DNA of 64,000 nt from Methylosarcina fibrata AML-C10. GTDB taxonomy: Bacteria > Pseudomonadota > Gammaproteobacteria > Methylococcales > Methylomonadaceae. The position numbers were made by a program, and so were the translations under genes. The DNA is taken from assembly GCF_000372865.1 (NCBI RefSeq), contig NZ_KB889965.1, positions 1,996,990 to 2,060,989 on the forward strand, given 5' to 3'. Below are positions 1-64,000 of this stretch, piece by piece. The stretch's first letter is position 1; every line of letters begins with the position of its first letter. The notes below the pieces were generated by a model that made no database searches, was not told where the DNA came from, and worked only from the letters and a program-made list of their open reading frames with translations.

Positions 1-339
1 GTTCAAGATCAGGCTTTGCTGAATTATCAAAAGACCGTCCTCGCCTCATTTGAAGAGGTCGAGACCGCGCTGGTAGCCTATGCCAACGAGCAGGAACACT
101 ACCGGTTACTGGAGCAGGAAGTTAATGCGAACCGCGCGGCCGTCGAGCTCGCCGGCCAGCGCTACGACAAAGGTTGGGCCGGCTATCTCGACTTACTCGA
201 CGCGCAACGCACCTTGTACCGATCCCAGGACGAATGGGTGCGCAGTGAACGTGCGGTCACGTTAAATCTGGTTGCTCTCTACAAAGCGCTTGGCGGCGGC
301 TGGGACACGGACAGCGTCCAACGTCTCGGGACAAAGTAA
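1..339 (+). CDS. RND efflux outer-membrane channel protein, C-terminal end (partial)
   Basis: The reading frame is open from the first base and ends in TAA at 337-339, so this is the last 112 residues of a longer gene that begins outside the window. The sequence has the pattern of the C-terminal helical hairpin of TolC/NodT-type outer-membrane factors: the FEEVETAL helix, then QRYDKGWAGYLDLLDAQRTL, then a final helix ending LYKALGGGW. These proteins form the outer-membrane tunnel of tripartite RND efflux pumps. Substrate cannot be judged because the pump genes are not visible. The TTG codon at 16 is internal, not a start. Confidence 0.85.
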   Translation, partial: VQDQALLNYQKTVLASFEEVETALVAYANEQEHYRLLEQEVNANRAAVELAGQRYDKGWAGYLDLLDAQRTLYRSQDEWVRSERAVTLNLVALYKALGGGWDTDSVQRLGTK

Positions 340-640
340 ATTCAATCGGATCCGCATCGTATCGGCTGCCCGCCATCCCGGACGGGAAACCTTTACTTGT
401 AACCGTGCCGGCTATTGCTTGTTCCGGTGCGTTAGGGCTTGTCCCTCATGTCGGTCAGGCCGGGCATTGAGAAGAACGTGCCGGAGAGCTCGCAGACCGG
501 GAGATTTCAACCTGTCTGTGGGGACTATTTCAGCTTAAAAAATGGCAAAATGCCGAAAATTTAATTACACTGCACTCCGACGGGAAGAGACGCATCCTTT
601 TCCGTCCCATCTCGACCGAAACCATGACGACTCTATCCCA
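340..640. other. Intergenic, no gene seen
   Basis: This spacer separates the efflux gene from nadC. I see no convincing reading frame or RNA gene. The nadC frame is open back to 542, but the added residues do not look like NadC, and NadC family length is met without them. No clear terminator was found. Confidence 0.5.
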
Positions 641-1480
641 ATGATCCCCGATTACAATCCGGACTACCTCGAAACGTTTATTGAAGAAGATCTCTGCGGC
701 GGCGACGTCACGGCCGCAATCATTCCCGAGCCGGTCCGTGCCGAAGCGGAAGTGATCACGCGCGAAGCCATGGTACTTTGCGGCCAGCCCTGGTTTAATG
801 CCGTATTCAAAAAGCTTTCCGCCGAGATCCGGATCGACTGGCTGGCCGCCGAAGGTGCAAGCGTCGCGGCGAACGCCACGCTCTGCAAATTGACGGGGCC
901 GGCGCGGCCGTTATTGACCGGAGAACGCACCGCGCTGAACTGGCTGCAAACCCTGTCCGCCACCGCGACTATCGCCCGGCGATACAGCGAGGCTGTGGCC
1001 GGCACGGGGTGCAAGGTGCTCGACACGCGCAAGACCTTGCCGGGCCTTCGGCGGGCGCAAAAATACGCGGTCGCCTGCGGCGGTTGTTACAACCATCGGC
1101 TCGGCCTGTACGACGGCGTACTGATTAAGGAGAACCATATCATGGCGGCCGGCTCCATCGGGGCGGCCATCCGCACGGCGCGGCAATTGTCCGGCGTTCC
1201 CGTGGAAGTGGAGGTGGAATCCCTGGCTCAACTCGCCGAAGCGATCGCGGCCAAGCCTGACCGGATCATGCTCGATAATTTCAGCCTGGAAGATCTGCGC
1301 ACCGCGGTAGAAACGGCGGGCGGCCGGGTCGAACTGGAAGCTTCCGGCAACATCGGTCTTGAGAACATTCGGGAGATCGCCGAAACCGGCGTCGACTTTA
1401 TTTCCATCGGCGCCTTGACAAAAAATATCAAGGCGGTCGATTTATCGATGCGCATCAAACTGGTCCATTTCGATGATTGA
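641..1480 (+). CDS. nadC: Nicotinate-nucleotide pyrophosphorylase (quinolinate phosphoribosyltransferase)
   Basis: Converts quinolinate and PRPP to nicotinate mononucleotide, CO2 and PPi in de novo NAD synthesis in the cytoplasm. The product is 279 residues, the usual NadC length. Family landmarks are present: EEDLCGGDVT near the N-terminus, ERTALNWLQTLSATAT, LDTRKTLPGLRRAQKYAV with the phosphoribosyl-binding Lys/Arg residues, GGCYNHRLGLYDGVLIKENH, and the C-terminal barrel strands VEVEVESL, IMLDNFS, LEASGNI and FISIGALTK. The ATG at 641 is preferred over the in-frame ATG at 542 because the extra 33 residues are unlike the family. It overlaps the following flavin reductase gene by 8 bases, so the two are probably co-transcribed. 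Confidence 0.95.
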   Translation: MIPDYNPDYLETFIEEDLCGGDVTAAIIPEPVRAEAEVITREAMVLCGQPWFNAVFKKLSAEIRIDWLAAEGASVAANATLCKLTGPARPLLTGERTALNWLQTLSATATIARRYSEAVAGTGCKVLDTRKTLPGLRRAQKYAVACGGCYNHRLGLYDGVLIKENHIMAAGSIGAAIRTARQLSGVPVEVEVESLAQLAEAIAAKPDRIMLDNFSLEDLRTAVETAGGRVELEASGNIGLENIREIAETGVDFISIGALTKNIKAVDLSMRIKLVHFDD

Positions 1481-1967
1481 AAATGCCGACCGCCTATTCA
1501 AGTTGATCAGTCACGGCGTCTACGTCGTCGGCGTCCGCGACGGAGAACTTCGCAACGCCTTTACCGCCGCCTGGGTCATGCAGGTCTCTTTCGACCCTCT
1601 GCTGCTGGCGATCAGCATCAATCCCGAGCATTATTCCTACCGCCTGCTCAAGAACGGCGGTATTTGCACGGTCAATGTCCTCAGCCGGGAACAATACGCA
1701 ATCGCCGAGCATTTCGGCCGTTCGGGCCGGGATAAAATGGCCGGCTTTCAGTGGCTCAGCGCTGAAACCGGCGCGCCGATACTGCAGGACAGTCTGGCTT
1801 ATTTCGACTGCGAAGTCAGCCATGATACCGACGCCGGCGATCACCGGATTGTCGTATGCAAGGTGGTGGCTGCGGCCGAACTGAATCTCGGCAAGCCTTT
1901 ACTTTACAGCCAGACCGGGGACATGGACGGCAGCAGCCGGCTTTATGATGCTTCCGGAACAACCTGA
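1473..1967 (+). CDS. Flavin reductase-like FMN-binding protein
   Basis: A 164-residue protein with the split-barrel FMN-binding flavin-reductase fold: HGVYVVGVRDGELRNAFTAAWV at the start, FDPLLLAISINPEHYSY, the GGICTVNVLS strand and the C-terminal HRIVVCKVV strand. Such proteins reduce free flavin with NAD(P)H or act as small oxidoreductases. The partner is unknown. The start codon lies inside the end of nadC (8-base overlap), so expression is likely coupled to nadC. The substrate cannot be assigned from sequence. Confidence 0.8.
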   Translation: MIENADRLFKLISHGVYVVGVRDGELRNAFTAAWVMQVSFDPLLLAISINPEHYSYRLLKNGGICTVNVLSREQYAIAEHFGRSGRDKMAGFQWLSAETGAPILQDSLAYFDCEVSHDTDAGDHRIVVCKVVAAAELNLGKPLLYSQTGDMDGSSRLYDASGTT

Positions 1968-2344
1968 AATTCCTCTTCCGCTTTTTGAAGTCCCGGCAGT
2001 TAAAAGTTCTTTATAGAAGCGGCGCCTTCCTCGGCTTGAATCTTGATCGCGGCGCGGGCATCGCTCTGCCACGATTAACCATCCTCAACTAAATTCACTC
2101 CTACTCTCAATATAAAACGCTCCAACATTCGACGTTTTAGCGGATGCTGTCCACATAACTGGCTAGCCAAGCCTTTGAAATTCCCGAAAATGAAGATCCG
2201 TTCGCAGAATTGACCGGGCCTTCTCATCATAATTTCTCCCAACGGCCAAGCTGAACGCCACCGGCGCTCAGACGCCATCAAGGCCTGGACCGGAACTCCG
2301 GGCCGCTTGAATTTCCACAGCGTTTAAAATACCGGGAGTCCGTT
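1968..2344. other. Intergenic, no confident gene
   Basis: The stretch holds only short frames on both strands without recognisable motifs or plausible starts. It may contain worn-out coding debris, but I could not tie any of it to a family. A weak GGGAG ribosome-binding stretch at the right end serves the next gene. Confidence 0.4.
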
Positions 2345-3991
2345 ATGAAGTTTTCTTGCCCTCATGCCTTAAACCGTCCTCATGCCCTCGAACGCCGCCG
2401 CACGGCCTCGGCGGGCCTGCTGTGCCTGGGACTGGTGCTCGGCGCTGCCCAGATCGAGTCCGCTCACGCCGCCTGGCGGCCGAGCCGGGACACCTCCGCC
2501 CCCAGCGTTCCCGGCGGCGTTTCCGCCACCGCCGCCTCGACCTCGGCGATCAACCTGGCCTGGACCGCGGCCACCGACAACGTCGGCGTCAAAGGCTACA
2601 AGATTTACCGCGGCGGCAGTCAGATCGCCACCGTCACCGGCACCTCGTTCTCGAACACCGGCCTGACCTCCGGCAAGAGCTACAGCTATACCGTGGCCGC
2701 TTACGATGCCGCCGGCAATAGCTCGAAGCAGTCGTCCTCCGTCTCGGCCACGACCTCTTCGGCCGACACCACGGCCCCGACCGTTCCGGGAGGGCTCGCC
2801 GCGACCGCGGTCTCGTCCTCGGCCGTCAGCCTGAGCTGGAACGCCTCGACCGATGCGGTCGGCGTCCAAGGCTATACGGTGTATCGCAACGGCGTCGAGC
2901 TCGCCTCGGTGGCCGGCACCACCTTCAGCGACAGCGGCCTGAGCCCGAACACCACTTACCAATACACGGTCTCGGCTTACGATGCCGCCGGCAACCGCTC
3001 GGCGCAGTCGGCCTCGGCCAGCGCCACCACCGGCAACTCCGGCGGCGGGGGCGATGGTGGCGGCGGTGGCGGCAGCGCCGGCGGGGTGCCGGCCGGCATC
3101 TATTCGATCGATACCGTGGTCGACAAGCCCTTCGTCGACGGCGTGCTGATCCGGATCTTCTGGAAGCAGATCGAAAAAACCGAAGGCAAATACGATTTCA
3201 GCAAGGTGGCTTCGGTGATCAAACAGGCGCAGGCTCTGGGTCAGGGCGTTTCGATCGCGACTATTGTCGTAGCGGCCCCAAGCTGGCTGATGGATAAGAC
3301 TGAAACCTATACCGATCCTCAGTCCGGCCTGGTTACCGTGCCCTGGGATACGACCATGCTGACCGCCCTGGAAAAGCTGATCACGGCTCTCAGCAATTAT
3401 CAAGTGGACGGCATCGCGATCAAGGATCATCCCACCGTCCGGCAGGTGGATGCGGCCATCGGCGGCATCCAGTCGATCCGGATGGTTCAACCGCCTTCCG
3501 GCTACACCGCGGAAAAACTGGAAGACGGGGTGCTCCGCTCGGTCCGCGCCTGGGTTAATGCCTTCCCCAACAAACATCTCTACGCCGGCCTGTTCGGTAT
3601 TAGCGACGGTACCAACAAGCCTTCCACTACCGAAAAGATTCGCGACGACCTGATGGCCGAGTTCGACGGCGTCAGCAAGCCGAAGCTTAATTTCTTCCAG
3701 GAAGTGCTGACCGGCATGGCACCGACGTTGAACTCGCCGCTGGCGACAATAGTCAGCGACGTCCGCAGCGAAACCAGCATCATGTACCAGGCCTGCGGCG
3801 AATGGAAGAACCAGAGCGCCTGGTCCTGGTGCTACTGGGCCAACAACGACAGTCCGGACGCCGGCTTCAGTTTCGCCTACAACAACTTCAATACCACCTA
3901 TTTCGAGATTTATCAGACAGACCTTATGAACGACGCTTACGCCAGCCAGTTCCAGAAATGGCACGACACGCTGAAACCTTATCTGCCCTAA
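2345..3991 (+). CDS. Secreted protein with two fibronectin type III domains and a glycosidase-like C-terminal domain
   Basis: A 548-residue exported protein. Residues 1-42 form a signal peptide (Arg-rich start, hydrophobic run, cleavage near AHA-AW). Two fibronectin type III domains follow at about 50-138 and 143-231; both show the PSVPGG/PTVPGG start, the LAW/LSW core Trp, the TDNVGVKGYKIYRGG or TDAVGVQGYTVYRNG pattern and an AYDAAGN end. A Gly/Ser linker at about 232-250 leads to a domain of about 300 residues with VLIRIFWKQIEKTEGKYDFS and VSIATIVVAAPSWLMDK, which resembles the first strands of a TIM-barrel glycoside hydrolase. I cannot place it in a numbered family or name catalytic residues. 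A polysaccharide-acting surface protein is the likeliest reading. A terminator follows. Confidence 0.7.
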   Translation: MKFSCPHALNRPHALERRRTASAGLLCLGLVLGAAQIESAHAAWRPSRDTSAPSVPGGVSATAASTSAINLAWTAATDNVGVKGYKIYRGGSQIATVTGTSFSNTGLTSGKSYSYTVAAYDAAGNSSKQSSSVSATTSSADTTAPTVPGGLAATAVSSSAVSLSWNASTDAVGVQGYTVYRNGVELASVAGTTFSDSGLSPNTTYQYTVSAYDAAGNRSAQSASASATTGNSGGGGDGGGGGGSAGGVPAGIYSIDTVVDKPFVDGVLIRIFWKQIEKTEGKYDFSKVASVIKQAQALGQGVSIATIVVAAPSWLMDKTETYTDPQSGLVTVPWDTTMLTALEKLITALSNYQVDGIAIKDHPTVRQVDAAIGGIQSIRMVQPPSGYTAEKLEDGVLRSVRAWVNAFPNKHLYAGLFGISDGTNKPSTTEKIRDDLMAEFDGVSKPKLNFFQEVLTGMAPTLNSPLATIVSDVRSETSIMYQACGEWKNQSAWSWCYWANNDSPDAGFSFAYNNFNTTYFEIYQTDLMNDAYASQFQKWHDTLKPYLP

Positions 3992-4009
3992 GCGTATCCC
4001 TTACCTCCC

Positions 4010-4048
4010 GGCCGCGCGCTCCTTCCGGGCGCCGGCCTTTTTCCTTTT
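4010..4048 (+). terminator. Rho-independent terminator after the fibronectin-domain gene
   Basis: GGCCG at 4010-4014 pairs with CGGCC at 4033-4037, with further GCGC pairing inside, followed by a T-rich run at 4038-4048. It lies 18 bases after the stop codon of the gene before it. Confidence 0.7.
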
Positions 4049-4217
4049 GGAGCCAACCATCCCGCGAGGCCCGATCATTTTCAAAAACGGCGGTCCGGCG
4101 TTCTTGCCGCCGACGCGCGGTCTACCAGAGAAAACCGCGCCGCTTGACGCGATCAAGACCAATGGCATTCTCTGCGTTTAAAAGCTATGCTATCTTCCTT
4201 GATTCCAATTACCCTTG

Positions 4218-4877
4218 ATGGCATTTATGGCCGAACAAGAAGGCGTTATCAAATACCGGCTGGATTACCGTCCTGCTCCGGCGTCAAACTACCTCGAACT
4301 GGCTGAATTGAACGCGTGGCGTTCGATATTGTTCCGGTTGGGCTTAATCGGCCAGGATCCGCAGCGGTACGGCGGCCTGGGGTTCGGCAATCTCAGCTTC
4401 CGCCTGGACCGTACCCGTCAATTTGTCATTACCGGCTCGCAAACGGGCGGACTGGAACGCCTGACGCCGGAACATTACTGCCGAATCGTGCACGCCGACG
4501 CCGGGCAAAATCATATCGTTGCGGAAGGCGCCAACAAGCCTTCCTCGGAAGCATTGACGCATGCCGCCGTCTATCAAGCCAGTCAGAGGGTACGGGCCGT
4601 GGTCCATGTGCACAGTCCGGTGATCTGGCGACATCATCAAGCGCTGGCCTTGTCCGCCGTCGCCGCCGATGTCCGCTACGGGACGCCGGCCATGGCGGCC
4701 GCCGTGCTCAGCCTGTTTGAGGAAGACCGGCTGGCGGAAACTTCCCTCTTTGTCATGCTGGGGCATGAAGACGGCATTGTGGCGTTCGGGGATTCGATCG
4801 CAGAAGCCAGCCAGACGCTGATCAAAACGCTGGCCTCGGCCTTGCGACTGGCTTATCAAGAACTGCACCCGGGCTAA
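4218..4877 (+). CDS. Class II aldolase/adducin family protein
   Basis: A protein of about 219 residues in the zinc-dependent class II aldolase (fuculose-phosphate aldolase/adducin) family. Visible landmarks are GFGNLSFRL (phosphate-binding Gly-Asn-x-Ser), FVITGSQTGG, the acidic EGANKPSSEALTHAAVY segment and VVHVHSP, whose two His are the usual zinc ligands. A third His is expected in the LGHEDGIVAFGDS segment. Members cleave or isomerise sugar phosphates. The substrate cannot be read from the sequence, and no sugar pathway genes adjoin it. ATG at 4218 is chosen; ATG at 4227 is the alternative, and neither has a strong ribosome-binding site. The gene converges on tusC with only 13 bases between them. 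Confidence 0.8.
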   Translation: MAFMAEQEGVIKYRLDYRPAPASNYLELAELNAWRSILFRLGLIGQDPQRYGGLGFGNLSFRLDRTRQFVITGSQTGGLERLTPEHYCRIVHADAGQNHIVAEGANKPSSEALTHAAVYQASQRVRAVVHVHSPVIWRHHQALALSAVAADVRYGTPAMAAAVLSLFEEDRLAETSLFVMLGHEDGIVAFGDSIAEASQTLIKTLASALRLAYQELHPG

Positions 4878-4890
4878 GGCCGTCTTTTCG

Positions 4891-5247
4891 CTAAGCGGAA
4901 ATGACAAGGTCATGCCGCTTCATCAGCGCGGCGACGTCTTTCCGGTAAATCTCCCGCACCGGCAGGCATAAATGCCCCGGCTTCAGTCCTCTTTCCTGCA
5001 ATGATTCGGCTTCGGCGTAAATCGAATGGACGTCGTAAATTTCGAGCGCTCTAAAAATGGCGGCAACGTCTTTCATGCCCGCCCTTTCGGGCTGTTGCCC
5101 CTGTTTGATCTGGAAGACGGCGTCATCCAGCAATAGAATGGCGACCGATTGGTCGAAAGCGGCCGTAGTCAAAACAACGTCCAACGTTTCCTGGGCGTAG
5201 GCGCCGTTGTGAGCGGGTCCGCGCAAGACAAACAGATATTTTTTCAT
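4891..5247 (-). CDS. tusC: DsrF/TusC-like sulfur-relay protein
   Basis: A 118-residue DsrE/F-fold protein starting MKKYLFVLRGPAHNGAYAQE, matching TusC/DsrF (a short Rossmann-like fold without the catalytic Cys). TusC forms the TusBCD hexamer that passes persulfide sulfur to TusE for 2-thiolation of tRNA wobble uridine; in sulfur oxidisers the homologous DsrEFH has a different role. It lies 6 bases after tusD in the same direction, so the two form one unit. No TusB or TusE gene follows, because the aldolase gene on the other strand comes next. Confidence 0.8.
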   Translation of the reverse strand: MKKYLFVLRGPAHNGAYAQETLDVVLTTAAFDQSVAILLLDDAVFQIKQGQQPERAGMKDVAAIFRALEIYDVHSIYAEAESLQERGLKPGHLCLPVREIYRKDVAALMKRHDLVISA

Positions 5248-5253
5248 TTCGTT

Positions 5254-5643
5254 TTATCCGAATACCAAAAACCGGTCGGCGATCAGCGTGGCTTCAACCC
5301 ATTGTCCCAAGCCGGAAATACGAAACCCCTCGGCCAGATCGTCGTCCATTTTCCCCTGCCGTCCGGCTTCGTCCGCGCAGAGCAGGCCACGCCTTTGCGC
5401 CGCGGAAATGCAGAGCACCAGGTCGATGCCGTGGCGTCCGGCCAGATCGCTCCACTGCGCCGTCAACCGGACTTCATCGTCCGGCGGCGTGGCGTAACGG
5501 AGGCCGTGATAAATACCGTCGTGATAAAAAAACACCCTGAACACCTCATGGCCTTCGGCAAGCAAGGCATTGATGAAACGGAACGCCGAATAGCCGGCAT
5601 TGGAACGGTAAGGACTGGAATTGATCTGAATGGCGAATTTCAT
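5254..5643 (-). CDS. tusD: DsrE/TusD-like sulfurtransferase subunit
   Basis: A 129-residue protein with the TusD pattern: MKFAIQINSSPYRSNAGYSA (flavodoxin-like first strand and loop), a mid-region strand ending VFFYHDGIYHG, and LVLCISAAQRRGLL carrying the Cys at the position of the persulfide-bearing TusD cysteine. The GMDDD-like acidic loop and GQWVEATLIADRFLVFG end also fit. It receives sulfur (in E. coli from TusA) and hands it on within the TusBCD complex. It is first in a two-gene unit with tusC, divergent from the multicopper oxidase. Confidence 0.85.
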   Translation of the reverse strand: MKFAIQINSSPYRSNAGYSAFRFINALLAEGHEVFRVFFYHDGIYHGLRYATPPDDEVRLTAQWSDLAGRHGIDLVLCISAAQRRGLLCADEAGRQGKMDDDLAEGFRISGLGQWVEATLIADRFLVFG

Positions 5644-5874
5644 TCTGTCTTATCTAACTCTAAGTCGGAGAAAGCGGCACTGTCCCCGGTGGCGAAAAAA
5701 GCAAGCTATTCTTTCCGGATTTTCAGTTTGTCGTTCAATTTACGATATAATTCCGGTTTTTTAACTTTCGCGAGAAAAAACGCCGTTTCGGCGTTCGCTC
5801 CTCTGCCGTGCAGGACCGGTTTTTGCCAGGCCGGCTTGCGAGATGGCATCGTTTTTCAGGTTTTCCGTCAATTT

Positions 5875-7536
5875 ATGACCAAAAGACTCATCCCGTTATT
5901 CATTATTCTCTCGATCTTATTAATCGGCGTTGCCGTTTTCCTGGTTCCTCGTGTCCGCGAGGAAGCGGGCGTCACTCCGCCGGAAACCGTTTACAACCGT
6001 TCAGGCGAGGCCGGCGGCACCGAAAAACCGTGTCCCAACGATCATCCCGAATGGCGGCAGGCTCAGGAAATCGACGGGGTACGAATCGAAGAGTCGCTGG
6101 CGTGCGAGCCCGACAATCCGTACGACGTCGCGGCCGCCGTCAAAGGCACCAACAACGTCTCGATGGCCACCCTGATGCAGACTCATCTTGCCCAGGATGC
6201 GCTGACCCTGTCCGACGATCTCGACGGCGACGGCGATCCCGATATTATCCGCATCAAACTGGAGGTTGTCGAGCTCAACGGCGCCACGCCGGACGGCAAC
6301 TTTCCCATCAATACGTTCGACATCGCTCCCGGCATTCGACCCGGCCTGTGGGTGTATGCGCCGAAATCGCGGGGCATGGCATTAAAAAATTTCAACTCGA
6401 CCCAGGCCAATCCCTTGCTGCGGGCGCCCTCCCCCGTGATTCGGGTGGAACAGGGCGACCGGGTGTACGTCACGCTGGAAAATACTCATTACCTGCCTCA
6501 TACGATTCATCTGCACGGCGTCGACCATCCGTGGATGACCGCCGACGGCAAGGATAACGACGGCGTGGAAGAACATGCGGTGTTTCCGGGCCAGATCCAT
6601 ACTTATGAAATCCGGCCCCGCCATGCCGGCACGATGCTCTATCATTGCCACGTGCAGACCGCCCAGCATTATCTGATGGGGCTCAACGGTCTCTTCGTCG
6701 TCGAAGAAAACCGCCCCAACAATTGGGTGCAGACTTTCAATGTCGGGGCCGGCCAGGTTCGGCATCCTTCCGTGGCGGTACGGGAAAAATTCAACAGTGA
6801 ATACGATCTGTTCTATCAGTCGCTCGACAAGCAACTGTCGCAAATCGTCCAGGACAGCAACGATCCAAGGCTTATTTCCAAACGAATGAGCCGGGAATAC
6901 AACATGACCCGATCGAGCGAAAATTATTTCATGCTGAACGGCCGCTCCTTCCCTTATACGGTGCGGGACGGTTTGGTGCTCGCTTCAGGCGATGAACGCA
7001 TCAAGCTGCGCGTGGCCAATGCTCAGCGCTCCTCGATAGCGCTTCACATCCACGGGCATAAACCCACCGCCATCGCCTACGACGGCGTGGATCAGCCTGA
7101 AGGTCTGCAAGTGACGCGCGACGTCATCGAAATCGCTCCGGCGCAGCGGGTGGACTTGAGCCTGAATACGGCCAACGACGGCTTGCACAGCTACGGTCCC
7201 GGCTTGTGGATGTTCCACGATCACGTGCTGACCGGCACCACGACCGACGGCATGGAGCCCGGCGGCAACATGGCGATTCTGGCGTATAAAGGACTGCTCG
7301 ACGAACAGGGCATGCCCAAGGGCCACGATGAATTGCTCGACGAGATCTTCGACAAGAACTATTACGCCAAAACGCAAGCTCTCTTCGCCAAGGAGGAATT
7401 CGCTCAGTTGCTCGGCGATGCCGGGTCGATCGAGCCCGACATGATTCGGCTGATCCTGTTCGGCTTGAGCGCCGGTCTGGCCGTCGGTCTTCTCCTTGTT
7501 GTTGCGATCGCGGTGAAACGGAAATCAATCCAATGA
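5875..7536 (+). CDS. Membrane-anchored two-domain multicopper oxidase
   Basis: A 553-residue oxidase with an N-terminal membrane anchor (residues 4-24) and a second hydrophobic helix at the C-terminus (about 521-545). Copper-ligand motifs in order are HLHG (212-215), YHCH with Cys258 followed by His265 and Met268, HIHGH (391-395), and FHDH (447-450). The single type 1 site therefore lies in the first cupredoxin domain. In the second domain Asp449 replaces the Cys expected in an HCH motif, so only trinuclear-site His residues remain there. This is the layout of a type C two-domain oxidase. Oxidation of an electron donor or metal with reduction of O2 to water is expected. The ATG at 5875 gives a clean membrane anchor, although the frame is open far upstream. 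Its last 4 bases overlap the cupredoxin gene. Confidence 0.85.
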   Translation: MTKRLIPLFIILSILLIGVAVFLVPRVREEAGVTPPETVYNRSGEAGGTEKPCPNDHPEWRQAQEIDGVRIEESLACEPDNPYDVAAAVKGTNNVSMATLMQTHLAQDALTLSDDLDGDGDPDIIRIKLEVVELNGATPDGNFPINTFDIAPGIRPGLWVYAPKSRGMALKNFNSTQANPLLRAPSPVIRVEQGDRVYVTLENTHYLPHTIHLHGVDHPWMTADGKDNDGVEEHAVFPGQIHTYEIRPRHAGTMLYHCHVQTAQHYLMGLNGLFVVEENRPNNWVQTFNVGAGQVRHPSVAVREKFNSEYDLFYQSLDKQLSQIVQDSNDPRLISKRMSREYNMTRSSENYFMLNGRSFPYTVRDGLVLASGDERIKLRVANAQRSSIALHIHGHKPTAIAYDGVDQPEGLQVTRDVIEIAPAQRVDLSLNTANDGLHSYGPGLWMFHDHVLTGTTTDGMEPGGNMAILAYKGLLDEQGMPKGHDELLDEIFDKNYYAKTQALFAKEEFAQLLGDAGSIEPDMIRLILFGLSAGLAVGLLLVVAIAVKRKSIQ

Positions 7537-8180
7537 ACACATTTCAATCCCGGCTTCTTCTCGCTCTGTTCATTTTCGGTCTGGGACAGCCTGTCCATGC
7601 GATGATGGATCATCACGGCATGATCATGGACGAAAAAGGCATGATCATGAACGCCAACGAGGACAAACTTCCGCGCGATTGCCCGAAACTGGCCGGCAAC
7701 ATCGACATCACCATTCGCGCGGGCCACAAGCAGGCCGCAAAATTTCCCGGAAAAATGTTTGCTTTCGACCGACAGCAATGGGACGTGGCGCCCTGCTCGA
7801 AAATCAACATCACTTTCGTCAACGAGGACGACATCCGGCACCAGTTGATGATTCACGGACTGCCGGGCTATTTGTATCCCGACGGCATGTTCCATCTCGA
7901 ACTTTACGGCAAAGGCGAATTGAAGGCCTCGCTGATCGTGCCCAGCCAGAAAAAGACCTATCTGGTGCACTGCGAACTGCCGCAGCACATGGAAAAAGGC
8001 ATGAAAGCGCAGCTCAAAGTCGGCGGCGGCGACGGCGATTTACCCAGCATTCCCGGCATCAGCAAACCGGTCCGGGCCGACGTCTATCCGGTGGACTGGA
8101 ACGCTCCGTCCGTGGCACTGCTCCTGTTTTGCTTGCTGGTCGGCGCGGTGCTGCCGTATTTCGTCTTGAAAATCAGATGA
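7533..8180 (+). CDS. Tail-anchored cupredoxin with Met/His-rich N-terminus
   Basis: A 215-residue exported protein. It has a signal peptide at 1-23 (cleavage after VHA), a Met/His-rich stretch at 24-39 that could bind copper, and a cupredoxin domain at about 55-165. Type 1 copper ligands are readable as His103, Cys147, His152 and Met157 (Cys-x4-His-x4-Met, as in plastocyanin-like proteins). A transmembrane helix at about 193-213 anchors the C-terminus. The start codon overlaps the stop of the multicopper oxidase (ATGA). The two are thus translationally coupled, and the cupredoxin is the obvious candidate electron donor or acceptor for that enzyme at the periplasmic face. The physiological substrate is unknown. 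Confidence 0.8.
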   Translation: MNTFQSRLLLALFIFGLGQPVHAMMDHHGMIMDEKGMIMNANEDKLPRDCPKLAGNIDITIRAGHKQAAKFPGKMFAFDRQQWDVAPCSKINITFVNEDDIRHQLMIHGLPGYLYPDGMFHLELYGKGELKASLIVPSQKKTYLVHCELPQHMEKGMKAQLKVGGGDGDLPSIPGISKPVRADVYPVDWNAPSVALLLFCLLVGAVLPYFVLKIR

Positions 8181-8243
8181 ACCGGCCGGACGCCCTCTCT
8201 TTATCATTCGGCAGAAAAAATCGACCGCCCGCAGAAATGGCCT

Positions 8244-8510
8244 TCAAGTTGCCGATTTGGAGGAGCGGCTCAGCAACGCCGTCAACTGTTCCAGTTTTGC
8301 ATCGACGCCGGCGACAACCTGCTTGAGCTGGGCCAGTTCGCTCTGAAGCGCGTCCGTATTTTCATGCACATGCTGAAAATGCACCTGGAAATATCGAGGC
8401 AACGGAAACAGATCGATCAGTTCCTGATCGCTGTTGATAGTATGATGGCCCGGTTTTCCATTCTGTAATGGTTTACTGTTGGATTCTTGCAAAAGCTTTA
8501 ACGTATCCAT
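8244..8510 (-). CDS. Hypothetical protein with C-terminal coiled coil
   Basis: An 88-residue frame with a plausible ATG. The first half (NGKPGHHTINSDQELIDLFP) is polar. The second half has a heptad pattern in NTDALQSELAQLKQVVAGVD and on to LEQLTALL, which suggests a coiled coil. I recognise no family. It converges on the cupredoxin gene and stands alone. Confidence 0.45.
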   Translation of the reverse strand: MDTLKLLQESNSKPLQNGKPGHHTINSDQELIDLFPLPRYFQVHFQHVHENTDALQSELAQLKQVVAGVDAKLEQLTALLSRSSKSAT

Positions 8511-9023
8511 ATTCTTCCTCGCTATGGCTCATTGATGCGTGCCTAACGGTTCCGCTGCCCCGAAACGCCGGAAGCAGCGCCGTACAGGCGAATACTTGAC
8601 TCTTTATCGTTATTATTTATCAATAAACAACCCAGACAATCGATGGACCGGGTAAAATCCGGCACACACTGCCGCGCCTTCATTCAATGAAAGCGATGAT
8701 TGAAATTCATGCCGGCTGGAGAAAAAATCCATCCCTGGAAACAGGTTTATTGATGACTTATTGAGAGAGTTTGAAGCCGGAAATGAGCCGGACTTCCGGC
8801 TGACTTCCAAGGTAAAATCGAATTTTCCCCAAGCTTCAACTGTAAGACGTATCAGCCGCCCAAAACCCACACCCGAAAGATAAATTTTTTTTAGAAGCCG
8901 GATTATCAAAAAGCCGAAATCCGCCGGAAACGGCAACTTTTGCCGTTCGTCGGCGATTACGCGTTAGGCAAATGGCCGAAATTGTCAGGCCAGCGCCGCC
9001 CGTCCTGCGGAAAGCCGGGTCGG
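8511..9023. other. Intergenic, no confident gene
   Basis: Over 500 bases between a small hypothetical gene and eutC. A minus-strand frame at 8613-8936 encodes 107 residues without recognisable features. I could not find a clear terminator for eutC, although one would be expected here. Confidence 0.35.
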
Positions 9024-9827
9024 TCAATCGAGTAAAAAATTTCCGGTTTTCTGAAGAGCCATCGGTGCGTCTTCGCTGGTTTCGTCTTTCAATAGCACCC
9101 CGGAAAGCTGCAATTTTTCGGACTCCCGGATGAGATACAGCAACTTTCTCAACGCCTGCTCGTAACCCAACCCGTGTGGATGAATGTTGGAAATGCAATT
9201 GCGGTCGGCGTCGGTGCTGATGCCGGGGCTCGCCCGGTAGGTGAAATAAATGCCCATGCTGTCGGGCGAACTGAGACCGGGCCTCTCCCCGATCAGGACG
9301 ATGCACAGTCTGGCCGCGTAGTGGGCCGCGACTTCGTCGCCGATCGCCACCCGTCCCTGTTTTATCAGACAGACCGGCGGCAGGCGGTAACCCATTTCAT
9401 ACAGACGAGGCAGCAGCAAATCCAGGAACGGAACGGCATGGCGCTCGATGGCTTGCGACGATAAACCGTCGGCGACCACGACGACGGCGTCCGCCTCGGG
9501 AAAGGGGTTCCGGTCGAGGCAGGCCACGGCGGCTTCGCTCAGACGCCGCCCGAGGTCCGGACGCTGCAAATACTGCTGCCGGCTTTCCGCCCGGGTTTGC
9601 AGGATCACCGTGCGGCAGCCCCGATCGTTCAGGCGCTGTTCGAGCCCGGCAAAATCCAGCGGCAGTTGGACCGCATCCCGAGCCAGCGCATGCGCCAATT
9701 GAAAGTCCAGGCCGGCTCGGGTCGGCTGGCTCATGCCGGCCCGGCCCAGAGCAATTCGGGCGGGAGTGAACTGCTTCAGGCCGTGCCACGGATCGGGAAT
9801 GATCAAAGGATCGTCAGTATCGCTCAT
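9024..9827 (-). CDS. eutC: Ethanolamine ammonia-lyase small subunit
   Basis: A 267-residue match to EutC: the conserved N-terminal WHGLKQFTPARIALGRAG, then TRAGLDFQLAHALARDAV, DAVVVVADGLSSQAIERHA, RVAIGDEVA and LIGERPGLSSPDSMGIYFTY, then the C-terminal NCISNIHPHGLGYEQA. With EutB it forms the adenosylcobalamin-dependent enzyme that splits ethanolamine into acetaldehyde and ammonia. Its start overlaps the end of eutB by 14 bases, so translation is probably coupled. No microcompartment shell, reactivase (EutA) or acetaldehyde dehydrogenase genes are nearby, which points to use of ethanolamine as a nitrogen source. Confidence 0.95.
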   Translation of the reverse strand: MSDTDDPLIIPDPWHGLKQFTPARIALGRAGMSQPTRAGLDFQLAHALARDAVQLPLDFAGLEQRLNDRGCRTVILQTRAESRQQYLQRPDLGRRLSEAAVACLDRNPFPEADAVVVVADGLSSQAIERHAVPFLDLLLPRLYEMGYRLPPVCLIKQGRVAIGDEVAAHYAARLCIVLIGERPGLSSPDSMGIYFTYRASPGISTDADRNCISNIHPHGLGYEQALRKLLYLIRESEKLQLSGVLLKDETSEDAPMALQKTGNFLLD

Positions 9828-11235
9828 CGCCCGGCTCTCCCGATTTTTGTAAAGACGACCGGAACAACGCCGGCACTTCCGGCCGCTGCAAGCGGTTTAA
9901 ATCGTTGAAAATCCCGTGTTGCCGGAGCCATTGCTCGAATTCGGGCGCGGGCCGGAGCCCCAGCAACTGGCGCACGTACAGGGCATCATGAAACGACGTG
10001 GACTGGTAGTTGAGCATCACGTCGTCCGCGCCGGGTACGCCCATCACGAAAGTGCCTCCGGCGGCGGCAAACAGCGTCAGCAGCGTGTCCATGTCGTCCT
10101 GATCGGCTTCGGCGTGATTGGTATAACAGACGTCGCAGCCCATCGGCAGGCCCAGCAGCTTACCGCAGAAATGATCCTCCAGCCCGGCTCGGATGATCTG
10201 CTTGCCGTCGTAAAGGTATTCGGGCCCGATAAAGCCGACCACCGTATTGACCAGCAGCGGCTTGAATTTGCGCGCCACGGCATAAGCCCGGGCTTCGCAG
10301 GTTTGCTGGTCCACGCCGTGATGGGCATCGGCGGACAGCGCGCTGCCCTGCCCCGTTTCGAAGTACAGACAGTTGTCGCCCAACGTTCCGTTTTCGAACC
10401 GGCCACCGCGTCGAAGTTCCAGCGCGCACAGCCGCGCCTCCTGCAATACGTTCAGGTTGATGCCGAAACTCTCGTTGGCTTTCTGGGTGCCGGCGATGGA
10501 TTGAAAGACCAGATCAACCGGCGCGCCCAATTCGACGGCTTTCAGAGTCGTCGTCACGTGCGCCAGCACGCAGGCTTGCGTCGGTATCCGGTAACGCTCG
10601 ATCACGTCATTCAGCAAATGCAGCAGCTTCATTGTGGCTTCGACGTTGTCCGAAGCCGGATTGATGCCGATGACGGCATCGCCGCAGCCGTACAGCAGAC
10701 CGTCCAGAATGCCGGCGGCGACGCCGGCAGGATGATCGGTCGGATGATTGGGCTGAAGGCGCGTGGAGAAGCGGTGCTCCAGGCCGAGGGTGTTGCGGAA
10801 GCGGGTAATCACCCGGCATTTTTTCGCGGCCAGAATCAGATCCTGGATGCGCATGATTTTGGAAACCGCCGCCGCCATTTCCGGCGTCAGGCCCGGAGCG
10901 ATCCCGGTCAGCTTTTCCGTGGTCGCCTGTTCGGACAGCAGCCAGTTGCGAAAATCGCCGACGGTCAAATGGCTGACCGGCGCAAAAGCGGCACCGTCGT
11001 GCTCGTCGAGAATCAGGCGCGTGACTTCGTCCAGCTCGTACGGCACCAAAGTTTCATTGAGAAACCGTTTGAGCGGCACCTCGGCCAGCACCGATTGGGC
11101 AGCCACTCGCTCCAGATTGTCGGCCGCGCCGAGGCCGGCCAGATAATCGCCGGACCGCGCCGGCGACGCCTTGGCCATCACGTTGCGCAAATTCTTGAAA
11201 TCGTAGACGCGCTGGTTTATAGAAGTTTTATACAT
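9814..11235 (-). CDS. eutB: Ethanolamine ammonia-lyase large subunit
   Basis: A 473-residue match to EutB, full family length. Landmarks include VYDFKNLRNVMAKASPARSGD at the start, the FRNTLGLEHRFSTRLQPNHP segment, DAVIGINPASDN, ACVLAHVTTTLKAVE, GTQKANESFGIN, ETGQGSALSADAHHGVDQQT and FIGPEYLYDGKQIIRAGLED. These cover the substrate and cobalamin-binding barrel. EutB is the catalytic subunit; it needs adenosylcobalamin, so the organism must make or import it. It is first in a two-gene unit with eutC. The upstream spacer shows no obvious operator. Confidence 0.95.
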   Translation of the reverse strand: MYKTSINQRVYDFKNLRNVMAKASPARSGDYLAGLGAADNLERVAAQSVLAEVPLKRFLNETLVPYELDEVTRLILDEHDGAAFAPVSHLTVGDFRNWLLSEQATTEKLTGIAPGLTPEMAAAVSKIMRIQDLILAAKKCRVITRFRNTLGLEHRFSTRLQPNHPTDHPAGVAAGILDGLLYGCGDAVIGINPASDNVEATMKLLHLLNDVIERYRIPTQACVLAHVTTTLKAVELGAPVDLVFQSIAGTQKANESFGINLNVLQEARLCALELRRGGRFENGTLGDNCLYFETGQGSALSADAHHGVDQQTCEARAYAVARKFKPLLVNTVVGFIGPEYLYDGKQIIRAGLEDHFCGKLLGLPMGCDVCYTNHAEADQDDMDTLLTLFAAAGGTFVMGVPGADDVMLNYQSTSFHDALYVRQLLGLRPAPEFEQWLRQHGIFNDLNRLQRPEVPALFRSSLQKSGEPGDERY

Positions 11236-11614
11236 GACAGGATCATTTTACCGGAAGAAAAAATCCATCGACTCCGACCGTTTGCGTTACTCATGGCGAA
11301 ACTTGCCGATTATTCGAATCTTTTTTAAAACGAAAGTTTCAACGGCCGAAAACCGGAAAAGCACCGCTTATTGCCGAGCTTCGGCCAATACCGAGACTTT
11401 ATCGGATTTTTTAAACGTTTCCTACGAATTCAATTGAATTATACGCAAGCCAGGCTTTCAAAATATCACCCGTCCGGCGAAAGCTCGCGTGAACCGGAAT
11501 CATCGACGGAGCATTTCGGAACGGTATTTTTCTTGACGGTTTCAGGTTTTTCGGGACTCCGGTGCAGAAACGGGAGTCCATTGAATTCCTTAACTTTGCG
11601 GAGAAATCGGTGTC
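11236..11614. other. Divergent intergenic spacer, promoters expected
   Basis: The spacer separates eutB (minus) from the lipoprotein gene (plus), so it should carry promoters for both. It is more AT-rich than its surroundings. I see no gene and no operator I can name. Confidence 0.35.
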
Positions 11615-12046
11615 ATGACGAACTATTTGAAACTTCTGCCGATCCTGGCATTGCTGACCGGCTGCGCGGCGGCCTCTTCCCTTCCCGCCTTGTCGGGACT
11701 CGTTCCCGCCCAGACCGGACCCCAGATTCTAACGACGACGGACGTCAATTTATCAGAGCAGAATTACAAAATCGTGAAAGCCGATGCCACCGGCAGCAGC
11801 ACGGGTTTCAGTTTTCTGGGGCTCATTACACTGAGATCGCCCCTTTACCAGGAAGCGGTCACCCGGCTCTACCAGTCGGCGAACGTTTCCGAGGGGAAAG
11901 CCCAGGCTCTGGTCAACGTGATGCACGAACACACTGCCAATTATTACCTTTTATTCGCTCTGCCAAAGATTACGGTGCGTGCGGATGTGATCGAATTTAC
12001 CGGCCGGGCGGAGCAACATGTTCAATATGAGGAGCGTATGAGATAA
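11615..12046 (+). CDS. Small lipoprotein of unknown function
   Basis: A 143-residue protein with a lipoprotein signal peptide: MTNYLKLLPILALLTGC, where LTGC is the lipobox and Cys17 would be lipidated. The mature part contains NYKIVKADATGSSTGFSFLG and SPLYQEAVTRLYQ, which resembles small lipoproteins of the DUF6567 type, although I cannot confirm membership. It stands alone at the edge of the debris island. ATG at 11615 is supported by GGAGAAA about 10 bases upstream. Confidence 0.6.
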   Translation: MTNYLKLLPILALLTGCAAASSLPALSGLVPAQTGPQILTTTDVNLSEQNYKIVKADATGSSTGFSFLGLITLRSPLYQEAVTRLYQSANVSEGKAQALVNVMHEHTANYYLLFALPKITVRADVIEFTGRAEQHVQYEERMR

Positions 12047-12336
12047 AAGCTGATTCTTCTCACGGGTTTTATCCGAATGATTAAGCAGAACACAAAAATT
12101 GCCAGTCTGACAATCAGTCACCTCCTTCACAAACCGGAACAGGCAATCCAACGGCTCTGACAATGGCCCTACTGGAGCATTTTCATTCGCTTGCAGGGAG
12201 GAATTCATTCACCCCGGGCGAATGTATTCGGCAAGGCTTGCGTAATTAATTCGGAATGGGGTGGATGGTAGCGCTTTGGGTTCGGCCCTGGAGATCTCGA
12301 GTTCCAGACGCAAACCGTGCGATTTTTAGCGAATGG

Positions 12337-12844
12337 TTATTCGACTTCGGCTTCCACCTGAACAATGATTTCCGCCAATAAAGTAGGACGAATATGCAAA
12401 GTCGTTCGCAGAGGAATCTCTTGCAGCAGTGTCAACACCTCTGGTTTTGACCGGGATCGCCTACGAATCGCTCTGATCAATAGACCAAGCGTGCCATGCG
12501 CCGGGATGCTCAAGCTTTTTGCCGCAAGACGAGCAGCCGTGTCATCCGTCAGCAACAGGCAACCGCCAAGTTCCAGACACAAATGCAAAGCTTCCTGCTC
12601 ACCGACATGCAAGGTATACAGCGGCGTTAAAGCCTTGACCATTGGGGAAATCAAAAGCGCACTCCGGCGATTAAACAATCCTGCCGCTGTTTCCATCGCC
12701 TGCGGCCGATGCCGCTGCACTTCCAGCCAAACCGCCTCGGGCACCGACTGTGCCAAAATCGGCCAGAATATCGAGACATCCTAATTCATCCAAATGAATG
12801 ATAGGCCCGGCGTCGGCAACGACTACCGGGCTAATCCTGTCCAT
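12337..12844 (-). pseudogene. PIN-domain toxin (DUF3368-type), broken by a single-base frameshift
   Basis: Two adjoining frames make one toxin. The first reads MDRISPVVVADAGPIIHLDE and on to LADFGTV, with the N-terminal Asp of PIN nucleases. The second reads VPEAVWLEVQRHRPQA and on to GEQEALHLCLELGGCLLLTDD, the usual DUF3368 core. Removing one base of the CC pair at 12744-12745 fuses them seamlessly as DFGTV-VPEAVW. The gene starts inside the end of the antitoxin gene (14-base overlap), the normal arrangement. It is either a natural knock-out of the toxin or a sequencing error. Intact length would be about 168 residues. Confidence 0.7.
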
Positions 12845-13028
12845 GCAATCCCCAGTCGACATCTTCCCGGATGAATCGCTCGTTCATCTCTTCAAGATGG
12901 GACTCCAGATAACGACGGATGGATTCGATAATCAACTCATCCATATTGGCGACCCAACCGCGCTCCACCATGGATTGTGCTTGTCGCCAAAGTTGATCGG
13001 GGATTTCGGTTTTTACGGTTGTGGCCAT
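12831..13028 (-). CDS. Antitoxin of the PIN-toxin pair
   Basis: A 65-residue protein beginning MATTVKTEIPDQLWRQAQSM, with a short strand followed by helices (LIIESIRRYLESHLEEMNER), the build of small ribbon-helix-helix-like antitoxins found before DUF3368 PIN toxins. It should bind the toxin and its own promoter. Its end overlaps the toxin start. With the toxin frame broken, the antitoxin may now be free of its partner. Confidence 0.65.
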   Translation of the reverse strand: MATTVKTEIPDQLWRQAQSMVERGWVANMDELIIESIRRYLESHLEEMNERFIREDVDWGLHGQD

Positions 13029-13170
13029 GACGGTTATGCCTCTGGAAAACTTGATTTGTAAATATGGCGACCAATTTCAAAAAGATACGCTCTATACACG
13101 CCAAAAATTATAAGTCATTGATAGTCGCAGAGGGCGCATAAAAGGCTTGAAGCGACCCAACAGGAGTAAA

Positions 13171-13415
13171 ATGAAATCAGGCGATGGACTGAAGGTGATT
13201 CTAAAAGGACATTTGGGCTGGGGCAAGTGCTGATTGGATTTTTTGTGGGCATGTTGTTGGCGTTAGTCCGGCTGAAGCGCATGAGTCTGACGTAACTGGC
13301 CTTGGCATTTACCAGCCAGGCCGACCCAAAACCCCGCTACCGTCGGTTGCAGCGCTTTTTTCAGGAAGTTGTGTTTGATTATGATGGGGTGGCGTGTTTG
13401 ATGCGGCTTCGCGTC
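13171..13415 (+). pseudogene. IS4-type transposase, N-terminal relic
   Basis: Read across one frameshift, this stretch gives MKSGDGLKVILKGHLGWGKC, stop, LDFFVGMLLALVRLKRMSLT, stop, LALAFTSQADPKPRYRRLQR and on to VVFDYDGVACLM. That is the start of IS4-family transposases. It carries two stop codons (TGA near 13231 and TAA near 13291) and a one-base loss in a T run near 13240. A ribosome-binding site (AGGAG) is still visible before the ATG. The catalytic DDE part is missing. No terminal inverted repeats could be paired. Confidence 0.65.
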
Positions 13416-13858
13416 ACAATGGGGCAGGTCTTGCAAAGCAGCATAGATCATTCAAGGTGCTTAAATGGGAGAGTAGCTATGAGAATCCCGGTGAACCGGT
13501 TCGTCTCGCAGCCCTCGCAGAACCGGACTTGGAGCGTTACACCATCCGGCTCCCAGTTTGAGTCATCCACAAGGGTTTGGGATATAAATTGTGCTGGATT
13601 CGCAGGGATGGCGTCCATGCTTTTAACATCTTGCTGAATTTGGCCCAGTTACAGCTTCGCCTTTGGCTTCTCCGGTTAATCCATTTGAAGAGCAAACGGC
13701 TTATCTGATAGGTGTAATTACCGATCTGCCTGGCATTGCCACTGACAGCGTCGGATTAGATTATAAATCCTTATCTTATTGGAATAAGCCAACTGACTGA
13801 TACGGGGCTGCGGCGCCCTACACCGCCCTAATTTAAATCAAAGCGCCCATGCAGATGG
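13416..13858. other. Debris after the transposase relic, no gene
   Basis: Short broken frames only. It probably contains further mobile-element remains, but nothing can be assigned. Confidence 0.35.
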
Positions 13859-14152
13859 TTACAATCTGTTCAACCAATAGTCAGGCCGACGGCGTTTGTG
13901 AGAAACTGCGAGAATCTGGACCATGCCTTCCATATCGCGAAAAATGATTTTAAACGGAAACCGGGCAAGAGAAACGCTGCGAATATTCGGTTTACGTTCG
14001 ACGCGGTAGCGTTGCGGCATTTGAACCACAGTTGCCATCGCCCCCTCGAACTCAGCAAGATACGCTACGCCAAGACCGTTTTGCCGGGATTCGAAAAATG
14101 CAATGGATTCGAGGTGCTCGGCTTCCGCTCCCGGATGAAAATAACAACTCAC
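13859..14152 (-). CDS. ParE/RelE-family toxin
   Basis: A 97-residue toxin of the ParE/RelE superfamily: YFHPGAEAEHLESIAFFESR (first helices), the VQMPQRYRVERKPNIRSVSL turn and strand, ARFPFKIIFRDMEG, and the C-terminal ILAVSHKRRRPDYWLNRL. The antitoxin gene precedes it and overlaps by 4 bases. Whether it poisons gyrase (ParE) or ribosome-bound mRNA (RelE) cannot be decided from this sequence. The frame is intact, unlike its neighbours. Confidence 0.85.
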   Translation of the reverse strand: MSCYFHPGAEAEHLESIAFFESRQNGLGVAYLAEFEGAMATVVQMPQRYRVERKPNIRSVSLARFPFKIIFRDMEGMVQILAVSHKRRRPDYWLNRL

Positions 14153-14373
14153 TTCAATAAAGCTCTGGCTTTACGGCTGACTTCCTCGGCGGGAATGAGT
14201 TGAACAAGTCCTTCATTTATTTCTTGGGCCCGGCGCTCCGCCTCGTCAAGCCATGCCGTTTCAAGTTCGGATTCGGTTAAATTTTCAAGGCTTAACAGTA
14301 ATTTTTGCACAAGTTTGGCACGCTCCGGAAGCGGCAAGTGTAACGCTTCGCGTTCGATTGTGGCTGCATCCAT
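14149..14373 (-). CDS. Addiction-module antitoxin (TIGR02574-like)
   Basis: A 74-residue protein with the pattern of the small antitoxin family paired with ParE/RelE toxins: an N-terminal LPLPERAKLVQKLLLSLE helix, the acidic SELETAWLDEAERRAQEI stretch and the VQLIPAEEVSRKARALL end, which contacts the toxin. It lies upstream of the toxin gene and overlaps it by 4 bases, the usual order for autoregulated pairs. Confidence 0.85.
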   Translation of the reverse strand: MDAATIEREALHLPLPERAKLVQKLLLSLENLTESELETAWLDEAERRAQEINEGLVQLIPAEEVSRKARALLK

Positions 14374-14483
14374 AATACAAAACTCCCACGGTTCACGGTC
14401 AGGTATAAATTAAAACAAGATCGAAAGCTCTATTCGAGAGCGATAGCAGAGTGTAACGCGAAAAAATACATGGAGCTAGAAAT

Positions 14484-14651
14484 TTAAGCATGCGTATTTC
14501 GTCGTTTCATTACTTCATAAAGCAGTTTCGCCTTAACCACGGAACACAACACGACTTCCTGGGGCTGGCACACTTCCAGCCGCTGTTTTAACCGATCGGA
14601 ACGCTTGTTCAGAAAAACGATGCAAGCGTTGGTGTCCAATAAATATTTCAT
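14484..14651 (-). pseudogene. VapC-type PIN toxin, N-terminal relic
   Basis: A 55-residue frame starting MKYLLDTNACIVFLNKRSDR, the typical VapC beginning with its first catalytic Asp in LDTN. The sequence continues VVLCSVVKAKLLYEVMK and stops after RRNTHA. Full VapC proteins are about 130 residues and have Glu in the AELLYG motif; here it is Lys, and the rest of the domain is gone. It is therefore almost certainly inactive. It directly follows a broken antitoxin frame with an ATGA overlap. Confidence 0.7.
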
Positions 14652-14789
14652 GGGATGGGACCGACTTCATCCAGATCGGGTTGCTCGGGAGGGGGCCAAA
14701 GGAGTATCGGCCAGACAGCCATAGCTTTCGTTAATAAATGCCAACCAATTCTGCTGCTCGACGGTCTCCTTGCACGGCTGAATAATCAC
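14648..14789 (-). pseudogene. VapB-type antitoxin relic, frameshifted
   Basis: One frame reads QPCKETVEQQNWLAFINESY and on to GCLADTPL, which resembles the C-terminal half of VapB-type antitoxins ending in a YG-SLADDP-like motif. A one-base shift at the G5 run (14691-14697) continues it as PPPEQPDLDEVGPIP followed by a stop that overlaps the vapC relic start. No good start codon is left; GTG at 14789 is the best candidate. Confidence 0.5.
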
Positions 14790-14922
14790 TACCAACTTAA
14801 TGATAACTATATTGGGGAATGATGGGCTTTCTTCGGCAACCCATCTATGGCTCTAATTCAAGTTTTCGTCGGGGTATTCTGGTAGCTTTGCAAGTTCTGC
14901 ATTCAGCTTTGTTTCATCTACC

Positions 14923-15486
14923 TCAATTTCTGGCATCCCAGTTAGTAAAGCGATTAATCTCGGCTCCATATGCGGTGTTATCCCGTTCCAGACATATTGA
15001 ACCTGATCCTATGAAACTAACTCGGGGTGGCCTGAGAGGTTGATCTGCCCTCGGGTTGACGTTGTGGCGTGTATAGCGAAACGCATAAAATTTACGGTCT
15101 GCTGTAAGTCCTATATCAATAGTATATAAACGTACTTCTCCGTTAACAATGGAAGGTATGACAATAATGTGTTCCGCGGAAATATTTTTCGGAAAGGACT
15201 TTAAATGCTTAGGAAACTGGCGCTGTAATGCTCCGGCGAGTATGCCAAGTGATTGCTCAAGTGGAAGATTTCTTCCTCGCAGTGTCGCACTCATCCAATC
15301 AGCTGGTTCTGTACCTTTACCTGTTTCTCCTAAGCCCGCGTATCCAAGAATGGCATTTCCGTCAAGAGTATCGAGAAACATTAGTTTCCTGCCATTCTCT
15401 TTAGGAACGCGGCCACTATATGAGAGGCGGGTATCGGCTACCATCCAAATTGATTCTCTTCCGTTGACGGTTAGTATCAATGTCAT
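14923..15486 (-). CDS. Proteasome-fold Ntn hydrolase-like protein, 3' end frameshifted
   Basis: A 187-residue protein starting MTLILTVNGRESIWMVADTR. If the Met is removed, Thr becomes residue 1, the Asp of VADTR falls at 17 and a Lys at 33, the exact spacing of Thr1/Asp17/Lys33 in proteasome beta subunits and HslV. GNAILGYAGLGETG fits the strand and turn after Lys33 in those proteins. I therefore call it an Ntn-hydrolase fold; no partner ATPase is adjacent, and the substrate is unknown. The last residues (TNWDARN) look out of frame. Dropping one base at about 14952-14958 gives a more credible acidic tail, LIALLTGMPEIEVDETK and on to YPDENLN, ending at 14853. Confidence 0.6.
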   Translation of the reverse strand: MTLILTVNGRESIWMVADTRLSYSGRVPKENGRKLMFLDTLDGNAILGYAGLGETGKGTEPADWMSATLRGRNLPLEQSLGILAGALQRQFPKHLKSFPKNISAEHIIVIPSIVNGEVRLYTIDIGLTADRKFYAFRYTRHNVNPRADQPLRPPRVSFIGSGSICLERDNTAYGAEINRFTNWDARN

Positions 15487-15558
15487 GATGTGATTCGCTA
15501 TTTGGATCGTGTCGCGGACGATGGACTTTCGGCGATCTATCCTGCATCCCTAAGCTAG

Positions 15559-16092
15559 TTAAACGCCATTTTTCATAACCGCAAGCAACATATCGTTGAA
15601 GTAGGCTGTTCTTCCAGTAGGAAGGAAGATCTTTGCCGCTCTCTCAAGCTTTGCCCGTTGATCATCAGGGAATGTAAAGATATTTTGATGAGTAATCATC
15701 ATCCACCCGTTGAAGACTTGAAACAAGGGAGGAAACTCACCAGTTAGTTCTGCATACTTGTTGCATGCATCCATGGCAATAAACTCAGTTAATTCTGGAT
15801 TGAATTCCAGCACCGCCTCATGATCGCGATCTGAATGCTTAAAGAAATTTTGGGCCTCATTTAGTTTGTCACGCAGTTGTTTATGAAATTCTGGTTTGAC
15901 GTTTTGAAATATGAAGTCTCGAAATGTTGGGCTACCGCCACGTTTTTGATTGAGATCTCGGATGACTCCAAATGCTGCTGCAACTAAGGTGTGCATGGCT
16001 ACAGGGTCTCCGCTATTAAAGTACATCCGTATAAATGTTTCTAATTGCCGCTTAGCCGCGTCAATTTTCGATATTGTCAGCGATTTGTCCAT
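15559..16092 (-). CDS. Conserved hypothetical protein
   Basis: A 177-residue protein starting MDKSLTISKIDAAKRQLETF, with an N-terminal helical region containing DPVAMHTLVAAAFGVIRDLN and a later FFKHSDRDHEAVLEF segment. I have the impression of a family widely scattered in bacterial accessory DNA, but I know no function for it. All-helical content is likely. It lies 72 bases upstream of the Ntn-hydrolase gene on the same strand, so the two may be co-transcribed. No membrane segment or signal peptide is visible. Confidence 0.6.
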   Translation of the reverse strand: MDKSLTISKIDAAKRQLETFIRMYFNSGDPVAMHTLVAAAFGVIRDLNQKRGGSPTFRDFIFQNVKPEFHKQLRDKLNEAQNFFKHSDRDHEAVLEFNPELTEFIAMDACNKYAELTGEFPPLFQVFNGWMMITHQNIFTFPDDQRAKLERAAKIFLPTGRTAYFNDMLLAVMKNGV

Positions 16093-16482
16093 CGTTGCAT
16101 CTTACAAATGATTATCTAACCCGGTTTACCCAACTTTTGAATGATAAACAGATCGATATCACTTTTAAAGGTACATTTTAAACGACTCAAATAAACTAAC
16201 CCGGTGGTATATTAGTGATCTTACCATCATTTATCCTCAGCCGACAACAATCGCCCCTCCGCAGTCTCTCCCATTATCCAATATATCCAAATCCATGCAA
16301 AAATTTGACAACCCGCTCCCCTGGGCTAGAGTGAAGGCACTACAATCCACTAGGGGCTCGATCCCCACCCAAAAGCCTTGCGGTTTTTTTACGCCCGAAA
16401 TTTGTTTATGGGCGGGACAATAGGCCCAATACAAGACCGAAAGGGAAATAAGGTCAGCCGTCTGATGCGGTAGTTGAGCCCA

Positions 16483-16566
16483 CGTAGGGTGGAATAGCGA
16501 AGCGTATTCTGCCGAATGTTGCATTTTCATGCGGCGCCATACGGCTTTTGCCTATTGCGCCCTACG
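16483..16566. repeat. Palindromic REP/MITE-like element
   Basis: The element is bounded by CGTAGGG (16483-16489) and its complement CCCTACG (16560-16566). Inside the left arm, GAATA and TATTC pair around the loop GCGAAGCG. The right arm is an imperfect inverted copy. It lies in non-coding DNA next to the IS3 element. It shares the GTAG-plus-hairpin layout with the element at 31739-31852. Confidence 0.55.
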
Positions 16567-16712
16567 GTCTACGTTCCTGGAATTGAGATAGTATTGTATT
16601 CGGTCATGTTTTCAGCCTTGGAATCTTTATTAGTTCGTGTTTTAGGCAATAAACAGAACCGTTATTGCCTATCTTTTGAAGTTATGGCTTATTCAACGCC
16701 CCAAAAAGTTGG

Positions 16713-16820
16713 TCAGGATTGCCGTTCGATAAACTCGACCTTAACCGGCATATTCAACTCCCTGCCAATCTCTTCCAGCAATGCCGCCGCATTTTGTTTG
16801 TTGACGTGAGCAGTAATAAA
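16713..16820 (-). pseudogene. C-terminal gene fragment cut off by the IS3-family element
   Basis: A reading frame runs out of the left end of the insertion sequence: FITAHVNKQNAAALLEEIGR, then ELNMPVKVEFIERQS and a stop. The residues look like real protein (amphipathic helix, then a strand). It loses its N-terminal part exactly at the IS boundary. The other side of the IS has only 74 bases before ureG and no matching upstream part, so DNA was lost as well. The parent gene is not recognisable. Confidence 0.45.
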
Positions 16821-16883
16821 CTGATGTGGCTACACTATCCCGGACACACTCTTTAAAATACTCTCAAACAAGAGTGAATCCAA

Positions 16884-17180
16884 ATGAACCCAGAAAAACC
16901 TAATAGTTATACCGCCGAATTCAGAGCCTCAGCCGTCAAGCTGGCGAATGAATCGGATAAACCCATCACTCAGGTCGCCAAGGATCTCGGTATTAACGTC
17001 AATACCTTGCACACCTGGATCAGCAAATACAGCCGCCCTAAGGAGAACGATAAAACGGCACGAACCGACGAGCCTCTTTACGACGAACTCAAACGCCTCA
17101 AGAAAGAGGTGGCTCGCCTGACCGAGGAGCGCGATTTATTAAAAAAGGCGGCCGCGTACTTCGCCAAGGAGCAACGGTGA
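16884..17180 (+). CDS. IS3-family transposase OrfA
   Basis: A 98-residue protein with an N-terminal helix-turn-helix ([37 protein letters not shown]) that binds the element ends, followed by a leucine-zipper-like coiled coil ([20 protein letters not shown]). The slippery heptamer A AAA AAG lies in phase at 17141-17147, near its end. Ribosomes that slip back by one base there would make the OrfAB fusion transposase. Confidence 0.92.
17141..17147 (+). other. Programmed -1 frameshift heptamer in the IS3-family element
   Basis: The heptamer AAAAAAG is in phase as A AAA AAG with orfA codons TTA AAA AAG. The -1 frame is open from here into orfB, whose own GTG is at 17177, and orfB is in the -1 frame relative to orfA. 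This is the established signal for OrfAB production in IS3 elements. Confidence 0.75.
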
Positions 17181-18040
17181 AGTACGCCTGGATCCAACAG
17201 CATGCAACGGAATTTGCGGTAGGCTCGATGTGCCGGTTCTTGCAGGTATCGCGAAGCGCCTATTATGATTGGCTGCATCGCGTTCCCACCACGGCTGAAA
17301 AAGACGATGCCGATCTTACGAAGATCCTGCAAAGTGAGTTCAATAAAAGTCGGACCACCTACGGCACTCGCCGTCTCAAGGTCGCCTTATCAGGCCGAGA
17401 TCGGACGGTCAGTCGCCGGCGAATAGGCCGTCTCATGCGAGAAGCGGGATTAGCCTGTAAAACCCAGCGCAAATTCAAGGTCACGACGAATTCCCAACAT
17501 GATCTGCCGATTGCACCTAACCATCTGGATCGACAGTTTAACGTGGGTCGACCCAATCAGGTCTATGTCGGCGATATCACCTATCTTCCTACTCGGGAAG
17601 GCTGGCTCTATTTAGCCGTAGTGATTGATCTGTATTCCCGGCAAGTGGTGGGCTGGTCCATGGCCGAGCCTATGCGGGCCAAACTGGTGAACGACGCCTT
17701 ATTAATGGCCGTTTGGAAGCGAAAACCGGAGCAGGGCCTGATGTGGCATACCGATCGCGGCAGTCAATATGCCTCGGAAAGCCATCGGGCGCTGTTAGCC
17801 CGGCACGGCATAAGGCAAAGCATGAGCCGTAAGGGCAACTGCTGGGATAATAGTGTTTCAGAAAGCTTCTTCCATACCTTGAAAACCGAACTGGTGCATC
17901 CGCAGACCTATCAAACCCGATCGGAGGCTAGACAGACGATATTTGAGTATATTGAGGTTTTTTACAACCGCGAGCGACTCCATTCAGCCAATGGCTATAG
18001 GTCGCCTGTGGACTACGAATTGCTGCATAAAGCGGCTTAA
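17177..18040 (+). CDS. IS3-family transposase OrfB (DDE integrase domain)
   Basis: A 287-residue catalytic part. It has an N-terminal helical region ([20 protein letters not shown]), the HTH_21-like [15 protein letters not shown] segment, and an rve-type DDE core: first Asp in [16 protein letters not shown], second in [11 protein letters not shown], and the Glu in [15 protein letters not shown]. The terminal [20 protein letters not shown] motif is intact. It starts with GTG overlapping the orfA stop by 4 bases, and can also be made as OrfAB through the upstream slippery site. All catalytic residues are present. Confidence 0.93.
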
Positions 18041-18144
18041 CCGTGTGTCCGGAAAAGTGTTGACATATCAAAGCCTGCCGGTCCGCAAAACCCAGACAGG
18101 CTATCCACGGGCAGATAACCGATAGAAATCCCTTATTATCATCC

Positions 18145-18753
18145 CTACAACATGCCGGCCTTGATAATGAAATTTTCCACCGACTTGAGGCCGTCGCCTT
18201 TTTTCAGATTGGTGAAGACGAAGGGCCGGACGCCGCGCATCTTGCGTGCGTCCCGGTCCATGACTTCCAGGGAAGCGCCGACGTAGGGCGCCAGATCGAT
18301 CTTGTTGATGACCAGAAGATCGGATCGGGTAATGCCGGGGCCGCCTTTGCGCGGAATCTTGTCGCCCGCCGAAACGTCGATCACGTAAATGGTCAGATCG
18401 GCCAGTTCGGGGCTGAAGGTCGCGCTCAGATTATCGCCGCCGCTTTCGACGATGACGAAATCCAGATTGTCCCAACGCTCGCACAGTTCTTCGACCGCGG
18501 CGAGGTTCATCGAGGCGTCTTCGCGGATCGCGGTATGAGGGCAGCCGCCGGTTTCGACGCCCAGAATGCGCTCTTCCGGCAGGGCCTGGCTGCGAATCAG
18601 AAACTGCTGATCCTCGCGGGTATAAATATCGTTGGTCACCACGCCGATTTCGAAACGGTCGCGCATGCTTTTGCACAAGGCGTCGACCAAGGCCGTTTTA
18701 CCGGAACCGACCGGTCCGCCGATTCCTATTCTTAGCACCTGTTTTTCAGTCAT
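18145..18753 (-). CDS. ureG: Urease accessory GTPase UreG
   Basis: A 202-residue SIMIBI-class GTPase that powers nickel insertion into urease. The P-loop [18 protein letters not shown] lies at about 10-27. The nickel-binding Cys-Pro-His is in [13 protein letters not shown], and the base-specificity motif is in [13 protein letters not shown]. Last gene of the urease operon. It starts 12 bases after ureF and has no further urease gene downstream; an IS3-family element begins 74 bases beyond. Confidence 0.97.
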
Positions 18754-18765
18754 CTGAATTTCCTC

Positions 18766-19440
18766 TCAAGAACGAAACAATCTCGAATACTGCGTTTCAT
18801 GGCGGCTGCTGGCCAGAGCCAGTCCGAACGCACTGCCGCCGAGGTCGTCGTCGGCCAGAGTCGACGCGAAATCGACCCGTTCCGGAATTTCGGCCGCCAG
18901 CGCCATCAACAATCGTTGGCCTGCCACCTGCCCCAGCGGCACCAGTTTGACCGCGCACAGCACCTGATTTTCCAGCCAGCTCCAGGCATATCCGATCATC
19001 GCGACCCTCCGGGGGATGGCCATCCGAACCGAGGCATAGGCGAAAGCGGCGGCCAGAGTCAGCGGGCCTTGGCCGCGCAAGTCCAGGTCATATTCAGACT
19101 CCAGACGGGTCAGCAGCTTCACCAGAGCACCTCCGGTTTGCATGTCTTCGCTTTTTAATTCCGAGGTTTCCCGGAACGCAAGCAACACCGCATTCCAGTA
19201 TTCGACCGAAGCCGTATCGGACCTGAGCCAGGCATCGTACAGCCTTGCCAGAAGCGGCAAATCGACGCGCGCCTGGCAGCGTTCCAGAGCCGCTCCGATC
19301 CAGGATTTCGCCTCGTCGGCGCCGGCGACCCAGCCCGCCTCCACCGCCTGTTCCAGGCCCTGGGAATAGCTGTACATGCCGATCGGCAGCCCCGGGCTAA
19401 CCAGTTGCAGCAGGCGCAGCAGCGCCAGGTCAGTGATCAT
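18766..19440 (-). CDS. ureF: Urease accessory protein UreF
   Basis: A 224-residue all-helical protein that bridges UreD and UreG in the activation complex. Family features are LLRLLQLVSPGLPIGMYSYS, GLEQAVEAGWV, LLARLYDAWL, ALVKLLTRLE and the C-terminal ASSRHETQYSRLFRS. The ATG at 19440 gives normal length. The frame is open further upstream, but that part lies over ureE and is unlike UreF. It overlaps ureE by 11 bases. Confidence 0.95.
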   Translation of the reverse strand: MITDLALLRLLQLVSPGLPIGMYSYSQGLEQAVEAGWVAGADEAKSWIGAALERCQARVDLPLLARLYDAWLRSDTASVEYWNAVLLAFRETSELKSEDMQTGGALVKLLTRLESEYDLDLRGQGPLTLAAAFAYASVRMAIPRRVAMIGYAWSWLENQVLCAVKLVPLGQVAGQRLLMALAAEIPERVDFASTLADDDLGGSAFGLALASSRHETQYSRLFRS

Positions 19441-19858
19441 GAGTTTGATAGGCGCCGGCTTCCGGCTCGAACGGCAGATGCTCGTGAGTGACCTGAAGAC
19501 CGAGGCCTTCCAGCATGCGGTCCAGCACGTGATCGCCCAGATAACGAAGCTCGCCGTCCAGGATTTGCAAGGGAACGTGCCGGTTGCCCAGATGATAGCA
19601 GGCGCGCGCAAACAGCAAGCGCTCATAGCTTTGAACTACCGATACCGCCTCGGGAGCGGCTTTGACCCCTATCTTGACGCCGTCGTCTCCGGTCAGCGTC
19701 ATTCCCGAACGCAACAGGGAGCCGCGCGGCAGAAACAGGCCAACTTCCCGGCCGCCGTCGGTCCGGGCGTAAAAGCGGCTTTTCTGCCGGACGTCGAAAG
19801 GCAGAGTCAAAGTGTCGTCCGCAGGGCTTGGATTGACTAATTTCGTCAGTTTCAGCAT
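19430..19858 (-). CDS. ureE: Urease accessory nickel chaperone UreE
   Basis: A 142-residue protein that delivers nickel to the urease activation complex. The N-terminal domain contains LTLPFDVRQKSRFYARTDGG and VGLFLPRGSLLRSGMTL. The metal-binding domain includes ARACYHLGNRHVPLQI, with the conserved His of the dimer-interface nickel site, and DHVLDRMLEGLGL. The C-terminal tail (AGAYQTHDH) holds only two His, far fewer than the His-rich tail of Klebsiella UreE. It starts 2 bases after ureC and overlaps ureF. Confidence 0.95.
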   Translation of the reverse strand: MLKLTKLVNPSPADDTLTLPFDVRQKSRFYARTDGGREVGLFLPRGSLLRSGMTLTGDDGVKIGVKAAPEAVSVVQSYERLLFARACYHLGNRHVPLQILDGELRYLGDHVLDRMLEGLGLQVTHEHLPFEPEAGAYQTHDH

Positions 19859-19860
19859 CG

Positions 19861-21564
19861 TCAGAATAAAAAGTAGCGTTGTGTGAAAGGAAGTCTGTCC
19901 GCCGGCTCGCAGGTCAGCAGCAGGCCGTCGGCCCTGACCGAGTAGGTCTGAGGATCGACCTCGACAACCGGCAGAGCGTGATTATGGATCATATCCTTCT
20001 TGCCGATGGCGCGAACGTTGCGCACCACGCCGACCGGCTTGCGCAGTTCCAGAGCCGAAGCGGCTCCGGCTTCCGCCGCGGCCGCGGACAGGAACACCAG
20101 CGACGTGGCCGCCGAAGCCCTGCCGAAAGCGCCGAACATCGGCCGGTAATGCACCGGCTGCGGCGTCGGAATGGATGCATTGGGATCGCCCATCGGCGCC
20201 GCCGCGATGAAGCCGCCCTTGAGAATCAAGCTGGGCTTGACGCCGAAAAAGGCAGGATTCCACAAGACCAGATCGGCCAGTTTGCCGGGCTCAACGGAAC
20301 CGACTTCATGCGCGATGCCATGGCTGATAGCCGGGTTGATCGTGTATTTGGCGAGGTAGCGTTTGATGCGGAAGTTGTCGTTGCCAAGTCCGTCTTCGGG
20401 CAGCCGTCCGCGCTGGATTTTCATCTTGTGCGCGGTCTGCCAGGTCCGGACGATCACTTCCCCGACCCGTCCCATCGCCTGCGAATCGGACGAAATCATC
20501 GAGAACGCGCCCATGTCGTGCAGAATGTCTTCCGCAGCGATCGTCTCGCGGCGAATGCGCGATTCGGCAAAGGCGACGTCTTCCGGGATGCCGGGATCGA
20601 GATGGTGGCAGACCATCAGCATGTCCAGATGCTCGTCGACCGTATTGACCGTATAAGGCCGGGTGGGATTGGTCGACGACGGCAGCACGTTGGCCAGGCC
20701 GCAGGCTTTGATGATGTCGGGTGCATGTCCGCCGCCGGCCCCTTCGGTATGGTAGGTATGAATCGTGCGCCCTTTGAAGGCCGCGATCGTGTCTTCGACG
20801 AAGCCCGATTCGTTCAGCGTATCGGTATGGATGGCGACCTGCACGTCGAAGCGGTCGGCCACCGACAGGCAGCAATCGATCGCCGCCGGCGTGGTGCCCC
20901 AGTCCTCGTGAAGCTTCAGCCCCATCGCGCCGGCGCGTATCTGTTCTTCCAGCGCAGCCGGCAGGCTGGCGTTGCCCTTGCCGAGCAGGCCGAAATTCAT
21001 CGGAAACCCGTCCAGAGCCTGAAGCATGTGGCGGATGTTCCACGGCCCCGGCGTGCAGGTGGTCGCGTTGGTGCCGGTGGCCGGCCCTGTGCCTCCGCCG
21101 ATCATCGTGGTGACGCCCGACATCAGAGCTTCCTCGATCTGCTGCGGGCAGATGAAATGGATATGGGCGTCGATGCCTCCGGCGGTGAGGATCTGCCCTT
21201 CCCCGGCAATGATCTCGGTGCCGGGTCCGATAACGATGTCGACACCGCTCTGAACGTCGGGGTTGCCGGCCTTGCCGACGGCAGCAATGCGGCCGTTCCG
21301 GATGCCGACGTCCGCCTTGACGATGCCCCAGTGATCGACGATCAAGGCGTTGGTAATGACCAGGTCCATCGCCGATCCGGAATCGGCCTGACTCTGGCCC
21401 ATGCCGTCCCGTATGACCTTGCCGCCGCCGAATTTCACTTCGTCGCCGTAAACGGTGAAGTCCTTTTCGACTTCGAGAAACAGTTCGCTGTCGGCTAGGC
21501 GCACCCGATCTCGGGTGGTCGATCCGAACATTTCGGCATACGCGGTGCGGCTGATTTTAGCCAT
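19861..21564 (-). CDS. ureC: Urease alpha subunit (catalytic)
   Basis: A 567-residue nickel enzyme that hydrolyses urea to ammonia and carbamate. Every key residue falls at the Klebsiella numbering: His134 and His136 (AHIHF), carbamylated Lys217 (GLKLHEDWG), His246, His272, flap Cys319 and catalytic His320 (MVCHHLD), and Asp360 (ISSDSQAM). The enzyme should therefore be active. It overlaps ureB by 8 bases. Separate alpha, beta and gamma genes are the usual bacterial layout. Confidence 0.98.
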
Positions 21565-21877
21565 GGTTATCCTCCAACGGGCCCATGATCTGCTGCCGAA
21601 AGCCGAATACCCGGCGCAGGCCCGAAAACGGCACCAGCGAGACTTCGCGCACCTGTCCCGGCTCGAAGCGAACCGCCGTTCCCGCCGGAATGTCGAGACG
21701 GCAACCGCGCGTTCTGTCGCGGTCGAACTGCAAGGCAGGATTGGTTTCGAAAAAATGATAATGCGAACCGACCTGAATCGGCCGGTCGCCGCTGTTGGCG
21801 ACGGTCAGCGTGACGGACGGGCGGCCGCCGTTCAACTCAAGATCGCCTTCCGCCGTGATGATTTCTCCGGGTATCAT
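21557..21877 (-). CDS. ureB: Urease beta subunit
   Basis: A 106-residue beta subunit of the (alpha-beta-gamma)3 urease. Conserved [20 protein letters not shown] at the start, the [20 protein letters not shown] core, then [20 protein letters not shown] and [14 protein letters not shown]. It lies 10 bases after ureA and overlaps ureC by 8 bases. Confidence 0.97.
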
Positions 21878-21887
21878 GTGAGTTACC

Positions 21888-22190
21888 TTACTCGATCGGA
21901 TTATGGACGGTGACCAGTTTGGTTCCGTCCGGAAAAGTGGCTTCCACCTGCACCTCGGGCAGCAATTCAGGCACGCCTTCCATGACGTCTTCCCGGTTCA
22001 GGAGCGTGCGGCCGAAACTCATCAGTTCCGCCACGCTTCGTCCCTCGCGTGCTCCTTCCAGGATCGCGGAGCAGATATAAGCGACGGCTTCCGGGTAATT
22101 CAGTTTGAGTCCCTTGGCTTTTCGCCGTTCCGCGAGAAGCCCGGCGGTGAACAGCAACAGTTTGTCTTTTTCTCGGGGAGTCAGTTGCAT
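21888..22190 (-). CDS. ureA: Urease gamma subunit
   Basis: A 100-residue gamma subunit: [20 protein letters not shown] at the start, [20 protein letters not shown], then the C-terminal [20 protein letters not shown] and HNPI. Length and motifs are standard. It lies 15 bases after ureD. Confidence 0.97.
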
Positions 22191-22205
22191 GATCGTTCCT
22201 TAGTG

Positions 22206-23069
22206 TCAGGTGGTCCAGATGCGCGGCGGATGCGCCGGCAGGCCGGTCAGTTCCGGCCGAAGGGCGGCCCAGATCCGTTGAAAGCATTCCCGAAGCCGAT
22301 CCGCCCGGGCATCGAGGCCCCGGCAGATCAAAACGTCGTCAAGCCGGGTAACGCCCATGTCGTCCTGTCCCTCGATCCGTTGCCGCACCGTTTCCAGGGT
22401 CTGCAACGAAGCCGGAAAGGCGATCAGCGTCCCGAAAGACGACCGGCCGTTCAACCCCCACCGGGACACACAGGCATCGGCATCCAGACGCTGCCGCTCC
22501 AGATAGCACGGAACTCCGCCGCGCTCTATGCGCCAACTCAGATCGGCCGTGCCGGTGCGGAAACTTTCTCCGGCCGCAGGCCTTCCTAAGGCATAAATTT
22601 CCCAACCGATAAACCGGGCTCCGGCAGTAAACTGAACATGCAGATCCGATCTTATCCGGGCTCCCTCGTAGCCTATCGTTTCCTGAGGCAGCCATTCCAG
22701 CGTGGCGTTCTCGCCGAGAACGATCGACACCGATTGCTGAGCAATTCCTCCGTTGCTCCGGTAGAATTTGCCGGCTGCCGGTGTAGTCAGCAGCGCCGAT
22801 CCGCCGTGGGCCAGATCGATATCGATTTGCAGCCGATCTCCGGCCACCACCCCGCCCGGAGGATGCAGCAAATAAAGATGACAGACGCCGCCCTCTGGGT
22901 AAAAAGGGCGCTGCACGACCAACGGTCCACGATGACGGCGGTGACTCAAGACGGTCTTGCCGTTATTCATCTTGAAGCCCAGTTGCAAATCAGCTTCCCA
23001 GCCTGCCTTAGACAGATGTGGAGAGCTTGGATCGAGGGCAGCGCCGTAGCCTTCGCTGTCGATCAGCAT
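22206..23069 (-). CDS. ureD: Urease accessory protein UreD
   Basis: A 287-residue UreD/UreH scaffold that binds apo-urease and, with UreF and UreG, channels nickel to the active site. Conserved patterns are RGPLVVQRPFYPEGGVCHLY, LLHPPGGVVAGDRLQIDIDL, LLTTPAAGKFYRS and LEWLPQETIGYEGARIRSDL, followed by RFIGWEIYALGRPA. It starts 4 bases after ureJ, so it belongs to the same transcript. Confidence 0.95.
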   Translation of the reverse strand: MLIDSEGYGAALDPSSPHLSKAGWEADLQLGFKMNNGKTVLSHRRHRGPLVVQRPFYPEGGVCHLYLLHPPGGVVAGDRLQIDIDLAHGGSALLTTPAAGKFYRSNGGIAQQSVSIVLGENATLEWLPQETIGYEGARIRSDLHVQFTAGARFIGWEIYALGRPAAGESFRTGTADLSWRIERGGVPCYLERQRLDADACVSRWGLNGRSSFGTLIAFPASLQTLETVRQRIEGQDDMGVTRLDDVLICRGLDARADRLRECFQRIWAALRPELTGLPAHPPRIWTT

Positions 23070-23073
23070 GTCT

Positions 23074-23658
23074 TCAGACTCCGGCCAGCAAGGCCATGCC
23101 GGCCACGATGCAAATCAGGCTGTACAGTTTTTGCGGTATCCCGGCCATCGCCGGAAACAGGCGCACCGCGACAACGCCCAATCCGAGCAGCGACGCCGTG
23201 CCGGTCAGAAAGCCCGCTGCGTAAAGCGGAGCTTCCACACCGGCCTCGATTTCTTCGGCATGGACGAAACCGTGCAGCAGAGCGAATACGCCCATGCAGG
23301 ACACAAACAGAACTCTGTGGATGTGTTTCTGCCCGCTGAGCATCACGCCCAGCGCCAGCACGGACAGGGCCACGCCTTTTTCCGCCGCCTGCATCGGCAA
23401 ACCGGCAAAACTCAACCCGGCGCCTGCCGCCATCATCGTCAGGAACAGGGCCGGCAGCAGCCAGCGGGCCTTGCCTCCGGTCAGCCCGCTCCACATGCCG
23501 ACGCCCAGCATCACCAACAGATGATCCATTCCCAACAAGGGGTGCAGCAAACCGCTAACATAGCCTTCCGCAACAGCGGCACCGGTATGGGCATCGGCCG
23601 GCAGCGCCGGCAACCCGATCATTAAGCTCATCATAATCGTCGTGTGTCTTGCTTTCAT
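23074..23658 (-). CDS. ureJ: HupE/UreJ-type nickel permease
   Basis: A 194-residue membrane protein of the HupE/UreJ family. It has a signal-like first helix ending DAHTG, the HPLLGMDHLLVMLGVGMWSG motif whose His/Asp/His bind nickel, a second LHGFVHAEEI motif, and about six further hydrophobic helices. It probably brings nickel into the cell for urease. Its position between urtE and ureD ties the uptake genes to the enzyme genes in one operon. Confidence 0.9.
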   Translation of the reverse strand: MKARHTTIMMSLMIGLPALPADAHTGAAVAEGYVSGLLHPLLGMDHLLVMLGVGMWSGLTGGKARWLLPALFLTMMAAGAGLSFAGLPMQAAEKGVALSVLALGVMLSGQKHIHRVLFVSCMGVFALLHGFVHAEEIEAGVEAPLYAAGFLTGTASLLGLGVVAVRLFPAMAGIPQKLYSLICIVAGMALLAGV

Positions 23659-23675
23659 TACTTGATCCTCGTTTA

Positions 23676-24458
23676 TTAAACCGTCAGATAGTGTTTTACC
23701 AATTCTTCGTTGAGTTCGTTCATCGCTCCGGCCGCCACGCCGCGCCCACGGTCCATGATAAAAAACCGGTCGGCCACCTTGCGTGCGAACGGCAATTTTT
23801 GTTCCACCAACAGTACGGTGACGCCCAGTTCGTGGTTGATGGTCGCAATCGCGTCATGAACCTCGTTTCTGACTGGTTCCGTTACGTCCGCCGATGCGAC
23901 CGGCAGACCTCTCGACCGGTACAAACGGTAAATGACGTCGCCGATTTCGCTGACGATGTTGGGTTGTATGCCTTCGGTCGGCTCGTCCAGGATCAACAGC
24001 CTGGGCTTCAGCACCAGAGCGCGCGCAATCGCCAGTTGCTGCTGCTGTCCTCCCGACAAATCACCGCCCCGGCGCTTCAGCATCTGTTTCAGTACCGGAA
24101 AAATGGCAAAGACCTGTTCCGGCACTTTCCTGACGCCATGCTTCTTTGCGGCACGCAGACCGACTTCCAGATTTTCCTGCACCGTCATCAGCGGAAAAAT
24201 TTCCCGGCCCTGCGGCACGTAACCGATGCCGAGCTCGGCCCTGGCTTCCGCTCTGGCGGTGCCGATCTCCGTCCCGTCCATCCGTATCGAGCCGTTTCTG
24301 ATGGGCACCAAGCCCATGATGCTTTTCAGGAGCGTGGTTTTACCGACGCCGTTGCGCCCCAGAAGACAAACACAGGAGCCGTCCGGAACGTCCATGTCGA
24401 CATTCCACAAGGTATGGCTTTCGCCGTAGTATTGGTCCAGCGATTTTATCGTTAACAT
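23676..24458 (-). CDS. urtE: Urea ABC transporter ATP-binding subunit UrtE, with an insertion
   Basis: A 260-residue branched-chain-type ABC ATPase. Walker A is GRNGVGKTT, the signature is LSGGQQQQLAIARAL and Walker B is LLILDEPTEG. UrtE proteins are usually about 230 residues. Here a segment of roughly 30 residues (SRGLPVASADVTEPVRNEVH and following) lies between the helix after Walker B and the VTVLLVEQKLPFARK strand. The insertion keeps the frame, so it may be a tolerated surface loop. The ATG at 24458 shares one base with the urtD stop (TGATG). Confidence 0.92.
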   Translation of the reverse strand: MLTIKSLDQYYGESHTLWNVDMDVPDGSCVCLLGRNGVGKTTLLKSIMGLVPIRNGSIRMDGTEIGTARAEARAELGIGYVPQGREIFPLMTVQENLEVGLRAAKKHGVRKVPEQVFAIFPVLKQMLKRRGGDLSGGQQQQLAIARALVLKPRLLILDEPTEGIQPNIVSEIGDVIYRLYRSRGLPVASADVTEPVRNEVHDAIATINHELGVTVLLVEQKLPFARKVADRFFIMDRGRGVAAGAMNELNEELVKHYLTV

Positions 24459-25279
24459 CACCCCCCCAAATAAACCTGGATGACGCGAGGATCGTTCTGC
24501 ACGGATTGCATACCGCCCTCGGTCAGAACCGAGCCTTCATGCAGCACGGTCACTTTGCCGGCGATCGACCGGACGAACTCCATATCGTGCTCGACGACGA
24601 TGATCGAATGTTTTCCGCGCAGCGACAACAGCAATTCCGCGGTCCGCTCCACTTCCTGATGGGTCATCCCGGCTACCGGCTCGTCCACCAGCATGACCAG
24701 GGGATCCTGCATCAGCAGCATGCCGATTTCCAGCCATTGCTTTTGTCCGTGCGACAGGACGCCGGCCCTCCGTTCGCAGGCACGGGCCAGACCGATCGTT
24801 TCGAGAACTTCTTGAATACGGTCCTTCTGTTCTCCGTTCAACCGGGCAAACAAGGTTTTCCAAGTGCCTTTGTCCGTCTTTAACGCCAGTTCCAGATTCT
24901 CGAAGACCGTCAAGGCTTCGAAAACACTGGGTTTTTGAAATTTTCTGCAGATGCCCGCCTGAGCGATCTCCGCTTCGTCCATTTGCAGCAAATCGATGGT
25001 CTGGCCGAAAAACACGCTGCCGGTATCCGGCCGTGTTTTACCGGTGATGACGTCCATCAGCGTGGTTTTTCCGGCGCCGTTCGGTCCGATCAGACAGCGG
25101 AGTTCACCGGCATCGATGTACAGCGACAGTCCGTTGAGCGCCTTGAAGCCGTCGAAACTGACGCTGACGTCCTCGAGATAGAGGATCGTCCCGTGACGAA
25201 TATCGACCGTGTTCTCCGTCACCAGGGCGCCTGGTTGCGCCACTTCGGAAGCATGGCCCAGGGTTGCACAAGCATTCAT
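24458..25279 (-). CDS. urtD: Urea ABC transporter ATP-binding subunit UrtD
   Basis: A 273-residue LivG-type ATPase: LYLEDVSVSFDGFKALNGLS at the start of the domain, Walker A GPNGAGKTT, signature LSHGQKQWLEIGMLL, Walker B MLVDEPVAGM, and the switch His in IIVVEHDMEF. The ATG at 25279 overlaps the urtC stop by 4 bases. The open frame above it lies over urtC and is not UrtD-like. With UrtE it powers high-affinity urea import. Confidence 0.95.
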   Translation of the reverse strand: MNACATLGHASEVAQPGALVTENTVDIRHGTILYLEDVSVSFDGFKALNGLSLYIDAGELRCLIGPNGAGKTTLMDVITGKTRPDTGSVFFGQTIDLLQMDEAEIAQAGICRKFQKPSVFEALTVFENLELALKTDKGTWKTLFARLNGEQKDRIQEVLETIGLARACERRAGVLSHGQKQWLEIGMLLMQDPLVMLVDEPVAGMTHQEVERTAELLLSLRGKHSIIVVEHDMEFVRSIAGKVTVLHEGSVLTEGGMQSVQNDPRVIQVYLGG

Positions 25280-26364
25280 GATTTTTTCCTCTCCCACCGA
25301 TGCAGAACGCCGACCAGTCCCTCGGGCAACAGCAGAGTCACCACGATGAAGACGCCGCCGAGAGTAAACAGCCAGATCTCCGGCATCAAGCCGGTAAGCA
25401 CGGTTTTGGCGTAATTGACCACGACCGCGCCGATGACGGCGCCGTACACCGTGCCTCTCCCGCCCATCGCAACCCAGACCACGATTTCCAGCGAGTTCAG
25501 CGGTGAAAATTCGCCCGGATTGATAATGCCGACCTGAGGCACGTAGAGAGCCCCGGCGATTCCGGCGAGCATCGCGGAACAGACGAAGATCCACAATTTG
25601 AACATCTCCACGCGGTAGCCCAAAAAACGGACGCGCGACTCCTGGTCCCGAATCGCCGTCACCACCCGGCCCAGTTTGGTATTGACCAGCCAACGGCAAG
25701 ACAGATAAGCCGTCATCAGGACCAGGCCGGAGGTCATCAGCAGTGCCGCCCGAACAGGTTCGGACTGCACATTGAAGCCCAGGATGTCCTTGAAATCGGT
25801 CAGGCCGTTATTGCCTCCGAAACCCATTTCGTTGCGGAAAAACGCCAGCATCAGCGCATAAGTCAGGGCCTGGGTCATGATCGACAGATAGACGCCGGTC
25901 ACCCGCGACCGGAACGCCAACCAGCCGAAGACGAAGGCCAGCGCGCCTGGCACCAGCAACACCATCAGCAGGGCGAAGCCGAAATGATCGAATCCCAGCC
26001 AGTACCAGGGCAACTCTTTCCAGTTCAGGAACACCATGAAATCAGGCAGCACCGGATCGCCGTAGACGCCCCGGCTGCCGATCTGGCGCATCAGATACAT
26101 GCCCATCGCATAGCCGCCCAATGCGAAAAAGGCGCCGTGGCCCAGGGCGAGAATGCCGGCGTAACCCCAGACCAGATCGAGCGCCAGGCCCAGCAAGGCA
26201 AACGTCGTGTATTTGCCGAGAAGCGATACCGTGTAAGTCGAGCAATGCAGCGGCGACTCTGCCGGAAACAACCAGGTGCACAACGGCACCCCGATGGTGA
26301 CCGCCAGCAGGATCAGGAAAACTACGGCGCCGACTTTATCTCCTTCGAAGCGAAACAGTTTCAT
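25276..26364 (-). CDS. urtC: Urea ABC transporter permease UrtC
   Basis: A 362-residue LivM-type inner-membrane permease with about ten helices. Conserved regions are FALLGLALDLVWGYAGILAL, GHGAFFALGGYAMGMYLMR, TQALTYALMLAFFRNEMGFG, VVTAIRDQESRVRFLGYRVE (the loop that couples to the ATPase) and NPGEFSPLNSLEIVVWVAMG. It lies 3 bases after urtB and overlaps urtD. Confidence 0.95.
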   Translation of the reverse strand: MKLFRFEGDKVGAVVFLILLAVTIGVPLCTWLFPAESPLHCSTYTVSLLGKYTTFALLGLALDLVWGYAGILALGHGAFFALGGYAMGMYLMRQIGSRGVYGDPVLPDFMVFLNWKELPWYWLGFDHFGFALLMVLLVPGALAFVFGWLAFRSRVTGVYLSIMTQALTYALMLAFFRNEMGFGGNNGLTDFKDILGFNVQSEPVRAALLMTSGLVLMTAYLSCRWLVNTKLGRVVTAIRDQESRVRFLGYRVEMFKLWIFVCSAMLAGIAGALYVPQVGIINPGEFSPLNSLEIVVWVAMGGRGTVYGAVIGAVVVNYAKTVLTGLMPEIWLFTLGGVFIVVTLLLPEGLVGVLHRWERKKS

Positions 26365-26367
26365 AAG

Positions 26368-28014
26368 TTAGGCCTCCGCCGCGCGGCCTTTTTGGGGAAA
26401 GAGCCCGCGCGGACGTTTTTGGATGAACAGAATGATAAACACCAGCACCAGAATTTTCGCCAGAACCGCCCCGGCGTACGGCTCCAGAAACTTGTTGGCG
26501 ATCCCCAGCGAAAAGCCGGCGACCAGGGTTCCGAAAAGATTGCCGACACCGCCGAATACCACGACCATGAATGAATCGACAATGTACGCCTGGCCCAGAT
26601 TGGGGCCGACGTTGGTGATCTGGCTCAAGGCGACGCCGGCCACTCCGGCAATGCCCGAGCCGAGCCCGAACGTCAGGGCGTCCACCCGCCCGGTGGGTAT
26701 GCCCATGGCTCTGGCCATGGTGCGGTTTTGCGCAACGGCCCTGACTTCCAGCCCCAGGCGGGTACGCTTGAGAATCTGCAATAGCAGAAAAAACACCAAG
26801 AGGCAGAACACCAGAATATAAAAGCGGTTCCAGGTCAGCGACAGAAAATCGTTGATCTGCCAGGAGCCGCTCATCCAGCCGGGGGTGGCGACGCTGCGGT
26901 TCAGCGGCGAAAACACCGAGCGGACGCTTTGCTGAAGAATCAGGCTGACGCCGAAGGTCGCCAGCAAGGTTTCCAGCGGCCGGCCGTAGAGAAAGCGGAT
27001 GATGCCGCGCTCGATCGCAATGCCGGCCAAGGCGGCCATCAGGAACGCGGCCGGTATTGCCAGCACGACCGACAGTCCCAGATGATTCGGCAAGAGTTGC
27101 TGCATGACATAGGTGGTATAGGCCCCCAGCATCATCAGCTCGCCGTGGGCCATGTTGATAACGCCCATCACGCCGAAGGTGATTGCCAGCCCGATGGCCG
27201 CCAGCACCAGCACCGCGCCGAGGCTCAAACCGAAAAATACGGTTTCGGCTGCGGCATACAGATTCAACCGGGTATCGATGTCGCGAAGCGCCAGAGCCGC
27301 TCGATTACGGATTTCTTCGTCCGATTCGGTAAGACCGCCGCCGGCGTCCTTTTCGACGATCGCCTTCAAGCGGTTGACGACCTCGATGCTGTCGTGATCC
27401 TTCAGCGCGGCGATGGCTTTCAGACGGACTTTCCTGTCCGCACTGTCCATGTCCTGCAATAAAAATACCCGGTCGATTTCCTGTCGCACGCCGTCATCCG
27501 TTTCATAGGCCCGATGCGCCTGCAGCAAGGCCAGCGACCGGACGTCCGGATTTTTTGCCATCGCCCGGACCGCCTCCAGACGCAGCGCGGCCTTCCCGGA
27601 TTTCAACTGCAACTGGCCGATCGTCTTGCGCAAACCCGACCTGAGCTTATTGGTGACCTGAATTTTAACCAGAGCATCGCGTGCCATCGTCCCGGCCGCC
27701 TTTCCTCCGGCCGCCTCCGACACACGATAGTCTTGCCCTTCTTCCTGTACGATTACGACCTGCCCGTCCGCACGGAGCGCATAGAGCCGGCCTTCCAATA
27801 GCGCTTGCAGAACAGGAAGGCCCTGGGCGGAGTCCAGCTCGGCCAATTGTTCAATGGCCTGTTCCCGCTCCGGCATCGAGCCCTGGCTGATACGGTTCAA
27901 AGCGGCGATAAAAGCCTCGTTCTTACCGGACTCCTGACCCCATGCCGACAGCGAAGCCAGCCAAATCAGCACGGCCAGAGCGCCTCCAAGTCGCCTGCAA
28001 GCATTCGCCTTCAT
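26368..28014 (-). CDS. urtB: Urea ABC transporter permease UrtB
   Basis: A 548-residue LivH-type permease with a signal peptide (residues 1-25), the long periplasmic extension typical of UrtB (about 30-250, HEAT-like helices) and a C-terminal membrane domain with LGAVLVLAAIGLAITFGVMG, NMAHGELMMLGAYTTYVMQQ, GVSLILQQSVRSVFSP and FMVVVFGGVGNLFGTLVAG. The ATG at 28014 is chosen because it begins a normal signal peptide. The open frame above it has no such character. A hairpin separates it from urtA. Confidence 0.93.
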   Translation of the reverse strand: MKANACRRLGGALAVLIWLASLSAWGQESGKNEAFIAALNRISQGSMPEREQAIEQLAELDSAQGLPVLQALLEGRLYALRADGQVVIVQEEGQDYRVSEAAGGKAAGTMARDALVKIQVTNKLRSGLRKTIGQLQLKSGKAALRLEAVRAMAKNPDVRSLALLQAHRAYETDDGVRQEIDRVFLLQDMDSADRKVRLKAIAALKDHDSIEVVNRLKAIVEKDAGGGLTESDEEIRNRAALALRDIDTRLNLYAAAETVFFGLSLGAVLVLAAIGLAITFGVMGVINMAHGELMMLGAYTTYVMQQLLPNHLGLSVVLAIPAAFLMAALAGIAIERGIIRFLYGRPLETLLATFGVSLILQQSVRSVFSPLNRSVATPGWMSGSWQINDFLSLTWNRFYILVFCLLVFFLLLQILKRTRLGLEVRAVAQNRTMARAMGIPTGRVDALTFGLGSGIAGVAGVALSQITNVGPNLGQAYIVDSFMVVVFGGVGNLFGTLVAGFSLGIANKFLEPYAGAVLAKILVLVFIILFIQKRPRGLFPQKGRAAEA

Positions 28015-28067
28015 AAGTTTTCCTCTCAATCGCCGCGTCGTTGACGGCCGTTGTGATTCAATCGGCG

Positions 28068-28093
28068 CCGGGACTTCCCTGCGGAAGCCCCGG
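28068..28093 (-). promoter_or_regulatory. Hairpin between urtA and urtB
   Basis: Bases 28068-28078 pair with 28083-28093 over ten base pairs with one internal mismatch, closing a four-base loop. No T run follows on the minus strand, so it is more likely an RNA-stability or processing hairpin than a terminator. Such structures often keep the binding-protein message more abundant than the permease message. Confidence 0.5.
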
Positions 28094-28106
28094 CCGTTGC
28101 TGTCGA

Positions 28107-29414
28107 TCAATAGTTTTGACCCGAACATTTTTTGGTTTTGGTATTGTAATTGCCGCAACTGATCGGGGCGGTCCAGTCGGCAATGATCGGTTTGCTTTCC
28201 GGCAGATAATCGGACCAGGCGTCGCCGTCGACCACCTTATTGGTTTGCCATACCGTCAGGAACTGGCCGTTGTCCTGAATCTCGCCGATCAACACGGGCT
28301 TGCTGATGTGGTGGTTCGGCAGCATCTTCGAAATGCCTCCGGTCAGGTTCGGAAACTCCACGCCGATAATGGCTTTTTGCACCGCATCGGGGTCGGTGGT
28401 GCCGGCCTTTTCCACCGCCTTCACCCACATGTTGAAGCCGATGTAATGCGCCTCCATCGGATCGTTGGTCACCCGTTTCGGATTCTTGATGAAATTGTGC
28501 CACTGCTCGATAAAGGCGGCGTTTTTGGTGGTGTCGACGCTCATGAAATAATTCCAGGCCGCCAGATGGCCGACCAGCGGCTTGGTGTCGATGCCCGACA
28601 GCTCTTCTTCGCCGACCGAAAACGCAACGACCGGGATGTCTTCGGCGGAAACGCCCTGATTGCCCAGCTCCTTGTAGAAAGGCACGTTAGCGTCGCCGTT
28701 GATCGTCGAGACGACGGCCGTTTTCTTGCCGGCCGAACCGAACTTCTTGATGTCGGCGACGATGCTTTGCCAGTCCGAATGGCCGAACGGCGTGTAGTTG
28801 ATCAGGATGTCTTTCGACTTGACGCCTTTCGCCTTCAGATACGCTTCGAGAATCTTGTTGGTGGTGCGCGGATAGACGTAGTCGGTCCCCGCCAGCACCC
28901 AACGCTTGACTTTCAGGTCGTTCATCAGATAATCCACCGCCGGAATCGCCTGCTGGTTCGGCGCGGCCCCCGTGTAGAACACGTTCTTCGAGGATTCCTC
29001 GCCCTCATACTGGACCGGATAAAACAAAACGCCGTTCAGCTCTTCGATCACCGGCAGTACCGACTTGCGCGATACCGACGTCCAGCAGCCGAAGATCGCG
29101 GCAACCTTGTCCTTGGTCAGCAGCTCGCGCGCCTTTTCGGCAAACAGCGGCCAGTTCGACGCGGGGTCGACCACCACCGCTTCCAGCTTTTTGCCGAGCA
29201 GGCCGCCTTTCTTGTTCTGCTCGTCGACCAGCATCAGCATCGTGTCTTTCAGCGTGGTTTCGCTGATCGCCATCGTGCCGGACAAGGAATGCAGAATGCC
29301 GACCTTGATCGTCTCTTCGGCCCGTGCAGTGCTTGCCAAAGCCATAGCCGCCACTGCGGCGGCAAAAACAAAAAGTTTTTGCATGTCCGATAATTTTGAA
29401 ATGATCTTAAACAT
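28107..29414 (-). CDS. urtA: Urea ABC transporter substrate-binding protein UrtA
   Basis: A 435-residue periplasmic binding protein with a signal peptide cleaved after STARA. Mature motifs typical of UrtA/FmdD-like urea and amide binders are EETIKVGILHSLSGTMAISE, AVVVDPASNWPLFAEKAREL, FGCWTSVSRKSVLPVIEELN, LFYPVQYEGEESSKNVFYTG and LAGTDYVYPRTTNKILEAYL. The ATG at 29414 is supported by AAGGAA about 8 bases upstream. The later in-frame ATG has no such site. It is the first transporter gene after the porin. Confidence 0.95.
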   Translation of the reverse strand: MFKIISKLSDMQKLFVFAAAVAAMALASTARAEETIKVGILHSLSGTMAISETTLKDTMLMLVDEQNKKGGLLGKKLEAVVVDPASNWPLFAEKARELLTKDKVAAIFGCWTSVSRKSVLPVIEELNGVLFYPVQYEGEESSKNVFYTGAAPNQQAIPAVDYLMNDLKVKRWVLAGTDYVYPRTTNKILEAYLKAKGVKSKDILINYTPFGHSDWQSIVADIKKFGSAGKKTAVVSTINGDANVPFYKELGNQGVSAEDIPVVAFSVGEEELSGIDTKPLVGHLAAWNYFMSVDTTKNAAFIEQWHNFIKNPKRVTNDPMEAHYIGFNMWVKAVEKAGTTDPDAVQKAIIGVEFPNLTGGISKMLPNHHISKPVLIGEIQDNGQFLTVWQTNKVVDGDAWSDYLPESKPIIADWTAPISCGNYNTKTKKCSGQNY

Positions 29415-29447
29415 GGAAATTCCTTGGTATCGTTTACGAAAATGGAT

Positions 29448-30728
29448 TTAAATCTGAATCTGAACGCCAAGCTTGATTGCGTTCGTGAAAGTGCCGTTGG
29501 CGCCGGGGTTCCAGATGCCGCCTCCGCCGGAGAGGTCGCCGCCCTGCCACAGCAGCGAGACGCGAGCGTTGTGCCCGTCGATGACATAATTGATGCCGCC
29601 TTCATACTCGCTTTGGTCCGGTCCGTTCTGGCGCATGACTTCGGTATACATGACGTAAGGCTGGAACTGACCTATCCAGACTTTTTTCGGAATCAGATAC
29701 AACAGGTTGCCGGTGACGGAATTGCCCTGGAAGGCGGAATTGGCGGGACCGTTCCAGCCGCCTGCCTGGAAGTAATTGGTGTCCGTTGCCGGATCGCCGC
29801 TGTTCTGAGAGAAATTGCTGATGCCGAAATGTTTGTATTCGCCGTTGGCGGTCAATACGCCGCCATTACCGAACACCTTTTCGAACTTGACATCGCCGCC
29901 GGCCAACAGAAAATTTCCGGGATGCTGCAGACTGCCCGCGCCGTCTTCCTGATATTGCGCGAAGCCGGCTATCGTCAGCACGTCGCCGTCGGCGCCGTAA
30001 GCGGTGCCTCCGGTGTAATAACCGGGCGCTTTTTCGACGTTCAGAACGTTATAAGCGATACGGGTCGCATAGAGCAGGTTGCTGTCGCGGTTGGCGGTCG
30101 GCAAACCGCCGTTGCTGCGCTTCAGTCCTTCGAACACGCCGAATACGTATTTCAGATGCCCATCAAACGCCGCACCCCATAAATTGAAGCCCTCGTCTCG
30201 GCCGAAGGTGCCCGCATCGGGCCCCGGCAGTACACTTTGAATCGTCGAATCGGACGGCTCGAACGGCGTCTTGAACGGCTCGAACGTGGCGCTGTAGAAC
30301 GGCCCGTTCATTTCGATACGACCTTCCGGCACCAGTTGGCGGCCCAGCCAGAGGTTCGCATAATCGTTGAACTCGAATTTGACGATGCCGTCCAGAATGC
30401 GGATGTCCCCGCCGTCGCCGCAGTTCGCACACTCGGTGTTGAATTCCAGCTTGATGTATTTGTGAAGCTGGGCATTCATGTAAAGACGCAGGTTGTTCAA
30501 CTGGAAATCGGTCGACCATTTGTTGCCGGTCGCTCCCGCCGTATCTTCCGAACTCGAGAAGCTGGTTCTTATGCCGGCCCCGATGCTGACCCATTTGGTA
30601 TCGTCAATTTTAAAAGTTGCCCCGGCCTGGGAGGCAGGCCCGTACCCGGCCGCGGCAACCGCCAACGCGAGCGCCGGCAGTACCGAAGCCGTTTGCCTGT
30701 TCGCCTTTCGCCCGATAGAATCGTTCAT
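29448..30728 (-). CDS. Outer-membrane porin heading the urea operon
   Basis: A 426-residue beta-barrel porin: signal peptide ending near ASQAGA, then alternating strands such as WVSIGAGIRTSFSSS, LRLYMNAQLHKYIKLEFNTE, IVKFEFNDYANLWLGRQLVP and LYLIPKKVWIGQFQPYVMYT, ending in an aromatic-poor LGVQIQI strand. It lies 33 bases before urtA on the same strand, so it is probably the outer-membrane entry route for urea or short amides. Porins of this type are also found with FmdABC/urt genes in other bacteria. Substrate is inferred from context only. Confidence 0.8.
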   Translation of the reverse strand: MNDSIGRKANRQTASVLPALALAVAAAGYGPASQAGATFKIDDTKWVSIGAGIRTSFSSSEDTAGATGNKWSTDFQLNNLRLYMNAQLHKYIKLEFNTECANCGDGGDIRILDGIVKFEFNDYANLWLGRQLVPEGRIEMNGPFYSATFEPFKTPFEPSDSTIQSVLPGPDAGTFGRDEGFNLWGAAFDGHLKYVFGVFEGLKRSNGGLPTANRDSNLLYATRIAYNVLNVEKAPGYYTGGTAYGADGDVLTIAGFAQYQEDGAGSLQHPGNFLLAGGDVKFEKVFGNGGVLTANGEYKHFGISNFSQNSGDPATDTNYFQAGGWNGPANSAFQGNSVTGNLLYLIPKKVWIGQFQPYVMYTEVMRQNGPDQSEYEGGINYVIDGHNARVSLLWQGGDLSGGGGIWNPGANGTFTNAIKLGVQIQI

Positions 30729-30818
30729 GTTAAACCCCCGGTTATTCGTCAGATAGAATGTGTATGCAGCCTCATGGGCTGTGGAGGATTATTCGGGGGC
30801 GGACGATTTGGCACAATC

Positions 30819-30846
30819 CGTCATCTGACTGATCAGTCAAATGACG
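30819..30846. promoter_or_regulatory. 28-base palindrome, TetR-type operator candidate
   Basis: The core TGACTGATCAGTCA (30826-30839) is a perfect palindrome. CGTCAT (30819-30824) and ATGACG (30841-30846) extend it with one mismatched pair. It sits 91 bases before the porin start and 61 bases before the start at 30907 of the divergent gene, a good place to control both. The core resembles operators of TetR-family repressors. No TetR gene is in the window. Confidence 0.55.
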
Positions 30847-30906
30847 TATGGCCATGTCGTCCTTACTTTTTTAAACTGCCGAAAGGCAATAGACGCTGGC
30901 TTTATC

Positions 30907-31707
30907 ATGAAAACACACTCACCAACCTGCATGCGCAGGATAGCCCTCGTGACGGCGCTCAATCTGGCGGCCGGCTGCACGGCGCTTGCCGGGGAAGAAC
31001 TTTCCGGGCACGTCGACAAGGCGGCCGTCCGCAACATCGAAGTGATCCTCGCCGAAGACAATCTCGACCAGTTCGGCCCTTCCCTGCCCGAAGCCTCGAT
31101 GGTTGCGCAAATCGTCAAAAACCTAGCCGAGTGGAACTATCCGGTGCAACGGCCCGGTAAGGAAGGTTTTTCCCATACTCTGAAGGCGCAGCTCGGACGG
31201 ATCACCCATCAAGGCACTCCGACCGGATTCTCGTTCAATATGGGCAATTCGGACCCGCGCGCGCAAGAGTTTCAGAAAGCCGACGTACTGACGATTCGAT
31301 GCAGTTTAACGTCCAACAAGAATCCGCATGAACAAGTGATGTCGGCGACGGAATTCAGCGCCAATCCGATCAAGCGCCTGGTCGGGAAACCGGAAGCACG
31401 GGAACAACTGGTCCAGTCCTTGATCGACCACATCAGCAGCGCTTGCTACAATCTGCTGGACGATCTGGAACTGGATCAATCAAGCTCCCCGGACGCCCCC
31501 GCCGCCGCTGCCGGCGGTTCCGTCAAGAAACCGCGCTGGATGCCGGCCGTTCGCATCGAGGTTCAGAACGAACCTGAGCCGGCCTCCAACAAAACCGGCG
31601 AGAACGCCAAGGGCAACCCCCAAACCACGGAAGAGCCGCGCAAGAAGGTGATCATTCAAAACCAGGGTACGCCGGTTATTTTGAAGTTCGGGTATGAGCG
31701 GATGTAG
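30907..31707 (+). CDS. Exported protein of unknown function
   Basis: A 266-residue protein from the ATG at 30907; the frame is open from 30841, but the added part is not a signal sequence. MKTHSPTCMRRIALVTALNL then AAGCTALAG forms a signal peptide with a possible lipobox (AAGC). The mature part has NIEVILAEDNLDQFGPSLPE and VLTIRCSLTSNKNPHEQVMS, a Pro/Ala spacer near 200, and a basic C-terminal stretch. I recognise no family. It is transcribed away from the porin and shares the palindromic spacer with it, so joint regulation with urea uptake is possible. Confidence 0.6.
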   Translation: MKTHSPTCMRRIALVTALNLAAGCTALAGEELSGHVDKAAVRNIEVILAEDNLDQFGPSLPEASMVAQIVKNLAEWNYPVQRPGKEGFSHTLKAQLGRITHQGTPTGFSFNMGNSDPRAQEFQKADVLTIRCSLTSNKNPHEQVMSATEFSANPIKRLVGKPEAREQLVQSLIDHISSACYNLLDDLELDQSSSPDAPAAAAGGSVKKPRWMPAVRIEVQNEPEPASNKTGENAKGNPQTTEEPRKKVIIQNQGTPVILKFGYERM

Positions 31708-31738
31708 GCAGAGTTGGAGCTTTGCGGAAACTTAGAGC

Positions 31739-31852
31739 GTAGATTGGGGTGACGACAGGAACCCCAACACGCTCCACTCCCCCGCCTCCACGCACGATTT
31801 TGAACTCCCGAAGACGGATGGCATTGGGGTTCGCACGCTTACCCCAACCTAC
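31739..31852. repeat. Paired REP-like hairpins
   Basis: Two hairpins with identical seven-base stems TTGGGGT/ACCCCAA and ten-base loops lie at 31744-31767 and 31824-31847. The outer arms GTAG(A/G)TTGGGGT at 31739 and its complement ending at 31852 make the whole block an inverted repeat. It fills the space between the exported-protein gene and DUF3565. The layout is that of REP/BIME elements. Confidence 0.6.
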
Positions 31853-32048
31853 CCCACATACGCGATGGCCTCACCGCCGGTTTTCTTTTAACCGGTGTGC
31901 TTTGGGTCGATGATAGCGGCTACCGATTTCCTATGCAGATCGACATGACGAACACCCGCGGCGTCGACCTGTCCTGGCCGCCGTCAATCCGTCTGGTGAC
32001 GCCAAAATGGCCTTTGGCATTTGTAAACGGCCAGCCCAAGCATGACGG

Positions 32049-32255
32049 TTATCGGTGATCCGGTGGCTCTCCAGCATCACATTTCTTGCACTGAAGCTTA
32101 TTGCCAATCACTGACGCACGACCTTCGAGCGTAACGACCCAAGGGCGATTAACCCAAGGCGGATCGTGGCGCATATGCTGAAAATGTCCACACTCGAGCT
32201 CGGCCACCCAGTGATTTTCTTCGTCTTGGTGAAAACCGACAATGCTACGTTCCAT
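32049..32255 (-). CDS. DUF3565 family protein
   Basis: A 68-residue protein: MERSIVGFHQDEENHWVAEL, CGHFQHMRHDPPWVNRPWVV, then LQCKKCDAGE. The CGH and CKKC cysteines and the His pattern suggest a small metal-binding (zinc-ribbon-like) fold typical of the DUF3565 family. ATG at 32255 is chosen over the GTG two codons earlier. Its function is not known. It follows the CopD-like gene by 18 bases, so the two are probably co-transcribed. Confidence 0.8.
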   Translation of the reverse strand: MERSIVGFHQDEENHWVAELECGHFQHMRHDPPWVNRPWVVTLEGRASVIGNKLQCKKCDAGEPPDHR

Positions 32256-32273
32256 AAGCACCTTGGGTAGGAG

Positions 32274-32717
32274 TCATGCCAGCAGGACTCCTCGAAATGA
32301 AACCCCAACAAGGACGAACCCTACTGAGGCCATGGTGACGAGAACGATTCTGTGCGCCATCGCGGGGAGGGTTGATGCGCTGAGATTGGGAATGACGCGA
32401 AACCGGGCGTCCAGCGCGGTGAGGACGGTGACGATCAACAAGGCGAGCTTAAGCGCGACAAGCTTGCCCTGCGGAGTGCTCGCGGTAATCCAGGCGGAGA
32501 AATCGGGCACTAACAGATGAGCCATCCAAAGACCCGAAACCACTTGAACGAGCAAAGCCGGCATACCGATGCGTTCGAATTCCGATTCGAAATCGAGCAA
32601 TATCTTTGGATCTTGCGCCGCCAACGCGCGAGGAAGAACTGTGAAGGCCAGCACCAAGTGCCCGCCAGTCCATACCGTTGCAGCCAGAACGTGGGCTAAG
32701 AGTACGTAGCTGTACAT
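32274..32717 (-). CDS. CopD-like integral membrane protein
   Basis: A 147-residue protein with four hydrophobic helices: YVLLAHVLAATVWTGGHLVL, MPALLVQVVSGLWMAHLL, LVALKLALLIVTVLTALDA and RIVLVTMASVGFVLVGVSF. The His in the first and second helices and overall build fit the CopD/DUF4149-type family of small copper- or haem-linked membrane proteins. Its role is uncertain. First in a two-gene unit with the DUF3565 gene. Confidence 0.7.
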   Translation of the reverse strand: MYSYVLLAHVLAATVWTGGHLVLAFTVLPRALAAQDPKILLDFESEFERIGMPALLVQVVSGLWMAHLLVPDFSAWITASTPQGKLVALKLALLIVTVLTALDARFRVIPNLSASTLPAMAHRIVLVTMASVGFVLVGVSFRGVLLA

Positions 32718-33066
32718 AAGTGCGACCTAAAAATATTGTTCAGACCGACCTAACGTACGTTTTTTCCTGTCCGTTTGTCAAGAATGGCGCTTGAACTCCT
32801 CGCCATTCTCCGTGCGAAACGCGTCAATACCGGTCTATGCGCCCGGAACGGTGAGGCTCCCCAAGCGGTAGCCGGAAGTCGGTTTGATGATATTATCCAT
32901 ACCGGATGCACGCCATGCGCGGCTCCGCTCAAAATGCGCAACAGAAACTCGCCGGCGCTGTTCGGGCATTTTCCAAGACTGGCTTTATCATAGAAAGCGG
33001 GCTCTTAAGCATTGATAACACGAAGAGCATTTCAGACATTCAAATTAAACGATTCGAGGTACCCAT
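32718..33066. other. Divergent intergenic region, no gene
   Basis: Upstream of the CopD-like gene the perfect palindrome AACGTACGTT (32752-32761) could be an operator. The rest shows only short frames with no recognisable content. An AGGTACC stretch before 33067 may help initiate the next gene. Confidence 0.35.
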
Positions 33067-33450
33067 ATGAGCAAGACGCATCCCATCGATCGCCTGCGTG
33101 CGGAAAGCGCGCGTTTCGGCGCCAACCCATATCTATTGACCCAGGGCGACGACGGCCGGCCCCATGCGGTGGCCGTGTCTATCGAATGGCAGGGAGACCG
33201 CATTGTATTGAGCACCGGGGCGCGCAGTACCGCCAATACCGCCGCGCATCCATTGCTCAGCCTGCTGTGGCCGCCGGTCGAGGCCGGCGGCTACAGCCTC
33301 ATTGTCGACGGCAATGGGACCGTGACCGGCAGCGGTTCCGATGCGCGAATTTATATCACGCCCACGCGCGGCGTGCTGCATCGGCCCGGCGTATCGCAAG
33401 TCTCGTCAGAGCTCGGGTGCGGTTCGGACTGCATCCCCTTGCTTGGTTGA
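33067..33450 (+). CDS. Pyridoxamine 5'-phosphate oxidase-like FMN-binding protein
   Basis: A 127-residue split-barrel protein: PYLLTQGDDGRPHAVAVSIE, GDRIVLSTGARSTANTAAHP, LLWPPVEAGGYSLIVDGNG and the C-terminal CGSDCIPLL. It belongs to the PNPOx-like superfamily of small FMN, haem or F420 binders. A true PNPO role in vitamin B6 synthesis is unlikely given its size. It is not obviously part of an operon. Confidence 0.75.
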   Translation: MSKTHPIDRLRAESARFGANPYLLTQGDDGRPHAVAVSIEWQGDRIVLSTGARSTANTAAHPLLSLLWPPVEAGGYSLIVDGNGTVTGSGSDARIYITPTRGVLHRPGVSQVSSELGCGSDCIPLLG

Positions 33451-33687
33451 AGTAAGACAAAGCCCCATCGCCCCAAATACAGCCTGGCATTCATGCAAGA
33501 TACCGCCAAACCGGTGCTTGAAAAAGGCTACAGCCAACTCATCCCGGCCTATTTCCAAGCGCCTGGAGAGCGGAGCGCAAGCCTTTATACTAAATTCAAT
33601 ATCGTCCATGCATTTTAATTATTATGCCCATTGCTTATAATGACCATATTGATTAAAAAATGTAGCTACCAGCGAGGTAAGGCAGGC

Positions 33688-34518
33688 ATGGAACAGAGTA
33701 TGAATGAACTGATGAACCACACGGCCGACATGGGCCAGGCGGAAATGTTTTCCAAGGCCTGGTACAACGAATACTTTCGGCGTGCCGCCGAAAGCTCGGC
33801 CCACTCGCGCTTCTGCGAGGCCGTGTATGGCAGGGACCTGTGCCAGCACGGCATGATGGACCTCGAGGAAATGGATTTTCTGGCTTCATTGCTCAAGCCC
33901 GGCGAAAAGGTGCTGGAAGTCGGCTGCTCGAACGGTTACGTCACCGAATATCTCCACAAAAAGGCCGGTTGCCGCATTCTGGGCCTCGATTACGCGGATG
34001 TCGCCATCGCCCAGGCGCAAGCCAGAAACCAGGGTAAAGCCGGTGCGCTGAATTTCCAGTGCGTGGACCTGATACATGACGAACTGCCGGGCGGCGATTA
34101 CGATGCGATCCTGGCCATCGATTCGATCTATTTCATGGGCGATTACAACAAGACCCTGGCCAAGCTCAACGCCAGGCTGCAGCCCGGCGGCCGCATGATC
34201 ATCGCAGCGTTTCAGACCAAGGAAGAGAGTGACTCCGATGCGATTCTGTCGCCCGGCCATACGCGGATGGACCAGGCTTTAAAGGCCTTGTCGTTCCACT
34301 ACATTCAACACGACTTTACTCCGAACGTCCGCAATCACTGGATCAAGAACTACGAATTCTCCCGCTCGCTCCAGTCCGAGTTTGCCGGCGAAGGCAATGC
34401 CTTTTTGTGCGAAGCGCGCATGGCCGAGAACGGCTGGTTCAAGGATCACGCCGAACGCGGCACGCTGGTCCGGTTTATGTATGTGATTGAGCATAATGCG
34501 GATCTCGCGCTGAGTTAG
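33688..34518 (+). CDS. SAM-dependent methyltransferase
   Basis: A 276-residue class I methyltransferase. Motif I is VLEVGCSNGYVTEYL, the acidic end of strand 2 is ILGLDYADVA, motif II-like is YDAILAIDSIYFMGD, and LQPGGRMIIAAFQ is the usual post-motif strand. ATG at 33688 is chosen (preceded by GAGGTAAGG). The frame is open from 33631, but those residues look untranslated. The acceptor substrate is unknown. It stands alone. Confidence 0.8.
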   Translation: MEQSMNELMNHTADMGQAEMFSKAWYNEYFRRAAESSAHSRFCEAVYGRDLCQHGMMDLEEMDFLASLLKPGEKVLEVGCSNGYVTEYLHKKAGCRILGLDYADVAIAQAQARNQGKAGALNFQCVDLIHDELPGGDYDAILAIDSIYFMGDYNKTLAKLNARLQPGGRMIIAAFQTKEESDSDAILSPGHTRMDQALKALSFHYIQHDFTPNVRNHWIKNYEFSRSLQSEFAGEGNAFLCEARMAENGWFKDHAERGTLVRFMYVIEHNADLALS

Positions 34519-34913
34519 GAGTTTTTCTCCACAATAATACGAAGGCGAAAACAATTCGGATCAGGCCCGACGCGTTGTCCGATGCAAGCCATTCGGTTCG
34601 AGACTGAAACACCCCCAAGGCTTGAATACCCAGGCGAATACGCCGGGTTGACTGTGCTGTTGGCGCAGAGCGCGTCTTGCGCGATGCCGGGCATGGATAT
34701 CGGCGCCAACGCCCAGGCGCCGTCCTTGGCCAAAAGCATCGGCGCACCGATCAATTCCGACGCCGCAGAGTTCGAGACGATCTTCAACGCCGACGCTAAA
34801 ACCGTACTGTTCGTGTCCACACGGCCGGGCAGCATCGAATCTCCAGGCAATCCATACAGCTTCGACGTCTGGATGGCGTACGACGGAGTTTGCCGGGTCG
34901 TCCGGCTGTTGTG
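34519..34913. other. Intergenic, no confident gene
   Basis: Both strands carry open frames of about 110 codons (plus 34582-34917, minus 34515-34850), but neither has a convincing start, family motif or domain. I would not call either a gene without homology evidence. Confidence 0.4.
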
Positions 34914-36515
34914 CTAGGAAATCCCCTGCGAACCGGCGATAATGGGAGAACATTCGCCCTCCCCGGCGTCCGCTTCCGCCGTCACGGCCGCCTTGGCGGA
35001 TTTTGCCGAAAGCAGAAGAATGCCGGACACGGCAAGATAGCTGAAGGCCACCGGCAGCGATTGGGCAAAGCCGATGGCTTCGCCGTGAATCAATCCGATG
35101 AACGTGCATACCGCGCCCACCAGAGCGAAGACGGCGGCTTTGAACAATTCCCGTTCGATGATGAAAGAAGCCATCGCACCCAGGATCAATCCGCCCAGAA
35201 TGGCGCCGCCGCCGAGAACTTCCAGGCCGTGATAAAGCACCCCGGCCTGGCCCAGTTTATCCAGCCCGACCGCGGCGGCGCTGGTTCCCGCCGCGCCCAG
35301 CGCATTGTCGATCTGCAGCTTGCCCCAGGCGGCCAGATGGGGCATCAAGGCCAGAATGACGGCCGGTGCATGCGTTTTCGGCGTCTCCTGAAAGGCTTGC
35401 GCGCCTATCAGCATGCCGATGTACAGCAGGATCGGGGAAATGGCGACGACCGGGATCAGCGACGCCATCAGCGCAATGATGCCAAGCCAGGACAGGACCA
35501 GCACGGCAGATCCGGTGGCGGCCGAATAGCCGATGCGTCCGCCCATCGATTTCCAGCCGGGATGGCCGATGTAGACGGCGTTGATGAACGGATTGCCCAT
35601 CAGGCAGCCGATCAGGCTGACCACGCCGTCGGCGGTCAAAACACGCGTGGTCGGGTAGCTGTCGCCGCCCGCCGCCGCGCTTTCCACGTTGTCCATCGCT
35701 TCGACCAGATCGTAGATGCCGAACGGAATCGCCGTCACCAGAATCACGCCCAAAAACTCAAAGCCGGAAAAGACGTGGTCGACGGCAGGAAGCGGTACCG
35801 AGAAACCGAAGTTGGCGAAAGAGGCGGCCACGTTGCTCAAGCTCATGCCGCCATAATTCAGGCCCATGGCGGTAGAAGCCCAGGCGATCACAGTCCCCGC
35901 GGCAATGGCGACCAAACCTGCCGGCATGCCCTTGAAATACCGTACGCCGCCGAACCAGCCGGCCAGGATGACGGCGAAACAGACCACGCCCAGCACCGGG
36001 GTCATGTACATTTCCAGCGCGGGCCTTAGCGAAATAAAAGCAACCGACACGCCGGCCAGCGTGCCGAGCAAGGCGGCGCGCGGCGTTACCTTGCGAATGT
36101 AGGGCGCGATGAAACCGCCCAGCATCAGCACGAAACTTTGTATGAACACCCAGGTCAGGCCGGCTTCCCAACCTTTGACCGGATCGCCGGTGCTGAGCGA
36201 AATCGGCAACATGATCACAAAAACCACCACGAACATGTGCGGCACGCTGATGCCCGACGGCAAGGCGCACACATCGTCCCTGCCGCTTTTTTGCGCCAGC
36301 TTGTAGGCCAGCCGGGCATAGTACATCGTGCTCAGAAACAACATCAATCCGGTGGCCGGCAGAATTCGGCCGAATACGATCTCGTCCGGCATCTTCAGCA
36401 CAAAACGCAAAAGCCCGGTCAACACCAGCAGATTGACCAGAATATTGGTGCCGAACCCGAAGAAAGCATTCCAGTCGCCGGGTGTCCAGAGTTTAACCTT
36501 GGTTACTGTCGTCAT
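34914..36515 (-). CDS. NCS2-family nucleobase/xanthine-type permease
   Basis: A 533-residue membrane protein with about twelve helices, of the xanthine/uracil/guanine (NCS2) permease superfamily. Helix-rich segments include FGFGTNILVNLLVLTGLLRF, LPSGISVPHMFVVVFVIMLP, VTPRAALLGTLAGVSVAFIS and ILVTAIPFGIYDLVEAMDNV (with the substrate-contacting acidic residue). It probably imports a purine, pyrimidine or related ring by ion coupling. It lies 170 bases downstream of the first cysteine hydrolase on the same strand and may be in its transcript. Confidence 0.8.
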   Translation of the reverse strand: MTTVTKVKLWTPGDWNAFFGFGTNILVNLLVLTGLLRFVLKMPDEIVFGRILPATGLMLFLSTMYYARLAYKLAQKSGRDDVCALPSGISVPHMFVVVFVIMLPISLSTGDPVKGWEAGLTWVFIQSFVLMLGGFIAPYIRKVTPRAALLGTLAGVSVAFISLRPALEMYMTPVLGVVCFAVILAGWFGGVRYFKGMPAGLVAIAAGTVIAWASTAMGLNYGGMSLSNVAASFANFGFSVPLPAVDHVFSGFEFLGVILVTAIPFGIYDLVEAMDNVESAAAGGDSYPTTRVLTADGVVSLIGCLMGNPFINAVYIGHPGWKSMGGRIGYSAATGSAVLVLSWLGIIALMASLIPVVAISPILLYIGMLIGAQAFQETPKTHAPAVILALMPHLAAWGKLQIDNALGAAGTSAAAVGLDKLGQAGVLYHGLEVLGGGAILGGLILGAMASFIIERELFKAAVFALVGAVCTFIGLIHGEAIGFAQSLPVAFSYLAVSGILLLSAKSAKAAVTAEADAGEGECSPIIAGSQGIS

Positions 36516-36685
36516 ACTGCCCCCTTTTGAGCCAATGTCATTATCGTGAAAAACCTTCGTAAAATGAGATGAATTACGTGAAGCCCTTCGACAGGCTCAG
36601 GACAAACTTGTCCGTCCTGCCCAATTCCTTAATTTAGAAGGGATTGCCTGCCGAGCGTGGTGCAAAAAATAAAAAACGTCCCGTT

Positions 36686-37357
36686 TCAGGCATTCAATCC
36701 GGCCAGAATCGATTTTGAATCGGTCACCCATCCGAAAATCCCGCCTTGCGCCTTGATCATGTTGAGGCCCGCTTCGTGAAATTCCGGGATGTAGGAAGCG
36801 CAGCAATCGCCCGGCACGAGGCAACGGTAGCCCCGGTCGTTCGCTTCTCTGACCGTGGTGTGCACGCAGACTTCCGTGGTCACTCCGCAGACGATCAGAT
36901 TTTCTACGGCCCGTTTTTGCAGAATGTCCTGAAGATCGGTCGCATAGAATGCGCCTTTTCCGGGCTTGTCGACGACCGGCTCGCCGATTTGCGGATACAG
37001 CTCCGGAATGAGGTCGTGACCGGACTCGCCGCGGATCAGGATGCGGCCCATCGGCCCCATTTGCCCGATGCGCAGACTGGGGTCGCCGCGCTCGATTTTA
37101 GCCCGGTGCGCATCCGACAGATCGGGAAGATGGCCTTCACGGGTATGAATCACCAGCACGCCCTGTTGCCGAGCCGCGTTCAAAAGAGCTTTGCAAGGTT
37201 CGATGGCGGCCGCCAGCAGCGACACATCGTTGCCCAGGGACTCGCCGAAACCGCCGGGCTCGAGAAAGTCGCGCTGCATGTCGATCATAATGACGGCGGT
37301 TCTGGCCAGATCGATGGCAAGCGCTTCGGGTTCGGCCTCAATGACAATATCTGGCAT
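36686..37357 (-). CDS. Isochorismatase-superfamily cysteine hydrolase
   Basis: A 223-residue amidohydrolase of the isochorismatase fold. The catalytic triad reads Asp26 (AVIMIDMQRDF), Lys131 ([15 protein letters not shown]) and Cys164 (CGVTTEVCVHTT). The HTREGHLPDLSDAHR and GRILIRGESGHDLIPEL stretches put it in the same branch as biuret and triuret hydrolases and the second hydrolase at 41367-42047, with which it shares many motifs. It probably cleaves a ureido- or amide-type substrate. The operator-like motif shared with the ABC operon lies upstream. Confidence 0.85.
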   Translation of the reverse strand: MPDIVIEAEPEALAIDLARTAVIMIDMQRDFLEPGGFGESLGNDVSLLAAAIEPCKALLNAARQQGVLVIHTREGHLPDLSDAHRAKIERGDPSLRIGQMGPMGRILIRGESGHDLIPELYPQIGEPVVDKPGKGAFYATDLQDILQKRAVENLIVCGVTTEVCVHTTVREANDRGYRCLVPGDCCASYIPEFHEAGLNMIKAQGGIFGWVTDSKSILAGLNA

Positions 37358-37405
37358 GGCGGATCTTTATCGGTTAATTGTCGGGATTTACTAAGGATGC
37401 ATCCA

Positions 37406-37419
37406 TGTATACAACAAAG
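37406..37419 (-). promoter_or_regulatory. GntR-type operator candidate upstream of the first hydrolase
   Basis: On the minus strand this reads CTTTGTTGTATACA. It contains the palindrome TGTATACA and matches the motif at 45320-45333 except for one purine. It lies 49-62 bases before the hydrolase start and about 400 bases before the gntR gene. TTGTATACAA-like sites are typical of GntR/FCD regulators. The remainder of the 37358-37817 spacer shows no gene I can support. Confidence 0.5.
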
Positions 37420-37817
37420 CAAATCGCATGCCATTGTTTTCGGGCGAGAAGGCTATTTATAACTCATTGTAATTATGAAGTTAATTTGAGATGGGTGTTG
37501 GATTTCGGAAACATCGTCCGTCGTTTCTGCATCGCTATGAAGCAAAAACGATCTTTCCTGCATTGCTTTGGCGCATCGGCTGTGCAGCACGGACCATCCG
37601 GATCGGCAAAACAGACTTGGCCCAAGGCAGGGCAATCGGTCAGGCGGACTTTTAACGGCGTCACAGATACCGCATTCGATTTTTTTGCCGGTAAACTACT
37701 TTTTCCAAACCATTTGACGCATAATGCGTTCCGGTCTTTAATTGTCTTTATTGCCGGCCGGCCAGCCTGATTTTTAGCCGCCCGCCCTCACCGCCCCAAA
37801 CCATGCCATAAATTCTC

Positions 37818-38522
37818 ATGACGACCGCAAAAAGCGAAACGGCTCAGAGCATCTATCTCACACTCCGCAACATGATTCTGAATTTCGAGATTCAGCCGAA
37901 CTCAAGGCTGACCGAAACCGAACTGGCACACTCGTTCAAAGTCAGCCGGACGCCGATCCGGGAAGCCCTGCAGCGCCTGGAAACCGAAGAGCTGATCAGC
38001 ATTCGCCCGAAGCAGGGCTGTTTCGTTCGAGGCATCGACTTCGACGAATTCGCCGATTACTATCAGGTTCGCATCAATCTGGAAATGTTGTCGCTGGAAA
38101 CGGCCTGCCGCAACATGCCGGACGAAGCGTTGAAAAAACTGAGCGAGGTCTGGGAAAACGATGCGGCGGCCGGGGATGCGGGCGATGCCGAGCGCATCGC
38201 CGATCTGGATGAAGCCTTTCATCTCAGACTTGCCGAAGGCGGAGGCAATCGTGTACTGGTCAAGATGCTGAGCGATATCAACAATCGGATTCGCATTGTC
38301 CGGCGTCTGGATTTTACCGATTACGAACGCATCGTCAAAACCTACGAAGAGCATTACAAAATTCTGCAATCGCTGCTCAAGCGGGATGTGGCGACCGCCA
38401 AAAACGACATGATCGAGCACATCAGGAAAAGCGAGGAATTCACCAAAAGGCTGACCTTAATCAATCTCGGCATGCACAAAAACCGCGGCTTTTCTTTTTC
38501 GGACGAGGCCAGATCGGCTTGA
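37818..38522 (+). CDS. GntR-family (FCD) transcriptional regulator
   Basis: A 234-residue repressor or activator: winged helix-turn-helix in 1-75 (LRNMILNFEIQPNSRLTETE, then HSFKVSRTPIREALQRLETE, the recognition helix), and an FCD ligand domain at about 85-215 (LDEAFHLRLAEGGGNRVLVK and EEHYKILQSLLKRDVATAKN, which carry the metal- or ligand-binding Asp/His residues). It is divergent from the first hydrolase and probably controls the surrounding uptake and hydrolysis genes through TTGTATACAA-like sites. The effector would be a carboxylate or a pathway intermediate. Confidence 0.88.
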   Translation: MTTAKSETAQSIYLTLRNMILNFEIQPNSRLTETELAHSFKVSRTPIREALQRLETEELISIRPKQGCFVRGIDFDEFADYYQVRINLEMLSLETACRNMPDEALKKLSEVWENDAAAGDAGDAERIADLDEAFHLRLAEGGGNRVLVKMLSDINNRIRIVRRLDFTDYERIVKTYEEHYKILQSLLKRDVATAKNDMIEHIRKSEEFTKRLTLINLGMHKNRGFSFSDEARSA

Positions 38523-38569
38523 TGCGATAAAGCGCGATTCAGAGCCGCATTACGCCTTAGCCGGCCCCA

Positions 38570-38938
38570 TCATTCGTCCAGAAACTGCACCGGTTTAAGC
38601 CAGTGCGCCAGCACCAGGCAGCCTTCCCGGCTGGACACGCTGTGCTCCGAGCCTTCGGGATTGTATATGTAACTGCCTGCCGGATACAGGCCTCTTTCAT
38701 CCTGCTGCGAACCGGAAAGGACATAGAGGTGCTCGTCGCCGGCATGCCGATGCAAAGGCACCGTAGCACCGGGTTCGTAGCGGATCAGGCCGACCCGGTA
38801 GCCGGAATCGGGATCCTGGAACAACAGGCGGAAATGGACGCCTTCGCGAAGAGAGCTCCAACCTCCCGGCGTATCCAGTATTATTTCGGAGGGAATTGAA
38901 AAAGGCTGTTTCGAGAAAGGCAGGTTCATCGTGTCCAT
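38570..38938 (-). CDS. Cupin (ChrR-like) protein
   Basis: A 122-residue single-domain cupin of the ChrR-like type. Motif 1 is VPLHRHAGDEHLYVLSGS (His, His and Glu metal ligands) and motif 2 is GSYIYNPEGSEHSVSSREG. It is probably a metal-binding enzyme or sensor. Context suggests a role linked to the ABC operon or the hydrolases, since it lies downstream of the allophanate-type gene on the same strand, but substrate is unknown. It converges on the gntR gene. Confidence 0.75.
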   Translation of the reverse strand: MDTMNLPFSKQPFSIPSEIILDTPGGWSSLREGVHFRLLFQDPDSGYRVGLIRYEPGATVPLHRHAGDEHLYVLSGSQQDERGLYPAGSYIYNPEGSEHSVSSREGCLVLAHWLKPVQFLDE

Positions 38939-39003
38939 CGCGAGGGAAATTTACCGGTTTCGGTGCCGGCACGGTCTCGATGAGTCCGGGCGGCTATTGG
39001 TTG

Positions 39004-39027
39004 TCGGGGCGAATTCATTCGCCCCGA
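39004..39027. repeat. Perfect hairpin repeat between two minus-strand genes
   Basis: A ten-base stem TCGGGGCGAA/TTCGCCCCGA encloses the loop TTCA. No T run follows on either strand, so this is more like a dispersed palindromic repeat than a terminator. A degenerate relative, GAATTCATTCACCCCGGGCG, lies near 12203. Confidence 0.55.
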
Positions 39028-39132
39028 AAGGCGTGAAGAAAACAATTCAATTCGGAAGGCTGCATAAAGTAAGGAGACTCGGTCAGATTCCGCGATCGGC
39101 GGCAGCCATCCTCTTTCATAACGGACGACTCT

Positions 39133-39543
39133 TCAGCGCGGCCCGGCGTTTCCGTTCCGGTAGGCGCGCCAGCTTGCGAAACCGGAGATATCGCGGTGGC
39201 GCGGCAATACCGCCTCACGCGGAAACAGGATGCCCCATTCACAGGTTCCGTCGCTCAATTTTACAAGGCCTCGATACAGATTCGGCGGTTCGCCGGCTTC
39301 AATCCGCTGCCAGACCTCCCAAGGCACGTCATAAAGCTCGCCCGCCACCGAAACGCCCCCGTCGGACACTTCATACATGCCGGGATGTATGTCGTCGATC
39401 GAAAAAAGGCGGTAACAGGGCGCCGTGCTGGCCTCGCCGATGAACTTGGCCCCGTCGAGGTTGGCGTGCAAGGCGAATCCGCGCATCAACGTACCGTTGA
39501 CGAACAGAATGAAGGAGTCCGGCCGGTCCGGGAGAGCCGTCAT
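39133..39543 (-). CDS. Stand-alone allophanate hydrolase C-terminal domain-like protein
   Basis: A 136-residue protein resembling the C-terminal gamma-glutamylcyclotransferase-like domain of allophanate hydrolase (AtzF/DUR1): FVNGTLMRGFALHANLDGAK, STAPCYRLFSIDDIHPGMYE, then VAGELYDVPWEVWQRIEAGE and YRGLVKLSDGTCEWGILF. The amidase half that hydrolyses allophanate is not next to it. The C-terminal domain of AtzF converts or removes the product of the amidase step. Here a separate protein may do that for a partner encoded elsewhere. It supports a biuret/allophanate theme for the cluster. Confidence 0.72.
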   Translation of the reverse strand: MTALPDRPDSFILFVNGTLMRGFALHANLDGAKFIGEASTAPCYRLFSIDDIHPGMYEVSDGGVSVAGELYDVPWEVWQRIEAGEPPNLYRGLVKLSDGTCEWGILFPREAVLPRHRDISGFASWRAYRNGNAGPR

Positions 39544-39810
39544 AACCGCACCTTGTGCCGTCCGGCCGGGGCGGCAGGTTCGCTCCTGCGCGGCAACGCC
39601 GATAATGACGGAAACGGACCGAATGACGGCAAAGAAAATGTATTATTCAAGGTCTTTTTCTCCAACAGATTAAGAAACATTCAGGCGCCCTTTCTCCCCA
39701 TCGGCAAAAAATGGGCAAGGCCGGCGGAAAAAACGATCGGAAAGGAAGCCGGAAGCGCTGCTCGTAGCCACCCTGGTACTTCGGGACCAGCCCCGTCTGC
39801 CATTACCCAT

Positions 39811-41370
39811 TCAATGACCGGCCATCCTGAGCCCGATAAGATCCGGATTGGCCAGAGCAGCCGGCGCCTCATACGTCAACCGGCCTTCGAACATCACCGC
39901 GATCCGGTCGCCGAGCATCATCAGTTCGTCGAGATCTTCGCTGATCAACAGGACCGCAGCCCCCAGATTGCGTGCCTCCATCAGTTGCTTTCGAACTTCG
40001 GAAGCGGCGGCGAAATCGAGGCCGAAACAGGGATTGGCCGCCACCAGCAGATCGACCTGACCGGAAAGTTCACGGGCCAGCACCAGCCTCTGGAGATTGC
40101 CGCCGGACAGCGTTTCGACGCGGCGGTTCAGTTCCGGCGGAGACACCCGGAAGCGCTCGATCAAGGACCGGGCATACCGCTGTTGTGCTTTCGCATCGAT
40201 GAACCAGCGCCAGCGGGTGAAGCCGGGCCGGTCGAAAACACGCAGCGCCAGATTTTCGGCCGTGCTCATCCGCGGCACGCAAGCATTGCGAAGAGGGTCT
40301 TCCGGCAGACAGTGGAAACGAAAGCGGACCATATCTTTGCGGGCCGCCGAATACGGCAAACCGTCGATACGGATATCACCCTGTTCCGGCCGGCGCTGGC
40401 CGGACAGCACCTGCACCAGTTCCCGCTGGCCGTTTCCGGATACTCCGGCAATGCCGAGAATTTCACCGCCATGGAGCTTAAGGTTCAAGGACCTGACGGC
40501 CTTCGAACCGTGGTCGGAGAAAGCGGTCAGATTCCTGATCTCGAGCTTGACCGGCCCTTTGCCCGCCTCGGCGCGAGCGGCCATTTTCGCAATGGGTTCG
40601 CGGCCGATCATCAACTCGCCGAGCATGGCCGGGGTTTTACCCGACAAGGGACCGCTATAGACCAGCCTGCCATGCCGGAGCACGGACACCGAGTCGGCAA
40701 AATCGATCACCTCCCGGAACTTGTGGGTGATGATCAAAACGCTCAGCTCGTTGCAACGGGTCCGCGCCTTCAGCATGCCGAGGATTTCGTCGGCTTCCTG
40801 CGGCGTCAACACCGACGTGGGTTCGTCCAGAATCAAGATTTTAGGCCGCAGGAAAAGCTGTTTTAACAGCTCGACCTTCTGCTTTTCGCCCGCGGATAAA
40901 TCAGAGGCTTTTTTATCCAGAGAAATCCGGAACGGAGTTTCGGTCATGAAGGCTTCGAGGTGCTGCCGCTCTTTTTGCCAATGAATCCTTTTTGGAATCG
41001 GCAACCGCGACAACACCAGGTTTTCGAGCACGGTCATGCCCGGCACCAGCGTAAAATGCTGATAGACCATGCCCAGCCCATGACGATGGGCATCGCGCGT
41101 GTGATGGATCTCGCATTCGCGGTTGCCGATCAGCACGGTCCCCCGATCGGCGGCATAATAACCCATGACGCATTTGACCAGGGTGCTTTTACCGGCGCCG
41201 TTACCGCCCAAAAGCGCATGAATCGAACCCTGCCGCAACTTGAACGACACCTCGTCGAGCGCCTGAATCGCTCCGAAACGCTTGCCGAGACCGACCACTT
41301 CGAGCGCCGGCGAGCCGTGTGCAGCCTCCGCTTCCGGCTCCGGCAAACTCCGCACCGAAAGGTTGTTCAC
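39811..41370 (-). CDS. BMP-type ABC transporter ATP-binding protein (two NBDs)
   Basis: A 519-residue duplicated ATPase of the ribose/nucleoside (YufO/RbsA-like) type. First NBD: Walker [12 protein letters not shown], signature [13 protein letters not shown], Walker [11 protein letters not shown]. The second NBD has [36 protein letters not shown] and [16 protein letters not shown]. As in this subfamily, the second site is degenerate. GTG at 41370 overlaps the hydrolase stop (GTGA). It would power import of the substrate bound by the BMP protein. Confidence 0.9.
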
Positions 41371-42047
41371 GACAGAGCCTCGATCAGGCAATCGGACGTC
41401 GACACGGCGCCGAATACGCCTCCCTGCATCCGGATCATCTTTAGGGCTGCCAGATGGTTGCCGTAATCGGTCGCGCCGCAGCAATCCCCGAGCAGCAGGC
41501 ATTCGTAACCGCGATCATTGGCATCGCGCATCGTCGTATGTACGCAGACGTCGGTCGTGATGCCGGTCAGGATCAGATTGTCGATGCCGCGCCGGCGCAA
41601 CAACAGATCCAGATCGGTCGCATAAAACGAACCTTTGCCCGGCTTGTCGACGACGGGCTCGCCGTCCAGCGGCGCCAGTTCCGGGATGATTTCCCAGCCG
41701 GGCTCGCCGCGCACCAGAATGCGCCCGCAAGGCCCGGGATCGCCGATGCCCGCTCCGATCTGCCGGCTGCGCCAGCGCTTGTTGTCCGGAAGATCGGACA
41801 AATCCGGACGATGGCCTTCGCGGGTATGGACGACGTGAAAACCCTGCTCGCGGCAAACGCTCAAAACGCGTCTGATCGGCTCGATCGGCGCACGCGTCAG
41901 CGACAAGTCGTAGCCCATTTTATCGACGTAGCCGCCTTCCCCGCAAAAATCGGTCTGCATGTCGATCACGATCAGACAGGTGTTCTCCGGACGCAAATCG
42001 CCGTTGTAAGGATAAGGATAAGGATCGCTCTTGACGAATCGAGGCAT
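41367..42047 (-). CDS. biuH: Biuret amidohydrolase-like cysteine hydrolase
   Basis: A 226-residue isochorismatase-fold hydrolase. It looks very close to rhizobial Biu[77 protein letters not shown] and [20 protein letters not shown]. The triad Asp29, Lys135, Cys168 sits a constant seven residues before Asp36, Lys142, Cys175 as I recall them for BiuH. Biuret hydrolase yields allophanate and ammonia. Triuret hydrolases belong to the same branch, so the exact substrate is not certain. It is encoded inside the ABC transporter operon, between permease and ATPase. Confidence 0.78.
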
Positions 42048-42056
42048 GGAGTTTAC

Positions 42057-42983
42057 TCACTTGGTAATGGAAAGTTCTTCCGGAATGCCGGACAGGGAAC
42101 GCTCTCTGGAGAAAGTCGCAATCATCAGCATCAAGGTCAATACATAGGGTGCCGCATTGAACAAATAATAGCCGCCGGTAATGCCGACCGACTGCAAGGC
42201 GGGGCCGAGCGCACCGGCGCCGCCGAATAGAAGCGAGGCATACAGGCAGCGCATCGGCTGCCAGCGTGCGAAGACGACCAGTGCCACCGAGATCAAGCCC
42301 TGACCGCTGGACAATCCTTCATTCCAACTGCCCGGATAATGCAGCGACAGAAACGCACCACCGACGCCGGCCAGAAAGCCGCCGGCGACAGTGGCTGCGG
42401 TCCGTACCCGATTGACCGGAAAACCGAGAGCTTCGGCGGCATTGCGGCTGTCGCCCACCGTTCGCACCATCAGTCCCCAGCGGGTATTGGCCAAAAACCA
42501 GGCCAATAGCGGTGCGGCGACAAGACCCAGCAGAAACAGCACGTTGATTTCAAGTGCGGAACGGACGTGCGCGTTCGAACTCCAGTTACCCAACGCAAGC
42601 GCCGGAAGATGCGGCGCAGTCGGCTGAATATACGGCTTGCCTAGAAAAAACGCCACGCCTGTGCCGAACAGCATCAACGCGATCCCCACCGCAATATCGT
42701 TGACTTTCGGCAGGCTGCACAGCCAGGCATGAATCAGTCCGAGCACCATGCCGGTACTGCCTGCCGCCAGCACGCCGAGCCAGGGCAAGCCGCTCGAATA
42801 CGACACGGCATAGGCCGACATCGCGCCGAGAACCAGATTGCCTTCGAGTCCGAGATTGATGCGGCCGCTCTTTTCGGTCAGACACTCGCCGAGACTGACG
42901 AACAAATACGGGGTGCCGGCCCGGATCGCCCCGGCCAGCACGGCAAGCAGTACGCCCCATCCGCCCAAGGCGTCTTCGTTCAC
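42057..42983 (-). CDS. BMP-type ABC transporter permease, second subunit
   Basis: A 308-residue BPD_transp_2-type permease of the YufQ kind: GTPYLFVSLGECLTEKSGRI, NLGLEGNLVLGAMSAYAVSY, INVLFLLGLVAAPLLAWFLA, then GFPVNRVRTAATVAGGFLAG and GLSSGQGLISVALVVFARW. About eight to nine helices. It overlaps the first permease gene by 4 bases and precedes the biuret-hydrolase-like gene by 9 bases. Confidence 0.9.
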   Translation of the reverse strand: MNEDALGGWGVLLAVLAGAIRAGTPYLFVSLGECLTEKSGRINLGLEGNLVLGAMSAYAVSYSSGLPWLGVLAAGSTGMVLGLIHAWLCSLPKVNDIAVGIALMLFGTGVAFFLGKPYIQPTAPHLPALALGNWSSNAHVRSALEINVLFLLGLVAAPLLAWFLANTRWGLMVRTVGDSRNAAEALGFPVNRVRTAATVAGGFLAGVGGAFLSLHYPGSWNEGLSSGQGLISVALVVFARWQPMRCLYASLLFGGAGALGPALQSVGITGGYYLFNAAPYVLTLMLMIATFSRERSLSGIPEELSITK

Positions 42984-44038
42984 TCCGGCCTCCGGTTTTC
43001 ATGCCATGCCGGCAAACGGCCGTACCAGGTTTCGCCAAGCAATATGGCCATGAACAGCACGCTCTGCAGGATCAGTATGGCCGCATCGGGCAACTGATGG
43101 GTGCGCTGCAGCAGGCCGGCACTGGCCGAGATGCCGCCCAGAAGCAGGGAAACAGGGATCACCGCCAGGGAATTCTGCCGGGCCAGAAACGCCACCAGAA
43201 TGCCCGCATAACCGTATCCTGCGGCCAGCGACGCGTTCGCGGTACCGTGGATCGCAGCCACTTCGATGCCTCCGGCCAGGCCTGCGGCGGCGCCGGCGCA
43301 AAAACAGACAGCCACGGTCAGCCATCCGACCGGAAGCCCGACGACCCTGGCCGCGCGAAGATTGCCGCCGGCGACTCGAACGGCAAAGCCGAAAGTCGTC
43401 TTCCGGAACAGCAGATAGCAAGCAAGGCACAGCGCCACGCCGTAAAACAGTCCCCAGTGCACGCCCAGGCCCGGAATGTCGCCCAGCATGTGGGCACTGC
43501 CGATCGGCCGTGTCGAGGGCTTGTTCAGACTTTCTGGATCGCGTAGGGGCCCTGTGACCAGATGATTCATCAGCGCAATCGCAATATAGTTGAACAACAG
43601 GCTGGTAATGGTTTCGTTCATGCCTCGGCAGTGTTTCAGCCAGCCGACGAGAGCAATCCAGAGCCCGCCCGAGAGCAGCCCGGACGTCAGCACCGCCGTC
43701 AGCGCAAGCCAGGGGGGCTGACTGCCGAAAGCCAAGCCGGCCACGGCCGCGCAAACGCCACCGATCACCACGGCCCCTTCACCGCCGATCATGATCAGGC
43801 CCAGTTGCGCCGGCAAGGCGGTGCACAAGGCCGTCAGCATCAACGGCACCGCCCGCTCCAGGGTATTGCGCCAGGAAAAGCCGCTGCCGAAACCACCCCG
43901 GTAAATGGTATGAAAGACTTCCAGAGGATTGTTGCCGACGCAAAGCATAAAGGTTCCGAACGCCATCAGCCCCAGAACCAACGCTCCCACGGGAATCAGC
44001 AAGTTTTCCATGGCTGCAAGCCAAGCCGACGTTTTCAT
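42980..44038 (-). CDS. BMP-type ABC transporter permease, first subunit
   Basis: A 352-residue BPD_transp_2-type permease of the YufP kind with about nine helices: LMLTALCTALPAQLGLIMIG, GEGAVVIGGVCAAVAGLAFG, RGMNETITSLLFNYIAIALM (the coupling-loop region) and TTFGFAVRVAGGNLRAARVV. It starts 2 bases after the binding-protein gene. Together with the other permease it forms the membrane channel. Confidence 0.9.
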   Translation of the reverse strand: MKTSAWLAAMENLLIPVGALVLGLMAFGTFMLCVGNNPLEVFHTIYRGGFGSGFSWRNTLERAVPLMLTALCTALPAQLGLIMIGGEGAVVIGGVCAAVAGLAFGSQPPWLALTAVLTSGLLSGGLWIALVGWLKHCRGMNETITSLLFNYIAIALMNHLVTGPLRDPESLNKPSTRPIGSAHMLGDIPGLGVHWGLFYGVALCLACYLLFRKTTFGFAVRVAGGNLRAARVVGLPVGWLTVAVCFCAGAAAGLAGGIEVAAIHGTANASLAAGYGYAGILVAFLARQNSLAVIPVSLLLGGISASAGLLQRTHQLPDAAILILQSVLFMAILLGETWYGRLPAWHENRRPE

Positions 44039-44040
44039 GG

Positions 44041-45171
44041 TCAGGAGCCGGTGCTGCCGATGACGCCGGCCACCAGATAATCCATCGACTCCAGTTTGAT
44101 GTCGGTCTGCGGCAACGCTTGCCCTGGCGGAATCACGACGTTGCCTTTGTTGTCCTTCAACTCGCCCTTGTAGATGACCATCTCGCCGGCCATGAACTTC
44201 GCTTTTGCGGCTTCGGCCTTAGCGATCGTTTCGGCGCTGACCGCCGGGCCGTATCTGGAGTTTTTGACGATGCCTTCCTTGATGCCGCCCCGCAGCAGAT
44301 GCGGAAACGGTTTGCCTGCCTGGAGCCGCTTGACGAAATCGGTATAGACCTTCGGCCAGTTCCATTCCGCACCGGTCAGATAACCCTTCGGCGCCAGTTC
44401 GGCTTGATCGGCGTGATAGCCGCTCGAATAAATGCCGCGGCGCTCGCAGATCTCGATGATGACTTTCGGGCTGTCGACGTGCATCGTGATCACGTCGACG
44501 CCCTGATCGATCAGGCTGTTCGCCGCTTCGGCCTCTTTGACCGGCATGGCCCAGTCGCCGGTGAAGATCACCTGCGTGGTGATTTTCGGATTCACGCTTT
44601 GCGCGCCCAGAGTGAACGAATTGACGTTGCGCAGCACCTGCGGGATCGGCTTGGCGGCAATGAAGCCGAGCTTGCCGGTTTTCGAAGTGCCGCCGGCGAC
44701 AATGCCGGCGACGTATTGCGCTTCGTCGATGTAACCGAAGTAACTGCCGGCGTTGGCCGGGTGCCTGCCTTCCTGATAGAGCCCTCCGGCATGCAGAAAG
44801 GTGGTGCCGGAATATTTTGGCGCCACCGCCAGCACGTGCGGATCGTAATATCCGAACGAGGTCGGAAAGATCAGCCTGGCGCCGTCCAGATTGATCATGC
44901 TTTCCATCGAATTCTGCACCGCAATCGTCTCCGGCACGTTCTCCTCCTCGATTACCTTGACTCCGGGCATCGCCTTGACTGCGGCCGCCCCCTGGGCATG
45001 GGCCTGGTTGTAACCGTAGTCGGCCCTGGATCCGACGTAGATGAATCCGACCACAACGTCGTCCCCGGCACGCGCCGGAAAAATCATCGCCAAAGCGATG
45101 ATCAAGGCCGGCGGAAATCCGCGCATGATGCGCAGAAGAAAGGCAAACGGCGTGGTATCGGTGCTAGTCAT
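44041..45171 (-). CDS. BMP-family ABC transporter substrate-binding protein
   Basis: A 376-residue periplasmic binding protein of the basic membrane protein (Bmp/Med) family with a signal peptide ending IFPARA. Family motifs are VVVGFIYVGSRADYGYNQAH, ESMINLDGARLIFPTSFGYY, YIDEAQYVAGIVAGGTSKTG, VDVITMHVDSPKVIIEICER and GPAVSAETIAKAEAAKAKFM. Bmp proteins usually bind nucleosides or related compounds. With a biuret-hydrolase-like enzyme in the same operon, a ureido or pyrimidine-derived compound is a reasonable guess. First gene of the operon. Confidence 0.9.
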   Translation of the reverse strand: MTSTDTTPFAFLLRIMRGFPPALIIALAMIFPARAGDDVVVGFIYVGSRADYGYNQAHAQGAAAVKAMPGVKVIEEENVPETIAVQNSMESMINLDGARLIFPTSFGYYDPHVLAVAPKYSGTTFLHAGGLYQEGRHPANAGSYFGYIDEAQYVAGIVAGGTSKTGKLGFIAAKPIPQVLRNVNSFTLGAQSVNPKITTQVIFTGDWAMPVKEAEAANSLIDQGVDVITMHVDSPKVIIEICERRGIYSSGYHADQAELAPKGYLTGAEWNWPKVYTDFVKRLQAGKPFPHLLRGGIKEGIVKNSRYGPAVSAETIAKAEAAKAKFMAGEMVIYKGELKDNKGNVVIPPGQALPQTDIKLESMDYLVAGVIGSTGS

Positions 45172-46063
45172 GGCTTACCTCAAATAAAAGAAAATTAACG
45201 GATCGTCGGCGCAAGGCGGCCCCTTCCGGGAAGAGCCCTCACCTTGCGGCCTGCAACGTTTCAGCGCAAAAATAACACCGGCTTTTTCAGGTCACGGCAA
45301 TACCGGAAACGAGTGCATACTTTGTTGTATGCAACAGATTATGCATGATCGGTGCCATGTTTGAAGGCTTGTTTTCGCTCTTTTTTCATAGCGAAAAAAC
45401 AAAAAATAAAATAAAGAGTTATACGATTAATGAAGGTTAAAGCAGTTAAAAAATCACGAGCCCGGTTTTGAAAATAAGCCTCTATAATGGTGCGATAACC
45501 GATGTATTTGCACCGATTTTGTGCATTCAGAAGAAATAAAGTCTTCCGGGGCATCAGCCGATTGGAATGATCATTTTCTTATCAAAAACCCGGTTAACCA
45601 GGAAATCAAAAACCTCCGGAATCCCCGCATACCAAACCCTTGATGCTCAACCCATGAATCAGAGGTTTCCGCAAGAATGCTCCGCCTGAGCCCCTCGGAA
45701 AATTCCGTTTAGGCTTCGGCTCGTTTTATACCGTTCGCTTTTAATTGCAGGTTCTTCCCGACGCATCGGGAGGAGTCGGAGGCAACATGGCGGCAGGATT
45801 CTTGCATGCCAGTGGACGGCTGAGTCATGGTCTGACGGAGAAAATACGGTAGAGCACGCACCGCGCACTTTCTTTAATAGAACTTTAATGAAATACATTG
45901 CGTAACCCAGGATATTCAGGAGGTTACGAAGCGTATCGGCTCCGGACAGTCCGCCGCGTCCTGCAAAAAACCGGCCGAGACAGGCTTTGCGAACATCCTG
46001 AAGCCTGGAAACTCGTTCCATGACTCTGCGCGTTGCGCAAGATCAATATGACTTTTATTACCG
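45172..46063. other. Long divergent control region between the ABC operon and the kinase gene
   Basis: Nearly 900 bases with no gene I can support. Short minus-strand frames at 45339-45554 and 45659-46021 lack family features. The left part contains the GntR-type motif and a TGCAC/GTGCA inverted repeat around 45509-45525. Length and divergence suggest several promoters and regulator sites. Confidence 0.5.
45314..45334 (+). promoter_or_regulatory. GntR-type operator candidate upstream of the BMP operon
   Basis: TGCATAC (45314-45320) and GTATGCA (45327-45333) form a perfect inverted repeat with a six-base spacer. CTTTGTTGTATGCA (45320-45333) repeats the motif found at 37406-37419, with one purine change. 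It lies about 145 bases before the binding-protein start. Confidence 0.55.
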
Positions 46064-49000
46064 GTGATTCCGATTATGAAGCTTGGCATTTTCCAGAACA
46101 TCTCCAAAATCCGCAGAGACTACAATACCTGGGTCGCCGACGAAACCATGGAAGATTATGCCTTGCGTTTCGCACCGCGCAGTTTCCGGAGGTGGTCGGA
46201 GTTTCAGGTAGCCAACACCGCCTTCGGTTCGACTTCGTTTCTGGTACTCGAAGCCATCGGCGGCTTTTTATCGATCAATTACGGCTTCACCAACGCCTGC
46301 TGGGCCATTCTGGCGGTAGCGGCGGTCATCTTCATCACCAGCCTGCCGATCAGCTATTACGCAGCCCGCTACAACATCGACATCGACCTATTGACCCGCA
46401 GCGCCGGATTCGGCTATCTCGGCTCCACCGTGACCTCCCTGATCTATGCCTCCTTTACCTTCATCCTGTTCGCGATGGAAGCCTCGATCATGTCGCTGGC
46501 CCTGGAGTTGTATTTCAGGATTCCCCTCGCTTACGCCCACGTCATCAGCGCGCTTGCCGTCATCCCTTTGGTCACCTTCGGCATCACGACGATCAGCCGT
46601 CTGCAATTATGGACCCAACCGCTCTGGCTGCTGCTGCTGATCGTTCCCTATCTGGCGGTCCTGAACCGGGAGCCCGAAGCCGTTCCCATTCTGAAAACCT
46701 ACTGGTGGATCGCCAGCCACGGCGAAGGCTTCGACTGGCTGTTGTTCGGCAGCGCCACCACCGTGGCCTTTTCGATGATGGCGCAGATAGGAGAGCAGGT
46801 CGATTTTCTGAGGTTCATGCCCGAAAAGAAAAAGTCCAATAGAGGACGCTGGTGGCTGGCGATGCTGGCGGGAGGGCCCGGCTGGATCTTCTTCGGCATG
46901 GCCCGGCAACTGGCCGGAGCGTTGCTCGCTCATTTGGCCATACGGCACGGCATTCCGGCCGCCCATGCCCACGAACCGACCCAGATGTACCTGACCGCGT
47001 ACACCGAACTGTTCGATGACGCGAGGCCGGCGCTTGCCGTCACCACCCTGTTCGTCGTGCTCAGCCAGATCAAGATCAACGTCACCAACGCCTATGCCGG
47101 CTCCCTGGCCTGGTCCAATTTTTTTTCGCGGTTGACGCACAGCCATCCGGGCCGCGTCATCTGGCTGCTGTTCAACGTGTTGATCGCGCTGCTGCTGATG
47201 GAATTCGGCGTGTTCGGCGCGCTGGAAAAAATTCTGGGCCTGTTTTCGCACATGTCGATCGCCTGGATCAGCGCGGTCGCCGCCGAACTGATGATCAACA
47301 AACCGCTGGGCCTCAGTCCGAAAACCGTCGAATTCAAACGCGCTTATCTGCCCGATCTGAACCCGGTCGGCATCGTCTCGACATTGTCCGCCTCGATCGT
47401 TTCCATTTTGGCGTATACCGGCCTGTTCGGCAGCTATGCCCAGGCTTTTTCGGGATTTATCGCGCTGGTCCTGACCTTCGTGCTGACGCCTTCGATCGCC
47501 TGGTGGTTCGGCCCCAAACCCCACATCGTTCGCGACCGCAGAAAAAACAACCGCACACAGAACGACAAATGCTGCATCTGCGAAAACGAGTTCGAACACG
47601 AAGACATTGCCTTCTGTCCGGCGTACGCCGGCAGTATCTGTTCGCTGTGCTGCACTCTGGACGCCCGTTGTTTCGATGCCTGTAAACCGGGCTCGACCCT
47701 TCACGACTATCTGGAATCCCTGGCGCGGCATTTGCTTCCATCCCGTCTTTCGCTGTCATTGAAGCTACGCCTGCTCCGCTTTACCATGCTGTTCCTGTTC
47801 CTATCGGTCCTGACCGGCATCTTCGTCGGCATCATCTATTACGAGGATTTACTGGCGGTTTCCCGCAATCCCTTCGTTTATTACCTCCTGCTGGAAAACT
47901 TCATCAAAACCTATACTTCGATGCTGGTCTTCATCGGCCTGTGCACCTGGTGGCTGATCCTGAACGACGAAAGCCGGCGCATCGCTCATCATGAAACCGC
48001 CCGACAGACGCAGACCCTGCTGACCGAAATCGAGGAACACAAGAAAACCGACGCCAAACTACAACAGGCGCTCATTATGGCCGACAGCGCCAACAGCGCC
48101 AAAAGCCGCTTTCTCAGCAACATGAGCCATGAAATTCGCACGCCGTTAAACAGCATCATCGGTTACGCGCACATCCTCGACAACGATCCGGCCATTCCCG
48201 AGCACAGGCTGCAGGCGGTGAAGACCATGAAGCGCAGCAGCGAACATCTGTCGGCGCTGATCGAGGACATTCTCGACATCGCCCGTATCGAAGCTCGCAA
48301 GTTCGAGCTGAGATCCATGCCGATCCACTTTCCGGTATTCATCGACCATCTGGTGCACATATTCAAGGCTCAGGCCGAAGAAAAAGGGCTGGCTTTTCAT
48401 TGTCGGTTTACCAACACGTTGCCCCGGCGCGTTCGCGGCGACGAAAAAAGGATCGGCCAGATTCTGATCAATCTGCTGAACAATGCCGTAAAATTTACTT
48501 CTTCCGGGGAAATCATTTTCCGTATCGGCTACAGCGGCGGCGTCGGCAATTTCCAGATCACCGACACCGGCATCGGCATCGACGAAGAGCATCTGCAGAC
48601 CATTTTTCAACCGTTCACGCGGCTCGGTACGGCGGCCGGAAACGCCGTCGCCGGCAGCGGCCTGGGTCTGACCATCAGCAAGATTCTGGCCGAAATCATG
48701 GGCGGCGAACTCAGCGTCAAAAGCGTGCCGGGTCAAGGTTCAACCTTTACCGTACGTCTGTTTCTGCCCAGCCTCGGCGCCGGCTCGGCTGAGATCCGGG
48801 AAGACAACGTCACAGGCTACCGGGGGCCGAGACGGAACATTCTAATTGTTGACGATCAGCCGGACCATCGGCAATTGCTGCTGTCCCTGCTGGAACCTTT
48901 GGGTTTCTATCTTTCGGAAGCCTGCTCCGGCGAAGAGTGCCTGCTCAAGGTCGACGACTGTGTTCCCGACCTGATTCTGCTGGACCTGTCGATGACCGGC

Positions 49001-49477
49001 ATCGGCGGCACCGAAACAGCCGAGCAATTACGCCGGAAAGGCTATTCGAAGCCCATCATCGTGCTGAGCGCCAATGCCTATCCGTCCGACCGCCTGGCGG
49101 CGATCAAGGCCGGCTGCAACGATTTTCTGGCCAAGCCGATACAAATTCAGGAGCTGTACTACAAACTGAAATCGACTCTGGATCTTGACTGGATCGGTCA
49201 GGAAGCCCCTATGCAGAACACCGCCGCAGCCAGTAAAATAGCCGATACGCGGCCGCCGCAGGAGGTCGTCGACAAACTCGTCGAATTCATTCGCATCGGT
49301 GATCTGATGGGGTTGAACCGGCAGCTCGACGAAGCCGGCCTCAACCGTCCGGACTATCTGCCTTTCCTGCTGAAGATCAGGCAATTGGCCGGCGAATTCC
49401 GCATCGCGGAGATTAAAAACCTGCTTATGGCGGACGCCCTGAACAGGCCAAACCAAGCGAGACCATCCGATGAGTGA
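46064..49477 (+). CDS. NCS1 permease-histidine kinase fusion, hybrid sensor
   Basis: A 1,137-residue membrane protein. Residues about 20-490 match an NCS1 purine/pyrimidine permease (RFAPRSFRRWSEFQVANTAF, SAGFGYLGSTVTSLIYASFT, GPGWIFFGMARQLAGALLAH), with about twelve helices. A Cys-rich stretch follows at about 503-540 (CCICENE, ICSLCCTLDARCFDACK), then two further helices near 565-590 and 615-640. Then come the kinase parts: His689 in the H-box NMSHEIRTPLNS, the ATPase boxes DEKRIGQILINLLNNAVKF and ITDTGIGIDEEH, GSGLGLTIS, and a receiver with phospho-Asp974 (PDLILLDLSMTG). It probably senses a nucleobase-like compound through the transporter fold. Start GTG 46064; ATG 46076 is the alternative. 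It overlaps the regulator gene by 8 bases. Confidence 0.88.
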   Translation: MIPIMKLGIFQNISKIRRDYNTWVADETMEDYALRFAPRSFRRWSEFQVANTAFGSTSFLVLEAIGGFLSINYGFTNACWAILAVAAVIFITSLPISYYAARYNIDIDLLTRSAGFGYLGSTVTSLIYASFTFILFAMEASIMSLALELYFRIPLAYAHVISALAVIPLVTFGITTISRLQLWTQPLWLLLLIVPYLAVLNREPEAVPILKTYWWIASHGEGFDWLLFGSATTVAFSMMAQIGEQVDFLRFMPEKKKSNRGRWWLAMLAGGPGWIFFGMARQLAGALLAHLAIRHGIPAAHAHEPTQMYLTAYTELFDDARPALAVTTLFVVLSQIKINVTNAYAGSLAWSNFFSRLTHSHPGRVIWLLFNVLIALLLMEFGVFGALEKILGLFSHMSIAWISAVAAELMINKPLGLSPKTVEFKRAYLPDLNPVGIVSTLSASIVSILAYTGLFGSYAQAFSGFIALVLTFVLTPSIAWWFGPKPHIVRDRRKNNRTQNDKCCICENEFEHEDIAFCPAYAGSICSLCCTLDARCFDACKPGSTLHDYLESLARHLLPSRLSLSLKLRLLRFTMLFLFLSVLTGIFVGIIYYEDLLAVSRNPFVYYLLLENFIKTYTSMLVFIGLCTWWLILNDESRRIAHHETARQTQTLLTEIEEHKKTDAKLQQALIMADSANSAKSRFLSNMSHEIRTPLNSIIGYAHILDNDPAIPEHRLQAVKTMKRSSEHLSALIEDILDIARIEARKFELRSMPIHFPVFIDHLVHIFKAQAEEKGLAFHCRFTNTLPRRVRGDEKRIGQILINLLNNAVKFTSSGEIIFRIGYSGGVGNFQITDTGIGIDEEHLQTIFQPFTRLGTAAGNAVAGSGLGLTISKILAEIMGGELSVKSVPGQGSTFTVRLFLPSLGAGSAEIREDNVTGYRGPRRNILIVDDQPDHRQLLLSLLEPLGFYLSEACSGEECLLKVDDCVPDLILLDLSMTGIGGTETAEQLRRKGYSKPIIVLSANAYPSDRLAAIKAGCNDFLAKPIQIQELYYKLKSTLDLDWIGQEAPMQNTAAASKIADTRPPQEVVDKLVEFIRIGDLMGLNRQLDEAGLNRPDYLPFLLKIRQLAGEFRIAEIKNLLMADALNRPNQARPSDE

Positions 49478-50402
49478 TGACAATCGATCGATGAACGGCA
49501 CGGTGATGATTGTGGATGACACGCCGGGCAATCTGGCGCTTTTGTCCGACACCCTGTCGGATGCCCGTTACCGGGTGCTGGTGGCTACCGACGGGCTCTC
49601 GGCCATCGAACAGATCCAATATCTGAAGCCCGACATTATTTTAATGGACGTGGTCATGCCGGGAATAGACGGCTTCGAAACCTGCCGCCGCATCAAGGCG
49701 GAACCGGCCACGGCGGGCATTCCCATCTTGTTCATGACCGGCTTGAGCGAACTCGATCATTTATTGCAGGGATTCGGCGAAGGCGGCCTGGATTACATCA
49801 TCAAACCCATTCGCCCGCCCGAGGTGTTGGCCCGAATCGAAGTCCACCTGACCCAGTCGCGCAATCTCCAGCGCGCACAGCAGGCCCTGCAGCAAAGCGC
49901 CTATTCCGCCCTGGCGGTCGGCCGCTTGGGCGGCATTGCCTGGCTGACGCCGTCGGCCGAGGCATGGCTGCACGATTTCATGCGGCATTACGCCTCCGAA
50001 CAGCCCATCCGCATCGGCGGCCTTTTACCCTCTCCGTTGCTGGAATGGTTCCGGCAGCGCCTCTCCGATGGCGGCCAAAACGCCGAGGAATGTTTCGAGC
50101 ATTACCGGTCGAGCAGCGGTTTTACCGTAAAAATGACGCATTGCCATCATCTGGACGAATATCTGCTGCTCCTGCAAAAGGAATCGACTCAATGGAATCT
50201 GGAGTCGCTGAGGGAGTCCCTGAAACTCACGTTCCGGGAGGCGGAAATACTGATGTGGATTGCGCGCGGCAAAACCAACAAGGAAGTCGGCCTGATTCTG
50301 GGCAGCAGCCCCAGAACGATCAACAAGCATCTGGAACACATCTTCGAAAAACTCGGCGTGGCCACGCGGGCGGCGGCCGTCGCCATGGTGCTGCAACGCT
50401 GA
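49470..50402 (+). CDS. Response regulator with LuxR-type DNA-binding domain
   Basis: A 310-residue regulator. The receiver (about 10-130) has Asp16/Asp17 in VMIVDDTPGN, phospho-Asp60 in PDIILMDVVMPG and the switch Lys in DYIIKPIRPPEV. A middle segment of unknown fold follows, then a LuxR helix-turn-helix at about 245-305 (LTFREAEILMWIARGKTNKE, then SSPRTINKHLEHIFEKLGVA). It overlaps the kinase gene by 8 bases and is surely its partner. Likely targets are the divergent ABC/hydrolase operon and itself. Confidence 0.9.
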   Translation: MSDDNRSMNGTVMIVDDTPGNLALLSDTLSDARYRVLVATDGLSAIEQIQYLKPDIILMDVVMPGIDGFETCRRIKAEPATAGIPILFMTGLSELDHLLQGFGEGGLDYIIKPIRPPEVLARIEVHLTQSRNLQRAQQALQQSAYSALAVGRLGGIAWLTPSAEAWLHDFMRHYASEQPIRIGGLLPSPLLEWFRQRLSDGGQNAEECFEHYRSSSGFTVKMTHCHHLDEYLLLLQKESTQWNLESLRESLKLTFREAEILMWIARGKTNKEVGLILGSSPRTINKHLEHIFEKLGVATRAAAVAMVLQR

Positions 50403-50469
50403 GCCGTCCCCACCGCGCCGGAGGGCGCGGCGGAGATTTCCCTTGCCATCGGTAAGCCGTTGCTACGGA

Positions 50470-50630
50470 TCAGCGCACGGTCTGGGTCAGCGCGGCGGTG
50501 GTCAGTTTCGCCTTGCTGTCCGAACCCCGCGTCACCATGCCCAGGCTGACGCTGCCGGTCGGTGCATTGCCCTTGACCAATGCGGTAAAGGGCAACGCCG
50601 TGCGGAAAGTGAACGGCTTTTTACCGGACG
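50470..50630 (-). pseudogene. Out-of-frame Ig-like tail after the GloVer-repeat protein
   Basis: Beyond the stop of the preceding coding frame, another frame reads KKPFTFRTALPFTALVKGNA, then PTGSVSLGMVTRGSDSKAKL and TTAALTQTVR before a TGA, like a bacterial Ig-like repeat end. One extra A in the A6 tract (50652-50657) would join it to the upstream protein. It may be a lost or switchable extension. Confidence 0.5.
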
Positions 50631-52106
50631 TCAGGGCCGCGGCGGCCGCCGTTTTTTCACCACTTGCGTGACCGCGGCGCTGGTGCTCGGCGCGTTGTTG
50701 GCGTCGCCGCTGTAGACCGCAGTGATGCTGTGCGTGCCGGCCACCAGACGAGGCGTGGACAAGGACGCGACCGCGTTTCTGAGCGGCCGGGAACCGAGGC
50801 TGGTGCTGCCGACGAAGAATTCGACCGTGCCGGTCGGGCTGTTGCCGGTTACCGTCGCGGTAAAGGTGACCGATTGGCCGACGGTCGACGGATTCAGGCT
50901 GGACGTCAGCGAGGTCGTCGTGGCCTGAGTTTCCGTCAAACGAAAAATGATACCGCCGTTATAAGTGCCACCCCCGGAAGTGGTGCCGTAGAGACTGCCG
51001 TCGTCAGCCTGAACCAGTCCGACAATGGATGTTCCGGCGGGATCATCGGCATCAAACTCGTACAGGATGCTGTAGTTCCAGGAAGGATCCAGCTTAAACA
51101 CGATGCCGATGCCGCTATCAGCGGAAGAATAAGTCGTGCCATAAAAATTGCTGTCCGAACCCTGGATCAGCAAGGAGAGATACGGAATGGTCGCGGCATC
51201 GGGCTGGTACAAAACGGTCGCGGTTCCGGACGATTCGAGCCTATACACCCAATTGGCGCCGATACCGTAGATGTTGCTGTTGCCGACTCCGTAGATGTTG
51301 CCGTCGCTGCCTTGGAATAGCCGAGTCGGATAGGGATCGTCGGGATTTCCCTGGTTGTATTGATTGCTTACTAAAAAATAATGCAGAACACTGTAATTCC
51401 AGGCAGGATCGATTTTGAACACTAGATGATCGATGTCGTAGCTGAGCTGTCCTCCGGTAACGCCATAGAAACTGCCGTCGCTGGCTTGAACCAGTTCCGA
51501 AGCCGGACAGAAGTCATACTCCCCCGACGTGCCGAAGCTGTGCAGTACGGTAAGATTCCCGGATAAATCGATTCTGTAAAACGTCCCGCCGCTATTGCCT
51601 CCACCGCAAGTGGCGCCATAAAATTTGCCGTCGGAACCCAGAGTCAATCCGCCGGAAGGGTCATAACCGGCATCACTACCAGGGCTAAACGTATACAATA
51701 CGCTGAAATTTCCGGATAAACTCAATTTAAACAATGTTGCATTTGAATTGCTGTTTCCCTTTGTGACACCATATAAGCTGCCGTCGCTGCCGAACACCAA
51801 TGTTGCATAGGGATTGACTCCATCGCTGCCGCCTTCGAACTCGTACAATACGGAATAATTTCCGGACGCATCGATCTTGAACACCGTACCGACCCCGTGG
51901 CTGCCGCCGTAGAGCGTCGTTCCGTAAAAATTGCCGGCCGCATCCTGAATCAGGGCACCGGTCGGTTTGCCGTCCTGCGTGCCCAGCGATTTCAGTACCT
52001 CGAAATCAACCGCCGCTCCGGCCGTCGGAGCCAGGAATATGCCCGCCAGCACCAGCCAGATCAAAAATATGAAATAAAACGTTTGCATCGAAGAATGGTT
52101 TTTCAT
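50631..52106 (-). CDS. Secreted GloVer-repeat protein with C-terminal Ig-like domain (shorter copy)
   Basis: A 491-residue exported protein with a signal peptide (about 1-32, ending GAAVD). It has seven copies of the GloVer-type repeat (TIGR03803), each with a G-x-LYGT core: NFYGTTLYGG, SLYGVTKGN, KFYGATCGGG, SFYGVTGGQ, NIYGVGNSN, NFYGTTYSS, SLYGTTSGGG. These predict a beta-propeller or beta-solenoid. An Ig-like domain (about 395-480) starts TTTSLTSSLNPSTVGQSVTF. The C-terminus is basic (KKRRPPRP) where the frame runs out of an A6 tract. The Ig part is nearly identical to the larger paralogue. Adhesion or surface function is likely but unproven. Confidence 0.8.
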   Translation of the reverse strand: MKNHSSMQTFYFIFLIWLVLAGIFLAPTAGAAVDFEVLKSLGTQDGKPTGALIQDAAGNFYGTTLYGGSHGVGTVFKIDASGNYSVLYEFEGGSDGVNPYATLVFGSDGSLYGVTKGNSNSNATLFKLSLSGNFSVLYTFSPGSDAGYDPSGGLTLGSDGKFYGATCGGGNSGGTFYRIDLSGNLTVLHSFGTSGEYDFCPASELVQASDGSFYGVTGGQLSYDIDHLVFKIDPAWNYSVLHYFLVSNQYNQGNPDDPYPTRLFQGSDGNIYGVGNSNIYGIGANWVYRLESSGTATVLYQPDAATIPYLSLLIQGSDSNFYGTTYSSADSGIGIVFKLDPSWNYSILYEFDADDPAGTSIVGLVQADDGSLYGTTSGGGTYNGGIIFRLTETQATTTSLTSSLNPSTVGQSVTFTATVTGNSPTGTVEFFVGSTSLGSRPLRNAVASLSTPRLVAGTHSITAVYSGDANNAPSTSAAVTQVVKKRRPPRP

Positions 52107-52380
52107 AGTTTCCTCCAGGGCGTCACGCTATAGCCAAAAATAATACAGGAGCAGAAAGTCTCGATTAAGCCGTATAATCCGGCACGAGAAATCTACCTTT
52201 GTTCGATATTTTTATTATTTTTATAATTTTTATTTCACGCATTGATTACTTGGTTAATGAAACACCTCCCTTACAAATAACAGAATTTCTCTCATCTCCA
52301 TAATTCCTTCGCCGCGCCTCTCGGCGCGACGGAGATTTTCGGCAAGCGCCCGGCGGCGCCGGACGGTTTTTTACCGGACG

Positions 52381-54921
52381 TCAGGGCCGCGGCGGCCGCC
52401 GTTTTTTCACCACTTGCGTGACCGCGGCGCTGGTGCTCGGCGCGTTGTTGGCATCGCCGCCGTAGACCGCGGTGATGCTGTGCGTGCCGGCTATCAGCCT
52501 CGGCGTGGACAAGGCCGCGGCCCCGTTGCCGAGCGGACGGGAACCCAGGCTGGCGCTGCCGACGAAGAACTCGACCGTGCCGGTGGGACTGTTGCCGGTT
52601 ACCGTCGCGGTAAAGGTAACCGATTGGCCGGCGACCGACGGGTTCAGGCTGGAGGTCAGCGTGGTCGTCGTGGCCTGGGTGGTTCCCGTCAAACGAAAAA
52701 TGACGCCACTGTTATAAACGACGCCGCCGTTATATGTGCTGCCCGAAGTGGTGCCGTAGAAACTGCCGTCACCGGCTTGAAGCAGTGCCGCGACGCTGCC
52801 GCCTCCATCGTCAAGATCGAAATGGTGCAACGCGCTGAAGTTTCCCGATCCGTCGAGCCGGTAGACGGTTCCGTAACCGTTAACGCCGCCGGTTGACGTC
52901 GTACCGTAAAAATTGCCGTCTTTGCCCTGGATCACGCCATGCGGATTTCCGCCGTCGTCGCTGCCGTTGAACTGGTAGATAATACTGAAATTGCCCTTGG
53001 AGTCGATCCGGAATACGGCGCCTTTCCTTGGTCCGCCCAGCGCGTCGTCGCCGCCCTCGATGACGGTACCGTAGAATTTTCCGTCGCTGCCCCGGATCAA
53101 CTCGGCATCGGGAGAAGAACCGCCGAGCCCGCCTTCGAAATGGTGCAAAATGCTGAAATTTCCGGACGCGGTGAGTTTGAACACGGTCCCATGGCTGTAA
53201 TTGCCGCCCAAAAGGGTCGTACCGTAAAAAGTGCCGTCCGTGCCCCGAAGCAGCCCGGCATAAGGACTATTGCCGCCCGCCGCGCCGTCGAAATCATGGA
53301 GAACGCTGAAAACTCCCGCCGGGGTCAGTTTGTAGACCGTGCCCGCATTGTTGGCGCCGCCAAAGCGCGTGGTGCCGTACAAATTGCCGCGGCTGTCCCG
53401 GATGAGTCCGGCTTCGGGGTTCGCTCCTCCGCTGCCTCCTTCGAAATCGTGAAGAATGCTGAACATTCCGGATGCATCCAGTTTGAAGATCGTTCCGGCG
53501 CTGTAGTTGCCACCATAAGTGGTAGTTCCGTAAAAGTTGCCCGACGAATCCTGCAAGAGCCGGGCATGGGGCGAGGAGCCTTCGCTGCCGTCGAAACTGT
53601 GCACTATTTCTGTGTTCCCGGCCGAATCGATCCGGTAAACGGTACCCGAACCGTTATCGCCGCCCTCGGAATTGGTGCCGTAAAAATTGCCGTCTTTGCC
53701 CCGGATCAGTTCGGCCAGAGGCACCGTGCCGGCCTCGTCGAATGAGCCGAACGAATAGACCACGCTGACGGTTCCGGTTGAATCGATCCTGAAAACAACG
53801 CCTTCGCCAAAACTGCCTCCGTTGACGGCGGTGCCGTAGAAACTGCCGTCGCCGTACTGTACCAACGGAGCGTAGGGATTGGCCCCGGTGATCGTGTCGA
53901 AAGAATGAAGAACGTTAAAGTCTCCGGATGGACTGATTCTGTAGACGATGCCCAGACCGTCGATGCCGCCCGCGGTCGTGGTGCCGTAAAAATTGCCGTC
54001 GCTGCCTTGAATGAGCCCGGCCGCGGGCGCCTTACCGCCGTCGCCGCCGTCGAATTCGTGCAGCACGCTGAAGGTGCCGGACGGATCGATTTTGTAAAGG
54101 ATTCCGGCGTCGTTGGCGCCGCCCGCAAAAGTGGCGCCGTACAAACTGCCGTCGCTGGTTTGCAGCAGTTTTGATTGCTCATAGTAGCCGCTGTCAAATT
54201 CGTGCAAGATGCTGAAATTACCTGACGGATCGAGCTTGAACACCGTTCCCGCACCGCTGTTATCGCTGTTGGCCGTCGTCCCGTAAAAACTGCCGTCGCT
54301 GCCTTGAATCAGCTCCGAGTTGGGACCTCCACATTGTCCCGGAAATTCATAGACGACGCTGTAGTTTCCGGCAGAGTCTATTTTATAGATCGTTCCCGAG
54401 CGGTTTTCTGGAACGCAATCGGACGATGCGCCGTAGAAGTTGCCGTCGATGCCTTTGATCAAGCCGCCCGCGGTCGTGATAAAACCGCCCTCGAAAGCGT
54501 GCAGAAGAATGAAATTTCCGGATGCGTCGATTTTGTAAGCCGTGGCGGTATAATCTCCGGTAAACTGAGGCGTGGTACCGTAAAGACTGCCGTCGCCGCC
54601 AAGCACCACGCCGGCCATGGGACGGCCGATGCTGCCGGCACTAAAATTGAATAGCACGCTGACGTTTCCGCCCGGATCGATCTTGAACACCGTGCCGGCG
54701 TTGCCTTTCGTGCCGTCGCCGCCGGCTAACGCTGTGCCGTAGAGATTGCCCGCGCCATCGAGCGTCAATCCCGCGTAAGGATTGCCGCCTGCCTTGCCCA
54801 GGACTTTCAGCACCTGAAACTCGGCGGATGCGGCGGCTTCCCGCGCCGGGAACAGCCACGGAACGGCCAGCCAGGCCAGCAATAAATAGAGAATCGTGCG
54901 ATTAGCCCAATAAGATTTCAT
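52381..54921 (-). CDS. Secreted GloVer-repeat protein with C-terminal Ig-like domain (longer copy)
   Basis: An 846-residue exported protein with a signal peptide ending AREAAAS. It has fourteen GloVer-type repeats (LYGT/FYGT cores such as NLYGTALAGG, SFYGTTANS, SLYGATFAGG, NFYGTTTYGG, NLYGTTRFGG, KFYGTVIEGG), twice the number in the paralogue at 50631-52106. A C-terminal Ig-like domain starts TTTTLTSSLNPSVAGQSVTF. Repeats tile residues about 40-740. The same A6 tract and KKRRPPRP end occur. It lies 274 bases upstream of the shorter copy, pointing to local duplication. Surface display is probable. Confidence 0.8.
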   Translation of the reverse strand: MKSYWANRTILYLLLAWLAVPWLFPAREAAASAEFQVLKVLGKAGGNPYAGLTLDGAGNLYGTALAGGDGTKGNAGTVFKIDPGGNVSVLFNFSAGSIGRPMAGVVLGGDGSLYGTTPQFTGDYTATAYKIDASGNFILLHAFEGGFITTAGGLIKGIDGNFYGASSDCVPENRSGTIYKIDSAGNYSVVYEFPGQCGGPNSELIQGSDGSFYGTTANSDNSGAGTVFKLDPSGNFSILHEFDSGYYEQSKLLQTSDGSLYGATFAGGANDAGILYKIDPSGTFSVLHEFDGGDGGKAPAAGLIQGSDGNFYGTTTAGGIDGLGIVYRISPSGDFNVLHSFDTITGANPYAPLVQYGDGSFYGTAVNGGSFGEGVVFRIDSTGTVSVVYSFGSFDEAGTVPLAELIRGKDGNFYGTNSEGGDNGSGTVYRIDSAGNTEIVHSFDGSEGSSPHARLLQDSSGNFYGTTTYGGNYSAGTIFKLDASGMFSILHDFEGGSGGANPEAGLIRDSRGNLYGTTRFGGANNAGTVYKLTPAGVFSVLHDFDGAAGGNSPYAGLLRGTDGTFYGTTLLGGNYSHGTVFKLTASGNFSILHHFEGGLGGSSPDAELIRGSDGKFYGTVIEGGDDALGGPRKGAVFRIDSKGNFSIIYQFNGSDDGGNPHGVIQGKDGNFYGTTSTGGVNGYGTVYRLDGSGNFSALHHFDLDDGGGSVAALLQAGDGSFYGTTSGSTYNGGVVYNSGVIFRLTGTTQATTTTLTSSLNPSVAGQSVTFTATVTGNSPTGTVEFFVGSASLGSRPLGNGAAALSTPRLIAGTHSITAVYGGDANNAPSTSAAVTQVVKKRRPPRP

Positions 54922-55793
54922 TTGCGTCTCCCCGATGATCGTTTAATTGTGAAGGAAGGCTAAGCCGGAGGGCAAGGGGTCGGATGCCATCGCCTGCTCG
55001 ATCCTTTGGGTTTGCGCTTGAAACTGTTTTTGAAAAACCGGTTCTACGGTAAACAGTATTTCGGGGATTCGTTGTTTATAAATCGACGTGTCGTGGATGC
55101 GGTCCAGCCGCTCCGCACGATTCATTCCGTCATTGGAAATTCCTGCTTCCGGTTATCGGAAACGATTATCGTATTTAACGCAGAGAATGAGTTGTTTTAT
55201 GTTAAATACCGTTTCAATTCCACTCAAACCAACCGAATTGACTTTCTATCCTTATCGGTAAAAAATCCGGAACACGGTTCCACTCATAAGCTTCGGCATG
55301 GAATCCATCCCACCATTGCCAAACGTCTGCCGAAAACCCCTTATCACCCATCATAATTATTATTGACCCTCAGCCGCCACTGCCTTTAGTATCATAAATT
55401 TAAAGATAAAACAACTTATTTTACATGTAAGTATCTTATACCTGCCGGCAGAGTCGAATGAAGCCGGTGAAGCCTCTTTTTGCCGATAGACCGGTCTTCG
55501 AATCCAGCCGACAAAATGCCTTCGTGAAAACGGAATAATCTTTTCCGAGCGGTAGCACCGAATACTTTGCTAAAAAATGGTCGGGGCTGTTTGAACGGAT
55601 TCAACTTCAAATCAAATGCTCGTGCCAAAAAGTTCCGTCCGCTCCGAAGCGGCGGCACAGCCTCTTGTATCAACTTAGTATAAATTCCAGAAACAAAATA
55701 GAACCGGCAACGCCGGCCATCGATGCCGGTCCGTCAGCCGGAGAAATTTTCGAAACAAGGCTCCGGCTGGCTTAAACCGCAAAAAGACCAGCG
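54922..55793. other. Intergenic, no confident gene
   Basis: About 870 bases. A minus-strand frame at 55416-55673 (85 codons) and a plus-strand frame at 55006-55356 lack family features and plausible starts. This stretch is more AT-rich than its neighbours. No tRNA or repeat array was found. Confidence 0.4.
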
Positions 55794-56549
55794 TCAGAGC
55801 CGGTATTTGGCGGTTTTATCGGGTTCCATACGGTTGCGCTCTTCCAGATAATCCTGCCGATGCAGGGGGCCGATCAGAATGAGGCCTGCCACAAAGCCCC
55901 CGGCATGAGCCCAGAAGGCGATCTGAACGCCTCCGCCGACCGCCGGGATGGCGCTGATGAATTGGATCAAAAACCAGTAGCCCAGCATATAGATGGCCGG
56001 GATGGCGGCCGTCGTTATAAAAAAACCCAGCGGGATGAGGGTATGGACATAGGCTCTGGGATACAACCGGGCATACGCCCCCATGACGCCGCCGATCGCG
56101 CCCGAGGCGCCCACCATCGGCGACAATGCCGCAGGATCGGCCATGATTTGAGAGAAAGCGGCGGCCAGAATGCATAGAAAATAAAAAATCAGAAATCGGG
56201 GAATCCCCATGGCGTCTTCGACGTTATCGCCGAATATCCATAAAAACCACATGTTGCTGATGATGTGGAACCAGCTCCCGTGCAGAAACGCATGAGTGAT
56301 CAAGGTCGGAATGCCGCTTCTGCCGTCCAGCGAGCAAACCATATCCTGGGTCATTTCCAGCGTAGTGCCGGGCGGTGCGTGATGGAACAAATCGCCGGGT
56401 ATGAGGCTGTAGAGGCACAGCGATTTGACCAGCGGAAGCTCGCTGCCGGCCCCCTGGACAAAAACCCAGACGAGTATGTTCAATGCTATAAGCGCTATCG
56501 TGGCAACAGGCGGACGTATCGTTGGATTTTCATCGCGTATCGGAAACAT
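55794..56549 (-). CDS. Rhomboid-family intramembrane serine protease
   Basis: A 251-residue membrane protein. The catalytic Ser149 lies in GASGAIGGVMGAYARLYPRA and His215 in FWAHAGGFVAGL, the dyad of rhomboid proteases. The HGSWFHIISNMWFLWIFGDN loop and helix (residues 90-109) is also conserved. About six helices are predicted. It cuts membrane-spanning proteins. Substrate is unknown and neighbours give no hint. It stands alone between GloVer and peroxidase genes. Confidence 0.9.
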   Translation of the reverse strand: MFPIRDENPTIRPPVATIALIALNILVWVFVQGAGSELPLVKSLCLYSLIPGDLFHHAPPGTTLEMTQDMVCSLDGRSGIPTLITHAFLHGSWFHIISNMWFLWIFGDNVEDAMGIPRFLIFYFLCILAAAFSQIMADPAALSPMVGASGAIGGVMGAYARLYPRAYVHTLIPLGFFITTAAIPAIYMLGYWFLIQFISAIPAVGGGVQIAFWAHAGGFVAGLILIGPLHRQDYLEERNRMEPDKTAKYRL

Positions 56550-57159
56550 GGAAACCTCGTTATGAACGCTTAAAATTATGAATCGATTACTTCGGGTTAG
56601 CTCAAGCCGGACAAGCCTTATTAAAGCGAGTCCAATGTAACCTTAAACCGCCAGGATTTCAATCAAGCAGGTCCGGGAGAGTTTGCTTTTCCTCCGCTAT
56701 ATATCGATGGCATGGATGGTCCTGGAAACCGGCATTGCCTGCCGAGCAGGAGTTTGTGATATGTATCCTGGATCATTTATCCTGTCGGCATCGGGATATT
56801 CATCATCAATAAGATAATGATATTTGTTAGATGCTAAACACGATTCTTTGGTATATGGTGCCGACAAAATCCGGCTTGAAAACCGCTCCCGTCTTTATTT
56901 GTCGCCTTAACGGTCGGCGCAATACGGCCGGAATTTAAAACCTTTAATCCCCTGTTGTGACTGATTTTAGAAAACAGTCTTACGTTTCAACCATTGACTC
57001 TGACGATGGAGATAAAAGACGTTTCCACGATAAAACGCTCTGCTTGCGCAATGTCCAGTTTGAGCCATGCGTCTCGTTTACGCAGATTTCAACTTAAACA
57101 TAAAAATCTTTGCATTGATCCATTCGTTCTCACAAAAACTACTACTCAGGAGGCGAAAA
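56550..57159. other. Promoter region of the di-haem peroxidase gene
   Basis: About 600 AT-richer bases between divergent genes. The only clear element is the strong AGGAGG ribosome-binding site at the right end. No other gene or repeat is supported. Confidence 0.4.
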
Positions 57160-59679
57160 ATGAAAGCGTTCAAGTTAAAAGCGGTATTCGCTGCCGTTCT
57201 GTCGTCCTGGCTTAGCCTGCCACCGCCAGCCTCGGCTTCTCTCACACCACCCAAACCCATTAATCTGGACAACAATAACATCGCCCTTGACGAACCGAAT
57301 AACGGCATCGTCAAAAGCAAGGAATGGGCCATTGTTCTTGGCAAGGCGCTGTTCTGGGATATTCAGGCGGGAAGCGACAATCAGGCCTGCGCCAGTTGCC
57401 ATTTCAGCGCCGGAGCCGACAGCCGCATTCGTAACCAATGGTCTCCCGGATTCAACCAGATGCCCACCGAAGATAAAACGTTCGGCTCCATCGTCAGCTT
57501 CGACGGAGAGAGCATTCCCGGCGCCGTAGCCGGCCTGACCCTCTCCCAGGCGGAGCACGGCAACCCCAATCCGCTCGATGCCACCTATACCCTGCTCGAA
57601 GAAGACTTTCCCTTGCATCATATTGCCGACTACAAAGACAGAAACTCCTCCATTCTCTATTCCACCAACGACGTCGTCTCCTCCAATGGCGCCTATGATT
57701 CCGTCTTCAGCAAGCTGAAAAAGAAAACCGACGTGGAAAAGTGCAAGAAGCCGGACGCCAACGTTTTCAAGGCGGGCAAATACGCGGCGCGCCAGGTCGA
57801 GCCCCGCAACACGCCGACAACGGTTAACGCCGTGTTCAACTTTGCCAATTTCTGGGACGGCCGCGCCAATAACCTCTTCAACGGGGTCGACGCCTTCGGT
57901 CCCAGAACTCTGCATGCCAGCGGCGATCCCAACAAGCGCCTGGTCGTGGTCGACGATGCCCTCAATGCCGCGCTGGGCTCGGTCAACATCAAAAATGCCA
58001 GCCTGGCGTCCCAGGCGGTCGCGCCGCCGCTGAGCCAACTGGAAATGTCCTGCAACGGCAAAACGTTTCCCGATTTCGGGAAAAAGATGCTGTCCACTAC
58101 GATAAAGCCTCTGCAAGCGCAGACGATCGCTTCGAACGACAGCGTATTCGGCAATACTCCGGACGGAAATATAATCGATTCGTCGGGCAAGGGCTTGAAC
58201 AAAAGCTATGCCGAGCTGATTCAACTGGCGTTCGAGGACAAGTACTGGAAAGGGGATAAAGGCTACAAGATCAGCAACGGGCAATTGCTGACCGATAAAA
58301 AGGTGGACAAAAAGGGCTACTATTCGCACATGGCAATGAATTTCTCCCTGTTCTGGGGGCTTGCGATCCAGATGTATGAAGCGACTCTGGTTTCCGACCA
58401 GTCGCCTTTCGATACCTGGTTTGCCGAGTGCCGCCCGGTAGTAACCAATCCCACCAGCGTGGGCACCAATGTCAACAAAGTGCCTATCGATAACCCGACC
58501 GTGCAATGCCGCGACCCCGTGACCCTGGCTGTCAGCCCCAGCATCGATCCAACCGCTCTGGTTCCCGGCTTCGGCGCCGAAGAAGTCCTGGGTTTCGGTC
58601 TTTTCAATAATGGCGGCGTCGGCATCAGAGATGCCGGAAGTCCCGCCTGTAGCGGCTGCCACCCGGTAACCCCGACTACGGCCAATCCTCTGGTTTTCCC
58701 ACTTTTTTCCGAGGCACAATTCCAGAATGGCCAGAGTTTCGTACCGGTGGAGCGGTCGCGTATCGATGATCGCGGCCCGGGCACGCCGGGTAATCCGCCT
58801 GTGCTGGGCACTCCTCTCCCTTCAATCGCGGCTTCGATAGAAGGCGCGGTGCACGACCGCGGCTTTTTCAACATCGGCGTCATGCCGAGCAGTTTCGATC
58901 TCGGCAACGGCGGAACCGACCCGTACGGCCAGCCGTTGTCGCTCGCCCGGATGTTCCTCGTCGAAGAAGCCGGCGAAGCAGTTACCAATCCGTCCGGCGT
59001 GTTGACCAGCACCGGCGTTCAAACGAACCGCTGCAGTACGGCTACCTTGGTTGAAGCGGGTGGAACACCGCGCTTTCCTGGCTGTACTGATAATATTGGC
59101 CCTCCCAACCCTCTTCTTCTCGACAAGAGCCAGGAACGCGAGCTGGTCGACGGCACGTTCAAAACTTCCCACTTGCGCGGTGTCGCGCTGACGCCGCCGT
59201 ACTTTCACAACGGCGCTTACAGTACTCTGCGCCAAGTGGTCGAATTCTACGCCCGCGGCGGCAGCCGCAGGGACAAGAGCCTGGCTGGCAGCGGCAATAC
59301 CGGTGACACCTCGGGCACGGGATCTCTAGGCAAGTCCGCCATACCGGTAACGGGGGCCGACTTCGGCACGAATGTGGATTTCTTCATCCGGGACGTTAAA
59401 TCGACCGACGAACAAATTGATGCGATCGTGGCTTTCATGAAGACTCTGACCGACGAACGGGTTCGCTGCGACGCGGCCCCGTTCGATCATCCCGAGCTGC
59501 CGGTAGCCGCCGGCCAGACGGCTTCGGATACCAACAAGGACAAAAAAGCCGACGATATCATCGCCACCGTTCCGGCGGTCGGCGCCGGCGGCTACACGGC
59601 CGCGGGCAGTTCCGATCTGTGCCTGCCCAACACCGGCGACCTGTTTGATCCGGACCTGCGCAATCGTCTAATCGAATAA
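57160..59679 (+). CDS. Long di-haem cytochrome c peroxidase/MauG-family protein
   Basis: An 839-residue exported protein with a signal peptide (1-27, PPPASA-SL). Two c-haem motifs are CASCH (77-81) and CSGCH (497-501). Family landmarks are GKALFWDIQAGSDNQACASC, FNFANFWDGRANNLFNGVD, the second haem region, then HLRGVALTPPYFHNGAYSTL and RQVVEFYARGG. Usual bacterial peroxidases have 330-400 residues. This long form resembles the surface-associated peroxidase type described in Methylococcus (SACCP), although I infer that from layout, not alignment. ATG at 57160 has a near-ideal AGGAGG six bases upstream. A terminator follows. Confidence 0.85.
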   Translation: MKAFKLKAVFAAVLSSWLSLPPPASASLTPPKPINLDNNNIALDEPNNGIVKSKEWAIVLGKALFWDIQAGSDNQACASCHFSAGADSRIRNQWSPGFNQMPTEDKTFGSIVSFDGESIPGAVAGLTLSQAEHGNPNPLDATYTLLEEDFPLHHIADYKDRNSSILYSTNDVVSSNGAYDSVFSKLKKKTDVEKCKKPDANVFKAGKYAARQVEPRNTPTTVNAVFNFANFWDGRANNLFNGVDAFGPRTLHASGDPNKRLVVVDDALNAALGSVNIKNASLASQAVAPPLSQLEMSCNGKTFPDFGKKMLSTTIKPLQAQTIASNDSVFGNTPDGNIIDSSGKGLNKSYAELIQLAFEDKYWKGDKGYKISNGQLLTDKKVDKKGYYSHMAMNFSLFWGLAIQMYEATLVSDQSPFDTWFAECRPVVTNPTSVGTNVNKVPIDNPTVQCRDPVTLAVSPSIDPTALVPGFGAEEVLGFGLFNNGGVGIRDAGSPACSGCHPVTPTTANPLVFPLFSEAQFQNGQSFVPVERSRIDDRGPGTPGNPPVLGTPLPSIAASIEGAVHDRGFFNIGVMPSSFDLGNGGTDPYGQPLSLARMFLVEEAGEAVTNPSGVLTSTGVQTNRCSTATLVEAGGTPRFPGCTDNIGPPNPLLLDKSQERELVDGTFKTSHLRGVALTPPYFHNGAYSTLRQVVEFYARGGSRRDKSLAGSGNTGDTSGTGSLGKSAIPVTGADFGTNVDFFIRDVKSTDEQIDAIVAFMKTLTDERVRCDAAPFDHPELPVAAGQTASDTNKDKKADDIIATVPAVGAGGYTAAGSSDLCLPNTGDLFDPDLRNRLIE

Positions 59680-59704
59680 TAAGGGGAGAGCCTGCCAAAA
59701 AGAA

Positions 59705-59742
59705 AGGGCCGGACTCGTCAACGAGCCGGCCCTCTTCTTTTT
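59705..59742 (+). terminator. Strong Rho-independent terminator after the peroxidase gene
   Basis: AGGGCCGG (59705-59712) pairs with CCGGCCCT (59726-59733), with CTCG/CGAG continuing the stem inside, and a T-rich run follows to 59742. It lies 25 bases after the stop codon. Confidence 0.85.
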
Positions 59743-59769
59743 AACGGCGGCGGTACAACCTGCGACTCT

Positions 59770-60939
59770 TTACTGATCGGCGTCATTACCGCAGTTTCTA
59801 CCGGTTTCCGGATCGAACAGTTGGATGTGTTGATGAGCCACCCGCAGTAAAATCGTATCGCCTCTGTTCAAGGCGATGGCTGGGTCAAGCCGGGCAACGA
59901 CCAAGACCCTGCCGTCGGTCCGAATGCTTGCGCTGATTTCTTCCGGCCAGCTTCGGTGTAGACATTCTTTTGGACAGGATGCGTCGAAATAAACATAAAG
60001 TTCGGCGCCGAGCCATTCCATCCTGTCCACCCGCGCTTCGAACACAAGGCTCCCGGCATCGCTCTGACCTTGTTCCGCGCAACGGATGTGTTCGGGGCGG
60101 ATGCCTGCGACGACAAAAGAAGCACCGCCGGGAACAAGACGTTTTAACATTTGTGGCCATCCGATTGCACCGAAAGGCCCGAGCAAACGGCCGCCTTCAA
60201 GCTGCGCAGGAATCAGGTTCATTGCCGGAGCCCCAAGGAAAGCCGCAACGAATAGATTGGCCGGCTTCCGGTAGAGTTCGCTCGGCGTGCCCAATTGCTG
60301 AATCTCGCCCCGGTTAAGCACCGCCACGCGGTCGCCGAGCGTCATCGCTTCGGTCTGATCGTGAGTGACATAGATCGTCGTCGTGCCGAGCCTTTTCTGC
60401 AGCCGCGCAATTTCGCCCCGCATCTGAACTCTTAGACGTGCGTCCAGATTGGAAAGCGGTTCGTCCAGCAGAAACACCTGCGGTTCCCGGACGATGGCCC
60501 GTCCCATCGCCACCCGCTGGCGCTGTCCGCCCGACAAACCGGCCGGCTTTCGATCCAGCAGCGCCGACAACTCCAGCATCGCCGCCGCTTCCTCGACTTT
60601 TCGGGTTATCTCTTTCGAAGGCATTTTGGCCAACCGCAGCGGAAAAGCGATATTTTCCCGAACCGTCATATGAGGATAAATCGCATAACTTTGAAAAACC
60701 ATCGCCATATTGCGATCCTTAGGGTCGAGATCGTTAACGATCTTTCCGTTCACGCGGATTTCGCCGGAGCTCACGTCCTCCAATCCCACGATCATGTTGA
60801 GCAACGTGGATTTGCCGCAGCCCGAGGGCCCGACCAGAATGAAAAACTCGCCGTCATGAATCGTCAGACTGGCTTCTTTCAGAGTAACCGTACCATCGGC
60901 AAATCGTTTACTGACCCGATCAAGCACAATTTCGGCCAT
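59770..60939 (-). CDS. Sugar-type ABC transporter ATP-binding protein (MalK/UgpC-like)
   Basis: A 389-residue ATPase: Walker A LVGPSGCGKSTLLNMI, Q-loop FQSYAIYPHMTV, signature LSGGQRQRVAMGRAI, Walker B VFLLDEPLSNLD, switch His in YVTHDQTEAM, then the regulatory TOBE-type domain with AGIRPEHIRC. ATG at 60939 is chosen; the frame above it overlaps the permease gene and is unlike the family. Last gene in the operon. It should energise the two permeases. The sugar is unknown. Confidence 0.93.
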   Translation of the reverse strand: MAEIVLDRVSKRFADGTVTLKEASLTIHDGEFFILVGPSGCGKSTLLNMIVGLEDVSSGEIRVNGKIVNDLDPKDRNMAMVFQSYAIYPHMTVRENIAFPLRLAKMPSKEITRKVEEAAAMLELSALLDRKPAGLSGGQRQRVAMGRAIVREPQVFLLDEPLSNLDARLRVQMRGEIARLQKRLGTTTIYVTHDQTEAMTLGDRVAVLNRGEIQQLGTPSELYRKPANLFVAAFLGAPAMNLIPAQLEGGRLLGPFGAIGWPQMLKRLVPGGASFVVAGIRPEHIRCAEQGQSDAGSLVFEARVDRMEWLGAELYVYFDASCPKECLHRSWPEEISASIRTDGRVLVVARLDPAIALNRGDTILLRVAHQHIQLFDPETGRNCGNDADQ

Positions 60940-60947
60940 GGTTCGCC

Positions 60948-61781
60948 CTACCCTTTCACCGCACCGGCGGTAAGGCCGGAGACAAGCCGCCTTTGAAACA
61001 ACAGCACCACCATCGCCACCGGCACCGTGACCACAACCGAAGCCGCGGCGATGGCCCCGGTCGGCTGCTCGAATTGGGAAGGCCCGGTAAAAAAGGCAAT
61101 CGCTGCCGGAACCGTACGCGCGGCGTCGGTCGAGGTCAGAGCAGCCGCGAACAGAAAATCGTTCCAGGCGAAAATAAAGACCAGAATCGCCGAAGTGAAC
61201 ACGCCGGGAGCCGCCAGGGGCGCAATGATCAAGCGAAAAACCTGAAACGGCGTGGCTCCGTCCACTCTCGCCGCTTTTTCCAGATCCCCGGGAAGCTCCC
61301 GAAAAAATGCGGCCAGCGTCCAGATCGACAACGGCAGCGCAAACGTCATATACGGCAGGATCAGTCCGGCCCAGGTATCGAAAAAGCCGAGAGACCGCCA
61401 TAAATCGAACAAAGGACCGATGATGGCTACCGGCGGGAACATTGCGATCGCCAGAGCGGCCGCCAGCACCGCGTTTTTACCGGGAAATTGCAGACGTGCG
61501 ATGGCGTAGGCGGCAAAGGCGGCCAGCGTGACCGACAAAGACGTGGCCATCAAGGCAATACCGACCGAATTCCACAGTGCGGCCGGAAACTGAGGATCGT
61601 TGAAAACGGCCCGGTAGTGACCCCAATAAATTTCGTCCGGAAACAGCCGCCGGTCGGCCAGATGCTCCGGCTTCTTCAGAGAAAGCGAGAAAATCCAGAG
61701 CACCGGCAGCAGCGTGTAACTTAATGCGGCGAGACTTGCGACTCCCCAAAACAATCTCTCCAAAGAACGTCCGGCGTTCAT
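60948..61781 (-). CDS. Sugar-type ABC transporter permease (MalG-like)
   Basis: A 277-residue permease with six helices. The EAA loop is EKAARVDGATPFQVFRLIIA. Other segments are LPVLWIFSLSLKKPEHL and FPPVAIIGPLFDLWRSLGFF. ATG at 61781 overlaps the other permease stop by 4 bases. It partners with the MalF-like subunit in import of a carbohydrate. Confidence 0.92.
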   Translation of the reverse strand: MNAGRSLERLFWGVASLAALSYTLLPVLWIFSLSLKKPEHLADRRLFPDEIYWGHYRAVFNDPQFPAALWNSVGIALMATSLSVTLAAFAAYAIARLQFPGKNAVLAAALAIAMFPPVAIIGPLFDLWRSLGFFDTWAGLILPYMTFALPLSIWTLAAFFRELPGDLEKAARVDGATPFQVFRLIIAPLAAPGVFTSAILVFIFAWNDFLFAAALTSTDAARTVPAAIAFFTGPSQFEQPTGAIAAASVVVTVPVAMVVLLFQRRLVSGLTAGAVKG

Positions 61782-62659
61782 TTCGAGCCTTTTTCGGGCG
61801 CGGTGAAAGAAGCGCCGAATCCCTTGACGAACAGAAAGGCGATCATCAGAACTCCGCAAAAAATCAGTACCGAAACGGCCGATCCCAAACCCAGATTCAG
61901 CCGAATGATGAGTGTATTGTAAGCGACGATCGAAACGGTTTCGGTGTCCTGGGCACCGCGCGTCTGAATATAAACCGTGTCGAAAATGCGAAAGGCATCG
62001 AGGGTCCGGAACAGGAGCGCGACCAGAATGGTCGGCTTCATCAGCGGCAGAGTAATCATCCGGAAACGCTGCCAGGCCGAGGCGCCATCCACGCGGGCTG
62101 CGCGGATCAGATCCTCGGGGATCAGCGTCAGTCCCGCGAGCAGCAGCAACGCCATAAAAGGAGTCGTCTTCCAGATTTCGGTAAAGACAATGACGAAAAA
62201 AGCCGACCAGCCTCGGCTGAACCAGGGCATGTCCAGCGACAGCAGCGCATTGACAAAGCCGGTAGCGGGATCGAAGGCGAATTTCCAGGCCAGAGCGGCC
62301 ACGACCGTGATGAGCGCGTAAGGCAGCAATAGGGCCGTTCGAATCGTTCGGCGCCCCACGGCCGCCCGGTGCATCAGCAGCGCCAGGGCCAAACCCAATG
62401 CCAGTTCGAACGCAACCGATAGCCCGGTGATCATCAACGTATTGGCCAGAGCGCGCCACCAGACTTCCGACGCGAGCACGCTCAGATAATTGTCCAGGCC
62501 GACAAACTGCCGGCCGGCCGGAAAACGCAAATCGTAGCGAAACAGCGACAACCAGACCGAATACAGAATGGGATAAGCCGTCACCAGCAGCATCGCGGCG
62601 ACGGCAGGAGCGCAAAGCAGCCAGCCGAGGCGGCGTTCGGCCGGCGTTCTACGGTTCAC
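61778..62659 (-). CDS. Sugar-type ABC transporter permease (MalF-like)
   Basis: A 293-residue permease with six helices: LLCAPAVAAMLLVTAYPILY, VSIVAYNTLIIRLNLG and the coupling loop RAARVDGASAWQRFRMITLP. It overlaps the binding-protein gene and the second permease by 4 bases each, so all four genes form one tight operon. Confidence 0.92.
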   Translation of the reverse strand: MNRRTPAERRLGWLLCAPAVAAMLLVTAYPILYSVWLSLFRYDLRFPAGRQFVGLDNYLSVLASEVWWRALANTLMITGLSVAFELALGLALALLMHRAAVGRRTIRTALLLPYALITVVAALAWKFAFDPATGFVNALLSLDMPWFSRGWSAFFVIVFTEIWKTTPFMALLLLAGLTLIPEDLIRAARVDGASAWQRFRMITLPLMKPTILVALLFRTLDAFRIFDTVYIQTRGAQDTETVSIVAYNTLIIRLNLGLGSAVSVLIFCGVLMIAFLFVKGFGASFTAPEKGSK

Positions 62660-63915
62660 AGCAGTCCCTCCGAATGCAGCGCCCTTGCCACGGCCTGCCG
62701 CAGCCTGATTGCGTCCGTTTCAGGATCAAGCTCGTGCAGAGGATGCAGAATGCGGCCGATCGCCAACGAAACGTCGTTATAAAGCGGCGAACGCGGCCTC
62801 AAAACAGCTTCGCGCAGAGTCTCGCGCAGAATATCGGCGAAAGGGAAACGGCGGCGCACTTCGGGATCATCGTAGAGCGCATCCAGCGTCGGCGGCAGGC
62901 CGCCCTTTATCGCAGCACGGATTTGATTGGGACGGGAAGCAAGGCATTCGGCCGCTTCCAGGGCAAGCTTAGGATAACGGCTATGAGCGCCGATGCCCAG
63001 ATTGATTCCGCCGAGCACGGCCTTGCCAGACCGATTCTCCTCGACGGCAGGCAGGAGGGCAAACGCCATGTGCGACGCTATCTCCGGAGCATTTCGATGG
63101 GCGCTCGGCCAGACGTAAGGATAATTGATCATGAACGTCGGGCCGCCCGTTTCAAAGGCGAGCCGGGCCTGATCTTCGCGCGCCGTATCGAGCGCAGGAT
63201 CGGCAGCCGGCGACATTGCCAGCCGTTTCATCAAAGCGAGCGTTTTCCTCGTCGGGGCAGAGTTCAAGGAAACGGCGCCGCCGCTTGCATCGAGCACCTG
63301 ACCGCCCGCCGACGCCAGCAGTGAGATGAAAAACACCGTCAATCCTTCGTAGCGCTGGCCCTGAACCTGAATGGCTCCGGCCTGTCCGAGCGCTTCGGCT
63401 TGCTCGATCAATTCGCTCCAGGTGGCGGGCGGAACGCTGACCCGGTCGCTGCGATACCAGAGCAGTTGGACGTTGCCGGTCAACGGTGCGGCCCACAAAC
63501 GATTTCGATAGTGAGCGCTTTCAACCGAGACAGGAAGGCGCCCAAGCGAGACTCTTTTTGCCGGCAATTCGGGCCAGGCTAGAATCCAGCCGGCTTCGGC
63601 AAATTCCGCGGTCCAGATAACGTCCATGCCGATGATGTCGATGTCCCGGTCCGATGCGGCCAGGCGACGCGCCACTTGTTCGCGCTGCTGATCCGCATCC
63701 GGAGGCAACGGCAGCAGTGTAATCTTGTAGCGGCCGGAGGATTGTTTCGTGCAGAATCCGGCCGCTTCGGAAAAGGCACCGGAAGGTTCGTTGAAAACGT
63801 ACCAAGACAGTGTCGGCGGTTCGTGATTTTTACCGTTTCGGCAGCCTGCGGCGGCGGCAAGCAAAATCGCAAGCAGAACGGCAACGCTGGGGCGGATCGG
63901 GGATGGAATGCGCAT
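62656..63915 (-). CDS. Extracellular solute-binding lipoprotein (family 1)
   Basis: A 419-residue sugar-type binding protein with a lipoprotein signal (AAAAGC lipobox, Cys25). Features are DRDIDIIGMDVIWTAEFAEA, WAAPLTGNVQLLWYRSDRV, FMINYPYVWPSAHRNAP and the AVLGGINLGIGAHSRYP hinge strand. The build recalls trehalose/maltose binders of the LpqY or ThuE kind, but ligand is not certain. First gene of the four-gene operon. Confidence 0.88.
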   Translation of the reverse strand: MRIPSPIRPSVAVLLAILLAAAAGCRNGKNHEPPTLSWYVFNEPSGAFSEAAGFCTKQSSGRYKITLLPLPPDADQQREQVARRLAASDRDIDIIGMDVIWTAEFAEAGWILAWPELPAKRVSLGRLPVSVESAHYRNRLWAAPLTGNVQLLWYRSDRVSVPPATWSELIEQAEALGQAGAIQVQGQRYEGLTVFFISLLASAGGQVLDASGGAVSLNSAPTRKTLALMKRLAMSPAADPALDTAREDQARLAFETGGPTFMINYPYVWPSAHRNAPEIASHMAFALLPAVEENRSGKAVLGGINLGIGAHSRYPKLALEAAECLASRPNQIRAAIKGGLPPTLDALYDDPEVRRRFPFADILRETLREAVLRPRSPLYNDVSLAIGRILHPLHELDPETDAIRLRQAVARALHSEGLL

Positions 63916-64000
63916 GGCCCGGTTAACCTCCTTCGGCTGTGCGTGGCCCGGTCAACCCAGGCACTTTCAAGCTTGTCCGGATGTTTAACGATAACAAGGC

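Follow-up and report, generated by a model that had tools for sequence, protein, structure and literature searches.

The window, a 64,000-nucleotide stretch of the Methylosarcina fibrata AML-C10 genome, contains one open reading frame that runs from a permease-like domain through a Cys-rich segment, two extra helices, HisKA and HATPase_c to a receiver (Table 1). The coordinates, frame and length of 1,137 residues given in the initial annotation were all correct, and the three signaling domains it named were each matched by Pfam. The fusion gene is followed, with an 8-base overlap (49470-49477) as originally described, by its own LuxR/NarL-type response regulator gene, whose product carries Response_reg (12-123) and GerE (253-307) domains (Pfam). 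The start region of the fusion reads GTG ATT CCG ATT ATG AAG; because of this reading and because most relatives' alignments begin at residue 1-12, ATG 46076 (1133 aa) is probably the start rather than GTG 46064. On the other side lie a BMP/biuret-type gene island, the p30841 gene and a set of urea transport and urease genes. The proposed divergence of the fusion from a BMP/biuret operon was borne out, with BiuH scoring over its NCBIfam cut-off. An ExtI identity for the porin-like protein was rejected on its sub-threshold model match.

Table 1 Features of the window (domain residues numbered from GTG 46064)
Feature	Position	Strand	Remark
UreG	18145..18753	-	
Urease alpha subunit	19861..21564	-	
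UrtE	23676..24461	-	
UrtD	24458..25699	-	core from frame residue 172
UrtC	25276..26364	-	
UrtB	26368..28158	-	N-terminal extension
UrtA	28107..29414	-	over NCBIfam cut-off
Porin-like outer-membrane protein	29448..30728	-	ExtI model, below cut-off
Predicted operator, tandem double palindrome	30816..30849	.	between porin-urtABCDE and p30841
p30841	30841..31707	+	no match in Pfam or NCBIfam; start probably near 30907
Biuret/triuret island	34914..45171	-	
Permease-like gene of island	34914-36515	-	
Second BiuH-like hydrolase of island	36686-37357	-	TrtA candidate
GntR-type regulator gene in island	37818-38522	+	
AH_C of island	39133-39543	-	
ABC ATPase of island	39811-41502	-	
BiuH of island	41367-42047	-	NCBIfam NF050097, 420.8 bits vs cut-off 370
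Permeases of island	42057-44038	-	
BMP protein of island	44041-45171	-	
NCS1-like permease/hybrid histidine kinase fusion	46064..49477	+	ORF, 1137 aa from GTG
Permease-like domain	46151..47521	+	residues 30-486; predicted LeuT-type fold nearest CodB and Mhp1
Cys-rich segment	47570..47683	+	residues 503-540, nine Cys
Two extra helices	47753..47983	+	residues 564-598, 603 to about 640; second heads towards HisKA; structure model
HisKA	48098..48295	+	residues 679-744, Pfam; phospho-acceptor His689
HATPase_c	48437..48766	+	residues 792-901, Pfam
Receiver (Response_reg)	48839..49165	+	residues 926-1034, Pfam; Asp974
LuxR/NarL-type response regulator gene	49470..50402	+	310 aa; Pfam

Architecture and spread of the fusion

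The hallmarks of a hybrid kinase are all present (HisKA histidine, HATPase_c, receiver aspartate and a partner receiver-HTH protein), and H689 and D974 were each kept in 80 of 81 full-length family rows. Pfam detected no Hpt domain for a classical four-step phosphorelay in the C-terminal part of the fusion; a separate one may be encoded elsewhere in the genome. The permease part was matched in 87 of 151 same-family genomes and 52 of 398 phylum genomes, and the phylum survey yielded 57 places with frames of at least 894 codons, one of them with an internal stop; plasmid-borne copies occur in Klebsiella. Because such long open frames match in many genomes, the fusion is genuine and not an assembly join of two genes.

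We modeled the permease-like domain with AlphaFold2 (pTM 0.71, mean pLDDT 73.5) and compared the model with Foldseek and VIA-align. The closest fold was CodB (Z 33.6, rmsd 3.4 over 395), followed by Mhp1 (Z 28.7, rmsd 4.0 over 422); the entry after Mhp1 had Z 24.5, and the sialic acid symporter (5nva) scored below CodB with Z 22.0. The domain is called NCS1-like because its predicted fold is closest to these two proteins. Sequence models gave a fainter signal: the NCBIfam CodB model matched weakly (E 2.5e-5; 23.2 bits, with the cut-off at 326), blastp against CodB reached only E 0.13, and PDB sequence searches, profiles included, returned no relative. Pfam scans of the N-terminal part, whole and cut, returned no family above cut-off, and neither SSS nor NCS1 (PF02133) was matched in the fusion; PF02133 was likewise absent from the whole genome and matched one of 20 members of alignment A2 (8.6e-8). 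The NCS1 assignment first proposed has the backing of the predicted fold and the weak CodB match, and not of the Pfam NCS1 model.

In CodB, Gln105 and Trp108 belong to the substrate site and Thr278/Thr279 to the Na+ site (PMC9379551); these pairs align with Thr132/Leu135 and Lys337/Ile338 of the fusion, respectively. Lys337 is invariant (81/81 full-length rows; 20/20 in alignment A2). Since an invariant Lys337-Ile338 pair stands where CodB has its Na+-binding threonines, we predict that the domain does not depend on Na+; a profile aligner set TM8 otherwise, with Lys337 opposite Asn275.

The linker does contain about nine cysteines and two subsequent helices, as first noted. Eight of the nine cysteines recur in 87 or more of the 89 family rows, counted after removal of near-identical copies (L001 and L082-L111), and the segment is possibly a metal-binding module. 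As regards a STAC domain, the segment matched no Pfam family above cut-off, and its model with the hairpin has low confidence, with block means of roughly 41-59 pLDDT across its first 60 residues.

Urea and amide genes beside the fusion in relatives

We further surveyed the neighborhoods of the fusion/regulator pair in relatives and found urea/short-amide transporters, formamidase, amidase and urease. Urt, FmdA, AmiE or urease genes adjoined the fusion in 53 of 55 phylum-wide loci (the 57 places minus the window's own locus and G257, which is L141), whereas UrtA, FmdA, AmiE, urease and BiuH were all missing from 20 regions drawn at random from these genomes; weak ABC-ATPase or regulator matches occurred in 5 of the 20. 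The annotated neighborhoods of relatives agree with this linkage. A urea, amide or biuret gene was absent at 31 of 80 Methylococcales loci, 20 of them with at most about 5.5 kb upstream and 11 with about 9 kb or more, and at 7 of 18 loci in a class sample. These results do not favor the pyrimidine-derived or ureide nitrogen source originally suggested as ligand, since the pair in relatives is mostly linked to genes for urea and short-amide uptake and hydrolysis.

Stand-alone permease relatives without a kinase point to the same ligand class, urea or short amides: L127 (54% identical in alignment A2) adjoins fmdA-fmdB-amiE, and L143 (43%) adjoins urease. Two others are plasmid proteins, one from Streptomyces annotated as allantoin permease (L122, 42%) and one from Arthrobacter annotated as hypothetical (41.6%). 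L122, L127 and L143 carry the fusion's TM8 Lys-Ile-Asn and part of its Cys pattern.

The NCS1 name itself would suggest a nucleobase transporter or sensor, and CodB and Mhp1 are indeed the closest folds. However, the CodB substrate- and Na+-site residues are replaced as described above, and no nucleobase gene was seen in the relatives' annotated neighborhoods. This reading, which we consider highly improbable, was set aside because the neighbors are urea/amide genes.

A palindrome upstream of urea and amide genes

The palindrome ATACGTCANNTGACGTAT recurs at the fusion loci of relatives. The EM motif reached a log-likelihood ratio of 450.8 (60 restarts); two shuffled sets gave 49.9 and 39.1 (25 restarts each). 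Sites of at least 14 bits were present in the kinase-side intergenic region at 49 of 55 loci and in none of 398,020 control bases. The former count is partly circular, because 49 of these 55 regions had served to train the 18-bp matrix; L131, one of the training regions, is a paralogue locus in the same family as the window. Independent tests came from 14 outside sites, the Methylococcales regions, a search of the own genome and a table of 151 genomes. Among loci L146-L200, 13 of the 14 further sites outside kinase-side regions preceded fmdA or urtA by 20-139 bases, and the remaining one fell inside urtA. In the 31 Methylococcales regions outside the training set, the best site was always at the porin/fmdA end (31/31), and single sites were often weak by the 18-bp matrix (3.6-22.6 bits, 10/31 below 9). 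UreA-divergent regions fit the motif less well (L141, -13.0; L155, -4.2; L167, 11.6 bits).

A tandem double-site pattern, written after inspection of the Methylococcales sites and misfitting 3 of the 31 regions (L028, L068, L072), occurred at one place in the own genome's 4,978,464 bases (reversed-pattern control, 0). This place lies upstream of the porin-urtABCDE genes, 15 kb from the kinase. The double site was found in 70 of 77 relatives' genomes with an orthologue of the fusion (absent from seven) and in one of 74 without (Fisher 1e-33 over the 151 genomes; 2.5e-5 among 76 UrtA-positive genomes; both ignore relatedness). It was absent from five UrtA-bearing genomes without the orthologue, which represent two genera, and from ten paralogue-only genomes. 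Where positions are listed (59 genomes), a site lay 1430-2122 bases from urtA, and in 24 of these genomes the fusion was more than 15 kb away or on another contig, most being scored unlinked only through sitting on another contig of a draft. In genome G010, the operator and urtA are 1.47 Mb from the kinase; Methylotuvimicrobium buryatense 5G also has an orthologue (L036). From this co-occurrence among relatives that are not independent, we infer that the palindrome belongs to the LuxR-type regulator.

One alternative is that a nitrogen or carbon signal inside the cell drives the kinase, with the permease part a transporter or relic, as some have argued for CbrA, or that the palindrome serves another regulator. 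CbrA offers a precedent, its kinase being reported, in the available text of PMC8871633, as active without the SLC5 domain and responsive to an unidentified internal signal. Yet the double site tracks the orthologue over the 151 genomes even where the genes are not neighbors, and all 81 full-length rows retain six polar residues of the permease domain (E63, E139, Q241, E244, Q245, D247), as a decaying domain would not. We therefore regard this alternative as unlikely.

Less likely still is a role in governing the divergent BMP/biuret operon, with biuret, a ureide or a pyrimidine product as the ligand of the transceptor. The kinase is directly divergent from that operon in the window, BiuH or BiuH-like genes lie near the kinase at L013, L015, L016, L018, L057 and L071, and L015, L016 and L018 carry the double site just upstream of the kinase. 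However, the kinase gene in the window has no such copy: the BMP/kinase intergenic region 45172-46100 contained no operator (best 18-bp match 3.7 bits, best 34-bp match -11.4 bits), and the sole copy is at porin-urtABCDE, which speaks against the earlier proposal that the fusion serves the BMP/biuret operon. In addition, L013, the nearest relative in the kinase tree, still has a urea operon divergent from the kinase, and the tree places its four biuret-linked kinases in more than one clade, requiring three changes (35 of 500 shuffles as low); it is a quick tree with long-branch warnings that excludes L016, L018 and L071. The island also has its own GntR-type regulator gene, and separates p30841 from the kinase gene; in relatives these two are adjacent, with p30841 preceding the kinase.

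Proposed role and known systems

Taken together, the fusion is probably a transceptor-like kinase for urea (or a short amide) whose regulator controls urea uptake, with the biuret island a separate neighbor. The NCS1-like LeuT-fold domain would bind urea, and perhaps short-chain amides in other members; from the anatomy, its movement may reach the HisKA/HATPase core by way of the Cys-rich segment and the hairpin of two helices. By standard two-component logic, the kinase and attached receiver would signal to the co-encoded LuxR-type regulator, which, judging from the distribution of the palindrome, may bind it. If so, the double site at 30816-30849 would be under the regulator's control in this genome, acting on porin-urtABCDE, p30841 and perhaps the same-strand downstream urease genes, and the biuret/triuret island would form a separate module with its own GntR-type regulator gene. 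Methylophilus methylotrophus reportedly has an amide/urea-inducible Fmd porin and transport.

A broader proposal, to which we give little better than even chances, is that an NCS1-like domain in which Lys replaces a Na+-binding Thr serves as urea/short-chain-amide receptor and, together with the LuxR-type regulator and one conserved palindrome at urt/fmd promoters, forms a dedicated urea/amide-use switch of many Proteobacteria, Klebsiella plasmids included. Such transporter-derived receptor kinases would make up a class that is widespread but has not been described before. By title and abstract, neither a kinase with an NCS1/cytosine-permease domain nor a urea/biuret two-component sensor was recognized in full-text searches of the open-licence PMC literature. 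In Dechloromonas aromatica, the available part of one report (Table 4, PMC2907700) contains a trio similar in sizes and order to the fusion locus: a 1131-aa protein listed there only as 'histidine kinase', a 308-aa receiver protein and UrtA. From its size and place, we infer that this kinase is the same fusion.

The nearest solved folds, CodB and Mhp1, differ from the fusion, which has no Pfam NCS1 match, different substrate- and Na+-site residues and an attached kinase. The analogy first drawn to SLC5 (CbrA-type) fusions was apt, as the SLC5/STAC kinases (CbrA, CrbS, RpuS) likewise combine a LeuT-fold transporter domain and a histidine kinase, with a linker, in a single chain. A change at the Na+ site is also common to both, where the CbrA residues lack conservation or a Lys occupies the site, according to the available text of PMC8871633 and PMC13022988. 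In contrast, the fusion has a fold nearest NCS1, a Cys-rich segment and two-helix hairpin as linker, no PAS match (Pfam), an attached receiver and a LuxR-type partner, whereas CbrB is NtrC-type in the available text (PMC8871633). Characterized transporter-kinase fusions are few, the SLC5 kind being the only one in the literature found. If our interpretation is true, a second type with another fold suggests that nutrient transporters became receptors more than once, and many Proteobacteria, from methane oxidizers to hosts of the Klebsiella plasmids, gain a candidate sensor of urea and amides whose DNA target can be tested.

Architecture and spread of the permease-kinase fusion

The initial annotation had described one frame joining an NCS1 permease, a cysteine-rich linker, two extra helices, HisKA, HATPase and a receiver, with a LuxR-type regulator gene overlapping it, and this architecture was borne out by the open frames, Pfam searches and a structural model. 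The two frames overlap by 8 bases; the first encodes HisKA, HATPase_c and receiver domains and the second a receiver and GerE (Pfam). Nine cysteines lie at fusion residues 503-540, C-terminal to the permease-like domain, and two helices (564-598 and 603 onward) precede HisKA. H689 of the kinase and D974 of the receiver are both preserved, each in 80 of the 81 full-length aligned relatives. Within residues 1 to ~490, no Pfam family was above cut-off, and the only sequence lead was the NCBIfam cytosine permease model (E = 2.5e-5, scoring 23.2 bits where the cut-off is 326). Residues 1-662 were modelled with AlphaFold2 (42 sequences, pTM 0.71, mean pLDDT 73.5); the fold came nearest to that of CodB (Z = 33.6, rmsd 3.4 over 395 aligned positions) and then to that of Mhp1 (Z = 28.7, rmsd 4.0 over 422), followed by an entry at Z = 24.5. 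The NCS1 label is thus upheld by the predicted fold but not by the family model, and because of the latter we call the domain NCS1-like, on its modelled fold, rather than filing it as a family member.

Features of the window and their coordinates
Feature	Position	Strand	Remarks
UrtB	26368-28158	-	~300-residue N-terminal extension, weak HEAT-repeat match
Predicted tandem double site	30816-30849		47.4 bits; next-best place in window -8.0
p30841	30841-31707	+	no known family; between porin and kinase in relatives
Biuret island	34914-45171
Permease-like protein, 533 aa	34914-36515	-	no Pfam or NCBIfam match
Second BiuH-like hydrolase, TrtA candidate	36686-37357	-	263.9 bits, below BiuH cut-off
AH_C (allophanate hydrolase C-terminal domain)	39133-39543	-	101 bits; own frame, without amidase domain
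Permease-kinase fusion	46064-49477	+
LuxR-type regulator	49470-50402	+
GloVer-repeat (TIGR03803) protein	50631-52106	-	C-terminal Big_3_5 domain
GloVer-repeat (TIGR03803) protein	52381-54921	-	C-terminal Big_3_5 domain

The fusion is no accident of assembly, a possibility that the initial annotation had raised. Relatives were detected in 87 of 151 same-family genomes (first 579 residues), 18 of 369 class genomes (entire fusion, E ≤ 1e-100) and 52 of 398 phylum genomes (first 509 residues, E ≤ 1e-40; 57 places, frames of at least 894 codons). Among genome contigs, 262 of 270 pattern hits encoded a relative, and 80 from Methylococcales or proteobacterial bins were retained. The first 579 residues also matched 529 plasmid records, 519 over at least 80% of that stretch, 342 of them named Klebsiella; a few of the listed matches were stand-alone permeases without a kinase. 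Eight of the nine cysteines are retained in at least 87 of 89 aligned relatives, and part of the pattern recurs in stand-alone permeases, suggesting that the start of this segment may predate the fusion. Two phylum-wide loci (L190, L191) carry the NCS1-like domain fused to another kinase, which is non-hybrid; from stop to stop these frames measure 894 and 899 residues, and they adjoin fmdA/fmdB. The fusion borne by the Klebsiella pneumoniae plasmid pKPN3-307_typeB (L121) is divergent from urtABCDE-formamidase, and a palindrome of 23.9 bits separates the two; the gene table, which is incomplete, lists no response regulator behind the fusion, and an IS5 element comes next. Our search of open-licence full texts found no description of an NCS1-like permease-kinase fusion; a table for Dechloromonas has, adjoining UrtA, a histidine kinase of 1131 aa and a receiver protein of 308 aa, and adds nothing further there (PMC2907700).

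Urea and amide genes beside the fusion

In annotated plasmid loci (the S. meliloti record carries no annotation), the kinase-regulator pair has urtABCDE plus formamidase or amidase as neighbours, mostly in divergent orientation, or else adjoins urease. Neighbours in the 55 phylum-wide loci were Urt, Fmd and AmiE (18), Urt and Fmd (17), urease only (7), Urt only (5), Urt and urease (4), Fmd only (2) or none (2), and both loci of the last kind stop at a contig end (L163, with the start of urtA still present; L200, 4.8 kb). Twenty regions drawn at random from these genomes gave no match to UrtA, FmdA, AmiE, urease or BiuH. When at least 35% identity was required, 11 of the 18 class loci were linked and 7 unlinked, and the 80 Methylococcales loci held urea/amide genes (44), BiuH-type genes only (5) or neither (31, of which 11 have ~9 kb or more upstream). 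Stand-alone permease relatives adjoin fmdA-fmdB-amiE (L127) or urease (L143), which suggests that they share the ligand class of the fusion without its kinase.

The gene layout of the window agrees with this linkage. The genes ureG, ureC, urtE, urtD, urtC, urtB and urtA and a porin-like gene run on the minus strand from 18.1 to 30.7 kb, and the p30841 gene comes next. Relatives such as L004, L008, L013, L017, L020, L037 and L046 have porin and UrtA on one side and p30841, kinase and regulator in the opposite direction; in the window, the biuret island separates p30841 from the kinase gene. A role of p30841 as an exported partner of the sensor is possible. The island holds BiuH (420.8 bits against a cut-off of 370), a BMP-type ABC transporter and a GntR-type regulator gene. 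Since triuret hydrolase TrtA clusters with biuH (PMC7948467), the second BiuH-like enzyme may be TrtA. The 533-aa permease-like protein has 85-88% identical copies beside BiuH-like genes in L013, L015, L016, L018 and L071. In the kinase tree, the nearest relative is that of L013, which has its urea operon divergent, and the four biuret-linked rows require 3 changes.

A palindromic predicted operator

An EM palindrome search of 55 UrtA- or UreA-divergent intergenic regions (49 once near-copies were removed) returned ATACGTcAatTgACGTAT, with a log-likelihood ratio of 450.8 against 49.9 and 39.1 for two shuffled sets. Sites of at least 14 bits occur in 49 of the 55 regions, a partly circular count, since most of the 55 also supplied the motif; 398,020 bases of control sequence held none, and 2 of at least 9 bits. 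The phylum-wide loci (1,055,903 bases) contained 57 sites of at least 14 bits, 43 within search regions and 14 outside, unseen by the search. Nine of the latter lie 89-139 bases upstream of fmdA or urtA, four lie 20-98 bases upstream of these genes (gene starts extrapolated), and one lies within urtA. All 31 Methylococcales regions outside the training set had their best site at the porin/fmdA end, no further than 225 bases in, where each region spans at least 1026 bases. These sites frequently scored low with this matrix (3.6-22.6 bits), and 28 of the 31 regions carry a tandem double site. The window has a single double site, upstream of the porin-urtABCDE genes, and a motif scan found none in 45172-46100. 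At up to 3 mismatches, CGTCANNTGACTNATCAGTCANNTGACGTAT matched the 4,978,464-base genome at a single place, which reads on both strands; the reversed-pattern control there and window shuffles gave 0. The LuxR-type regulator would be the protein that recognizes this motif.

A looser double-site pattern was found in 71 of the 151 family genomes, and the reversed control gave 0 in every row. It was present in 70 of 77 genomes with an orthologue of the fusion versus 1 of 74 without; 10 genomes whose sole match was at ≤ 63% identity were set apart from the orthologue-bearing ones. Among the 76 genomes with UrtA over cut-off, the figures were 65/71 and 0/5. The distance from site to urtA was 1430-2122 bases in 59 of 59 genomes with both positions listed; if a genome had several sites, the one closest to urtA was used. 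The fusion lay > 15 kb from the site or on another contig in 24 of these 59, although in a draft assembly a separate contig may still be close by; six of the 24 had it on the same contig, at 15,245 (own genome), 16,606, 33,888, 85,684, 1,347,366 and 1,469,987 bases. The site therefore tracks the urea operon, and whether a kinase gene is present, more than where that gene lies, in counts that ignore kinship.

Permease residues in comparison with CodB and CbrA

Six polar residues (E63, E139, Q241, E244, Q245 and D247) are invariant in the 81 full-length relatives and may form the lining of a small-amide pocket, from which a signal would pass through the kinase to the regulator; E63 is not the same in stand-alone permeases. 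When the fusion and CodB were aligned by MAFFT with a Pantoea permease as bridge, TM8 aligned gap-free and placed Lys337 and Ile338, invariant in 81/81 rows, opposite Thr278 and Thr279, which are Na+ ligands of CodB (PMC9379551). The Pantoea permease has Arg-Ile at these positions. Because a profile aligner gave a different, gapped placement of TM8, we infer this correspondence rather than assert it; the NCS1-like domain may accordingly be described as a candidate for Na+ independence. For CbrA, the Na+-site residues of PutP are reported not to be conserved (PMC8871633), and in the CbrA structure the Na+ site is taken up by a Lys (PMC13022988).
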